Assembly: GCA_963920705.1 (NCBI GenBank) | Contig: OY987230.1 | Location: forward strand, 15,587,320 to 15,651,319 | DNA from: Odiellus spinosus | Lineage: Eukaryota; Arthropoda; Arachnida; Opiliones; Phalangiidae | Direction of reading: 5' to 3' | Length of the DNA stretch: 64,000 nucleotides | Shown here: positions 1-64,000 of the stretch, in pieces | Position numbering within the stretch: the stretch's first letter is position 1 | How the letters are laid out: each line of letters opens with the position of its first letter | The notes under the pieces: generated by a model | What the model saw: the letters and a program-made list of their open reading frames with translations, nothing else | What the model was told of the DNA's origin: nothing | Database searches by the model: none | Made by a program: the position numbers and the translations under genes

Positions 1-3000
1 TACAGAAACTTTGACTTGTGTAATTTCTCCATGGCTGCAAAAATATTTTCCCAATTGAAAACTACATTTTCATTCAACTGATAAAAAATGGACCAAAATT
101 ATACGAATTAACACATCAGAAAATAATCTCGATATCTTTAAAGGAATTCTAGCTAGTTAGTGTAACATTCCTAATTTAAACATTAAAATAGCTAGTGCTC
201 GAAATTGGAAGCCTTGGCTTCTGGCCGCACCGTATAACAACAGAAAGTAACTTGACAAGGCAAGAAGCTCGTCCCATATGCAAATTTTTAGGCTAATTAA
301 TAATTCATTGATATATTCATGTTAGCGTAATTAACATCATGGTTGCGTTAACTCACATTTATTGTAGGTTTCATCTCTTGCCCACGTGACTGTTGTTATT
401 GCGAATATTAAAGCAAGGATCAAAACGTTTATCAAACTGGCTTCCATTTTGCTAAGTTAATGTTTCGAATTTTTACTTCTGCCCGAGAGCGGACAAATAA
501 TTGGGAGATAACCTTATCCGTAATCTAAAATCCCTTTGCGACTGCGTGTAGGTGTTCTCGATTAGTTTACTATTTAGATTACCATAATGAGATAGGAGAA
601 GGGAGGCACTATAGGCAAAGTTTTATTAACCCATCAATAAAATAATATCCTTTAAAATAATTATATCCCCTAAAGAATGAACTTTTAATATTAAATCATT
701 ATCTCCTTATATCTTTATTAATACCAATAAAGTTAGAAAAGTATCCCAAAATTTTTAAATAAATTTTTAAGGGACTAGTTCGTCCAATAGCTCCATGAAA
801 ACGTTTATTATCATAATAAACTTCTTCTCAACCATGAACCAGTCTAGTTAATTAATTTGATATTTATTATAAAAAGTAAAGACTGACTATCGTTAAAACT
901 GTTTTTTAATCGTACAAGTCGTGGTCATCGTAAAAACTGTCTGTAATCCATTTCATATGTTAATCTCCCTACTAACCGGGTACAAAGGTTACTTCTAATT
1001 CATCACAATTTGTTATCATAAGTTCCTTAAATCTATGAGTTAAGTTTTCATGATCTGATTATTATTTTTATTTTATATAATATATTATATAATATATATA
1101 TTATATAATATATTATAATATATATTAAACTAAGGTTTTTGTTATCTGGAAACAATTTTATATTACCTTGAATATGTTTTATAATATTATCGTATTTTAT
1201 TTTATGTGGAATAAATTTTAATTTGATTCGATAATTATTAGCAGCTTTCAAACCTTGATTTAAATATATCAAAATCATTAAGTTTTAACACGTAAAAGCC
1301 TAAACACTCATAGCTCGTATATAACCTTGAGTAAATTAAAATTCAATCTCAATATAGATAGATGGTTAAGTAGAAAATGGATATATATCTTGTCGAACCC
1401 CAAAGATTTTTTAAAGTCTGCTTAAATCTATATTTTATAGACAATTCAATCTACGAAATCCACCAATTAATATTCAACAAGTTTTCGCGTACGTAAAAAG
1501 CCAAGTTAAAATGTAAAGGAGATTCATAAGGGATTTTCCGACACATATTCTGTTCTTAGAAGATAAAGAAATACCTGTGGGTAGTTAAAAAAAAAAATCA
1601 TTTAATAGATTTGGTCAAAAAAGTAACGATAGAAATTTACCTTAGTCGTAACGAAAATGTTACATTATTGGCCAAAACTATACTGATTGAAAATGCGCCT
1701 TTAAATTCTGTTCTTTGAAAAGTTGAAGAAATTCCTGTATTATTTTAAGTAAAAATTGAATGGTTAAATTAAAAGATATATAATGTATGCTATTATTAAT
1801 GAAGTTCATTACAAATACTTAAAAATTTGGAGTCTAAAAATAATTACTTTGTTAACTTATTCTGGGTTGAATTCTGATCACATAGAAAGGGAATTTTTCC
1901 GACATAAATTCCGTTCTTAGAAGTTTAAGAAATACATGTGGGTATATTTTTAACGATGTGGTTTTTACTCATTCTTTTCTTTGGATAGATTAAAATTCGT
2001 ATAAATGATAAAGCTCAATGTTAAAAAATATGTGGTATGTTATTTCGATACGTAGGCAGTATATAACTACAAAAAGTTATACTAAATATTTTATATTGCA
2101 ACAGATGGCAAGGCCTGGTAGTGTTTTAATGTCAACTAAGCAAGGCCGGATTAAGGGATTTGGGGCAGGGGACAAAAATTATACGAGCCCCCTAATTTGA
2201 AAGTTCATCATTCATCGCGCCTTCACTCTGGGAAAATAGTTTAGCCCCCACAATAGCTTCGCGCACAGAAATCATTTCAAATTCAATAACTAACGTCAAG
2301 TTTTCCAAATTTTAGTAAAATAAACGCTCTGATTTGGGTATCACCAGATTTCTTGGGCACCCAGATTGGCTAGCGCCCCTCTTTCCCCATTAATCCGGCC
2401 CTGCAGCTAAGCTTGGGGAATAAAATAAGTTTTACTGTCAGCTTGTAAACATAAATAAATGTAGAGAATATTCTTTGAAACTACATACTTTTTCTACTTA
2501 AATTTTCAAATTTGCGTATCATCAGAAGTATATAAAATCAATTGGTGAAAGTTTCTCTCTCTCAAGCTGCAATATTCGATCGAATTCTGTCGGAATTTTA
2601 CGATTTGGACCATTTTTGACCAAATTTGAAAGTTATTCCTGTTTAGGAAAGCCGATTTCTTTCATTATGTGAGCACAATGAATAGCAGTTCTGACGTCAC
2701 ACACTTAGTTCTTGCAAATGAAATCCATGTGTTTGGCGCGCGTGATCAATTTGGGTCGGGCTGCAAATTTTTTAAACAAAGTTTAAACATGTTTTAGAAA
2801 TATAGCAAGATATAAGTTTTTTTTTTTTTTTTATTTTCAAAATACTCAAAATACCTTTATAGTAATTATCTCCTAAATTATAATCTTATCTAGTGATTAT
2901 ATCTAAGTGTCTACAACGACAAAGTTTGTGTTGAAGGTTATGTTTAGGTTGGGTTACGTTAAGTCTACGTAATTAATAGATAAAGATATTAAGATTCCGG

Positions 3001-4434
3001 CGCCTTGTATGATCTAAATATTAACAAGACCAGAAATTATTTTTGAAGGCCAAAGCAATCCTTTGAAGTTTCTATTTTTAACATTGTCCTTTATGCCAGA
3101 AATAATATTAAAAAAAAAATACAAGGACTTTTAATATTCCACCGGTTCTAGCATTTTTTTATTACTAATATAAAGGGAAAATGAGTACTGTGTTATTCAT
3201 TGAGGTGAAAAAATCGGGCAAATTAAATCTAATAAGCTATCCCCGTCTTCAACAGCACAGATTTTCAAAGGGAAATATGTAACATAAAATGTTTTTGGGC
3301 TTGTTCAACTTGTTGAGTTTTGCGAAATCCTCACTGTGGTTAAAGGCAGGTGACGTAGGAAGTGACGTCTATGCAACAAGAGGAGAAACCATTTTATTTA
3401 CCGTATGTCGCATAGTTTTAAAGGAATCTTAAGCTAGCAGTCGCGGTACTTCGCCTAATTGGAAATGGGGAAATGGGAGGACCTATAACCCTAACCGCTG
3501 GCATTACTTTCTCTTCAGTTCTCCCCATTTTGTCTCATAGGGGCACGATTTCCCTTAACATTTAGAGTCCTCCCTCAATCGTCCATACATTAATTTCTCG
3601 TTGCCGCTCTCTCTCTCGCCTTGAGAAATTCAATTGCGATAGCACTGTAGAAGACTGATTTAATACGATTGATTCCCGGAGAAAGACTCGCTTCCAAATA
3701 GTTCGTGTGTGCAGGGATGGAGAGAAGAGAGATAGTTTTTACTCGCGCTGCCTACGATAAATCGTGAGCATTGAGGCTCGAGATATTCCCGGGGAAAGAT
3801 TAAATCATCGAAATTTTGGCTAGTGCAGAGGCAAGTCGGTGGTCTAGTCCTAAAGGCGTTTTATTATTTTATTTATATTTGCTAAAACTTCTAACAAAAT
3901 TCATAATTTTGGGTACTTGTAGATTGTAAAAATAAATTTAAAATTTATTTTAGCTTTTTGTTTCCCTTTAATTACTCGAGATGGGATGGTAAAGGTCTAT
4001 CGAACACGTATCGATTTCCTTTCAAATATGAATAGAAACCAAGCTTTGTACATGCTGATAACCGATACTGACAATAATTAGCCAAAAAAAAAAAACCAAA
4101 GTGGGGAAGGGCGAGATAAATTCCCGAATGTTTAACCGACCCTCTTCCATAAAACTTTACCTTAACGTGATCTGATTCGATAATCAAATTCTTGAATTTT
4201 ATTCGCTAGGCTTATTTAATTTAAGAAGTGTAGCTAATATGTAATTTTTTTACATATTAGAGAGGCCATTACCTCTAACCGTAACTGGTAACTGGTTCGA
4301 CAATGCCCCTCTAAATTCATACCTGTTACTAGGTTAAAAATCTAAAGTTATATAAGTCGGTTATCAATTTCATTGATATTCATTTACCATTAACACCGCT
4401 AACAAAACGCGGTAAATCTTAGAGATCTTTCGCT
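1..4434. other. Intergenic, no gene recognised
   Basis: AT-rich non-coding DNA upstream of the first P450 gene. Short ORFs here have no recognisable motifs or consistent splice partners. It contains an AT-only palindromic simple repeat at about 1075-1132, a hAT-like miniature element (2141-2403, listed separately) and a T tract near 2818-2833. The promoter of the first P450 must lie in the last few hundred bases, but I could not pick it out. Confidence 0.6.
2141..2403. mobile_element. hAT-like MITE with 8-bp target duplication
   Basis: The ends are terminal inverted repeats: CAAGGCCGGATTAA on the left and the complement of CAGGGCCGGATTAA on the right. They are flanked by an 8-bp direct repeat with one mismatch (CAACTAAG at 2133-2140 and CAGCTAAG at 2404-2411). 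An 8-bp target duplication and a CA(G)-starting terminus are typical of hAT transposons. The 263-bp body has no coding capacity, so this is a non-autonomous copy. Confidence 0.75.
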
Positions 4435-7400
4435 ATGATATTAATTACTGTTTTAGATAAGTTATGGAACATTTTACATTACGTTTTTTCGTGTTTCAAA
4501 ATGATGATACCTTCGAAAAATTGTATTATTGATGAAAGTTCCTTCGACTCGATACCGTGTCTTGGTAAATACCTTTTGACCAGTACTTACGAGATCTTGA
4601 ACCCAATTTTATTTACAAGCCGAAAACTCGGAACCACTACTAGTAAGTGCATCTATTTTAAAGAACCGTTATAAAGGGAGGGTCAAGAGGAAAATCAAAT
4701 GACTTTTTTATCCATTCTTCTATTGTTAATATGATTGCTTTGCGCATTAAAATCTTGGGGAATGTGTCTAAATTGTGTAAACCAAATAGGAAAAGATTCA
4801 GATTTTGGCCTAGAATTAAAAGCAGAGCCTTCGACTAATCAAAAGACATCCCAGCACTTTTGGATTCACAAAATATACGCGCTATAGTTTGTCGCAGCAC
4901 GTGTCGCGGGGATTATACTAGACGCAAGTGTGGCGTCTTTTGATTGGTCGGAGGTTCTTCTTTTAATTCTACTTCAAAATCGGGTTTTAATTTTTTTCTA
5001 AAATGTAGAGGCAATTCCTGAATGTTTTAAATCTTATTTTTTAGAAACCGAATCAATAGAAATATAATTCGAAATCAATCATTTTTCATGGTTATTAAAG
5101 ATACTTGTATTTTGATACTATAGTTTATCTTGGTAAATGATTTCAGCATTTTATTACGGAATAAGTTACGGAATCGGGGAATCGGTGTACAGATTTTGCC
5201 AAGCGTATTTTATGCAAACAGTCCTCGGAATCGGATAACCATTAACTGTTATTCATATTTTTTCAAATATTTTATTTTCGGTTAGATTATTTGTGACTAA
5301 AAAATGGACCGAATTTTACCTAAAACCTTCAGAATCAATTGATTTTTCTTTTTTCGCTCTTTCCCTTAGTATTTTTCCAACTACTTTTCTGAATATTCTT
5401 AATACAGTTGCTTTAGAAATGCTTAACGGAGTACATCATTTGACTGGCAAAAGGGGATTAACCAGATTGCAATTTTTCAACGTAAAATGTTTACTACTGA
5501 CAAAAGCTTCCACAGTTAAGGTTCGAAATGCAGTCCATATCAAGCTTAAAACTTATAACATCACTTGAAACAAACCAAATTTGTCCTAAAATAAATTAGA
5601 CGATTTTGCCCTTAAGGTGACCTTGTAGGGGACGAAATTTAAATACGGGTGTACCGATTATTGAAACCTTTTGCCCAAACTATAGCAAAGCTTGAATTTC
5701 AGAAGTTCCAAGAGCTAGCTGATATTAATAAATGTTTGCTCTACAAAGTACTAAAAAATCAGGTTTTCTGAGCAATTAGAGAACTATCTACGCTTTAAAT
5801 CATAAAATTAGTTTTAACCAGTAATTGTTATTCGAAAGCCTTTCAGATATAATTCGGTATAGTTTATTAGTTTACGAACATAATAGCTCACAATTTTAAT
5901 TATTCAACGAAAATAGTCGCGCCTGCAATTGAGCCTTCAAAACATTACCAACCGTTTAAAAAAGTGGATCATTTTAAATCCATTACACCTGTTTTCTCTA
6001 GGGTCTATAATTTAGATTAATATCAGTTTGTTTTTTTAATTTATCCTATTCTTTAATTTTTAAACCATTTATTTACTGTCTCAGGGACAAAATAATCGAG
6101 CAACTTAAATTTTAAAATATAATTTATATGCTGATGGTATTGAAATTCTGTTCCCACTCACATAATTCAAGGACACTGACACCATATCTCCACCAGACCT
6201 TAGAATGTAAAAGTGTTCGTAAAACACTCTTTAATTCATACAGAACTATCTTTCGCACTCAATTTAGGCCTTATTACGATGCAAAGAAAATGTGTCAAAA
6301 TCTCCCCAATACTCTTTTATGAAACCATGGCTGCGCAATTGTTTGCTTACAAGGTAATTATGTATTTTAAAAATATAATTTATATTCAAAAGCATATTGG
6401 AAAGGTCTATTGTACTCTATATAATCTAATTTATCTACTAATAGTCCTAGTTTACACCAAAGGAGGAGTAATAAAAAGGGAATATAAAAATTTAATTTTA
6501 CATATACCATAAGGGTTTTCAAAAGTGTAACTTAATATAATGAATACCGATGATTTCATTTAACTTAGTGATAAAGCTACATGGAGAGTTCATCGAAAAC
6601 TGTTAGCGCCGACTGTCTACCCTAAAATTATCGAGTCCTATTTGCCGATATTTAAAGAACAAGCTTTAATTTTGACGGACAAGTTAAAACAGCGTCAAAA
6701 CAAACCTATAAACGCCGTCGATATTATGAGCTTCTGCACCCTTGATATCATTGGAGGTAATTGTGTAGTTTCAACCAACAAACTTTTGTTTCATCTAGGG
6801 ACAATTCTCTCGACCTCAGAGTGCATTTTAAAATATTTGTAATCAGGTTGACTTCATTAACGGTGGTTTCAGTTTTGCCAATATTTGAGAGTCAAAAACT
6901 GCCCCAAAACTAGGCTCCCTCCCCATTATAAAAACAATTGACTCCTCGGAAAATGTCTTCATTTCTTTGAGAGCACCAAAAATATAGCTAAATTTTAACT
7001 CTTTCCAGAAGCCGATGAAACCCTCCTTTGAAGTCTATTACTCCGGGTCTTGTCTACCCCTCTCCGTATGGATTATTCTCAAAAGGCGCGATTCGTACGC
7101 CTCCTAACGGTAGATGTTTTCGGAGGGGGAGTTCGTCGAGCGAATATCTCTAGCAGCCTTAGAGTTCGTCCAAAAACGTCGTCGTTTGTGGAGAGAGAGA
7201 ATTTCCAATTTTCCGTAGACAGGGGGGATGAAGTAGGACCCCTTCTAACTCGTAAAATTGGAACATTGGAGTAGTAGACTTCAAAGGAGGGTTTCATCGG
7301 CTTCTGCTCTTTCCTGCATCTGAGCCCCAGGCGAACTAAGCAAAGCATGGAGACATTACGCTCTAAAGTTTCCCATTAATTGTTCTATCGTGCCCCTGCC

Positions 7401-10037
7401 CTGTAGGCACTAGTCTGTTTTTCTTCAGGATAAATTGTTGAAAATATTTAGCGTAGCCACAAAATTTTCAAAATAGTTAAAAACCCCGCAAAAACCACTT
7501 TAATTTGATAAAAACTCCCATTTTCCAAAACAAACAAAAAATACCACAAATTATTATTTATCCCACGAATTGCCAACACTGGTTGGATAGAACTGTATTG
7601 AAGCAATATTTATTATGAGGTTTTTGTAAAAGTAAGGATATGTTACGGAGTTAAAAACTTGTTTGAAAACGTTATGAATATGCAAGAAAGTCCCTCATTA
7701 TGCGATATTTTTTGGACCATGTCACTATGTGAATTCCCTCCAATTCGATTCAGTCGTTAAGACTTTTTAATTGCTAGAAATTAAAAAGATTTTGATCACT
7801 TTAATTTAGAAACCGCTATGGGAGTACAACTGGGTCTTCAAAAAGTCGAAGATTCGGTCTATTTGGACAGTGTCCACACGTACGATAATTTTAAATATTA
7901 ACCGAATTGAAAGTGGTTTATAAAATTACATTTATGTTTGGGTTTTTTTTTTTTTTTTTCCCCCGCAGTCTTAGCTTCTGTTGTATCGATCGTATAGGCA
8001 AAGTTTGGTATTGGCCGTACTGGTTATTTAAATTGTTCCCTCAGGGTCGAGAATGGACCAAAGCACTTAACTACACTCGCAGTTTTACCATGAAAGTAAT
8101 TATCCTACGTATTTGATAAGAATCAAAATTAGGAGGTATAATTGTCTATATAAAATCTAATCGAACGAGATATCTTTTTAAGATAATCGAGGAGCGAAAA
8201 CGAGAACTTTTGAAGGAGATATCGGACGGTAATAACAATAACCACGAGCGGAAGTCCAGCCTTGATGGTTCACTATCTAAAAATAGACATTTATCATTCC
8301 TCGATTTGGCGCTGGAGTTGCATTTAAATGATAAACGTTTTACGATCGAAGACGTTCAAGACGAAGTTGAAGTTTTTCTATTAGGAGTAAATTTATTACC
8401 ATAATTTCGCGTATCGGGCAAGGACAAAAACTTTTATGTTTGTGCAGTCGTGCGTGGTTTTGCTTGGTTTTGATTTCAATGCATGTAAATGGTCTTTCTT
8501 CGTGGTCTGATTTTTAAACTTAAATTAGCTTCGTTCACACTAAAGACTTTCAAAAAGTTTTAAACAATTTTAGAAAGGTCAAACTATAATATTTCGGGAT
8601 CCCCTTCGTAGATCTTTGATCAAGAAAAATATTGTATTAAAAAGTCGATTTGAACATTCGAAATTGTTTGAAAACATTTTCAGTAGCTTTACTGATTTTA
8701 TATGATTGTTTTAAATTTGAGCTTAGCAGTTGATACCTTTTGGTTCAAATTTCGTTAAGAGTACGGTAATGGTACTAAAAATACTAAGGAACAGAGTAGT
8801 AGGTGAACTAGAATTTTTCGAGAGACTTAACTTTTAATTTTTGCGCTCATGGCGAGAAACCCAATATTGTTTAGATATGTTACTAATTTCACTATAATTT
8901 CGAGACGACTTCGGTGGGAGCCCTTTTTCTACGCATGAATGATACTGATCCTTTAATTTAGCACGCATTTTCGGCTTCTAGAAAAGTCAGAGAGAAATTT
9001 GTCCACATAGTTGATGAATATTATAAAAACACTTATCATCTCATCAGGGACACGAAACCTCGGCTATGACTATGAGTTGGGCACTATTCTTGCTGGGACA
9101 AAATAAGAGCGCTTTAGAAAAAGTACACGAAGAGCTAGATGACATTTTCGGAGCCGATCCCGAAGTCCCGTTGGAATTGGATCAAACCAAGGATTTGAAG
9201 TACTTGGAATGCGTCATTAAAGAAGCCGCTCGTTTATATCCACCGGTTCCAATCATAGGGCGAACTCTGGACCAGCCACTGATAATAGGTTTGAGAATAA
9301 TAAAAAATAGGTCATTTGCACGTGATAAGAAATTTCTAATACTCGCGTAATGTCACGATGTGTAGATGGTAAACTGGTTCCCAAAGGAACCAACTGCGTT
9401 ATCAACGTAAACCAAGTCCATCGAGATACCGATTTGTATTCCAATCCTGAAGAATTCATCCCAGAACGCTTTCTACCCAATGGGGAATCCATTTTAGATC
9501 CTTACGGCTTTTTGGCTTTTTCAGCCGGACCTAGAGGATGTCCTGGTAGGAAATAATCGGCTTAAGTAGATAATTATATGAAAAGACTGCTACTTCGTGC
9601 CTTGAAGAACAGTTTCACAAAGTAGCACTCTCTTTTTGCAATTAACTACTTATTCAAATTTTAACACCGCAGGAAAGTTTAACATTTATGAATCTATACC
9701 TTCTCAGTTCTGCAAGTTAGGCTTATATGATTTCCATACGTAATTGAAAGATAGTACTTCGTCTGCTTAAATCTCTCTCCTAGCTATTAAGAATGCTAAG
9801 CCTAATTTGAGGCGAATGAGTTATATATCTTTTAAATATACAGTATTTTAACGGATTCCTGATGAATGTTTCTTTCAAGGACCGAAATTCGCCATACTTC
9901 AAATGAAAGTGGTTCTTAGTAGTATCCTGAGACGTTTCACAGTATCATCTGACATCCCACGTGACAAAATGATATTGGGATTTGATATGGTCCTAAGTCC
10001 TAAAGGTGGTATTTGGGTTACATTTCTCCCTAGATAA
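4435..10037 (+). CDS. Cytochrome P450, CYP4-like (copy A), 10 exons, 524 aa
   Basis: Haem-thiolate monooxygenase, expected on the ER membrane and acting on lipids or xenobiotics with NADPH-P450 reductase. Exons: 4435-4642, 5408-5520, 6268-6353, 6569-6756, 7810-7879, 7969-8095, 8183-8386, 9048-9288, 9366-9545, 9880-10037. All junctions are GT-AG and in phase. Visible motifs are the helix-C WRVHRK (about residue 141), the clan-4 signature ETAMGV, the I-helix GGHETS (about 333), the K-helix EAAR (about 391), PERF, and the haem loop FSAGPRGCPG with the ligand Cys at about 471. The protein ends 53 residues later at TAA, a normal position. The start is the first ATG of an exon encoding a hydrophobic N-terminus. 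The Pro-rich hinge is weak (SIPCLG instead of PGP). Intron 4 carries a hAT-like MITE. It is paralogous to the next gene, with identical lengths for exons 2-6 and the last exon. The subfamily cannot be assigned by eye. Confidence 0.92.
7006..7306. mobile_element. hAT-like MITE in intron 4 of P450 copy A
   Basis: A 301-bp element with about 39-bp terminal inverted repeats starting CAGAAGCCGATGAAAC; the two arms differ at one base. The direct repeat CTCTTTC flanks it at 6999-7005 and 7307-7313, or CTCTTTCC if one base of the terminus is counted, consistent with a hAT-type 7-8 bp target duplication. Open frames run through both strands of it but only reflect the palindromic sequence. A truncated second copy lies in an intron of P450 copy B. 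Confidence 0.85.
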
Positions 10038-11692
10038 ATGTTCCCTGATTAGGGTCCTTGACCTATTACGAATGGTGCAACATTTTCCGTATAGTCAGAC
10101 CCATTCCTGATATAAATAATTACCAAAAATATGTCATTATGTCTGAAGTCAGTGGACGTACACGTTACTATATTTAAATTTTAAGGTGATGTATGAACTC
10201 CGAAGTGATCTTTTGCTCCAAGGGAGAACTTTTATTACAAATAATTTACACAAACCACTAAATATATAATCTTAGTATTCGTTTGGGTTTGCGTCCCACT
10301 TGCACATTTTCATTTGCGCGGTTCCCATTTGCGCAGTTTGCCATTCGAGCTGTCCACAATAGGGACAAGCTAGTTCGAGTGATAAACTAACTTAACCTAA
10401 CTTATAATATAACAAGAGGAACAGGCTAGTTCGAGTGATTAACTAACCTAACTTAACGTAACCTAACATAACCTGCAAATGAACACTGCGCAAATGAAAA
10501 AACCGCAAATGGAAACTGTGGAAATGAAAAAAGCGCAAATGGAAACTGCGGAAATGAAAAAAGCGCAAATGGAAACTGCGGAAATGAAAAACTGCGCAAA
10601 ATGAACTGCGCAAGTGGAACCTTACCTTCGTTTGCGCTACCAGAGAATGTATCCTTTTTCCTTTTTGTTTATGATGTTTAAGCATGTTGACACCAATGCC
10701 AGTATTCCTTCATTTTTGTTTCGAATGTTAATAATTGAAATTATATGCATATCTATAGTTCATAATATTTAATAAAATTATTGTTGTTCATATTAAATTC
10801 AGATTTATTTTTATCAAAGAGAATAATAATCGCGGTATATACTTCCTACTCGAGGGAAGTTGCCCAGTCTACTTCTTTTCCTATGAGGTTTAGCATTGTG
10901 TACAAATCCGCCGCAACTATTGGAACTTAATATAAAATTAATGAGATTTGAGTAGCATTTTCGGAAAGATCGTTGAAAAACGATTTAAAATATATATTCA
11001 TATCATAGAAAAAATTACACGAACGGAAAAAAACTTTTTTAAAACAATATCTTTTCCGCTTGTACTATTTCATAACATAGACTCTAAAATATTGAAGAGA
11101 CAATCTCATTCTGGCACGTGATAGGCTGCATTCTTACCGTATTTTTTTGAAAGTACCTAATCGAGAAAGTAATACCTTTCGTAAAAAAGTTATCTTTAAT
11201 TATGTTCCAAAAATCAAACTAGTTCATCACTTCTATTTCAAACACGTCAAACACGTCAAATCAGAGGTGTAAAATTTTGAATAGAGCTAAAAAAACTGAA
11301 ACTACAATCCTTGGAAACAATGGTGGCAGCCTCAACTTTAAATTAATTACCGCACTCGCGTTTCATCGTATCTGCATCATTAAGAATTGCTTGTACTTGA
11401 AAATACACCATTGAGACTTGCGTGCCGAATGTTAATGCAGGCACCTGATCTCCAAAAGGTCATGTGTACAAATCCGTATTAGCTAGAGCTCTCTATCTCT
11501 TCTATAAAATCTCTCAAGGAAAGCCTAAAGCAATTAAATTCCGAGAATATGAAACTTTACTCTTATATCACTGAAAAATCCCTGAACGTTTTTTATGATT
11601 TTTTTTATTTTCATTTTTACCGGTATTTATTTTTACACGTTTAAAATATTTCTTTACTTTGTATCATTTTGTCGAAAAGTAAGGTTAGGATC
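10038..11692. other. Intergenic spacer between the two P450 genes
   Basis: No coding exon recognised. It contains duplicated CTAGTTCGAGTGAT motifs next to irregular TAACCTAAC-type strings (about 10370-10472) and a 30-bp minisatellite (about 10474-10620). The 3' end of copy A and the promoter of copy B must lie here. I see no convincing TATA box or polyadenylation pair. Confidence 0.55.
10474..10620. repeat. 30-bp minisatellite
   Basis: Degenerate tandem units containing GCGCAAATGGAAACTGCGG recur at 30-bp spacing (for example at 10504, 10534 and 10564). Because 30 is divisible by three, this leaves a spurious open frame on the minus strand. Confidence 0.85.
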
Positions 11693-12152
11693 ATGTACGA
11701 TCTTACGGAAAGTATCTTTTCACCTTTAGTAAAGTTATATAATTTAATTTATAATTTCATTATAAATACGATTAATATTAATCGATCGTTGAAACATATT
11801 CCCGGTGTCGAAGGAAATATTCTTCTTTCGTCGTTTAAGTTCTTAAAATTAATGTTTAGTGGTCGTACTCCGTTTTTTACAACATGCGTTTGTAAGTCTT
11901 CTATTTTTTTTTTACTAATTTTAGTTTATTAAAGACTTGATTATTTCATCAAAGAAAACTGAGGGGTCCGACACTCTCCTAAATTGTGTACGAAATTTGA
12001 AATCTTCGAATTTTTGGGTTCAGATTCGAATATTTCGCCCAAAATTCGTAAATTTACTAAGATTCAAAAATTTGATGATGATTCGAAGATTCGATTGAAA
12101 TTCGATGGTGATTCGAAGATTCGATTGAAATTCGAAAATTCGATTGAAATTC

Positions 12153-12195
<43 letters not shown>

Positions 12196-15100
12196 AAGAT
12201 AAAATTTGATAAATTTGCAAAATTTGTAAATTTTTCCTAAGATTCGACTAGAAATTCGACATTCGTAAATTTTAGAATCTTAGAAGTGTACGAAATTCGA
12301 AAGAGTGTCGGAACCCTCGAAGAAAACTTTATAGAATTTGACTAGGATTTTCAATATTATGAAAAAAATCGAGATATATCAGTTTTAGATCTTTAATAAA
12401 TATTGTGATAGTCCGTTTGAATTAATTTATTACATATATAATTTAATTAAAATTGATATATTTAAGAATCCATTTTAGTTTAATTTGATATGTAGGATTT
12501 TGCTTCTATTAAATTAATCGTGGAGGTATAGAGATATAGTGAAATTCAACTTGAGTATGCACTGCAGGGCGAACGGACGAAGCTAGGCTACCAGTTATCT
12601 CAGATGCGCATTATTTGGTTGTAAATTAATTGCGGGTTTTACCAATTGAATGTGGCTTTATGAGCTTAAAATCTAAAAAAATATATACTTTTTAATGAAT
12701 TTTTTTGCTTTTATTTCAAACTATAAGCTTCTGTCGAAGTTTTAAGTGGTTTGAACCTCTTACATGGAAAAGATGGTATATACAAATTTTGGATTCTAAC
12801 CACGCCGATGGTTATACTGACAAAAGCCGATACTGTTAAAGTACGTATATAAAGAATAAATTTGAATTTTCAATTCAAAAATATCTGAAATTTTAAATTC
12901 CCATTAGGCTTTACTTAAATGCAAAGAAAACGTTGAAAAGTCCATTCAGTACAGATTCATGAAGTTATGGCTTCGAAATGGATTACTCACAAGGTATTGT
13001 CTTAACCCATATTTGTTGTAATTTATGTCCGTAAAGCCGGATTCACACAGACCTATTTTCACGCGTTTGACGCTTGCCCGCTAATGACATTTCTATGAGC
13101 GCACGAGCGTGAAACGCGTGAAAATAGGTCTGTGTGCATCCGTCACTTGTACGCCAATAGTTTTAAAATTACCTTAAATTTGGAAATTGGTAAATTACGT
13201 GGTATTTTACCGTCTCACGGTAAATTTATGACTAAAAAACCAGTAATATCGTGAAAAATGCGGTTTTTTACGATATTCTTAACCATATTGACTTGGTTAC
13301 TTTGCTCTATCAGAACAGAGCATTGGGAATTTACATTTGCATGTCCATAATGACGCCAAACACGAATACCTATCGAAAAGTAGATTAATTGAGGATTTGA
13401 AGCGTTTAACTTTGACATCTTTTAGCAATTTGTTTACTTTTAATTCGAAAAGTGTTAAATTAAAAAGTACGATAATCTTCCAGAGTAAACCGTAAATTAC
13501 CATTATCCTGATAATTATCGATTTAGAACTCTATGCGCCATTGATTTGTATTTTTTCTCGAGTTACCATAATCCTCTAGCTTTAAATTAGCGAATTCGGA
13601 AAACACTAACCCTTCCCCTGTTTCTTTGTTCTTATTTCGTAGTGACGTTGAAACATGGCGAAGACATCGTAAACTTCTGGCGCCAACAATGTATCCAAAA
13701 ATTATTGAATCTTATCAAGATATTTTCCAAGAGCAATCATTGGTTTTAACTAAGAAATTGGGGAAATCCGCCGGGGAACCGGTTAATTTTCTATCACTAG
13801 TTAGTTACTGCACGTTGGACATTATATGCGGTAAGACGGGATTTTTTCGTTAATTGTTAGCAAAGATAAGTTTAGATAATTTGTATTTATTTTTTCCATT
13901 TAAATTTCTCAGAAACGGCTATGGGGATAAAACTTCACGTACAAGAACAAGAAAATTCGGTTTACTTTCAAAGTTTGCACAAGTAATGCTTAAGTCAGAT
14001 TCATAAAAATATTGTTTTTCATTTTAAACCTTCTTTTTTGATTTGCAAGGTTATGCCAGTTGTGCATAGAGAGAACGGTCAGAGCTTGGTTATGGTTAGA
14101 CGGAATGTTTCTCCTATCACCTCAAGGTCGCAAATGGCGTGAAGCCTTAAGTCATACAAGGAGTTTTACTAAAAAGGTATGCTTAAAGAATACTAAGTCT
14201 ACGAAACTGACTATATTAAATGCTTCGAAAACAATTCGATGCCTTAAAAATTGTTTTTAAGACCCATTTAAGACCTTACTCGTTGGTATTCAAAATAAAT
14301 ACTCAGTTGAGCAATTGGTGGACACCTTTAATGTTTTATTATAAATTAGAATTATGAAAACACAAATTTAATTTATAATTACAAGCTGTATTTTAGTTTC
14401 TTCTTATCTTGGCTTCGTCTTGCAAAGCTAAAGATGTGCTGGACTTTGTTCTGTTTCAGAGCAAAACTCGCATCAGCTTCCATAGTCCCCACCCATAATT
14501 CAGATTTGAGGGTTCTGAAATATTCTAAATAATTACAGAAGCCGATGAAACCCTCCTTTGAAGTCTATTACTCCCGGGTCTTGTCTACCCCTCTCTGTAT
14601 GGGTTAGTTTCGAAAAGCGCGATTCGTACGCCTCCCAGCGGTAGATATTTTCGGAGCGGGAGTTCGTCGAGCGAATATCTCTAGCAGCCTTGGAGTTCGT
14701 CAAAAAAACTTCGTCGTTTTGTGGAGAGACAGATAACTATAACTGTATTTTAAAGTGGTTTAAAGTTGATGGTCGTTTAAAATTGTCCCTAATTCATTGT
14801 TGACTTTGGTCCAAGCCCTAAGTATTAATTCGGACGAATTAGAGATATAGGGACAAATGTTTAAAATCACGATTGAATACTAAGGTCATTAAAGCGTATG
14901 ATATTTGTATGATGTCTGACAAAAAAAAATAAGGCTATAGATAAATTTTAAGGTGATATTTAAAAAAAAAAAAAAAAAGGTCTAAGGGAAAAAATAAGTT
15001 TCTTTCAGTGGTAAAAAATACTATACACATTCATTTTAAATTAATGCAATCATAAAAATTACGGCAGATTATAGACGAACGCAAGAAAAAAGTGGTTCAC

Positions 15101-17837
15101 CGACGAATTTCAATTAATTCAAACAATAACGTGGACCAAGATGACGTACTTCAGACGAAACGAAGTTTACCATTTTTGGATTTAGCTTTAGAGTTGCATT
15201 TAGACCACAAATCTTTTACGTTGCAAAATGTCCAAGATGAAGTTGAAGTTTTTTTGTTAGGGGTAAGTTTAAGCTAGAATATTTTTTAGTAATAAACCAG
15301 TTTTTTATTTGCTTTTAATTTTGTTTATTTTATTTTTTTTTTTTTTATCGTATAGGGACACGATACAACAGCGGTTAGTTTGAGCTGGGCGCTTTACCTC
15401 TTGGGTCTTCACGAGGACATTCAGCTTAAAGTTTTCCAAGAACTTGAAGATGTGTTTGGTTGCGATTTGGAGGAACCAGCTACGGTTGAGAAAGCTAAGC
15501 AACTCAAATACATGGAATGTGTTATTAAAGTAAGTGATAAATTTATTTTTTTAGGCGCAACCACTTCTGTTAAAGACTCGATTGTCTGTTACAAGATCAT
15601 TAAAATATCCTTCCACGTTGAGATTTGCATAGATAAAATACATAGGTCCTTGAATCGCTTAGTCTCTAATTACTATTTGAAATCATTTACTGATAATAGT
15701 TATAATATTATAATTAAATTGGCTCACTAATAATTATTTACAAATGATACTTATTTCTAAACAGATTCATTAAAATATCTGTCTAATTCGTTACTATGTT
15801 TTAAGGTTATTTTATCAAATTCGATTTTACTCTAGAAATATTTGCCTTTGCAAGCTTTAAAGGGAGACTGAAGGAAATATCAAAAGCCCTATTTTTATGA
15901 TTAACTGGTGATGCAGTATCTTTGCTGCCTATGAAATACTTTTATTTTTCATAATTTCATTGAAATTAACGTTTCAAATTAGTAACTTATCCCACGACAA
16001 ATTTAAACTGTCCGACATCTTTGTTCATGTAACAAACGGGAGGCGAGCCAATCAGAAATTTTCTTTGGGAAATGTGGCGCCACCTTTTGAGGACTTGCCG
16101 CTTTTATATACTATTGGAATAAAAAGACGAGATTTGAATGGCTCGCCTCCCCTTATCTCCAGAGCGGGATTCAAAATGGTGGTCGACTTGCAAGTTCGAA
16201 ATTTAAAGGTACTTTTATTTAAATACTGCTTTTTCGAAGTTTATCTATTTTTTGGTACTAAATAATTTATTTTATGGTTTAAGAAATCTAAAAATTAAGT
16301 TATAGCGTATTACACACGATTTCCTTCACTCTCCCTTTAACTTAATTACCTATGTAACAAAATATAACCCCACCTCCCCTCTAAATACCTGAGGCGTATA
16401 AAGGGAATTATTTTGCCTTCGAGCGTTTAAATAACGAATTCAAAACAGCTCTTTCTTTGGTAATAGGAAACCTTGCGTCTCTACCCACCAATCCCTATTA
16501 TTGGTCGAAAGATTAGCGAGGACTTAACAATTGGTATATTAAATTGTAACCTTAATTTCTTAGTTATCTCCTTTAATATTTTTATTTTATTTTTTTACTA
16601 TTAACAAAAACGATTATAGGAGGTAATAAGATTTTGAAGGGTACTACGTGCTGCGTTTTAATCAGCGAAGTACATCGGGATCCCCTTGTTTATCCGGAAC
16701 CGGAAGTTTTCAACCCTGAACGGTTCTCTCAAAACGGAAATTCGGCTCCTTTGGATCCTTTCGCCTTTTTAGCCTTTTCAGCTGGTCCTAGAGGCTGTCC
16801 TGGTGCGATAACATTTAAACTCAATATCTATAGAAAAATATACTCGTGTTTAAGAGTAGATAGCAAAGACCTCTTTAATTTATACGAGGATTATCATAAG
16901 CCGCGTTCGTTTTTAATTGTTTTGAAAGGTAAAAATGGAAATTTTGGAGTCAATTGTAGAGATTATTTGTCAGAAAATGGAATTATTCGATTGAAAAGTT
17001 GATCTGGGCATTCAAAACGGTATGAAAACTCATTCAAACTTAGCTATTGTGTAATTCGTTCGCAATTACTACTTGTAAACAGGAGTATAATTTCTACAAT
17101 GGGTACATAAACTAATCAAATTTGGAACAATAACAACAAAAGATCAAAATATAAGATTTTGAAATCATCTCTCGTTGGTACTGTCAGAAGCGTATGAAAT
17201 AACTCGAATTCGTACTAGGCCTCGGAGTCTAATGAAAACGTCTCGCTACAGTCGTGTGAACGGGAAACTTTATCTACATTCATACAAGCGTATATTAATC
17301 GATTTTTAATCGATAATAAAAATCGATAAATATAAAGCCATATTTAAATAGTTCGATAATCGGTTTACGTATCACCTTCATAAACCGATTTACTTTAGTT
17401 ACATTTGTGGGTTCTTGAAGCCGAATCGATTTGAGACTGGTTACCGAAGCATTCAGTTACAGGAAATCGATTCAAAAATTTGGGATATGGGTATCTGAGA
17501 GAATATTTGCTCTAAGAATAAAAAAGTTCAACAATGAGGTTTTTCAGAATTTGATCGTTACTCATACGCTTCTGTTCTCAGCGATTTAGTGTTCATTAAT
17601 TACCTTGGTAACGTGACATAGTCGTTTAAAATATTATAATTATTCAATAACCATTATTTCTTTCTGGGGTTACTTGTAGGTTCAAAATTCGGAATGTTGC
17701 AGATGAAAACCATTTTGAGCAACATTTTAAGGCGATTTTCGGTCAAGTCACCTCAACCCAGGGATAAGATGATTTTGTCCATGGAAATGGTTCAAAGGCC
17801 GTTGAATGGAATTAATTTAATATTCAAATCTAGATAA
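11693..17837 (+). CDS. Cytochrome P450, CYP4-like (copy B), 11 exons, 519 aa
   Basis: Tandem paralogue of copy A with the same predicted chemistry. Exons: 11693-11891, 12728-12840, 12908-12993, 13643-13830, 13913-13982, 14050-14176, 15068-15262, 15356-15529, 16467-16533, 16620-16802, 17680-17837, all in phase. Motifs: IPGVEG near the N-terminus, WRRHRK in helix C, ETAMGI, GGHDTT in the I-helix (about residue 327), ETLR in the K-helix (about 385), NPERF, and FSAGPRGCPG with Cys at about 466. Every catalytic motif is intact, so the gene looks functional. Copy B has one more intron than copy A: the exon that is continuous at the K-helix in A is split in B between VIK and ETLR by a 937-bp phase-0 intron holding a TTAA-type MITE. 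Introns 1, 3, 6 and 10 also contain inverted-repeat elements. The first ATG of exon 1 is taken as the start. Confidence 0.92.
11961..12318. mobile_element. MITE with A39 tract, intron 1 of P450 copy B
   Basis: The left end GAGGGGTCCGACACTCT and the complement of the right end, GAGGGTTCCGACACTCT, are 17-bp inverted repeats with one mismatch. The 9-bp string AAGAAAACT precedes the left end and follows the right end after one G, as expected of a target duplication. The interior holds short ATTCGA-rich tandem repeats and a 39-base A tract (12154-12192). Confidence 0.7.
13036..13141. mobile_element. Foldback (hairpin) element, intron 3 of P450 copy B
   Basis: A compact palindrome of about 106 bp. 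The arm around CACAGACCTATTTTCACGCG at 13046-13065 is repeated in reverse complement at about 13111-13134. It resembles the small foldback elements common in insect introns. No clear target duplication was seen. Confidence 0.7.
14536..14735. mobile_element. Truncated hAT-like MITE, intron 6 of P450 copy B
   Basis: It begins with CAGAAGCCGATGAAAC and stays closely similar to the element at 7006-7306 for about 200 bp, then stops without the right terminal repeat. It sits in a different intron from the copy in gene A, so the two are independent insertions rather than one insertion duplicated with the gene. Confidence 0.8.
15861..16336. mobile_element. TTAA-flanked MITE (piggyBac-like), intron 8 of P450 copy B
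   Basis: TTAA (15857-15860), then the terminal repeat AGGGAGACTGAAGGAA; the right end is the complement of AGGGAGAGTGAAGGAA followed by TTAA (16337-16340). TTAA target duplications are diagnostic of the piggyBac superfamily. The 476-bp body has an internal inverted repeat (GGGAGGCGAGCCA near 16038 and its complement near 16138) and no transposase. Confidence 0.85.
17185..17574. mobile_element. Candidate MITE, intron 10 of P450 copy B
   Basis: Terminal inverted repeats of 13 bp, CAGAAGCGTATGA and its complement, bound 390 bp rich in ATCGAT-type palindromes. No target duplication was found at the flanks, so the boundaries are provisional. Confidence 0.5.
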
Positions 17838-18432
17838 GGTTTATTAACAATTGATCTTACTTAGTGAGAAATTGTTTTTTCTAGTTTACCCACCTTGACC
17901 GCTTTAGCTAAGAAATTTTGAACATTTTTATTCCAAAGCTTGTTACGTGATATACCCGAGGGTTAAGGGAAATTTGGTTATAACGCCGCTCACGTTCGTG
18001 TTTCCAAGCCCAATACGTGATAAAAGTGCTTGATTATTTATATGTTTATAATTTGAAGATATTGCCTTTCCATTGAAAAATAGGGCCATATTAAATTCAA
18101 GGGCTGTAGGCCTTGTATATTTATACGTGATTCGAATATTTATTGTATATCTCTACGGGGAAAATCAAATTTATTTTCAATTCGGACTTAACTCTTACCA
18201 GTCCTCATTCTAGAATGATTTTTGGTTTATGTTCTAATTGATGAAATACCGAAATGGCGACCCAAATAAATAGACCATATACGTCGTATGACCTTGTAAT
18301 AGGAACTAGGGAGTAAACCATCGGCATCCATGTACAAGGTGTCAACCTTCAAACATATGCAAGGTTGCTATAGTTGAGTAGTTGCACTTCACTTCGCGGC
18401 AGTTTTCGATGGTGATCCGGGGGAAAACCTGA

Positions 18433-18670
18433 TTAACGGAGAACGAACTATTTTTTTACCTATTCTTTATCGTTTAAATAAGCTCATTCACCAATAAAAA
18501 ACTTGCAAAAAGTATTAAACTATAGAAATAAATTTATAAATAGGCTTAGCTGGTTTCATGGAGATCCTGAATTTCTTCGCATTGAAGGGTCATCGACCAA
18601 TGAGTGAGTCTCCCTGCGACTTCCAATAAATTTTGATTGGTCGATGACCATTCAATGCGAAGAATATCGT
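18433..18670. mobile_element. Diverged fragment of the long-TIR element, with hairpin
   Basis: The stretch from about 18460 to 18580 follows the arm of the element at 32836-33961 (shared strings such as CTTTATCGTTTAAATA, TATTAAACTA and AGGCTTAGC in the same order). It runs into a hairpin whose arms, containing TTCTTCGCATTGAA and TCATCGACCAAT, are repeated inverted at 18637-18665. No TTAA-flanked ends are visible, so it is a degraded or different subfamily copy. Confidence 0.55.
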
Positions 18671-20553
18671 AATGCCAACTTAGACTAAACACTGAAGCAA
18701 TCGGGTTCTACCTCTTTAGTTCACCAAGTTCATATTCTATGATTCCTGTCTTATGTAGAGCTGGAGAACTTGGTTATTTGATATGAGCCCATTATTTTTA
18801 ATTATGGCCCCATATTTGGAATTGTTTTCTTTCCTAAAAACCTTTTGATGCTTGAGAAATTGACTCGAGTAGGTCATTTCTGTCCCACCATGGGATCGAT
18901 TTATTGATTCCAAGTAAAATAACTTGGACTAACCCTGCGTGATATTCCCCTCCCTTGAAATACAAATTATCAAAAATTTAAATTTTTTAGACCCTAAAAT
19001 AAGGTCATTTGGTAATATTAGGGCACCCAGTGACCCTCCCCTTAATGAGAAATTAACTTATAGAGGCTAATCTCATTTGCAGAGTAAGTTTTCATTTATG
19101 TTAGAGATTGAATATAGGCTTGTATTTCGAGCTTAGAGTTTTCTCTCTCGTTAGTTTAAAGTTACGTTAACCTCAGGCCTAGCTATATAATAGGTCATAT
19201 ATTTTTTACTTATACGACGCATGCGCAATGTGTTATCAAAAAATACCCCGTCTTCAATCAATGTAATCAAGACGAAGTGATAATAATAAATAGCCTGGTG
19301 TATTTTTATGTAAACTAATTATTTTATCATTAAAATCACTTGCGTAATTTAATTTTAAATTTCGTTTTTAATATATGTATTTTTTTAGATTAGCGTGGGA
19401 AATTCTGGGGTATCGTTCCAATTCCACGAAGTTCCGACCTTATAAGATTTCGGTCGTCAAAAATTTAAGTCTGGAGATTTGAAGCGCAGTTTGGAAATAA
19501 AATGTTGTAAGTAACGTTCGTAGATGTTTTTCGTGCTAAAGTAAAATTGGCGCAAAACTTGCCTTGATAAACTTAAATGCGAGGTGCTGATAACTCCACG
19601 TGGTCTGTGTACAACCTTGTACTAGCTTTGAAAGAACTAAAGTGATTTGATAACTAGTATGTTTCATTTCCAAAGGTAATAACTCATTTAAAGTGAGCCT
19701 GTCACCATTTTTTTAGAATGCCCATGGATTATATTTTTAGTTTTATCATATTATTAAAAGGCCATATTCAATATACCTCCGGGTAGATCCGTTCTTCAGA
19801 AACTTCAAAATGAAAAGGTCAAAAATACCGGTAACATTTTTCCGATACATGAATTAATTTATTTAATTAACGATAATTTTCATACAAAGAATATTACTTT
19901 CTGGATTAAGTACTTTTACCCAAAAAACTCGCGAGAATCAACTGTAGGATTAGGAAGATAGTGATGACGTAGTATTGCAGGGAATTTTTATTTTAAAAAT
20001 ATCAAAAAAGACGATTATAAAATATATATTTACTGTCGAAGTAATTTTTTTTTTTCTATGACATATTGAGGGGTTTTTTAACGCTCTTTACGAAAATGCT
20101 AAGTACTTTATTTAAATTCTAAGATCATGAAAATTCCGTGACAGCCTCACTTTAAAATTTGACATTTGAAATTTTCAATTCAATCCAATTTTGTGTTCTC
20201 AAAATCAGACTTGTCCTTTATCATCAAAATAACATATTGTTTTATTAATGAATAGAACAAACATGATCCTAGTTTCGGTCTGGAATGCGTTTAATTAGAT
20301 AAAACATAATTAGATCCTTGAACCCTATACGTAACCTAAATATTAAATTTTGTATAATTAAATTTAAAGAACTCTTTGAAGTCTACGGGGGCCATTTAAT
20401 TTGGTTACTTCACCACAATTAGTCAACTCAAATACAAAAACAATTTATCCTTTCTATTTTAATCATTATAAAATACTACATTCTACCACAAAAATGTTAA
20501 TAATTTTACAACTAACACTATCTTAATTTCGACGTATCGGCGCTACAAAAAAT

Positions 20554-20589
<36 letters not shown>

Positions 20590-22219
20590 GAAATCTGAGG
20601 AGGCTGTACTTGTTATCAATTATAGAGAAGTATTATAACCCAAAGATAAACTTAACTTTTGATATTTCCGAAAACAAATGCAATAACATTAGTTGTAGCT
20701 TAAACTAGTTGTCGCAGTTATTGTCTCAGGTAACGATAGTCGTGCTGAATTCAGTTGGTTAAGTATGATTAAACTATTTTTCTTTGTTTACGGCATGATT
20801 AATTAAAGGTTTGTTCTTAAAGAAGGTATTTTTAATACCTTGAATCTAGGGAGAACCTCCTTTAGAGTATGGGCTCTGAAAAACTAAGCATTCGTGAACA
20901 ATCGAGGCGGCGAGTGTGGTCTGATGGGAGGAAAATCAGGGGAATGAAAATTAAAATTTTTCCCCTCTTTGAGTTGATAATAAGGTATCATGGGCCTCTG
21001 GCCTGGTCTAATACCTGGGCTTACGTTGTTATACTTTTGATTTTCACCCAAGAGGGGAGCCGATGCTTCCTCAAAAATTATAAAATTTCGCTTTGACTTC
21101 TGTCTGCCCACGATTTTTCCCGCCCAAACGGTGTCTCACGGACGTGGGCGCAGGCGAATGGCTGAGATTGATACTCTTAAGGACGGTTTTTATATACTCT
21201 TGCTTGAATTTTATAAGAGCGTCAAAAATTAAAACTAATCCATGATCTTTTTGAAATAGTACAGATTGAAAATTAAACAAATCGGCGTGGATCTTGTTTC
21301 TTCATTGGGACGTCATTAAAAAGCGAGTGAGTGACTTCAACCAAGGTTATTAAAAATCATAATTTTGACACTGAAAGGGGGCTAAGAGACGGTGACGTCA
21401 ACTTACGACACTAAAAACCTCCTTGGTATATTAGTTCCTGTGAAAATTCCGTATATACGCTCAACACAAAATGGGAATTTCTGAATTTCCATTAAGCGCC
21501 AATTTCATAATTCGTATACAAACAAATACGAAGATATTCAAATTAGCAGCCATTTGGGAATCAGAATTTCCTGCTTATCGAATATATATAATTTCAGTGA
21601 CGTAGGTTTACGATATCGTCTTTTAGTTCCTTGTGATTTGAAATTTGTGAATGTAATAATTAATTAAAAGCTATGCAAACAGAAACTAGTCGTAAACAAG
21701 AAATTGAGAGATGCAATGCTGGAAATACTACAAAACTTTTCTGCTACCCTAGTTTTAATTATTTTGCAGAAAGGATTACTTTGCCGTTTAGGAGAAGGAT
21801 GCTGCTTGTCCTAAGTCCATCTATTTTTCTTCCAACGCGTTTATTTTCCCCTTTTCTTTTCGGTTCGAGAAGCGATACAAGCGGGTAAAGCTACACAGCG
21901 GCTTTCATGAGTAATTTCTTGTTTATTATAAGTTTCTGGTCTTAAACATTACCCCTATAATTTACCACTAATTATCTTTGACACGTTCTAATATAATTGA
22001 AGTAATTTAATACCCTGTCAGATAGCTCTAACTTTTAAGATAAATTATGAATATCAAAATATAAAATATACAATATTCTTGAGCGAGCAATGTTGGGAAG
22101 AAAAACTTTAGAATAATTTTTGTAGCAATTACTAGTTGAGAAAGCTTTCGACTCCGTTATAGCTATCTTATTTAAACAAAATTTGTCATACTTGTCCTTT
22201 AAATATTAAATTGAATCCG

Positions 22220-22325
22220 CCCCGTGGAAGTGAATTTTATGTCGTCCTTCAAACCTTATTATCTGCATCTTGTTCCGTTTTCCAGAAACTTTGCCAATGT
22301 CTTTAACTCTCTGACTTCCACGGGG
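22220..22325. mobile_element. Small inverted-repeat element upstream of CLCA gene 1
   Basis: CCCCGTGGAAGT near 22220 and its complement ending near 22325 are 12-bp inverted termini around about 105 bp. It lies about 360 bp before the CLCA start codon, so it may fall in the promoter or 5' UTR. Confidence 0.4.
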
Positions 22326-22682
22326 AAATTGATAGCAAACATCCTCCCACGCCTTCCCGCGGGGTTGTGACAAGATTGTCATTAAGTAGATTTCACTACA
22401 CTCTGTATATCAAGACGCGGTATCTTGCACCTCAAGATGAAATGAAATCCTTTCACACTCGCTATTATATATTGTACTATAACTGCGTGATTAGTCAACT
22501 GCGCAACGGGGAAGTTTTCTCGAGAATTTTTTGGCTCTCGTTCATTTCCGCCGTTGGGCTGTAAAAGATTGGAATGACATATGTATTAGAAAAAACATTC
22601 GAGGTCTTTCTTTTGGCATAAATTTTAGTTCCGATGAAGACATTTTGACTGCTGTTGGTTTAATCGTAACGTAGATGCGAAA

Positions 22683-25600
22683 ATGCACCGCGTGTGGTTG
22701 ATCATTTTAGCCCTGTGTCCCTGGACATTGGCTACTCGAATTCAAGTTTCGCCGGAAGGCGGTTATTCCGATATAACGATAGCCATTGACCAGGATATCG
22801 ATGAAGACCAAGAAATTGTCGATCAAATTAAGGTAAGAAACTTTGTTTCACTTTTGACAATCGTTGCGTTTCTAGCCAGGCTTAATATTTTAGATTTTGA
22901 TTTAAAAATGTGTTTTGGTTTAGGATTTCGGTTCTTTTAGTGTAGTTTAATTTTTAAATATTAAACTATAGCGCCCTAAATTTTGCATAGCTTAAAATTT
23001 AACACCAAAAAAGTCGCTTCTATTAGGTATATTTCTACTAAATTTCCTATTTTGTTTATAGGAATTACTTACTGAAGCTTCTGAGTTCTTGTACGTGGCA
23101 ACCAAAGGCACCGTATTTTTCGAGGAAGTGACTATCGCCTTACCACCAACGTGGAACCATAAACCGGGTTACGAAAACTCTCTGAAGAACAATCTTAAAG
23201 ATGCCGATGTCGTTGTGGCTTCTCTAGAATACACCGACGAACCCTTGACCATTCAACCCGGAGGCTGCGGGGAACATGGCTTGAACATTCATTTAACCCC
23301 CAGCTACTTGCGCAACATGAGAGAACCGGCTAGCGTCGACAAAAGCGGAGTACCAGGTGAGTGAATCTTGTTCGTAAAATAATGGTTTTAACAACATTAT
23401 TTCATTATATAGGTAAAAGATTTGTTCAAGAATGGGCAAAGTTTCGTTACGGTGTTTTCGAAGAATTCGTTACGGAGGAGATGGAAAAAGACAGGCGATT
23501 TAAAAGATACTACGATGACGATTCTGGAAAGGTTTGTACTGGTTTGTAAACTGTATCCTAGAACAAGATACCCTTGTGAAAATTCTTAGTAACTATTCAA
23601 AAGTAATTAGAGTAATGGGAAAGGCTGGGGGGAATGAGGCAAATGTTAAATCCCAAAGAGAAGAAGATAGTTTGTGCCAACCTATCTTGAACAATGAATG
23701 CAGTTGTTTTGAAGGCGCAAATTAATCCACGAATTCTGCAAAGAATCGTAAACATGATTTTCCGCCGTTTACAACGATTCAAATTTAATCTACAGAAGAA
23801 GCCATCTACCTGTACGGCTAAAATCGGAGAGCAAGTTTTCTACCTAAACAAGAAAGGTCAGCCCTGCGACCCTAATGAAAACACAGCCGGTTGTTATTAT
23901 CGCCTGTTCAATGATTATGTCAATGAAAATGCTTCTCTTATGTACACTTCCGCATTCGATTCGGTAATGATATCCTCTAAGAATGTTTATAAACTGGTTA
24001 AAACAATAACTAGAACACTTTGTTTCTAGGTAAACACATTTTGCGATGAACAAAATCACAATAAACGTGCACCGAACAAACATAATATTTTATGCAGTTA
24101 TCAAAGCGTATGGAAAGTCATAAGCTCCCACAAGGATTTTAAGATCGCCCCGTAAATCAGCTTTTTAGGTTTAACTCTATAAATACGCTTCTGATAATTC
24201 TAATTATATTTAAAGAATTGCTAACGTTTTTCGGCCTCGAAACACCGTTCCAAATTTTTCTTTCGTACGAACCATTAAAGATAGTGGAAAAACAGTTCTG
24301 ATACTCGACATCTCTGGAAGTATGGCGGTAAGACAAATAATTCAAGCAACAAAAAAAGCCTTCAGATGTCTGTGTAAATAAATTTTCATATGGTTGAAAT
24401 CTAATTGAAAACTATATTAAAAACAATTAGTTTTTCAACGAGGCACCTATTAAGCTACTTCATCAAACAGCCACCAGTCACATCTTGGAATTTATTCCTG
24501 ATGGTAGCGAAGTGGGTATCGTCGTATTTGGAACTAATGCCAAGACGGTTCACCCCATGACCAAAGTTGATAACTCAACCCGCAAAACCTTGGCCGCTGC
24601 TATTCCCATCAAGGCAGATGGAGGCGGTACCGCCATCGGAAAAGGCTTAATGGAGGGTTTAGAGGTTTTGAAACGATCAGGTGTCGTCGAGGGTGGTGTC
24701 TTGTTACTCATAACTGACGGAGAAGAAAACGAATCCCCGAAAATAATTGACGTGAAGGACACTCTTTTGGAGGAAAGAGTGGTTATTTCTGTCATTGCGT
24801 ACGGAGAAAAGGCGGATAAGCAGTTGGAAGCCTTAGCCTTGGAAACTGGTGGCCGAGCTAGTTTCTTTCGAGATATTAACAACACTGAATCGGCCAACTC
24901 CCAGCAACTTAATGAAATGATGTTGCAAGCGAGCACTGCCCAAGCCGACGTCAAATTCGAACCAGTTCGGGTAAGCGTCAATAGAATCTCCATTTGCTAC
25001 GCTAAAGAATTAGGTGCAAATTAATTTAATTGCAGTTGAAATCCACTGGCTTCGTCTTACACACCCAAGAAACCAAGGATACAGTCTTTCTGGATCACGA
25101 ACTAGGAAAAAACACTGTATTTTATTTTTCATGGACGTACAATGCCTCACCGGAAATAGAACTTATCAGTCCTTCAGGTACCGTTTACAACTGGCAGAGT
25201 CAAGGAACTTTTTATCTCAAAGACAAGAATAAGATTCGATTCAAATTTGAGGATGCGGAAGTAAATTTTTGTTAAAATTCTTATTACTTTTAATTAATAA
25301 TATTAAAGTACAACAGACAGGATTTTGGACCATAATTATTCGGAAACGGTTGAACGAAAATCCGGACGTTTCGTTCACGTTAGTGTCTGAACCAAAAGAC
25401 CCCAAAAAACAACCAGTCAGGGTCAAAAGTTGGATGAGTAACGTTGAAGTCGACCCGTTGGCAAATAAAAGTTTCGCGCGCATTTACGCTAGAGTCACCA
25501 AGAATGACGTGCCTGTTTTAAACGCAACAGTAGTGGCGGTCATATCCGGACCAGGAAGTAGCTCCAAAGTTCCGTTGTCTGACGATGGAAAAGGTACAGT

Positions 25601-28600
25601 TTCTTTTAATTTAAGATTTGTGTTTAATTTATCCAAGTAATTGTTTGCGTAACAGGAGTAGATATATCTGAGGATGATGGAATTTACACTGGGGTAGCGA
25701 CCATGAGTACCTTCAAGGGCAACGGGCGTTTTACCGTCCGGGCGCGAGTGTCTAGTAAAAAAGGAGCTAACTTGAAACTGCGACGCAAGTACAAAGGACG
25801 AAGGAAAACGAGTGGGAAACGAAACAAGCGTTTTGCGGACGTTGCTATTGGAGAGTTAACCGTCGGTGATTACGATGATTCCAAGGACGAAGAATCCACC
25901 GATGATGATAATAAATCTATAAGACTGGCTAACATTGACAGGGGGCACGAGTTGGACTTATTGGGTGATGCGGATGAGCTGGATGATGTAACCAATGATA
26001 TTACAACGACAGAACCTACACCGCAACCGGATGAACTCTCACCCGATGAAGCGGGAAACGCCAATGAGACCTCAATTGATGAAGATTATGAAGAAGATTT
26101 TGATGAAGAATTTGAGGAGGTCCCATTGGGACCGTTTGAAAGAGACGAGGATGCTGGTACTATAATTGTCAGTAATTGGACTCCTGATCTTAAGGACACA
26201 TCGGCTCCCAGTAGGGTTAGCGATTTCATTTTAGTCAATGACCAGTGGGAAGGTGACGAGAAGCGCGTAACCTTATCCTGGACCGAATCTGGTGATGATT
26301 TGAACCAGGGTATTGGTGAGTATCTCAATATATCTTAATAAAAACTATGTTGTTGCAATTTTGTTTTTGTCTGTTTTTAAGCTACAAGTATAGAAATCAG
26401 GGAATCCAATATCCTGGAAGACCTCATTGACCATTTTGATAAGACGCAGCGGAAAACCGATTTGCTGGACGGAAATCTGGTCCCTGGTAATCCTGGTGAA
26501 GTCAAAAACGTCACTATATCAGTGACGTCTACCATTCCTAATAGTCGAACCTATTTTGCTCTGAGATATATTGACGAAGCTGGGAACAAGGGCGACGTAT
26601 CAAACTTTGTGACTGTTTCCTTGGTTAAACCATTGGGTAAGGTTCAGAACATTTGTTTTATTAATTTATTATTTTACTGAAACTAGTAATTAAACTAGTT
26701 TTGAATTTTTAGATATTTGTCAAATGGAAGGAGACGAGATTTGCTCGAGAGCAAATGGATTTTGCGTATTAGATAATTCCAAAACTGTAGGTTATTTCTG
26801 TAACTGTTCCTACGGGATACCATTACAAAACGACGGTGAAGTTTGTACCGGTAAATGTTTTTAGTCCATTCTAGTTTTTTTATCTTAAGCTGATATTGTG
26901 TTAATTTTTAACAGACATTTGTACAGCGAAAGGGAAGCACCTTTGTTCCAACGTAGACGCTGATTGCATTATAAACGAACCAGAAAATATTACTTTCAGT
27001 TGCTTGCCTCGAAAGGGTAGGCTCTAACGTGATCATATCAAGTAACTTTATAATCAATAAACTTCATATTTTAAGATTCTTGCGAGTTAAACGGAACTGG
27101 TGTTTGCTCAGTGTTCGGAGCCAGTTGCGAGGTTGATCAATCGGACAAGTCGCTCTTTAGCTGCAAGTGTCCACCAGGACAATCCAAAGACAACGATGGA
27201 GTATGTGTTGATGCATGCGCTCTCATTGGCAACGAGGAATGTTCCAAAGTTGATGCATTATGTTCCTTAAATATAACTGATAACTCTACCTACATTTGTG
27301 AATGCCCGATTGGACTGACCTTTGACTCGGACGGAACCTGTGCGGACGTATGTCAAACTAAAGGACGCGAACTTTGCGCATATCGGGGGGCTACTTGTCA
27401 AGTTAATGAATCCGATAATAGCACCTTCAATTGCGAATGTCCCGTTGGGTTTTCGTTCAACAAGGATGGTAAATGCGCCAACGTTTGCGAACTTGAAGGT
27501 GATAGTTATTGCTCAACCAAAGGGGCCCGATGCTATGTGAATGACGAAGACCCTTTAAATTTTACTTGTATATGTCCAGTGGAACTATCGTTTAACGATG
27601 ATAATGAATGCGTGAACGCTTGCGAACTACTTGGACAAAATCATTGCTCGACTTTAGGAGCTAATTGTGTCTTAAATGATGAAGACAATTCAACATTTAG
27701 GTGCGAATGTCCGGTGGGACTGAAGCCTGGCGAAGACGATCAATGTATGAACTCTTGCGAACTACTTGGTCAAAATCATTGCTCGAATTTGGGAGCTAAT
27801 TGTGTCTTAAACGATGAAGACAATTCAACATTTAGGTGTGAATGTCCGGTGGGACTGAAGCCTGGCGAAGACGATCAATGTATGAACTCTTGCGAACTAC
27901 TTGGTCAAAATCATTGTTCGGCTTTGGGTGCTAATTGTGTCTTAAACGATGAAGACAATTCAACATTTAGGTGCGAATGTCCGGTGGGACTGAAGCCTGG
28001 AGAAGACGATCAATGTATGAACTCTTGCGAACTACTTGGTCAAAATCATTGCTCGGCTTTGGGTGCTAATTGTGTCTTAAACGATGAAGACAATTCAACA
28101 TTTAGGTGCGAATGTCCGGTGGGACTGAAGCCTGGCGAAGACGATCTGTGTATGAACTCTTGCGAATTGCTTGGTCAAAAACATTGCTCGGCTAAGGGAG
28201 CTAATTGTGTCTTAAACGATGAAGACAATTCAACATTTAGGTGCGAATGTCCGGTGGGACTGAAGCCTGGCGAAGACGATCAGTGTATGAACTCTTGCGA
28301 ATTGCTTGGTCAAAATCATTGCTCGGCTAAGGGAGCTAATTGTGTCTTAAACGATGAAGACAATTCAACATTTAGGTGCGAATGTCCGGTGGGACTGAAG
28401 CCTGGCGAAAACGATCAGTGTATGAACTCTTGCGAATTGCTTGGTCAAAAACATTGCTCGGCTAAGGGAGCTAATTGTGTCTTAAACGATGAAGACAATT
28501 CAACATTTAGGTGCGAATGTCCGGTGGGACTGAAGCCTGGCAAGAATAATATATGTATGAACGTTTGTGAACTACATGGCGATGATTATTGCTCGACCTT

Positions 28601-31600
28601 GGGTTCTAGTTGTATTTTAGACGAAGAATACAATTCAACATATAGATGTGAATGTCCGATAGGACTTACGCCTGACGAGGACGATAAATGTATAAACGCT
28701 TGCGAACTTCTTGGTGATAATCATTGCTTAACCTTGGGAGCTAGTTGTATCTTGAACGAAGAAGACAATTCAACGTTTAGGTGCGAATGCCCGACAGGAC
28801 TTAGTCCTAACGACGACGATAAATGTGTGAACGCTTGCGAACAACTTGGTGATGATTATTGCTCGACCTTGGGAGCTAGTTGTATCTTGAACGAAGAATC
28901 GTTTGTATGCGAATGCCCAAAAGGACTCAAGCCTAACGAAAACGATACGTGTGTGGACGCTTGCGAACGAAATGGCCACAGACATTGTTCAGTCTTAGGA
29001 GCTAGTTGTGCTTTAAACGAAGATGATAACTCAACGTTTCGGTGTGAATGTCCCAAAGGATTTAAGCCCGGGAAAGACCAAAAGTGTATGGACGTTTGCG
29101 AAATTGAAGGAAACGATTTTTGCTTGAATCGGAATGGCATTTGCGTCGTGCTTGATCGTGAGAACGAAGTTTATAATTGTGAATGTGCAGCTGGGCTTTT
29201 CAAAGACGAGAACGGGATTTGCGTCGATATTTGCAAAAATATGGGTGACCGAGCATGTTCTCCCTTAAATGCTAATTGCGTGGTATCAAAAAACGAAAAT
29301 ACTACATTTTTTTGCGAATGTCCACAAGGACTCTATGAAAGTCCAATGGGTATCTGCGGGGACATATGCGAGGCTGAAGGTGACCTCGCCTGTGCTGATA
29401 CGAACGCCGAATGTCGTGTTAATCAAACCGACAACTCTACCTATTATTGCGAATGTCCAGTAAATTTGTTTCCCGATTCAGACTCAAAATGTGTTGACAT
29501 TTGTAAAATCAAAGGTAATAAAGAATGTTCCAAGAAAAAGGCTAACTGCGTCCCAAAGCCCACCGACAGTAGTACTTATGACTGCAAATGCTACGAAGGA
29601 CTGACCTTAAACGAAAATGGACTATGCGAAGACGCTTGCGAAAGGGAGGGCAACGTTAAATGCGCTAAAAACAACGCTCGTTGCGTTTTGGAGATGAATT
29701 GCACTTGTACTGATATTGTTTGTAGTACGATACAAGACAGATCCAGATACAATTGCCAATGCAACCATGGGTTTACCGCAGACGAAAACGGGATTTGCCA
29801 AGGTAAATATTTTTACCCCGTAATAAGTCTTTGTCTAACATTTTCTAACCTTCACTCTTTCATCTAGACATTTGCTACACCAAAGGCGCCGTTCATTGCG
29901 AAAAGGCTAGTGCTATCTGCGAGGTAGTCCCGGATGACAAGACTTCATACTCTTGCAAGTGCCCGTCTGGTCTAGATTTTAATAAAGAAGGAGTCTGTTC
30001 CGGTATTATAAATCAACATTTGGCAACAGATCTGTCATTCATTTTAATTTATGTTTTTCATTTCCTAGATTCCTGTGAATTGACTGGTAACGACTTATGC
30101 CAAAAAATGAATGCGATTTGCGTTCTTGACGATAAACCATCCACATATACTTGCGAGTGTGCTCCTGGTTTAAAATTTGACTCGAACAACGTGTGTTCTG
30201 GTAAGATTCGTAAGCCATCAATATAGGGTTTATGCTAACGTCAGTCACTTAAACCTAACAAACAATATAGGAAATGTCATACTTTTCGAAACAAAACTAT
30301 TATAGTGTTTATGATTGTTCTTAGATATCTGTACCATAAACGGAACGAAACAATGTTCCAAATTAAACGCGAAATGCGTGATTGACTCGTATAATCCTCT
30401 AAAATACGATTGTCGATGTTCGGATGGATATACAAAATTGAAAACCACTGGAGCATGCGTAGGTAAGACTTGGTACATCAAATTGTCTTTGAAAGAGACC
30501 AGGTATTTATAATAATTTTTCAAACATAAAGATGTCTGCGAGAGTACGGGTAATGAGGTTTGCGCCCTTCTTAAGGCCAAGTGTTCGGTCAGTCTCAATG
30601 AAGTATCCACCTATAGTTGCGACTGTCCCGCTCATACTTATCCCGATGCCAAAGGAGTTTGCTCTGGTACATTTTCTCCTTCACTATGGTATATCCAAGC
30701 TCTGACGTTCTCCTCTTTTAATTAGACGCGTGCGTAGTTCGAGGCAATAAGGAATGTGCGTCCCGAAATGCGAAATGCGTCTTGGACAGTCTTGATGAAA
30801 AAGGTTTCTTTTGCGATTGTCCCATTGGACTATTTCGTAACAGAAATGGCGCTTGTTCAGGTAGATACTTCAAGTCAAATTTATACCTACGTCTTTCAAG
30901 ATGTCGATTGAACTAAATCGTTCGTAGATATATGCGAGGCTAAGGGTAAGGAAATATGCCAGCGGAAGAAAGCAGTTTGCCAAATCGATGCCTCGAATCC
31001 TATTGTTTTCTCTTGTAAATGTCGAGCTCCTTTCTCACCCGGGCCCAACGGAAAATGCACTGGTACGATACGTTGTTAGTTTACATCGTGTCCATTCTTA
31101 ATCGTCGACATTATTATCCATTTAATTCAGATAAAGAAGTTGATGTACAAATTTACGACAAGAACCAAACCGTACTCCAAGGTCAAAAGGTTATATTTCG
31201 ATGTAGAGATGAGGGTAGAAATAGATTAGATGTTAAATGGGTCCGCAAAAACGGCCGTGCTTTGCCTTCGTTAAGTACCGACCATTTGGGAGAGTTGACC
31301 ATTAGATACGTCCAGCCAGGAGACAGTGGAATATATATTTGTCACGTGACTAACGCTCCTAACCGAAAAGGGTACAAAAAGAGGGCCAAACTACGCGTCC
31401 TACCTGGTAAGTCTATTAGTTTTCCATTCCATTAACAAAGTTTTAATACAATTTTTATCTTGTACCAGTCAACTGTCCTCCCAACACTTTTCAATGTCGT
31501 AGTGGGATATGTATTGATTCTAACAAACGTTGTGACCGACGTAAAGACTGCCCTGGGGCGGATAATTCTGATGAACTATATTGTTCTTGGAGAGGGGGTG

Positions 31601-32153
31601 CCAGACCTGGTAGGACCACCGTTTATCGCGAAAAAATAGTCACAACACCTTCGCCGTTTACCCCTGACAAACACCTTCCTCTCATGGGTACGTTGGTAAT
31701 AATAAACTTTTCCCTAAATAATAAACCTAAATTAACTTGACTGATTCCTACAGACGATCCTAATCGAGTTTCCAATGTTAATGTAAAGCTTTACGATCGT
31801 GAACAAGTTGTGACTCAAGGTTAGTTTCTTACTGGTTCTGGATTTAATGAGAGCCAAATAAATGGAATCATTCATTATTTCATGATTCCATAGGTGGAAA
31901 CGCCATATTTCGATGTCGGGACGAAGGTCCGAATAGATTTCCAGTTGAGTGGTCGAGGCTAGATAGACTGCCTTTACCCAGGAGTTCAGTGGTGGATGGT
32001 ACTAGGTTTAAAATCGTTAATGTCCAACCGAGTGACAGTGGTTCATACATTTGTAAAGCCGTGGGGGTTTCGGACATATACGGCGAGGCTAGTCAAGTCG
32101 CTGTCTTAAAAGTAAATCCTTGTCAAGGATATTTTTGTTCATTTATGAAATGA
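22683..32153 (+). CDS. CLCA-family protein with EGF array, Ig and LDLa modules, 24 exons, about 2506 aa
   Basis: Predicted secreted CLCA-type protein. Exons: 22683-22832, 23062-23356, 23413-23531, 23796-23963, 24030-24151, 24216-24327, 24431-24970, 25036-25260, 25317-25593, 25656-26315, 26382-26636, 26713-26850, 26915-27016, 27076-29802, 29868-30002, 30069-30200, 30325-30462, 30532-30666, 30726-30860, 30928-31062, 31131-31406, 31469-31687, 31754-31819, 31894-32153; phases all agree. Order: signal peptide (1-17), CLCA N-terminal domain, VWA with full MIDAS (DISGS about 316, Thr about 389, TDGEEN), beta/FnIII region, acidic linker, about 28 six-Cys EGF-like units, Ig, LDL-receptor class A, Ig. 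The usual HExxH reads QEWAK. A polybasic KRNKR lies at about 728. No transmembrane segment is seen. The last exon may read through a possible donor (AAA|GTAAAT), so further C-terminal exons cannot be excluded. It is paralogous to the gene at 35299. Confidence 0.88.
27615..28559 (+). repeat. Seven near-identical 135-bp EGF-coding tandem units
   Basis: Inside the 2.7-kb exon 14, units 5-11 of the EGF array are each exactly 135 bp (45 codons) and differ at only a few bases, whereas units 1-4 and 12-20 are well diverged. Each has Cys spacing C-x7-C-x6-C-x11-C-x-C-x11-C and an NST glycosylation sequon. This is recent in-frame tandem expansion, and it is a place where short-read assembly could miscount copies. 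Confidence 0.92.
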
Positions 32154-32835
32154 TTCGTTTCAAATTAAATATTTTTATTTATATACCACAATATTTTGGT
32201 TTAGTTTTCGAGCATATATGTTTCAGCAGTTTCAAGACCATATATTTCCAAAAATGTAATTTTAAGTGATGTCTGCTTCGGCTTAGGCTTCAGTGATGAA
32301 GTAATTAGCGTATATCTTTAATATTGTCGAATCAACATTACATCACTAATTCTCAATGTAGTAACAAATTTGGTCCTTGGATTTTAGATAAGATTTAGGC
32401 CTACTAAATTAATTTAAAAAAGAAGAGTTACACATGGATGCGGGTTTTAAAAAATTACTTTAGTTAAAAGCTTTATAAAACCTAATCGAAAGCTTAGGCT
32501 TTAAAACTTTTAAAGTTATTTTTAAAAATCTTCCATGTGTATTAATAGTTTTTAAGGAGAATTTTTGCCATTTTAATTTTAAAGATTTTTTAGTAAAAAC
32601 CAAAAAAAAAAAAATAATAATAATAATAACATAAGCTTGCCTAAAAAATTCCTATGGGCCGGTTTGTTTGTTTTCTGATGATAGTAATGGGAGCATTGAA
32701 AAAAGAATACCAATATAATTATAGAATTTAAATATTTTCAACTGGGAATATTTCTTAAATAATTTTCAGTATTGAGGATGCATGTATATGGTAAGGTATT
32801 TTTGGTTTTCACAATTCTTTTGTCAATTCTTTTAA

Positions 32836-33961
32836 AGGGAGAATGCAACCTAATTACAAGTGATTTTTTATCGATTCCTTATCGTTTAAATAGGCCTAAT
32901 CCATCGATAAAAAGTTCACAATACAAATATTAAACTAGAAATAAATTTAAAACTTACCCTGAAAATAGGCTTAGCGGGATTCATGTAGATCCTGAATCGC
33001 GTCCGTGTAAGGTCTAGCGACCAATGAACAAAGGCCCGTCGTTCACGCGAGATCTCCACGAGACTTACGTCGCGTGCGATTGGTCCACGGACCGTGTATA
33101 TACCGGACGAGAAAAGCAAGCGTTTTTCTGCCCCGTGCACCGACTCTCAATAGAGCTCAGAAAATAACCGTACAAGGTCGTTTATTAAATTCAAAATGGC
33201 GCTTGTCTTTAAGTCGCTGCGAATCCAAGATAACATTAAAAGGCAGAAACATTCGATCCACAATGATCATTATTAGTCAAAAAGGTATTTATTTTAAATT
33301 TACAATATCTTATTATAGCGCTAGACATAAAACATGGGCCTAAAATTGATTATTAACGAGACGATCGTCAAATTTCTTTAAGCCTCGGTTTATGTATTCT
33401 TGTTTTCATTCATAAACCATACTTAGACCTAGGCTTAACTGGATCTGTATTGTTCTGACACAATGAATACATACACCGCTGGTTTTTCGTAATTTTTGCG
33501 TAATATTAACACCCTAATTTAAGTTGAACTTCATTCAAACCAAAATTTAAAGCTAATTTTAACATTAAATTAAAATAAGCGCGAACGAATTATAACGTAC
33601 GAAAACAGGATAGCCATTTTGAAATTTCGCTCTCACGTGACATAAGAGTCACGGAGAAAAAAACGACCTTGTACCGCTATTTTCTCTCTCGCTTCAGAGC
33701 CCAATGCTCGGGAAGGTTTTTTTGTACTGTGGAAGGCTGGCGAATTCTCGTCCGGTATATACACGGTCCGTGATTGGTCGCTAACCTTACACGCGAGGAA
33801 AACAGGATCTACTTGAATCCCACTAAGCCTATTTTCAGGGTAAGTTTTAAATTTATTTCTAGTTTAATATTTGTTTGTAAATATTTTCAGTAGTGGATTA
33901 GACCTATTTAAACAATAAGGAATCGATAAAAAATCACTTGTTGTTAGGTTGCATTCTCCCT
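32836..33961. mobile_element. TTAA-flanked element with about 280-bp inverted repeats (piggyBac-like)
   Basis: TTAA at 32832-32835 and 33962-33965 brackets 1126 bp. The ends read AGGGAGAATGCAACCTAA and its exact complement, and the inverted similarity continues inward for roughly 280 bp through shared strings such as TTACCCTGAAAATAGGCTTA and CGTGTATATACCGGACGAG. There is no transposase frame. It has inserted between the two CLCA paralogues. Confidence 0.85.
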
Positions 33962-34190
33962 TTAAGCAGAAGAATGCCAGTTTACAACAGCAAAACTCCG
34001 CCTTTTTAAAAGTCTAGGTGATAACAAAATGAAAACTTATAAGGGTGATGACGCCTAATGTCCTGTGTTATCTCGATTAGATTGCTTTATATTCGATACA
34101 TCATTTCAAGTTCCGCTGAATGATAAGAATGCATCAGCTAAACGGATTTCAAAGAGGTATTTTTAAAACCTCGCTATCGTAGATCGTTAA

Positions 34191-34854
34191 AGGGAAACTA
34201 TTTGCTAAAAATTAAACAGCTTTTCAATTTGACATTATTTGCAAGAAACCATATCTAGAAATTTGCCATTTCTATAGGAATATTTAGAGTGAAACTAAAA
34301 TTCAGACCAATCAGATTAACCAGCCCTAGTACTTTAGACACGTAGTGATTACAAAACAAGATGGTCTGTGACCCACGTTAAATAGTTACTTAAACATTCT
34401 AAATTAAAAGCGCGTTCAACTAGCAAATGTGCTTAATTAAAACTCGGCCGAGTTAAGTTTTTTCGTAGTTTTCGAGCTTGGTTTTTGTAGTAAAGTGGTT
34501 TTTCTCGTTTAGTGTTCGAAATTAAGTGGATTTTCGCGTTTAGTGTTTGAAGTGGAGTGGTTTTCGCGTTTAGATTTTGAAGTTAAGAGATTTTAGCTTT
34601 TAGTATTTGAAGTTAAGTTTTTTTTCGAGTTTAGTTGAAATAACGCGAGGGCTATATCATCTAAAAAATACGGTAGATTAACTTTGGACGGCTGCCAACT
34701 TTAGGTGTAATTTTTTTATGAAAATCAATTAAAACACATCAATACAGAAGAAACAAAAAAAGGCCCACATAATTAAATTTTTTGTCAGGAAAAACGGTAC
34801 AGAAAATGATGAATTAGTTTTTGCAGTGCTGAGTCAGTAACTATTAGCTTCCCT
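34191..34854. mobile_element. TTAA-flanked MITE (piggyBac-like)
   Basis: TTAA 34187-34190, then AGGGAAACTA; the right end is the complement of AGGGAAGCTA followed by TTAA 34855-34858. The body is 664 bp and non-coding. The terminal AGGG motif is shared with the other TTAA elements of this window. Confidence 0.7.
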
Positions 34855-35298
34855 TTAAATCGCCGCTATCTCTAACCTTTGGAACCTTAAAACTTAAGTC
34901 TTTCATATCTCTAATTCCGAATCTGAAAGTTAATCCAATGTCAAGAAGGTGCAACGTTATTAATTTATATGCAGATTTTTTTTTTTTCAACTTTCAAGTT
35001 TTAGGAGTAACCGGAAACCATTAAGTTGTTATTCAAAGTGTAGCTATTACGCAACAAATTGAAACGTTGTCTGTGAGGCGACCGCCAAATAAATACGAGT
35101 TTTCAAGATAGAAGAACATTAATTATATTTTATAAGGAAACGACATAAGATATGCGAATATCCACGTGCGTGAGGGAAAGGTTTTAGAATAAAAAGAGGG
35201 TAATTATTTTACATAACTAAAACTAAAGCAATAATTTATCAGCTCGGTAGTGTGAGAATTGGTCTGAATTACATCATTATTCGGCCGTTTACAGCGAC

Positions 35299-38200
35299 AT
35301 GAAGTTGGTTGCATTTTTAACGTTTGTCGTGTGTCTCCGACTTGGAAAATCTACGATAATTTCGATATCTGATGATGGTGGTTATTCAAATATCGTCGTG
35401 GCTATCGATACTGAAGACGAAGATGTCAAAATACTGACAGCTATCACGGTAATATATTTTACATTTATACCATTATATCAATTTTTTTATACTTTTGAAA
35501 GAATAGTTATTTTTCGTCACAAGAAATAATTTTATAACAATTTTTGCCATTGAAATAATCATCGCAATTTTATGTAAAGTGCGACAACCAGCCAATTAAT
35601 ACAGCCTACTGATTAAAAGCTGCAAGAGTTTCTTCCTTTTGTGAAATTATCAAAATATATCACTACAATGGAAGCTAATTCTAGGAAATCCAACGCTAAT
35701 CTAAACTAGTTGACTAGAAACATTCAAGTCTTTGGTCATCTTATATGCTCACGATAAAACATGGAGCATTGCTACGTTTAGGCGCTTTAAGTTGTCGCAC
35801 TTACAATAGAACAAACAATAATCAAACCTTTATTCAACTTATTATCATTTTATATAATTGTAATTTATGAATTTTACAGTCGAATTTTCATACTAAAAAT
35901 ATCAATATAAATAATATTTTGATCATACGCAGGAACTTCTAACTAACGCTTCGTCGTTTTTGTACACGGCCACGAAAGGATCCGTGTTCTTTGAACAAGT
36001 AACGATCGTTGTACCATCGTCGTGGTCACCCAAGCCCGAATATTCTGAAACTTTAAAGGACTACTCCAAAGACGGACACATCCTAGTTTCAGAATCGGAA
36101 TATAGTAGCATGCCATCAACAGTTCAACCAGGCGATTGCGGCGAACCTGGAAAGAAAATAGAACTCCCTCTCGATTACCTAAGGAATATGAACGAAATAA
36201 GCATTGTTCGTGCTGAAGGTGACCCTGGTCAGTATTTTAATCTATAATATGAACCAATTATTTAAACTTTATGTGTTAAACTGGTTTATATTCAATTTGA
36301 CTTACAGCGAAAAGGTTTGTCCAGGAATGGGCCAAGTTCAGGTATGGAGTTTTTGACGAAAGTGTGAGCACCACGGCCGCTAAAGAAAACCCACGATTGA
36401 AAACTTATTACATGGATGGTAATGATGTAAGTTTAAGAACAATAACTATAGTATATTCAACGGGTCAAGTAAAATATGTAGACGGAATGATTTAATCAGA
36501 AATGTAATCTGATTCAACAATGTTTACAAACGTATAGTTTCGACCAGCGAGTTGCACTTCAGAAATGGGATCAATGGGAATTTTTAGGAATACCCGAAAG
36601 AACGAACTATGTAACCCTTCTGAAGATAAGGATTGCAAGTTTCTAATATTTGATAAAGATTACGTTACGCAGGACGCTTCTATAATGTACTCAACGGCCT
36701 ATGATTCCGTAAGCACTTGGAAATCGCAAAACTAGGCTGCAATCTTCTTTTTTGAAATATACAAATTTTACGAATTTGTAGATTAAGTCCTTCTGTAACG
36801 AAACCCAACACAACAAGAAAGCGGTAAATCTGCAAAATATAAAGTGCCAGTTTAAAAGTACTTGGGATGTGATCTCTAGCCACGAAGATTTCAAAGCTGG
36901 GTATTTAAATGCTATTTATAATATTTGTCTTACAGTACGTTTCATAAACGTATCTTTTATCTAGGGTACCATCAACAATCGTTCCACGAGATACGGTACC
37001 AAAATTTCGATTCTTGCGTACTGTAAAGAGCAGTGGGAAAACCGTTATGGTCCTTGACGTATCCGGAAGTATGGCGGTAAGAAAATTAGAATAATAAAAA
37101 AAAAAATTATAGATAGGTAACCTAAAAAGATTATTTAAAATTTGCGTAGGGGGTTCCCATATCGCTTCTTCATCGTACAACCACTAGACATGTCTTGCAT
37201 TTCGCCCCTGAGGGTAGTGAATTGGGTATTGTTATCTTCAGCAGTAACGCCCAGATTAAAAAACGAATGACAACAGTAACGAACGCTACCAGGACGGAGA
37301 TAGCCAGTACATTACCCTCAACTACTGGAGGAGGTACGGCAATTGGAAGGGGTTTACAGACCGGCTTAGAGGTAAGCTTATAATATTTGTTAGTTCAATG
37401 TAGCGATTCACCACTACTTATCTCTTTAGGTGTTGCAGTCCTCTGGGATTGCGGAAGGCGGTGTCATACTCTTGATCACGGATGGGGAAGAAAATCAAAA
37501 ACCCCATATTGATGTAGTTTTACCCAGTATTGTTAACCAAGGTGTTATCGTTAACGTCATAGCGTACGGTGACAATGCTTCTCGTAAGCTGGAAAATTTA
37601 GCTCACGCGACTGGAGGAACCGCCACTATTTTCCGAGACATATCCAACAAAGAAGCAAATGTGGAGGATCTGGGCTATATGATTATGGAAGCCACTGCCA
37701 CTCAGGCGGACATTAACCTTAAGTCTCAGAAAGTGCGTTAGTCTATACTGTGGCAAAAAAAACTCTAGTTGTAATTCGATTGCATTGTGCAGGTCAAATC
37801 TGAGAGGTTGCTATTCGGGAATCCCGAAGAATTGACTTTGGAAGTTCCTTTAGACGAAGAGTTGGGAAAAAATACGGTATTTTCTTTCAGGTGGACATAT
37901 GACGTTGTACCCGACATCCAACTCGTCAGTCCATCTGGAAAACCATTTGACAGGTACAGTGATCAATGCACCAACTCTATTAAACATCAGGAATTCAAGT
38001 TTGAGACCGCCGAGGTATTATATCAGATATGTTTACAAAGAAATATGTTTTACTAAATTACATTTATATTCTAGACAGGGACATGGAGAATAGTAGTTAT
38101 CAAACAAGCTTCAGAGAGCATCGACATTCAGTTTACTCTTACATCAACTCCGGCCGATTCTAAGGTACAGCCCTTGATTGTAGTGTCCTGGCTTAACGGT

Positions 38201-39772
38201 ATCGAGGTAGATCTTGGGAAATCTAAAACCTACGTCAAAGGATACGCCGAAGTTAGCAAATCGAAACGACCAGTTGTGGAAGCCGTGGTTACTGGTTTAT
38301 TCGAATCGCCGACTGGAACCATTGAGATTTCTTTAAAAGACGATGGCATTGGTAACAACTGGGTGTAACAACTTCTAGGTTTTTTTTTTAATAACAAATA
38401 CTGCTCTAGGAGTGGACAGTGCGAAAAATGACGGAATTTACTCGGGCGCATTGACCGATTTTACTGGAAACGGACGCTATTTATTCAGGGCCAGAGTAAT
38501 ATCAGGCGAGAACGCCCGAATTAAAAAGCCCAATATTCGTGAAGGACGTATTGGTAAAAGATCAGCAACTGAAATAGAACAGAATGAAGATGATGAAGAC
38601 TTTATTCTGGAACCAATAACATCCAAATTTGAACGGCTATCCGAAGGTGGTACGATAACTGTTCTTAACTGGACACCAAATCTGGGGGATATTGTCAAAC
38701 CCGCGAGGGTGGTAGACTTGGAGGTAACAAACTCTTCTTACATACGTGGTGTTAGAGCCGTGGCTCTTTCCTGGACATCTGCTGGAGATGATTTCTTTAT
38801 TGGGAATGGTGGGTCAATCCGCTAATAGCAATTACTATGTAACTATGTTCTCAAACTTTTGTAAACACTTTAGCGAGTCACCTAGACATAAGGATGTCTG
38901 TAAACCTGGACGATTTAGTACAACATTTCGAAGAGCAGTGGAAGGTCAACGAATCATTCGTTCTAGCGGGTAATATTTTGCCGACAGAAGGGGGAGTCCC
39001 GATGGTGGCAAAACTATTAGTTCCCGATGAACTTTTTCTTAAAAGTGGGGAAAACCAAACTATTTCTGAGACACAGCAGGTATATGTGGCCATGAGGTAT
39101 ATTGACGAAAGCAACAACGAGGGTTACATATCCAATGTAGTTTCGGCGCTACTTATCAAAGACGTTACCCCACCAGCCACTATTGTTGATCTGGAACTTT
39201 TCAACTTGACGCGAGACGATGCGGCTATGAACTTTTGCCTACGTTGGACGGTACCTGGTGACAACTCGTGGGAAGGAATAGGTAAATATTTTTCTAAAAC
39301 GGTGCTGTTCAAAGTCTAATACGTCCAAATTGTAGCCAATTTATTGGACTTGCGTATATCTACTCAAGCGGAAGATATCATCACGAATTTTTCAGCTCAG
39401 TTACGTTTGATCGATTCGTTCATTTCAAACGGTAGTCTCATTCCCACCGAAGGTGGTTCAGAAAATACAGTGAACTTGCTCATACCCAGAGGTTTAGTTC
39501 AAAATGCGACACATCTTTACTTTGGCCTAATATACCTTGATGAAGAAGGAAATACCGGCAATGTGTCAAATATAGTACAGTTGGAGATCAACCCACTCGA
39601 ATACTCGAACGGGGAGACCAATGAAAGACGAATGAACAGGAGTACTCATACCATCATTATCGGTATCATCATAACCATAGTTTTCGCTTTAGGAATACTA
39701 TCTGGTGTGTTTTTCTTTATAAAGCGTAGTAAGGATTACAAACTAGTGACCGTATATTCGTCAAACATCTAA
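35299..39772 (+). CDS. CLCA-family protein, membrane-anchored, 13 exons, 1077 aa
   Basis: Classical CLCA layout. Exons: 35299-35448, 35933-36227, 36308-36426, 36538-36708, 36782-36900, 36965-37076, 37150-37371, 37430-37732, 37793-38014, 38075-38351, 38410-38808, 38874-39281, 39336-39772, all in phase. Order: signal peptide (1-18), CLCA N-terminal domain, VWA with complete MIDAS (DVSGS, GGGTAIG, TDGEEN), beta-sandwich and FnIII-like segments, C-terminal membrane helix (IIIGIIITIVFALGILSGVF) and a short basic cytoplasmic tail. Mammalian relatives are secreted or shed zinc proteases that modulate the TMEM16A chloride channel through VWA. Here the HExxH site reads QEWAK, so protease activity is predicted lost. 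A dibasic GKR is at about 714. Exons 1-3, 6 and the beta-domain exon have exactly the same lengths as in the upstream paralogue, which shows tandem duplication. Confidence 0.93.
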
Positions 39773-40035
39773 TCAATTGTAATATTAATTCAATCTACGA
39801 TCTACTCCAATTCAAGTTGGCAGCAGGCTTAATCCCAGGCTCTCTTAAAAGGGACACAAGATAAGGCGACTGATTCAATTAAAAAAGGTCATATGGAGCT
39901 TGATTGAAGTTACTTTCTCTATTTGACCTCTACGGGCGCTACCTAGTTCCCCCCCCCCCCCATCTCATACGTGACGACATGCATACGAGGGTGTGTGTAA
40001 AACTAGGCCCGTCCCCTTAACTTGTGCCCCTTTAA

Positions 40036-40265
40036 AGGAAGTAAAAACTATGGTCGAAAGTGGAAGGTACAGTCGTATTCAGAAGAAACGTTTCTTTTTC
40101 TACGGTGTCACCCATAGTAAAAGAAAAGTTTATTTTGAATACGACTCTACAAGTTGACATTCCTGCCACTACGTCTAATGTTCTCTAAAATCGTCGCAAG
40201 TTACGTCAGAAAACTAGACTTCGCGCGTGTTATCAGATAATTTTTCGTTTTGGTTTATACTCCCT
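40036..40265. mobile_element. TTAA-flanked MITE with strong internal hairpin
   Basis: TTAA at 40032-40035 and 40266-40269. The ends are imperfect inverted repeats (AGGAAGTAAAAACTA against AGGGAGTATAAACCA). The interior folds: GTCGTATTCAGAAGAAACG near 40072 pairs with its imperfect complement ending near 40145. Confidence 0.6.
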
Positions 40266-40629
40266 TTAAAGCAGGTAAAGGGAGAAGGGGTTGGGTGGAT
40301 TTTTTTTTTTTTTTTTTTTTAAGATGTGGATTTCATTAGCATATTTATGGAAAAATTTTAACTAGTCAAAATGTCTAGTTATGATTGATATCAATTTCAA
40401 GTTTTTTATATATTTTTTTTATTTTGGGACTAGTGTGTTTAGTACAGCCCTTTTCCAGAATTTACCTTTTTTTTTTAGGCATAGCATCATTAGCATGAAT
40501 CAATGTGACTACAGAGGCAGTTTTTTTTTTTTTTTTTTTTTTGTCTTATTGTTTAAGAAAGCATGGAAGAGTGAGACTAGTTTTTATGTAAATAGATAGC
40601 AGAAATAATATTGTCTATATGTTTATTAA

Positions 40630-40649
40630 AATAAATGTAGATCTTTATT
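40630..40649. terminator. Overlapping convergent polyadenylation signals
   Basis: AATAAA on the plus strand at 40630-40635 and on the minus strand at 40644-40649. The minus-strand copy is only 25 nt past the BCAS2 stop codon, so BCAS2 would have a very short 3' UTR and its end would overlap that of the convergent CLCA transcript. Confidence 0.5.
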
Positions 40650-40673
40650 TAAATTTGACAGTATTTGAAATAT

Positions 40674-41763
40674 TTACAACTCATCAGTTTTCTTTTTCTT
40701 TTTATCAATTTCTTGTTCGAGTAAACCCACTCTTTTTTCCAATTCTGCACAAACACGTTCAATTTCGTAGTTTTTACTAACTAGACCAACCCAACTGAAA
40801 TTATGTATCTTTATTAGAGATGTTAAACTATTTAGTATGGATTATATTCATACCTTGATTCTAAGGAATATAGTTTTTCTCCAGCTTCGGTTTGTTTGGA
40901 CTTTCTCTGCCAATTTACATCCTGAATTTGTCTTCTTAATTCTTGCAATTGTTTCTGCGCTTGCGTCATCATTTGACCTAAGAGATTGTTATAACTCTTC
41001 CAAGCTTCGCAACCATACGTAGACATTAACTCGAGATTGGCAATTCTATTATGGATTATGAAAGTAAGTGAATAATTCTTTCTATGACAAATAAATTATG
41101 TTAACCGAGTTCCTTGATGTTCTAATTGGGCCATGGAATTTTCTACACATTCTGTCCAAGCAGCAATATCAGTCATTTTTCCAGCAGGTGGTTGAGGCAG
41201 TTCGTAACGTTTCATACTCATCATTTCCATTGGCTGTCTAGCTTGAAGCCTCTCATATTCAGCTTTCATGGTCTCTGTCTAACGAAATAAGAAAATTCAG
41301 ACAGCAAAGAGTCAAGGAGGAAAGAAAGCCTGACGTCATGGAAGCCCCTTACTGGCGGAGCGATTTTAAGGGTAAATACAGTAACTCTCTCTCTAAGGAG
41401 GATGACACTTAGGTGAGAGATTGAAACCTCTTGACTTATCAATGCCTCCCTTGAAAGCTCCCTATTGCCAATTCTCAATGTGTTAAAGGATTCTTACTTC
41501 AAAGCTATGCATATTTATAGATGGTAATTGTTCCAGATAATTTTTGGTGGGCCGGTACCTTCTAGTTTCTTCCTCAACCATAGCCAAAACCTTTTAATAA
41601 AAATTGTCTTAAATTCTTTACATTTTTAACTGTGATTATAATTTACAGAGGGCCTTGGTCTTCAAAACCCTTTTTGTCAGAAACTTACAGCTTCCCTAAC
41701 ACCTGGGTCTTCATATCCTTGGTCAATGTATGGTAAAGCGTCTACAATTACTTCTCCGGCCAT
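40674..41763 (-). CDS. BCAS2: Pre-mRNA-splicing factor SPF27 (BCAS2), 5 exons, 217 aa
   Basis: Core subunit of the PRP19/CDC5L (NineTeen) complex, acting in the nucleus in spliceosome activation. Exons in transcript order: 41689-41763, 41498-41590, 41106-41278, 40854-41045, 40674-40794; phases agree. The N-terminus [20 protein letters not shown], the segment [53 protein letters not shown] and VNWQRKSKQ are hallmark conserved blocks of the SPF27 family, and the C-terminal half is coiled-coil-like. The length is close to the 225 aa typical of animals. It is convergent with the CLCA gene and head-to-head with MTRES1. Confidence 0.97.
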
Positions 41764-42275
41764 TTTAAATACTTAAATATAAATATATCTCAAATGGCAA
41801 GGAATAATAAAATAAAGAACTTTCAAAACAACGATCTCGCGTGAAATATCTTGAAAAAGCGTCTGCTTATAATAAATTATTGACGGAAATAAGTACAAGT
41901 CACAGGAAATTGTAAGATAAATTTTGTTTGATAAGAAAAAGTACTTACTGGTCTAAACTCTAAATAAAGATTTGGACTGGTTCCCCAGCACTAAAAAGTG
42001 CAAAAAACATTTAAAGAACTTATTCAAATAACGATAAAAAATATGTAAAAGGTAAATAATGGGTTTCTATATGCGCTTTGTTTCCTAGTTCCAAAATATA
42101 TTTATTTTAAAGTTTCTGATAAAAACAATAGTGTTTATATACAGCCCATAATGTCTAATTGATTTTTTTTTTTAGAATCGTCTGGTTTGTAGTCCACTTC
42201 CATCCATACCTGCGAAGGGCATGTCTGTGGGAAAGTTGTACTAATTTTTCCTCTTTAATAATTAGTTTGACTCGC
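41764..42275. promoter_or_regulatory. Head-to-head promoter region of BCAS2 and MTRES1
   Basis: Only 512 bp separate the two start codons on opposite strands, so both promoters must lie here. A pyrimidine tract ending in AG at 42174-42175 looks like a 3' splice site, suggesting that MTRES1 has an upstream 5' exon. No TATA box or CpG-rich stretch is evident. This is inferred from the arrangement, not from motifs. Confidence 0.45.
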
Positions 42276-42908
42276 ATGTATAACGGTATGACGTTAAATT
42301 TAACTAAGCAAATACGTTGGCTCGTTAATTTAAACCGCCGAGTCGGTTTAATCGGGAAAGTTACGAGTTACTCTAGTTTTCAAAGTGGATTCGGTTTAAG
42401 TCATGTGCCTCATCGGATCAATAATTCAAACGCTTTATTAACTCAAACTCAAACATCTACTGTACAATTGAAATTCATCCGTTTAAAAAGTAAAAAAGGA
42501 AAATCTAAAGGCAAGGAGGTTGACACTGACGATGAGTTTGACGTTGATGAAAGACAAGACAAAGATGAGGAAGAAATTGCCGGTGCGAAAGACATTAAGA
42601 CTAGCCTAACTTCGCTTAGAGTAGATGGTGTATTAAAAGCTGGTCTAGGCATATCGAAAGCGAAGATCGAAAATGAGTTTTACGAATCCAAAATATACCT
42701 GAATGGTAAAAAGGTATTGAAGAAAAGCCACCAAGCTCGCGTCGAGGATGAAGTTGATTTGATTTTAGGACACTCAAGTTTGAACCCGGAGTTTTTACAA
42801 GTGTCAAGAGTAGTAATTATGAAGGTAGAAGAAACAGAGTCTGGTAAGATAATTGTTAAATTAAGGCGTTTCAAAAATTTATTAGTCGAAGATTACACAA
42901 GAGTGTAA
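42276..42908 (+). CDS. MTRES1: Mitochondrial transcription rescue factor 1 (S4-like RNA-binding), 210 aa
   Basis: Mitochondrial RNA-binding protein (C6orf203 family) that associates with mitoribosome or mtRNA metabolism. The conserved C-terminal S4-like domain is clear: SLRVDGVLKAGLGISKAKIE, then FYESKIYLNGKKVLKKS, then VEDEVDLILG and a basic end KIIVKLRRFKNL. Before it lies an acidic linker preceded by a KSKKGKSKGK cluster, as in other members. The N-terminus is basic and Ser/Asn-rich with few acids, fitting a mitochondrial presequence. The frame is open from 42159, but a probable splice acceptor at 42175 and the first in-frame ATG favour 42276. The coding part downstream is a single exon. 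Confidence 0.88.
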   Translation: MYNGMTLNLTKQIRWLVNLNRRVGLIGKVTSYSSFQSGFGLSHVPHRINNSNALLTQTQTSTVQLKFIRLKSKKGKSKGKEVDTDDEFDVDERQDKDEEEIAGAKDIKTSLTSLRVDGVLKAGLGISKAKIENEFYESKIYLNGKKVLKKSHQARVEDEVDLILGHSSLNPEFLQVSRVVIMKVEETESGKIIVKLRRFKNLLVEDYTRV

Positions 42909-43017
42909 AAATTTTATTTATGTCAGTTTATCTGAAAATATACATTACAATTACTTAAATAAGTTTGAAATTTTTTACTTTTAACCATCATTTTAGTTTC
43001 CATACTGTAACATTAAA

Positions 43018-43076
43018 GGTACCATAAGTTTTAACTTATCTTCTAGAAGATACGTTAAAAACTTATGAAGGTACCA
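43018..43076. repeat. Near-perfect 59-bp palindrome
   Basis: GGTACCATAAGTTTTAACTT is followed by a centre around CTTCTAGAAG and then the complementary arm ending GGTACC, with two small mismatches or bulges. It lies 110 bp past the MTRES1 stop, possibly in its 3' UTR. Confidence 0.8.
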
Positions 43077-43311
43077 GAATTAGAGTAGAGTCTGGGCTGT
43101 TGGTTGTCCAAAGGACTTATTCTGCTGGCCATGTTAAAATTTCTTATGGCTTGTATGTTGAGCAAGGAAGAGAAAAATCTTTCAAGGGGCAAACTGAAAT
43201 TTTCGAATAATGGACTTCTTTAATAATAGCAATTAAGGATCTCATTTCGCATGTCTTTGGTGCTTTTTGAAGCAATAATAAGTTTTATCCAAAATAAGTC
43301 AAACAGTGGGT

Positions 43312-46300
43312 TTATTTTTCAAAATATACGAAGCCCTGTGATAATTTTTTTTTCTTGCAATAACAAAAGTTGCCAAAATAACACTGTTTAGCCATTACTT
43401 CTAACAATAAACATATTATCGATATTAATATTCCCACGAACCAAGATATAAATGTATCTTGAAATGCTGATATGGGAACTGCGTTTAATTCAGTTGATGG
43501 TGCAAAGTTCAAACGCATGGTAGAGTTGAGGGTGTATTCTTCTAACCACTTGCCTACCAAACCACTTTGCATCAGCGTAGACGTTCTATATGTAGGAAAA
43601 CATATGATGGGAAACTTTTCAATCTAAAACGAAGCGCATATAGGTCTATGTATGAACGAGGCTTTATAAAACCAAGAACTGATTAATGAGCCTAAGAACA
43701 TGGGAACTAAAATATTCTAAACTCATCCTCGCATACTTGATATAGATTCTCGAAAAAAATCAAAAATTGTACAGTAAAATCTGAAGTTATTTATATTGGC
43801 ATGAAACAACAAGGCTTAGCTTAGAGAATTACCCTCAGAATAAAAATTAAATACCAGAGTGCTTTTTAGTACGTTTTAGAGCAGTGAGAAAGCTAATAGC
43901 AGACTAATTTTGGCTACAAAGTATGCATGAATTCCCAGATTCCTGTGTATTTAATGAGCTATTGGTAGAACCTTAATAAGTCGGGCAGATTTATAATTAG
44001 GCCATTATTAAGGTTTGGTAAATTAGTCACAAGACCTGGTATCTATGTGTACCAAATGATGTCATGGAAGGGAAGTATAGTATAGTCATTTGGTCAGGGA
44101 AAGTGCTCAGGATAAACCTGACTGGAAAAAGTCAGGGAATTTAAAATAACAATTCCGTGGCAAACTCTATTACCTTCGAAGCTACATTATGGCAAAATGT
44201 TTTAATTGATTTTTGAACTCACTTTAAAATTATTTGGTTTTTAAAATCTTCTTCAAGATATCTTCTCATGGTCATTGCCAAAACCAAATAGCTTATAGAG
44301 GGGCCCTGGCTCACGTGAAGCTCACAGTCCTCGTGGTCTTTCCCTAATAAAGCTACTAGAGCAGTGCTGCTTGATTTTTCAGTTATTACTACATGTGTTT
44401 TAGCGCAGAGTTTACGCAGTGTTACTTCGGATTGCAATTCCGAGATGGTTATACGCTCCCCTTCAGTTTCAATTCTTGACCAAACGTTTTTCATTATTTC
44501 ATTGCCCGAATGCTGGTTTACGGAACAAAATGTGATATTTTAGTTATCCGTAAAGTTTTAAAGGGACTTCAAAGTTATTTTCCGCTCCCCTTTGTTTGCA
44601 TAACAGGGTGACCACATTTCCTATATTTTATAATTTTCGAATATTTTCGGATATGTTCCTAGAAGTTCCTATAATTTCCCTTTTCAAGATGTATTTCATG
44701 CATGCGCGTTTCCACCTCCTGTTCTTTAGTAATTCTTCTATATTTCCAAAAACACAATTCCTATAATTTCTTATAAATCGACAGAAAATTGTCCTATATT
44801 TTTCATTTTTTGTTGTGATTCCCCTGCCATTTGTTACTTTGATAATATTAAGTTAGTAATCTTACCGAGAAAAAGGTCTCTATTACTGCCCCCATTTCAA
44901 CGATTGGTCTCATTTTGGATTGTACAAAATCTTCCAATGTATCGCAATTTTTCTCTGGTGCCAATACCAAGCTAGATAGAATTTGGCAATTGAAAGCCAA
45001 ACCAATTATGGTTGAAAATCCAAGCCAAAAAGCGAATAAAGTCTTTAGAAACGCTTCTTTCGGTAAAATTGCGAGACCTACAAAATGCAACAACTAATTC
45101 TTAAATTTAAAGAGATAGTATTACGATCTGGTTTAGTCAGAAATACGAATTTTGAAACGTTTGAAAGAGGAAATCCGCTTTTAAAATATCAGAAATTCAA
45201 ATACCAATCATTTTTGCGAATATCACAATTTCCAAAATATTAGAACTGTATTACCCTAAAGGCAGATCTTAGTAGACTACTATTATAACTTACTTTGACC
45301 CATAAAAGTGCTGTAAAACATGAAATTTGCTTCCCAAAGGGATTTTTTTGGCGGTCTAATTCGTCGTAGAACGGCCGAAGCTAGGCAGATGAAAATCAAA
45401 GCCGATAGTATCGATATCCACAACTAAACGACGATAAATTCTAATTCTAAATTAAATTCATATTTCGAAAACTATACATTTTTTTAATACCTCCCAAGTG
45501 AAAATGTTCAAAAACTTTAGTTGCATTTTCTTTGTGGATATCTTTTTGCTTAAAATGACAGTGGAATCCATATGAATTGGATGTGTGAAAATAGCAACTC
45601 TAGTTCTTTCTTGATTGTAAACGAAAGGACCTAAAGCTAAATCGGCTTCCTTCAAATAATTAATTTAAATCGTGAGATATTATGATTAAAAGGGAAACTA
45701 TAGGGGTTAAAAATGAAACTACTTTTGAATTTATTTTCACAATTTTTAGGCGATGTTTTTAGTACTTAATTTAAATTCCTAAAGTAGATCATTTAGGTTT
45801 GAATTTCAACGTAGGGTAAAATCGGGCCAATCATATTATTTCAAAAACGCTATCGCGGTTGAGTTTAATTAAAAATATTGAAAAGTTGACTTGAATATAT
45901 TAATAAACTTGTATTGAAGCCGTTCTGTTCATCCGATTGGTTCAATTTACACTCAGAACTTTAGAAATTAACTTAAAACACCAAAAAATGTTGTCCAATA
46001 ATTATGGAAAACTTCTCGAATAATATTTTTGCATGGTAATTCCGAAATCAAATCGAAACTAAGGTTTCATTTTTAACTCCTATTATCCCCTTTTAATTTA
46101 ATTATTGTTTGCTACGTTCGCATTAGACACTTGGAAATCGTTTTGAATGTTCAACTTTTTAAGTAAATGGAATTATATCTATTATATATTTTAACAAATG
46201 GTATTTACAGCTGACCCCAAATATTTTGAAATTGACTTTTCCAAAAAGGTTTCAAAGTCTCAATTCTGAACGTGGCTAATAACCCACATTTCGGTGTAAC

Positions 46301-47069
46301 ATTCCCATCATTCCGCTAAAGGTTCCGTCTGAATTTTCATAACCCCACAGTTTGTCAGGAGGTTGGGCCAATGTGTAACTTCGAGATTTATGGTACGAAA
46401 CGTATTATTAGTGGAATTTTAAAAATAGTAAAATTTGTCTTAAATTGGGCCCATGTAGAATAATTTTGTGGTCCTTGGAGACCCTTTTTCTACCGACTCT
46501 TCACTAATAAAAATGATTTTCCATTCCCAGGGGATTTTCCTGATAATCTTGTAGTGTTTTCCCCTGCACCGTAAAATCAAAATATTGCCTAGTGGCTAAA
46601 AAACGTTAATGAGAGTTAGGGCCTACTTAAACTAATTTTTTGAGGTATATTTTCCACTCTATTAGAAAAAATCAGAATTATAAAATTATAATTTTTACTG
46701 TCCTAACTGAAATTTTGTAATTGCAATCATTTTATTGCTATAACCTTTGACCTTTCAGCAAGCATCCTAACTTGGGGCAAACTTATTAATCGATTACGGT
46801 TAGTATAATGTTCACAATTAATTGCATTTAACATTTTAATATATTAAATATTAATATATTACTTGAACCCTATTCTATCCACTAAATGTTGCAAAACCTT
46901 ATACATTGGACCTTCCAGGCTAGTTACGTTATCCCTTTGGTGAACTTCCAGCCATGGTAGCCACTATGAGCGTAAAGTTAACGTTTAATTAACCTCCAAA
47001 GATATTAAAAAAAGTTAAACAAACCGAAACTCTAACCTGAAAAACTGTCACGACCTTATTGAGAACCAT
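43312..47069 (-). CDS. Ionotropic receptor (divergent iGluR), copy 1, 8 exons, about 429 aa
   Basis: Ligand-gated cation channel of the protostome IR family, expected in sensory neuron membranes. Exons in transcript order: 47037-47069, 46863-46963, 46288-46378, 45491-45649, 45294-45423, 44866-45077, 44223-44512, 43312-43585. S1 lobe: WLPWLEVHQ, GMMGMLHRN, then EADLALGPFVYNQERTRVAI. M1: LWISILSALIFICLA. Pore/M2: FMFYSTFMGQ. M3: FAFWLGFSTIIGLAFNCQIL, where the iGluR SYTANLAAF motif is replaced by FNCQILSSL. S2 lobe in the next exon. M4: FISWFVGILISIICLLLEVM. There is no amino-terminal domain. The first exon is the least certain part: the ATG is the only Met before the conserved VVTVFQ, no signal peptide is seen, and an earlier exon may exist. 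It has one intron more than copy 2, and a TTAA MITE sits in intron 3. Confidence 0.8.
45690..46092. mobile_element. TTAA-flanked MITE in an intron of IR copy 1
   Basis: TTAA at 45686-45689 and 46093-46096. The left end is AAGGGAAACTATAGGGG and the right end complement begins AAGGGGATAATAGGAG; both continue into the shared string GTTAAAAATGAAAC. The body is 403 bp and non-coding, between the second and third conserved receptor exons. Confidence 0.75.
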
Positions 47070-48745
47070 GATAGTTTGACGAAGATTATAGTTTTTCTGG
47101 GGCTTGAGAAACTTAAACCGTTAGGCGTACTGAATAAATTCGGAAAAAACTGGTTTTTAACGGATCAAAAGAAGAGAGCACAGTGTAAAAGATACATTTC
47201 GTATTGATTAGCATGGGATTAACACGTGTGGAGAAAGTTATGAATAATTAATCATGGCATATTCTCACGCTATTATGTATCGTGTCTGAAATAGATTCGT
47301 ATCAACGGGGCTGCAATAAGTCACGTTTCACAAACCAGAAAAGTTATAAATTTTAATTAATACTATCGTGGGATATCTATAAGAATATTTTTATCAAAGT
47401 TTATTTGCGAGAAAAAGTTAATTGAAGAACAAAATTATATATCTTATATAATTCCGTAGCTTTAGCTGTATATAAACATAGTGTTGTTTGAATATACATT
47501 TATTGATAATATGAGATATATGCCTACAAAGAAAATTATAGTAAAAAGAAATAGAAGCTTTAGAATTGTTAGTACAATGTTTTGGGAACTGGTTTAGTCG
47601 AGCTCAAGCTCTGGTATTTCCACTTCTGGTAGCCCTACTATTGGCGCCGAGTGACCAAACAGGCATTGGGCAGTCGTTAAAAATAATAAGGACTAAACTA
47701 AAAATAGACTTGGCGTTTTAGTCTTTGATGAACGAAAAATATAACACGCCCTATAGAGTGGCACTGATTTCCGAAAGTTGAATAGACCAGATTGGATTGG
47801 GACTGTTACCAACTGAAGTTTCTATTCCTTTTACTATTTGTTCTATGATGTCCACAATGAAATCATCTTGTTAGAAAAAAATCCGACAGGGATTATTTTC
47901 TGGGTATGCTGTATTTCATAAAAAGCTCACTTAGAATTCGAAAATTATCGTAATTTTTGGAAATTGGTAAATCACTGTCTCATGGTAATTTACAGGTAGT
48001 CCCAAAATGATTTGTTTATGAATTTGTGTGATTTAAAATGCGGAATTTCTCCTTCAAAAGGCTCAAAATTCTTATCTCTGACCAAACAATCCTTAAACTG
48101 GTGAAAAAAAAAAAAAAAAAAAAAAAAAAAACTTCTTTTTCATGATATCATCAGTGGACCATTTGACTTTTTGGCAAAGTGATATCAGTCTAGAAAAATT
48201 TTGACCAGGTCGTGGTTTTATTTCGTTTATTAAGTTTATATTAATTAAAGAATATTAAAGTGAAATATTCACTAGGCGTAGTGGCCGAGCCAGGTGCGAA
48301 TGTTTCCACTATTATATTACAGCTCTTGCCCTGGAATTTCATTGTTAATCGAGGAGACAAAATAAAATAGACTCAATATACCGTTGGAAAACCATCTTTA
48401 ATAAATTTTTAAATGAAATTTTCTACATATGTGACCGAAAAATTCGAGAAAAATTTGTCCAGATCTGTTTAGTGACTAAGACTAAATCTGATCTAGAAAG
48501 CGCACAAAGCATTTGCTATATGAACACCGCCTAGTTTTGAAGAGTAGAATTTCAGTAGTACAACGTCATCTGCTAATCGAGGAAAAATGCAACTTTAAAG
48601 GGGCTCTATAAAAAAAGTTCAGAGTATCACGAGAAAGTAACGGCGAGGTTATAGTTAAAATAATAATCTCTATCAAAGTTTTAGCTTGTTCGTGGACATT
48701 CTTGCACATATTTCAACCGTTTAACTTTACATTTATTTGTCGATA
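47070..48745. other. Spacer between the two receptor genes
   Basis: About 1.7 kb without a firm gene. A minus-strand stretch near 47598-47880 has coding-like composition (see findings). An A28 tract lies at 48104-48131. The rest shows nothing recognisable. Confidence 0.45.
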
Positions 48746-51019
48746 TTACGAAATTAAAGGTTTTTTAATATAAACGCTGGTTTGACTGACAGGCCTTTCA
48801 AAACTGGTACTCGATACTCGCGGTCCTTTATGCGCATTAATGTGCCGTAAGTAGAAGATTTCGGCGGCCAATCCTATGATGGAGATGAGCATACCGACAG
48901 CCCATACTCCGAAAGTGCCGGCAAAAGCCCTAAGTTGGATGGGATCGTTTTTCCCACGGCTTGCTGCTTTCTTTTCCGCTCTGGTTAAACATTCGGTAGC
49001 ATTGGTTGTGAATTCCTTCAACCAGTGAATCACTACGCCACTCTCCATGATCATAGCTGTCCTATGGACCAGTAATTATTTAGTTAAACTCTAAACATTC
49101 CAAGTACCAAAAAGCATCACTAAAAATAAAGCCACGAACCTGGTGATTAAATTGAATTTTTTACCCAAAAACCCTTTTTGAAGTAACTTCTCTTTTCCCT
49201 GGAAACCCTATTGAAGTAACTTCCCTTTTCCCTTGAAACCCTTTCAAGTATTTGCCTATTGTAGGAATTGCCTTTTCCCCGTAATACCTGTATTGAAGGA
49301 ATGGCTCAAATGACATACCATGAAATTGAGCTTACTTATTTCTCATTTGCCGTCTCAAATTGACGTCCAAGTCCTTACGAACGGCCATGGCCAAAATGAA
49401 GAAGTTGAATTTCTCCTTGCTAACGTGAAAGTCGCAATCCACCTCCTGGTCGTTGTTTACGTCAATACGATCTCTTTTAGCCTGAATGGACAATATGGAG
49501 CGGACTGTCGATGACTCGGTAATGATGGTGTGGGATCGCCGATACACTTTGACCAAGGTGGAAACCGATTGCAAATCCCTATACGTTAGTCTGGTATCGG
49601 CATTCGAGTCAATTCGTCGACGAAGACCTTTCGTTGTGGCGTCAGACGCGTACTGAAATGATGATAAATTACGAATCTAAATGTTGTCACAGCAGAAGCC
49701 CGTGATAAATCTACTTGTAGTATGGTTTCGATGGCTCCACCTGATTCTATAATAGGTATCATGTCGGTTTTTATTAAATCATGGAAATTCTGTACATTGT
49801 CGGCCGTTAACGACACTAGACTGGACAGTATTTGACAGTTGAAGCAATTTAAAATGAGAGTGGCGAAGAGTAACCAGAATCCAAATAATAGTTTCAAGTG
49901 GCCTTGCCGTGGCAGAGCAATGCCTGTTTTTAAAACATTCCAAATTTACTAACAGGACTTGTATCAAATATCGTCGGAAAAGGACAGTGTTAAAAATATA
50001 TCTCAGTTAATGTGAGATTATTTCATCCAGTTGTCGTTTCCCTTTATACTACACAAGTAGCGTATTTTATTGTTTGTTATTTACATTGGCCCAATAGGGA
50101 TGAGTAGAATTTGAGGCTGGTTCGTGATATTGAATATTTTGTGACAGCAAATATTCTAAGCAAGGAAGTCAAGATGCAAACCAACAATAACGCGGAAACG
50201 ATGGAGAACCAAAGCTTGGGGGAAAAAGGTACCGTTTTTATTAACCCTAAAAATGCATGTATTTTGAAATGAAACCATTTATCTAACGTCAATATTAATT
50301 TATATTATGTACAGGTGTAAGTAAACCCAATGCTAAAATGAGCGTCAACCAATAGCTTACTAATTTTCCTACGTTGTTTCATATTCTAGATTGAAAAATC
50401 GCTCTTCAAATTAGAAGTAAACAAAGGTATATTTTTACCTCTAAAGTAAATATATTGAGTAAATTAAAAGCTGTTCCTTTGAAAATGGATTGTCTTGATA
50501 ATATGGCGATTGAATCCAAATAAATTGGTGGTGAGAAATGAGCCACTTCAAATCTTTCTTCGGTTATGGCGAAAGGTCCCATAGCCAAATCAGCTTCCTT
50601 GAAAAAAAATTTTTTCATTATCTACTATACCTTATTTGTGACAATATTTCGAATCTTGCCTTTCTATCTAACATTCCCATCATTCCCGTGTAGTTATTTT
50701 GTGAAATTCTAGAACCCCATTTGCGATCTGTCGGTTTTTTCAAAGAATAATTGAACCCTATTCGTGTAGACATATGATCCAGAATCTTTTGCATGGGCCC
50801 CTTGAGTACTATATTATTGTTTCCAGGTCCTTCTTCAATTTTTAACCATGGGAGCCACTGTACAAAAAAACACACGAAAAAGTAGTTTATTTGAATCCTG
50901 CGTAATCAAACTCTTAGCATATCACGACTTTAAAACAACATTTTAACTGAATCGTGATAATAGATTTTTTTGCATACCTGTTCCACTGCAACCACAAGAT
51001 GCCAGTTAGCATTATTCAT
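48746..51019 (-). CDS. Ionotropic receptor (divergent iGluR), copy 2, 7 exons, 456 aa
   Basis: Tandem paralogue of copy 1. Exons in transcript order: 50978-51019, 50660-50857, 50439-50597, 50085-50214, 49715-49923, 49336-49652, 48746-49061; all phases agree. S1: NWHLVVAVEQWLPWL, GMMGMLDRK, EADLAMGPFAITEERFEVAH. M1: LWFSIVSALLLVCILTSLL. M3: LLFGFWLLFATLILNCFNCQ. M4: TFGVWAVGMLISIIGLAAEI, followed by a 35-residue tail. The exon 2/3 intron starts with GC instead of GT (AAG|GCAAG at 50658-50659), a known minor donor class; the acceptor and the protein alignment with copy 1 fit this choice. The start is the first Met in a frame closed upstream by a stop. No signal peptide is visible, so an upstream exon may be missing. 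The exon corresponding to exons 2 and 3 of copy 1 is fused here. Confidence 0.82.
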
Positions 51020-51866
51020 ACTTATTTTATAACAATTGGCCCGTTACTCTAGTTAATTCCTATTAATTTCATTGCCTCCAATATATGGTCATTACTTTTA
51101 ATAATAATAGTAATATTTATTTCGCAACAAATCCAACAATGTTGCAGGCAACCACTCGCAACTTAGAGACTACCAAAATTGATCGCTTTATTGTGGTGCC
51201 GCAAAAATATATTTTTCTGATGAAAATGAAACCGTGGGAATAGATCGCCGTTGATAGGAGAATTATTTGGAAATTAACACGCTCCTCTTCACCATTATTT
51301 CTGAAGGTGTGGTGATACTAATCGCAAATACCTGGATAATCCTGTTTGGAAAAAAGTTCGTTTTAAACTTGTAAGAGAGAAGTATAGGATGGAATGGAAA
51401 ATACGATACCCTATGCTTGGCAGTATATATTTACCGAAATGCTTAGCGGATAACCTCGACGCACGCTTAAGTTTAAACGGATAGAAGCTGGCCTTACGGG
51501 TGCAGTTTGAAAAGCGTCACAGGGAGGTTCTAATCGTGGCATGGATGGCTCTACCAGGTAGTCGAATGCATTTTGGGTAAAATATTCTGCCGATCATGGC
51601 CCGCAATGTGTATCTCTCCAGAAGCACAAGAAATCTACAAGTTTCAATCGTCGCCAAGTGAACTGAATCGAGCCTTCAAAGCGAGCCAGAAAGTATGCAT
51701 GTTTTGGGGCATACGAGTATAACAATTTAACAAACCCACCCAATTGTATAATCCCCTCTCAGTGTAATTCGGGAATGCATCGGCCTTTCACCCTACCTTT
51801 GAAGAAACGAATTTGACCGAAGGAAGACTCAAGGAGTCAAGGTTATTAAATATTTATTAAGATCAG
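51020..51866. other. Intergenic, no gene recognised
   Basis: It contains the 5' side of IR copy 2 and the 5' side of the putative gene at 51867. No motif-bearing frames were seen. Confidence 0.5.
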
Positions 51867-52467
51867 ATGGTGTTTAAACAAAATATTCCCAAACTATCAT
51901 TCTTATCTTATGACTTTCTTTCGCGACCAAAGCGGTGGCGTGAGGTGTCTTTGTACTATCCCTTTTTGCGCAAGTGTTTAAAATATGTAAAAGACATTGT
52001 GCATTATTTAAAGAAATGCTGCATAAGGTTTTTCGAAGGCCCGTGTATTCATTATACTTACCTCCAAAATTTGAATACTTTAGGTTAGCTCGTTTTTAAT
52101 AAATTTAAAAATTGAAATTCCTAAAGTATTAGATATATTTAAATTTTACGCTTTTTGACGTAGAATTGTTGATGAAATTAAAAATAGAGGTACGACTTTC
52201 TGGATGCAATACTCTCACGCAAAAGACCGCGCGAAAGAAACCGTACCACGTGTCACGGTGCCAGAATGCTTGATGGAGATAAATCATATAGAGGAAATAT
52301 CCAATATGACTGACCAAATAAATAATGGGGAAAATAATTTTAAATTTTCGCGCTTTAGGTTTAAAGCCCTAAAGAGGGTTTCCGGTTCTCTGACGTCATT
52401 AGATCGACGGTCAAAGAAATCGCCGTGGCTGTCTGGCAATACTGTGGCTACTGCCTTAAGAATTAAA
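51867..52467 (+). CDS. Putative small gene, unrecognised, two exons
   Basis: Two open exons, 51867-52083 and 52190-52467, join in phase through a 106-bp GT-AG intron to give about 165 residues, and a GT donor follows at 52468. Any third exon is unknown; a candidate begins after the AG at 52545. Exon 1 is aromatic and basic (RPKRWREVSLYYPFLRKC, then KKCCIRFFEG). Exon 2 encodes HAKDRAKETVPRVTVPEC and a basic Ser-rich stretch (FRFKALKRVSGSLTSLDRR). I recognise no domain and no signal peptide. Arguments for reality are the clean splice sites, the length of exon 2 without stops in an AT-rich region, and balanced codon use. It lies on the same strand just upstream of ASCC2. Confidence 0.4.
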
Positions 52468-52694
52468 GTTAGTTTTATATTTTTAACGAAGTTATTTGTG
52501 TTTTAAGTATTTATTTAAATTATCAAGCAACATGGCAGCTCAGCACCTAAACAGCGAAGAACGCAGAAACTCGAATGTAAGATATTTATTTCGTTATTGA
52601 AGAACTTTTGGGTTTATTTAAATGATGAACCGAGGCTTAATGTCTAAAACTATTGAAAGTTTTGAAACTAAAACTATAATACTTCACTAATTTT

Positions 52695-55600
52695 ATGGAA
52701 AAGGAATTTACTTATCCCGCGCTGGACGAAATAACAATGGAAGTAAAAACTAAAAATGGGAAAGTCAAAAGAGTTCCTGCATTGGTAAGAAATTAATCTA
52801 TTACTTAAGACGCTTTGTTACAATTTAAATTATATATCTAGCATATTGGATTCGCCTCTATACGAACCTTTGTACCATATCGGCCTCCACCCTCGTGGAC
52901 ATCCTCCGACCATGAGCAGAAAGGAAAGGGACCACCTAAAATCATGGCTCAATTCGCCGAAGCCTCTGTCGAAGAATGGCTACTGTCTACAACTTGTCTT
53001 AAGGAAGATCTAGAATGGTTACTCAAACTACCTCATTATAAGTAAGTCAAACACTTTTAAAAAAATGAAAGAATCTAAAATTTAATAATCAAGAATAATA
53101 CGATTGAATAGATTCTGGTCTCAAATAGCGTACGTTGATTCTGTATACGGATGCCTTCATTCTTACCTTAGATTCGCCCCTCGCTATTACGATCTTTATA
53201 ACCCAATGATAGACTCTGGATTACCACCCATTTGGTTAGAAGTCAGAGAAATTTGGCTCATTATCCACCAGCTTGTGTTTCGAGTGTTTTTAAGGATGTC
53301 AACGTTCAAAGAATCAAAAGTAAGAAAAATATTTCAAATTAAAGGAAATTACCTTATCTAGTCTTGTGTCATTAACTAAATTGTAATTTTCAGAGCGCTC
53401 ACATAAGTCCTCCCGTGTTTGCGGAACTTATATACAATCAATTTATTTTTGACATCCCAACTATGATGGATTTATGCGTCATTTATGGAATGGAACAGCA
53501 TGCTCTATTGTGCAAGATGATTGACAATATTTTTTCCGTTCAACCCAACTATTTTGACGATTTAAATATCAACATCTTACAAAATATGACGGTAAATAGA
53601 CCTTTAAAAACCTACACGTTTTCTTTCCAGCAGTAGTACTGTTTTTCTTTTGAGTGAGAGGGTAGGAATGACTCGAAGTGTTGGTCTCTAGATTGAGGCT
53701 TAATTTCGTCATCTTTAAACTATTTAGCCATTGAACATTTTTATTTCACAAGCTATCGTCTTTGTTAATTTTAAAGCGTTAAAATAAATAAACATGAATA
53801 TATTTTAAATTAAACGGTACATTGCCATTATGATTATATTCCAAAATATAAAATTGAAAGGGTTAATAAATTACCAATATCACCCTAAATTTCAGACCTC
53901 TTGCATTTATTTTTACCCACTCCAAAGGGGGTAGGCTACCGCAGAATCAGACAAGCAAAAGGGGGATGAAACTTCGCTCTCACTGCGCATGAGCTACCAT
54001 CCCACTTCACAGGTCTGATTCATTGGGTTACATACACCGTTTGGAAGGGATCTAAATAAACGTGTATAAGGCGTATAGGTTTATAAATGTATGGCAACAC
54101 TTATTATTTTGTGACAGTCAAAATTCAAGTAGAATTTTGACAGTTTAAGTTGGACAATGTTTTGACCAATCGCGTAGGACCATAGTACTTGTGGATATTT
54201 GAATGGAAAGTATTGCCAAAAAGCAAACCTATAAGCTATTTTTCTTGATTTTATTGATTTAATTTTGAGAGGTACGTGTATTAAAATAATTAAAAATCTT
54301 TAAATATTATTTAAAAGTTGTTGGAAAGTTTTGAAGCCAAACTTGGTCTAACTTCGAAGAGTAAAATGGACAGCTTGTTCGAATTAAAATTGCCTAATGC
54401 TAGGGAGGAGAAGCCTAAACTTACGCTGCGAGATTTCAAGGATGTCCGAGACGTGATAATGTGTATAGTGGATCTTTGTTTCACCATTGGTGCCTTTATA
54501 GATGTTTTTCCAACAATCTGCAGTTCTTTCCACGGACATGGATTTGAAATTAGGTTAGTTTCTTTTTTCCTATATATAGGTTTGTAGTAACTCGAGGTAA
54601 TCATCATCTTCAAGGCCACAACCGGCAATACTGCGGATGACGATAGTGAGAGTTTAATTTTCACAGTCAATGTCTCGCCTTGAGTAGTCCAAAATTTGTA
54701 CAGACTTAGAGAAAAGTGGCAAGACCGAATATATTCTTTGCAGAAGTTTTTTCATTCGCTAGGGTTATCAAGTATTTTTTTTTTTTTTTTTGCGCGAAAG
54801 CTCTAACGTCTCAGTTTCCAGAAACACAGACCAATCAGTCCAGTTTTACCCTTGGAGATGATGATTACCTCGTGGTGACATATATATAATTTTGTTTTCC
54901 ATTTTTCAGGCTTGCTAGTTTCTACGAGAAAGTCTTTCCAATTTTGGAAGAGCACCTGAAAGAAATTGTTAAAACTGATTCCACTAATTCCAAGTAAAAA
55001 TAAATTTAACTTTTGAATAACATTTTTTTTTCTTATATAAAATTGTTATTCATTTGAAAATTTTGCAGAGTTGCCAAATTACTATTAGATAGAATAAGAA
55101 TGACTAAGTTATCAATTTTGAAAATGTTCCGAGATATTGTATCTTCAACTTGTTTGCAACCGATCCTAGACTTAAAGTATTTTTTATTTGCAATTCTTTA
55201 ATTTTTTTTTTTTTTTTCAATATTTAATACATTTGTATTTAAGTATTAAATAAATTCTTTGTTTAGCGAAAATAGTCAAAAATATGTGGAAACTTTTCTA
55301 CACGTACTTAGCACTTGTCTAAGTGAAAAAAGGTATGCTTCAATCATGATATTAGTTGAAAATCGATACTTTTTTAACTAAAGATTAACATTTTTGATTA
55401 TTTTTTGTCATAGCTTTATCTGTGATTACGCAAACAATTTTCCATTTGAGGATGATGTCGATATGATTACCCAGACCAAGTGTGTAGTGTAAGTCTAGTT
55501 TTAATTTACATTTATTTAATTAAATCTTAAAAGGTTAGAGCTAGGTTTTCGAAACTAGTATAAGTGGCAGGTGATTAACTGCGTGTAGAATATTATTCCT

Positions 55601-58600
55601 AAAATTATGTTGGAATCATAAGTAAAATTTTTAAGTAGTTATTTAACTGATCAGATAACCAAATTACTGTATCAACAATCTCTAGGTTAAATCTTAATTC
55701 TAAAATTAATTTTTCAATTCTTTTGTCTAATTAGTGACGAAACGAGAACCTCATTCATTCAAGATAGTATTCGGGTCATTATGGGCAAGAGAGATGAAAA
55801 CGAACCCAGTCCACTTTATTTTGCTTCCCAGAATGAAAAATTAAGATCAAAAGTAAGATCATAATTATTTTTTGGTAAAAAAATCTTTGAAGTATTTGAC
55901 GCTAAACCGCTGTATATTTGACGCTAAACCGCTGTATATTTGACGCTAAACCGCTGTATATTTGACGCTAAACCGCTGTATATTTGACGCTAAACCGCTG
56001 TATATTTGACGCTAAACCGCCGTATATTTGACGCTAAACCGCCGTATATTTGACGATAAATCGCCGAATGTTTGACGATAAATCGCCGAATGTTTGACGA
56101 TAAATCGCCGAATGTTTGACGATAAATCGCCGAATGTTTGACGATAAATCGCCGAATGTTTGACGATAAATCGCCGAATGTTTGACGATAAATCGCCGAA
56201 TGTTTGACGATAAATCGCCGAATGTTTGACGATAAATCGCCGAATGTTTGACGATAAATCGCTGAATGTTTGACGATAAATCGCCGAATGTTTGACGATA
56301 AATCGCCGAATGTTTGACGATAAATTGCCGAATGTTTGACGTGAAATCGTCGAATATAAAATATTCTTTTTAATTACAATAGTGCCGTTAAATAAATATA
56401 GATACGTCTTAGTATAGTTCAAATTATTTAACTGACAATTCTCCCATTTATACAAAATTATCCAGAAATGATAAAGAGTTCTATCCCTGTCCTAATCTAA
56501 AAATCACCAGAGACTATTCCTTTAAATATTTAATTATTTTATGGTGTCAATTTAGGCTAAAGCATTGCCTCAAGGTGAAAGCTACGACTACTCTTTGTTG
56601 GGTGCGACTGCTAGTCCTAAAATTGAGGAAATAGAATTAGAGTCGTTAATTTCCAGTGTCTTGGATGTCTTTCCTGATCTTGGACGAGGATTTATTAGAG
56701 TAATAATAATTTTAATTTGTTTTTTAAATTTATAAAACATTAACTCTTATTTTATTTCAGTCGTGCCTCGATTTTTTTAACTTTGAATCGGAAAAAGTTA
56801 TTAACGCTCTATTAGAAAACAGTCTTCCAGGTGCCCTTGAAAGCCTAGATCGTAACTTAGCTGTTTATCAGTGAGTTAACTCGGTTTATTTGGCGATTGA
56901 GATGATTATAAGTACTTTAAATTATCACTAGACCCAGCGTTAGACCGAAACAACCGGCTTCCTTCGCTAAAACGAAACCAACCTTCACCGGTTTGTTATC
57001 GGATCGAAAGAACGTTTTTGACGGTGACCAATTTGACGTTTTTTCAAGAGATAATATTGATACGAGTAGAATTCATAAGGGAAAGTAAGTAATTTTAAAT
57101 ATTTCAAATGACATTATTAGCTTAAATTTTTTTTTTTTGGTCGCTTATTGAAAAGATTAGGATTTTTTTTTTTATCTATATCGGTTAAAATAATGGTATT
57201 GGTTAAGTGTTTAGAAAACTGGAGATATCGGGGAATTTAAATGTTGCCGAAAAAGCAGGGATCAGGAAAGCTCTTAAAATATTGACATAAATTAGTAAAA
57301 TCAACGAAATTTTTGAAATTACGAGTATTTTATCATGAACTTCAATGACACAAAGTTGGAATAACCTTGTAACCATTTCAACCTTAATCATCAAATTCAT
57401 AGTTTTCATTGGGGTTTTTCAAAACCTCTGTTGCCCCTCTAAATATCAGGGATAATTCACAGGTGAAACCTGGAATAATCAGGGAAATTTGTTTCGAAAA
57501 TGTTCTATAAACCCTGCTTAAACTCTGTTAAATTACGTTATGGGCCAACACCAAAATTATTATTGAAATTAAAAAATCTGATAAACTTAGGATGCCATAT
57601 TTAACTACAAGAAATCGCCAAAAATTGGATTTTGATATTTTCACTTAATAATATTCCTTTAAGCATAAATATTAAAATAATAATTACCTATTTTTAATAA
57701 TACTAGAAAAACTGTACATCGCGATGTCGCTTCGTTACTCGATGACAAGAGAGACGTTAAGGCGGTGAAAGAATCGTATAAAAAATTTGAGATTACAGTT
57801 ACGGAAAGGCCTGATAATATTGAAGAAACGGATAGATTTATTTACGATGACGAGTATGATGACACTTATGATGATACAACGACAACTGCTTGGGCTGACG
57901 TACCCACTCCTTGTGATGATATTGTGCTAGGAAAGTAAGAATCAAACTTTCTTATATATTTCAAGGGAATTTATGAAGTTTCCTCCATGTTATAAAAAAT
58001 AAAAATTTTCCCTTAGAAAATTTACGATACCCAGAGTTTTGAGGACCAAAGAAGACGAAGATGAGTTTGAAGAAGAGGAGGAGGAAATTCCAATCAATCC
58101 TAATCGGCCTATGGTAAATTTTTCTATTGCTCGTATGATTAGTTACTGATTTAAGTTATTTTACAAAGGATAATTTATTGGTAATTTTCCGATTGTAATG
58201 TCTTGGTAATTTACCCAGGATAGTGTCTTGGTAATTTTCCCAGGGGTAGTGTCTTGGTAATTTTCCCAGGGGTAGTGTCTTGGTAATTTTCCCAGGGGTA
58301 GTGTCTTGGTAATTTTCCCAGGGGTAGTGTCTTGGTAATTTTCCCAGGGGTAGTGTCTTGGTAATTTTCCCAGGGGTAGTGTCTTTGTAATTTTCCCAGG
58401 GGTAGTGTCTTGGTAATTTTCCCAGGGGTAGTGTCTTGGTAATTTTCCCAGGGGTAGTGTCTTGGTAATTTTCCCAGGGGTAGTGTCTTGGTAATTTTCC
58501 CAGGGGTAGTGTCTTGGTAATTTTCCCAGGGGTAGTGTCTTGGTAATTTTCCCAGGGGAAGTGTCTTGGTAATTTTCCCAGGGGTAGTGTCTTGGTAATT

Positions 58601-59950
58601 TTCCCAGGGGTAGTGTCTTGGTAATTTTCCCAGGGGTAGTGTCTTGGTAATTTTCCCAGGGGCGGTGTCTTGGTAATTTACCCAGGGGGAGTGTCTTGGT
58701 AATTTACCCAGGGGGAGTGTCTTGGTAATTTTCCCAGGGGGAGTGTCTTGGTAATTTTCCCAGGGGGAGTGTCTTGGTAATTTTCCCAGGGGTAGTGTCT
58801 TGGTAATTTTCCCAGGGGTAGTGTTCTTGGTAATTTTCCCAGGGGCGGTGTCTTGGTAATTTTCCCAGGGGCGGTGTCTTGGTAATTTACCCAGGGGCGG
58901 TGTCTTGGTAATTTACCCAGGGGCGGTGTCTTGGTAATTTACCCAGGGGCGGTGTCTTGGTAATTTACCCAGGGGCGGTGTCTTGGTAATTTACCCAGGG
59001 GCGGTGTCTCGGTAATTTACCCAGGGGCGGTGTCTCGGTAATTTACCCAGGGGCGGTGTCTCGGTAATTTACCCAGGGGCGGTGTCTCGGTAATTTACCC
59101 AGGGGCGGTGTCTCGGTAATTTACCCAGGGGCGGTGTCTCGGTAATTTACCCAGGGCGGTGTCTCGGTAATTTACCCAGGGGCGGTGTCTCGGTAATTTA
59201 CCCAGGGGCGGTGTCTCGGTAATTTACCCAGGGGCGGTGTCTCGGTAATTTACCCAGGGGCGGTGTCTCGGTAATTTACCCAGGGGCGGTGTCTCGGTAA
59301 TTTACCCAGGGGCAGTGTCTCGGTAATTTACCCAGGGGCAGTGTCTCGGTAATTTACGCAGGGGCAGTGTCTCGGTAATTTACCCAGGGTAATGTCTCGG
59401 TAATTTACCCAGGGTAATGTCTCGGTAATTTACCCAGGGTAATGTCTCGGAAATTTACCCAGGGAAATATCTCGGAAATTTAAAATTTACCCAGGTATTA
59501 GAGTCCCAATTTTTGGGTTTCATGTCTAAGTTTGAGAAATGGATAACTGAGGAATCTATTTTTAAATACTGGTTTATAGTTAATTTATTTTTTTTTGTTA
59601 TTTCAACTTTTTTTGATTAGGATCACCACTCTAACCAAACCTTAACCAACGGAAGCTCGGATCAATCAAGAAGGGAATCGATTCCTCAAGCCTCCAATTC
59701 CGGATTTGAACCATCATCCTCATTTAACGAACCCAATCAGTCTCGCAGACCCACTGACATTTCTGGAAGAGAATTTCATAAACATAAAAAGGAGTTTACT
59801 AACGTGAAAGGCAAACCAAAGGGTCAAGGTCAAGATGATAAAACGTTACACGCCCGCAGGTCTAAGGAACAACATAAGGGTACTTATGGAAACCATAATA
59901 GGAAAGCCCAGTCTGACCGCAAAAGAAATCGTGGAATGATACCAACGTGA
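52695..59950 (+). CDS. ASCC2: Activating signal cointegrator 1 complex subunit 2, 16 exons, 814 aa
   Basis: Ubiquitin-binding subunit of ASCC (alkylation-damage repair with ALKBH3/ASCC3) and of the ribosome-quality-control trigger complex. Exons: 52695-52784, 52842-53041, 53112-53319, 53394-53591, 54318-54553, 54910-54993, 55069-55176, 55267-55332, 55414-55488, 55735-55852, 56556-56699, 56761-56870, 56932-57084, 57707-57934, 58017-58113, 59621-59950; total 2445 nt, in phase. Family blocks: VPYRPPP, FLRMSTFKESK, FDIPTMMDLCVIYG, RLASFYEKVFPILEE, and the CUE domain (about 475-530) with LISSVLDVFPDLGRGFIR, where LGRG stands for the usual LGEG. Then come FDVFSRDNIDTSRIHKGK, YDDEYDDTYDD, FTIPRVLRTK, and the basic C-terminus NHNRKAQSDRKRNRGMIPT. 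Slightly longer than the human protein (757 aa). Two introns are filled with minisatellites. AATAAA follows at 60053-60058. Confidence 0.96.
54593..54872. mobile_element. Inverted-repeat element in intron 5 of ASCC2
   Basis: Arms beginning CGAGGTAATCATCATCT (about 23 bp, one mismatch) bound 280 bp. No target duplication could be confirmed. Its interior explains the minus-strand open frame near 54311-54670. Confidence 0.6.
55895..56357. repeat. 22-bp minisatellite, about 21 copies, intron 10 of ASCC2
   Basis: Two homogeneous blocks: about 7 units of TTTGACGCTAAACCGCTGTA plus two bases, then about 14 units of TTTGACGATAAATCGCCGAA plus two bases. The unit is 22 bp, so three units make 66 bp and leave an open minus-strand frame encoding a 22-residue repeat, which is not a gene. 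Confidence 0.95.
58188..59490. repeat. 26-bp minisatellite, about 50 copies, last intron of ASCC2
   Basis: The unit is GGTAATTTTCCCAGGGGTAG plus TGTCTT. Variants are ordered along the array: TTTTCCC with GTAGTG first, then TTACCC with GCGGTGTCTT, then GCGGTGTCTC, then shorter GTAATGTC units at the end. The array is about 1.3 kb of the 1507-bp intron between exons 15 and 16. Confidence 0.96.
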
Positions 59951-60129
59951 TAAGATGATTTTTATTTTAATTTCTCTTATTTTGTTTTTTCAAGTATTTG
60001 TTCGTATGAACAAACAAAAGATAACAAGAGTGTTGTAAATATTAAGAATAAGAATAAAAATAAATTATAACTAATCTTGTTTTTTTACAAAGGGTACCCC
60101 TTGTAAAAAAAAAATCAACTATTTTTTTT

Positions 60130-63100
60130 ACAAATCTCAATTTTCCAAATCTCAATAATCTCAATTTTCCAAATCTCAAAAATCTCAATTTTCCGAATCT
60201 CAAAAATCTCAATTTTCCGAATCTCAAAAAATCTCAATTTTGCGAATCTCAAAAATCTCAATTTTCCAAATCTCAAAAACCTCAATTTTCCAAATCTTAA
60301 AAATCTCAATTTTCCGAATCTCAAAAATCTCAATTTTCCGAATCTCAAAAATCTCAATTTTCCGAATCTCAAAAATCTCAATTTTCCGAATCTCAAAAAT
60401 CTCAATTTTCCGAATCTCAAAAATCTCAATTTTCCGAATCTCAAAAATCTCAATTTTCCGAATCTCAAAAATCTCAATTTTCCGAATCTTCAAAATCTAT
60501 TTTCCGAATCTCAAAAATCTCAATTTTCAGAATCTTAAAAATCTCAATTTTCCGAATCTCAAAAATCTCAATTTTCCCAATCTCAAAAATCTCAATTTTC
60601 AGAATCTCAAAAATCTCAATTTTCCAAATCTTAAAAATCTCAATTTTCCAAATCTCAAAAATCTCAATTTTCCAAATCTCAAAAACCTCAATTTTCCAAA
60701 TCTTAAAAATCTCAATTTTCCAAATCTCAAAAATCTCAATTTTCCAAATCTCAAAAATCTCAATTTTCCAAATCTCAAAAATCTCAATTTTCAAAATCTC
60801 AAAAATCTCAATTTTCCGAATCTCAAAAATCTCAATTTTCCAAATCTCAAAAATCTATTTTCCAAATCTCAAAAATCTATTTTCCAAATCTCAAAATTCT
60901 ATTTCCCAAATCTCAAAAATCTCAATTTTCCAAATCTCAAAAATCTCAATTTTCCGAATCTCAAAAATCTCAATTTTCCGAATCTCAAAAATCTCAATTT
61001 TCCGAATCTCAAAAATCTCAATTTTCCGAATCTCAAAAATCTCAATTTTCCGAATCTCAAAAATCTCAATTTTCTGAATCTCAAAAATCTCAATTTTCCG
61101 AATCTTCAAAATCTATTTTCCGAATCTCAAAAATCTCAATTTTCAGAATCTCAAAAATCTCAATTTTCCAAATCTTAAAAATCTCAATTTTCCAAATCTC
61201 AAAAATCTCAATTTTCCAAATCTCAAAAACCTCAATTTTCCAAATCTTAAAAATCTCAATTTTCCAAATCTCAAAAATCTCAATTTTCCAAATCTCAAAA
61301 ATCTCAATTTTCCAAATCTCAAAAATCTCAATTTTCCAAATCTCAAAAATCTCAATTTTCAAAATCTCAAAAATCTCAATTTTCCGAATCTCAAAAATTT
61401 CAATTTTCCAAATCTCAAAAATCTATTTTCCAAATCTCAAAAATCTATTTTCCAAATCTCAAATTCTATTTCCCAAATCTCAAAATTCTATTTCCCAAAT
61501 CTCAAAAATCTCAATTTTCCAAATCTCAATTTTCCAAATCTCAAAAATCTCAATTTTCCGAATCTCAAAAATCTCAATTTTCCGAATCTCAAAAATCTCA
61601 ATTTTCTGAATCTCAAAAATATCAATTTTCCGAATCTTCAAAATCTATTTTCCGAATCTCAAAAATCTCAATTTTCCGAATCTCAAAAATCTCAATTTTC
61701 CGAATCTCAAAAATCTCAATTTTCCGAATCTCAAAAATCTCAATTTTCCGAATCTCAAAAATCTCAATTTTCCGAATCTCAAAAATCTCAATTTTCCGAA
61801 TCTCAAAAATCTCAATTTTCCGAATCTCAAAAATCTCAATTTTCCGAATCTTCAAAATCTATTTTCCGAATCTCAAAAATCTCAATTTTCAGAATCTTAA
61901 AAATCTCAATTTTCCGAATCTCAAAAATCTCAATTTTCCCAATCTCAAAAATCTCAATTTTCAGAATCTCAAAAATCTCAATTTTCCAAATCTTAAAAAT
62001 CTCAATTTTCCAAATCTCAAAAATCTCAATTTTCCAAATCTCAAAAACCTCAATTTTCCAAATCTTAAAAATCTCAATTTTCCAAATCTCAAAAATCTCA
62101 ATTTTCCAAATCTCAAAAATCTCAATTTTCCAAATCTCAAAAATCTCAATTTTCAAAATCTCAAAAATCTCAATTTTCCGAATCTCAAAAATCTCAATTT
62201 TCCGAATCTCAAAAATCTATTTTCCAAATCTCAAAAATCTATTTTCCAAATCTCAAAATTCTATTTCCCAAATCTCAAAAATCTCAATTTTCCAAATCTC
62301 AAAAATCTCAATTTTCCGAATCTCAAAAATCTCAATTTTCCGAATCTCAAAAATCTCAATTTTCCGAATCTCAAAAATCTCAATTTTCCGAATCTCAAAA
62401 ATCTCAATTTTCCGAATCTCAAAAATCTCAATTTTCTGAATCTCAAAAATCTCAATTTTCCGAATCTTCAAAATCTATTTTCCGAATCTCAAAAATCTCA
62501 ATTTTCAGAATCTCAAAAATCTCAATTTTCCAAATCTTAAAAATCTCAATTTTCCAAATCTCAAAAATCTCAATTTTCCAAATCTCAAAAACCTCAATTT
62601 TCCAAATCTTAAAAATCTCAATTTTCCAAATCTCAAAAATCTCAATTTTCCAAATCTCAAAAATCTCAATTTTCCAAATCTCAAAAATCTCAATTTTCCA
62701 AATCTCAAAAATCTCAATTTTCAAAATCTCAAAAATCTCAATTTTCCGAATCTCAAAAATTTCAATTTTCCAAATCTCAAAAATCTATTTTCCAAATCTC
62801 AAAAATCTATTTTCCAAATCTCAAATTCTATTTCCCAAATCTCAAAATTCTATTTCCCAAATCTCAAAAATCTCAATTTTCCAAATCTCAATTTTCCAAA
62901 TCTCAAAAATCTCAATTTTCCGAATCTCAAAAATCTCAATTTTCCGAATCTCAAAAATCTCAATTTTCTGAATCTCAAAAATATCAATTTTCCGAATCTT
63001 CAAAATCTATTTTCCGAATCTCAAAAATCTCAATTTTCCGAATCTCAAAAATCTCAATTTTCAGAATCTCAAAAATCTCAATTTTCCGAATCTCAAAAAT

Positions 63101-63350
63101 CTCAATTTTCCGAATCTCAAAAATCTCAATTTTCCGAATCTCAAAAATCTCAATTTTCCAAATCTCAAAAATCTATTTTCCAAATCTCAAAAATCTATTT
63201 TCCAAATCTCAATTTTTCAAATCTCAAAATTCTATTTCCCAAATCTCAAAATTCTATTTCCCAAATCTCAAAATTCTATTTCCCAAATCTCAAAATTCTA
63301 TTTCCCAAATCTCAAAAATCTCAATTTTCCAAATCTCAATTTTCCAAATC
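60130..63350. repeat. 24-bp AT-rich satellite with 1362-bp higher-order repeat
   Basis: The basic unit is AATCTCAAAAATCTCAATTT plus TCCG, 24 bp, with a minority of deletion units ending TCTATTTTCC. Distinct variant units recur exactly 1362 bp apart (for example TTCAAAATCTATTTTCC at about 60488 and 61850, and CTCAAAAACCTC at about 61221 and 62583). This defines two adjacent higher-order copies at about 60305-61666 and 61667-63028. Long open frames on both strands are a by-product of the 24-bp period. Confidence 0.95.
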
Positions 63351-63605
63351 TCAATTTCCCCAATCTCAATTTCCCCAATCTCAATTTTCCCAATCTTAAT
63401 TTTCCCAATCTCAATTTTCCCAATCTCAATTTTCCTAATCTCAATTTTCCCAATCTCAATTTTCCCAATCTCAATTTTCCCAATCTCAATTTTCCCAAAT
63501 CTCAATTTTCCCAAATTTCAATTTTCCCAAATCTCAATTTTCCCAAATCTCAATTTTCCCCAATCTCAATTTTCCCAATCTCAATTTTCCCAATCTCAAT
63601 TTTCT
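63330..63605. repeat. 15-16 bp satellite
   Basis: A shortened derivative of the 24-bp unit: AATCTCAATTTTCCC repeated at 15-16 bp, with the AAAAATCTC part lost. It grades directly out of the 24-bp array. Confidence 0.9.
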
Positions 63606-63616
63606 CTCAAATTCCC

Positions 63617-64000
63617 AAGGGGTGTATTTTTACAGGGGGTGTATTTTTACAGGGGGTATATTTTTACAGGGGGTGTATTTTTTCAGGGGGTGTATTTTTT
63701 CAAGGGGTGTATTTTTACAGCGGGTGTATTTTTACCGGGGGTGTAATTTTACAGGGTGTGTATTTTTACAGGGGGTGTATTTTTACAGGGGGTGTATTTT
63801 TACAGGGGGTGTATTTTCACAGGGGGTGTATTTTTACAGGGGTGTATTTTTTCAGGGGGTGTATTTTTACAGGGGGTGTATTTTTACAGGGGGTGTATTT
63901 TTACAGGGGTGTATTTTTACAGGGGGTGTATTTTTACAGGGGGTGTATTTTTACAGGGGGTGTATTTTTTCAGGGGGTGTATTTTTACAGGGGGTGTATT
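63617..64000. repeat. 17-bp G-rich satellite, running off the window
   Basis: The unit is GGGGGTGTATTTTTACA, 17 bp, repeated over 20 times with minor variants, and continues past the window end. The regularly spaced G4-G5 runs are on the plus strand. Confidence 0.93.

Follow-up and report, generated by a model that had tools for sequence, protein, structure and literature searches.

A CLCA gene with an EGF-Ig-LDLa-Ig tail, apparently an undescribed layout, in Odiellus spinosus (Opiliones)

CLCA proteins are regarded as metalloproteases that cleave themselves and have a regulatory role towards TMEM16 channels and mucus. The family definition used in PMC3650047 is the CLCA_N domain, and that paper treats CLCAs as metalloproteases in which the HExxH motif is usual but not invariant (present in 72% of the family according to its Table 1, which covers the domain family), its losses being most likely five independent events. 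According to PMC11231702, the required motif is HEXXHXXXGXXDE, a change of H155 or E156 abolishes the cleavage of CLCA4, and the release of N-CLCA4 requires self-cleavage; the MIDAS of its VWA domain acts on TMEM16B, and MIDAS is described there as potentiating TMEM16. The cut in mammalian CLCAs lies near residue 700 (PMC10669480). As reported in PMC6851300, the BSR goes with the N-terminal product and the FnIII domain with the C-terminal one, and both products stay associated in CLCA1.

Among matrix proteins, perlecan carries LDLa repeats followed by one Ig in its domain II (PMC4398486). The same source describes an HSPG2-like protein of the sponge Oscarella carmela, known to us by description only, which resembles the gene reported here in having VWA modules (among five Ig modules) and differs in that the passage concerned does not mention CLCA_N. 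No CLCA with EGF or Ig modules was found in the titles and abstract openings of the open-licence literature, though databases may hold an entry that has passed unremarked, and neither "EGF" nor "immunoglobulin" occurs in the main text (text only) of PMC3650047. The gene described below, a CLCA fused to an EGF-Ig-LDLa-Ig tail, is apparently an undescribed layout within the known CLCA family.

Architecture of the gene

The window is the whole stretch of DNA that was analysed, 64,000 nucleotides of Odiellus spinosus (C6:15587320-15651319), and the genome searched comprised 443 Mb in 286 contigs, of which C1, C3, C5, C6, C8 and C11 are named by these labels; its 89 Chitin_bind_4 matches agree with an arthropod source. 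Here, W1 is the fusion gene and W2 a neighbouring CLCA gene. Their features, in window positions, are as follows.

22683..32153, + strand: W1, whole gene, 24 exons, 2506 aa (spliced model; introns 1-10 checked at their borders against other CLCAs)
22683..22736, + strand: signal peptide, aa 1-18, the strongest hydrophobic stretch of the protein (cleavage point placed by eye)
22755..24146, + strand: CLCA_N, aa 25-283, exons 1-5 (Pfam PF08434, E 2.6e-61)
23427..23441, + strand: QEWAK, aa 154-158, where the catalytic HExxH of PMC3650047 and PMC11231702 is expected (alignment)
24295..24895, + strand: VWA, aa 312-477, with the MIDAS elements DISGS, the T in GGTAIG, and TDG (Pfam PF00092, E 2.7e-15; PDB 6pyo, E 5e-15)
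25820..25831, + strand: RNKR, aa 725-728, putative furin-type site in the BSR-FnIII linker, conditional on a continuous exon 10
25832..26140, + strand: acidic stretch of the linker, about 100 aa (alignment)
26201..26635, + strand: FnIII region, aa 852-974, last CLCA part (alignment to eight other CLCA proteins; no Pfam call)
26637..26712, + strand: intron 11, phase 1, 76 bp, where the CLCA half meets the tail (splice scores)
26713..31062, + strand: 28 EGF-type units, exons 12-20 (spliced model, Cys spacing, structure model, Foldseek)
27613..28898, + strand: 135-bp tandem expansion in exon 14, 9.5 copies, 90% matches (TRF)
31131..31406, + strand: Ig domain 1 (FRCRDEG), exon 21 (Pfam Ig_3/I-set; tree)
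31469..31687, + strand: LDL receptor class A module and Thr/Pro linker, exon 22 (Pfam PF00057, E 2e-09; matches C8 LDLa modules)
31754..32153, + strand: Ig domain 2 and C-terminus, exons 23-24 (Pfam; tree)
35299..39772, + strand: W2, start read by eye, with CLCA_N and VWA domains, two stretches resembling FnIII and, in its last frame, a segment of membrane type

In the spliced model, all 23 introns of W1 are GT-AG and the frame is intact over the 24 exons, with a single terminal stop and a product of about 275 kDa unmodified. The domain order is signal peptide, CLCA_N, VWA, BSR-like region, FnIII, 28 EGF-type units, Ig, LDLa and Ig. An earlier note, made from the letters alone, had proposed a 24-exon CLCA-EGF-Ig-LDLa-Ig gene of about 2500 aa; the clean splicing, the length of 2506 aa and a Pfam search of the joined protein (CLCA_N, VWA, EGF, one LDLa and two Ig, the latter as Ig_3/I-set, in the stated order) bear this out. 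The borders of introns 1-10 agree with those placed by intron-aware alignment of the proteins of W2 (18/20), C11a (19/20) and C5 (18/18, introns 2-10), three exceptions in 58 borders across other CLCA proteins, with alignments that stop short of intron 11; this check is not blind, because W1 or W2 had served as the query in modelling the three proteins, but their intron places come from their own DNA. In the tail, exon borders were set by the reading frame, the splice signals and the distances between domains. Introns 9 to 23 are all in phase 1. Phase-1 introns are the expected pattern for shuffled EGF, Ig and LDLa modules, and we propose exon shuffling for W1 because the introns of the junction and the tail are of this phase.

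Upstream of W1 lie two tandem cytochrome P450 genes (window 6204-17000; PF00067 E 3.1e-18 and 1.1e-19, one exon each). Between W1 and W2 there is an inverted-repeat element (32832-33965) with 182-nt arms that are 86% complementary; a similar peptide reading, seen by eye 3' of the CLCA gene C3a, makes it perhaps a dispersed mobile element. Further downstream are a mitochondrial transcription rescue factor 1 gene, apparently a single large exon (42159-42905; MTRES1_C E 1.5e-21), minus-strand frames that by eye resemble ionotropic receptors (43315-50905; three were scanned with Pfam, with no match at 0.01) and large tandem arrays (55895-64000) with units of 22, 26, 24/48/72, 45 and 17 bp and a GC skew down to -0.78.

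The CLCA half and its relatives in the genome

With 207.9 bits for PF08434 (cut-off, 25.6), W1 falls within the definition of the CLCA family, and it shares with mammalian CLCA1/2/4 and with W2 the signal peptide, CLCA_N, VWA with MIDAS, BSR-like region and FnIII. These last two were aligned with W2, C3a-d, C5, C11a and C11b, and Pfam makes no call there. The differences from the family are QEWAK in place of HExxH, the missing anchor, the long acidic linker and the tail. The MIDAS motif of the VWA domain, which matches PDB 6pyo (the human CLCA VWA), is complete. The HExxH metalloprotease motif is missing; self-cleavage depends on this motif, and since it is needed for cleavage in the experiments of PMC11231702, W1 is expected to be a pseudoprotease whose MIDAS motif is complete. 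In lacking HExxH, W1 resembles the active-site-substituted CLCAs of PMC3650047.

At least ten loci with CLCA_N were located in the genome: four in tandem on C3, one on C5, two on C11, W1 and W2 in the window, and one more on C6 at 16.63 Mb (C6b). W2 and the other eight copies were spliced for comparison; the C6b model is partial and its 3' part uncertain, and it served for the tree and the motif only. HExxH is gone in W1, W2, C11a, C11b and C6b and retained in C3a-d and C5. The live active sites read HEWAH, HEWGH or HEWSH, C11a lacks the first His only, and W2, the closest copy to W1 (47% identity), also has QEWAK. In a tree of the copies, those with and without the motif split at 100/100, the tree being unrooted and C6b a long partial row. 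It was built without an outgroup because contig searches gave no relative: a profile of five CLCA sequences, run against genomic contigs (25 pattern matches) and viral contigs (54), found none. The C3 genes (C3:7280000-7309999 onward) are four in tandem with HExxH intact, three of them closely alike. C6b (C6:16632500-16642499) is divergent: its active site reads ANWAK, and its partial model yielded no DxSxS MIDAS.

The tail was seen at W1 alone among the ten loci. In CLCAs the FnIII region comes last, followed at most by a membrane or GPI anchor, and W1 departs from this with a tail of about 1530 aa and no membrane segment; hydrophobicity over the whole protein gave no transmembrane segment beyond the signal peptide. 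A hydrophobic segment of membrane-spanning type is found in 8/9 of the other loci. In C3a-d, C11a and C11b it comes behind FnIII without a change of frame, and W2 and C6b have it in an open frame further on; none was seen in the stretch of C5 examined. Because these eight loci show such a segment, W1 has probably lost its membrane anchor.

The linker between BSR and FnIII, the region of the cut in mammalian CLCAs, is 150 aa long in W1 vs 48-121 aa in eight other copies, that of C3a being also long, and non-acidic. All three foreign CLCA queries treated the stretch of exon 10 that holds RNKR as an intron, but through splice sites of 1.5-4.4 bits, below every model intron, and its GC content is 0.45-0.46 vs 0.14-0.37 in introns; with an alternative in-frame donor at 25866 and its acceptor (8.5 bits), RNKR would remain. 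We compared basic sites in the linkers of copies without HExxH (dead) and with it (live), leaving out C6b, whose linker was not modelled. Counts in copies that are not independent were 4/4 dead vs 1/5 live for [KR]R not before P (p 0.048; 2/5 live if sites before P are counted), 3/4 vs 1/5 for RXXR (p 0.21) and 2/4 vs 0/5 for RX[KR]R (p 0.17). The not-before-P rule drops C3c (ARRP), which had been noticed in the alignment before the rule was fixed. It would be over-reading to conclude that losing HExxH goes neatly together with gaining a furin site, given 3/4 vs 1/5 for RXXR and 4/4 vs 1/5 for [KR]R; the tie between a dead active site and a basic linker site is a weak one, a lead and not a result.

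The tail and its source

The EGF array is concentrated in exon 14 (27076-29802, 2727 bp), which holds twenty units (3-22). Six cysteines are present in 26/28 units and the exact spacing C7C6C11C1C11C in 22/28, with 169 Cys and 24 N-glycosylation sequons in total, and PF00008 scored above its cut-off in both pieces scanned, so the units classify as EGF-like. Unit 2 (exon 13, 26915-27016) has only four Cys, unlike its neighbours. Differences among units 7-13 number 68, 28 and 92 at codon positions 1, 2 and 3. The median dN/dS of 0.36 comes from 83 usable of 210 pairs of 45-aa units among which gene conversion may distort the value. From this codon-position bias and dN/dS, the array seems to be maintained as protein.

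A model of three EGF units had a mean pLDDT of 88.5. Its best PDB matches by Foldseek were EGF arrays (Pfs28, uromodulin, DLL1 and Notch-1) at TM-scores of 0.24-0.35, with VIA Z below 5. The EGF alignment comprised five triples of units, two of which share unit 14, and the EGF query gave 0 matches to PDB sequences at 0.01. In the genome, the query from exons 15-20 returned 13 matches, 12 at W1 and a weak one (E 6.7e-4) at C1:18690507.

The Ig-LDLa-Ig query had 19 matches in the genome (4 at W1, 7 on C8 and 8 on C1), none at another CLCA locus. On the + strand of C8, a gene combines an array of LDLa modules with an Ig domain (20323807) and, exon by exon, four matches to Laminin_B (20330603-20335435); because of this combination on one strand we take it to be perlecan/Trol. 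The perlecan/Trol character that the earlier note had given to the Ig/LDLa part thus finds its counterpart in this gene. W1 shares with perlecan/Trol (HSPG2; the C8 gene) the FRCRDEG-type Ig and the LDLa module, and differs in a single LDLa between two Ig, not an array, and in an EGF array of another type; no Laminin_B or LamG was found in the four pieces of W1 scanned with Pfam (aa 1371-1963 lay outside the scan).

On C1 (18616000-18692800, minus strand), EGF, Ig1 and Ig2 exons follow one another in repeated order, one gene having a Thr/Ser-rich repeat upstream. As in W1, an EGF unit leads into Ig1 and then Ig2. Here there are one or two EGF units, not 28, and no CLCA match, and no LDLa turned up in the 26 kb and the two short loci examined. 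In a nine-row Ig tree of 77 columns and long branches, W1 Ig1 groups with the C1 Ig1s (91/92) and W1 Ig2 with the C1 Ig2s (85/82). Perlecan was weighed as the direct donor, but this moderately supported placement points to the C1 genes, although the highest pairwise identities of W1 Ig1 and Ig2 are to the C8 Ig (47% and 44%). Since the EGF-Ig-Ig order is common to the C1 genes and the tree groups their Ig domains with those of W1, perlecan need not be the donor. With moderate confidence, the tail would come from a C1-type, perlecan-related gene, to which LDLa was added and in which the EGF unit was multiplied.

Readings of the locus

At the DNA level, the evidence for the structure of W1 is strong; what can be said of its function by analogy is modest. 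With slightly better than even confidence, we read W1 as a secreted CLCA, dead as an enzyme, which exon shuffling has joined to an EGF-Ig(-LDLa)-Ig body and whose VWA domain is held in the matrix. A CLCA gene would have been joined via phase-1 introns to the body of a perlecan-related secreted protein, and the product would be secreted. The EGF rod and the Ig/LDLa end would bind extracellular matrix and anchor the VWA there, where its metal site may still bind a membrane partner, perhaps a TMEM16-type channel as in mammals. A cut by a furin-type convertase at RNKR may stand in for the lost self-cleavage, so that the CLCA part is released or unmasked; the halves would perhaps remain together, as the CLCA1 products of PMC6851300 do. 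That a CLCA ectodomain has been turned into a matrix protein, in the words of the earlier note, is what we infer. A further proposal, that an entire branch of the CLCAs in this arthropod gave up self-cleavage and passed the cut to a furin-type convertase and that W1 is a matrix-stored, convertase-released regulator on a perlecan-like EGF/Ig scaffold, we regard as doubtful.

A purely structural matrix protein, in which VWA and CLCA_N are adhesive and have no link to chloride channels, is the likeliest of the rival readings, though less likely than not. It accords with the missing anchor, the 24 sequons of the EGF array and the perlecan-like end, but the MIDAS that mammalian CLCAs use on TMEM16 in PMC11231702 is complete in W1, though the partner is not thereby shown.

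Another possibility concerns transcripts. Intron 11 contains ATTAAA, and read-through from exon 11 closes after 14 residues, so a short CLCA-only isoform is possible. On this basis the locus might yield two transcripts, through alternative splicing or through the choice of 3' end: one for a short, secreted CLCA that stops within intron 11, and the fusion as a minor isoform. We think this unlikely: ATTAAA or AATAAA is common to seven other introns (1, 6, 8, 10, 13, 22 and 23), the repeats of the tail look selected, and the tail is reachable only via exon 11 or another upstream exon.

It is less likely still that two genes, a CLCA (exons 1-11) and an EGF-Ig-LDLa-Ig gene (exons 12-24), were wrongly joined. 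Separate EGF-Ig-Ig genes do exist on C1, and CLCAs elsewhere in the genome stop after FnIII or a membrane-type segment. However, the two halves are separated by 76 bp only, and donor (7.0 bits), acceptor (7.4 bits) and phase fit at the junction, the total of 14.4 lying above the median of the 23 introns (13.5; minimum, 6.8). Read upstream, exon 12 reaches a stop before any ATG, and exon 21 is the only one of exons 12-24 preceded by an in-frame Met. A junction intron stronger than the median and an exon 12 that lacks an in-frame start make two genes unlikely; the missing start and the 76-bp gap likewise led us to reject the tail as an independent gene. W1 is thus very probably one gene, with or without a short isoform. 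The single fused gene of the earlier note is favoured by the DNA at the junction (strength and phase of intron 11, no start at exon 12).

A decaying, non-functional locus, which the lost protease motif, the four-Cys unit 2 and the recent repeat expansion in exon 14 might suggest, is very improbable against a 7.5-kb coding frame free of stops and frameshifts, conserved Cys spacing, a dN/dS of 0.36 and a kept MIDAS.

Read as a matrix-held, catalytically dead CLCA, W1 would be a clear case of phase-1 exon shuffling creating a new arthropod matrix architecture. It raises the question of how a CLCA unable to cut itself is activated, and the combination of a dead protease, a complete MIDAS and a matrix tail would set the adhesive role of the VWA domain apart from the protease role.
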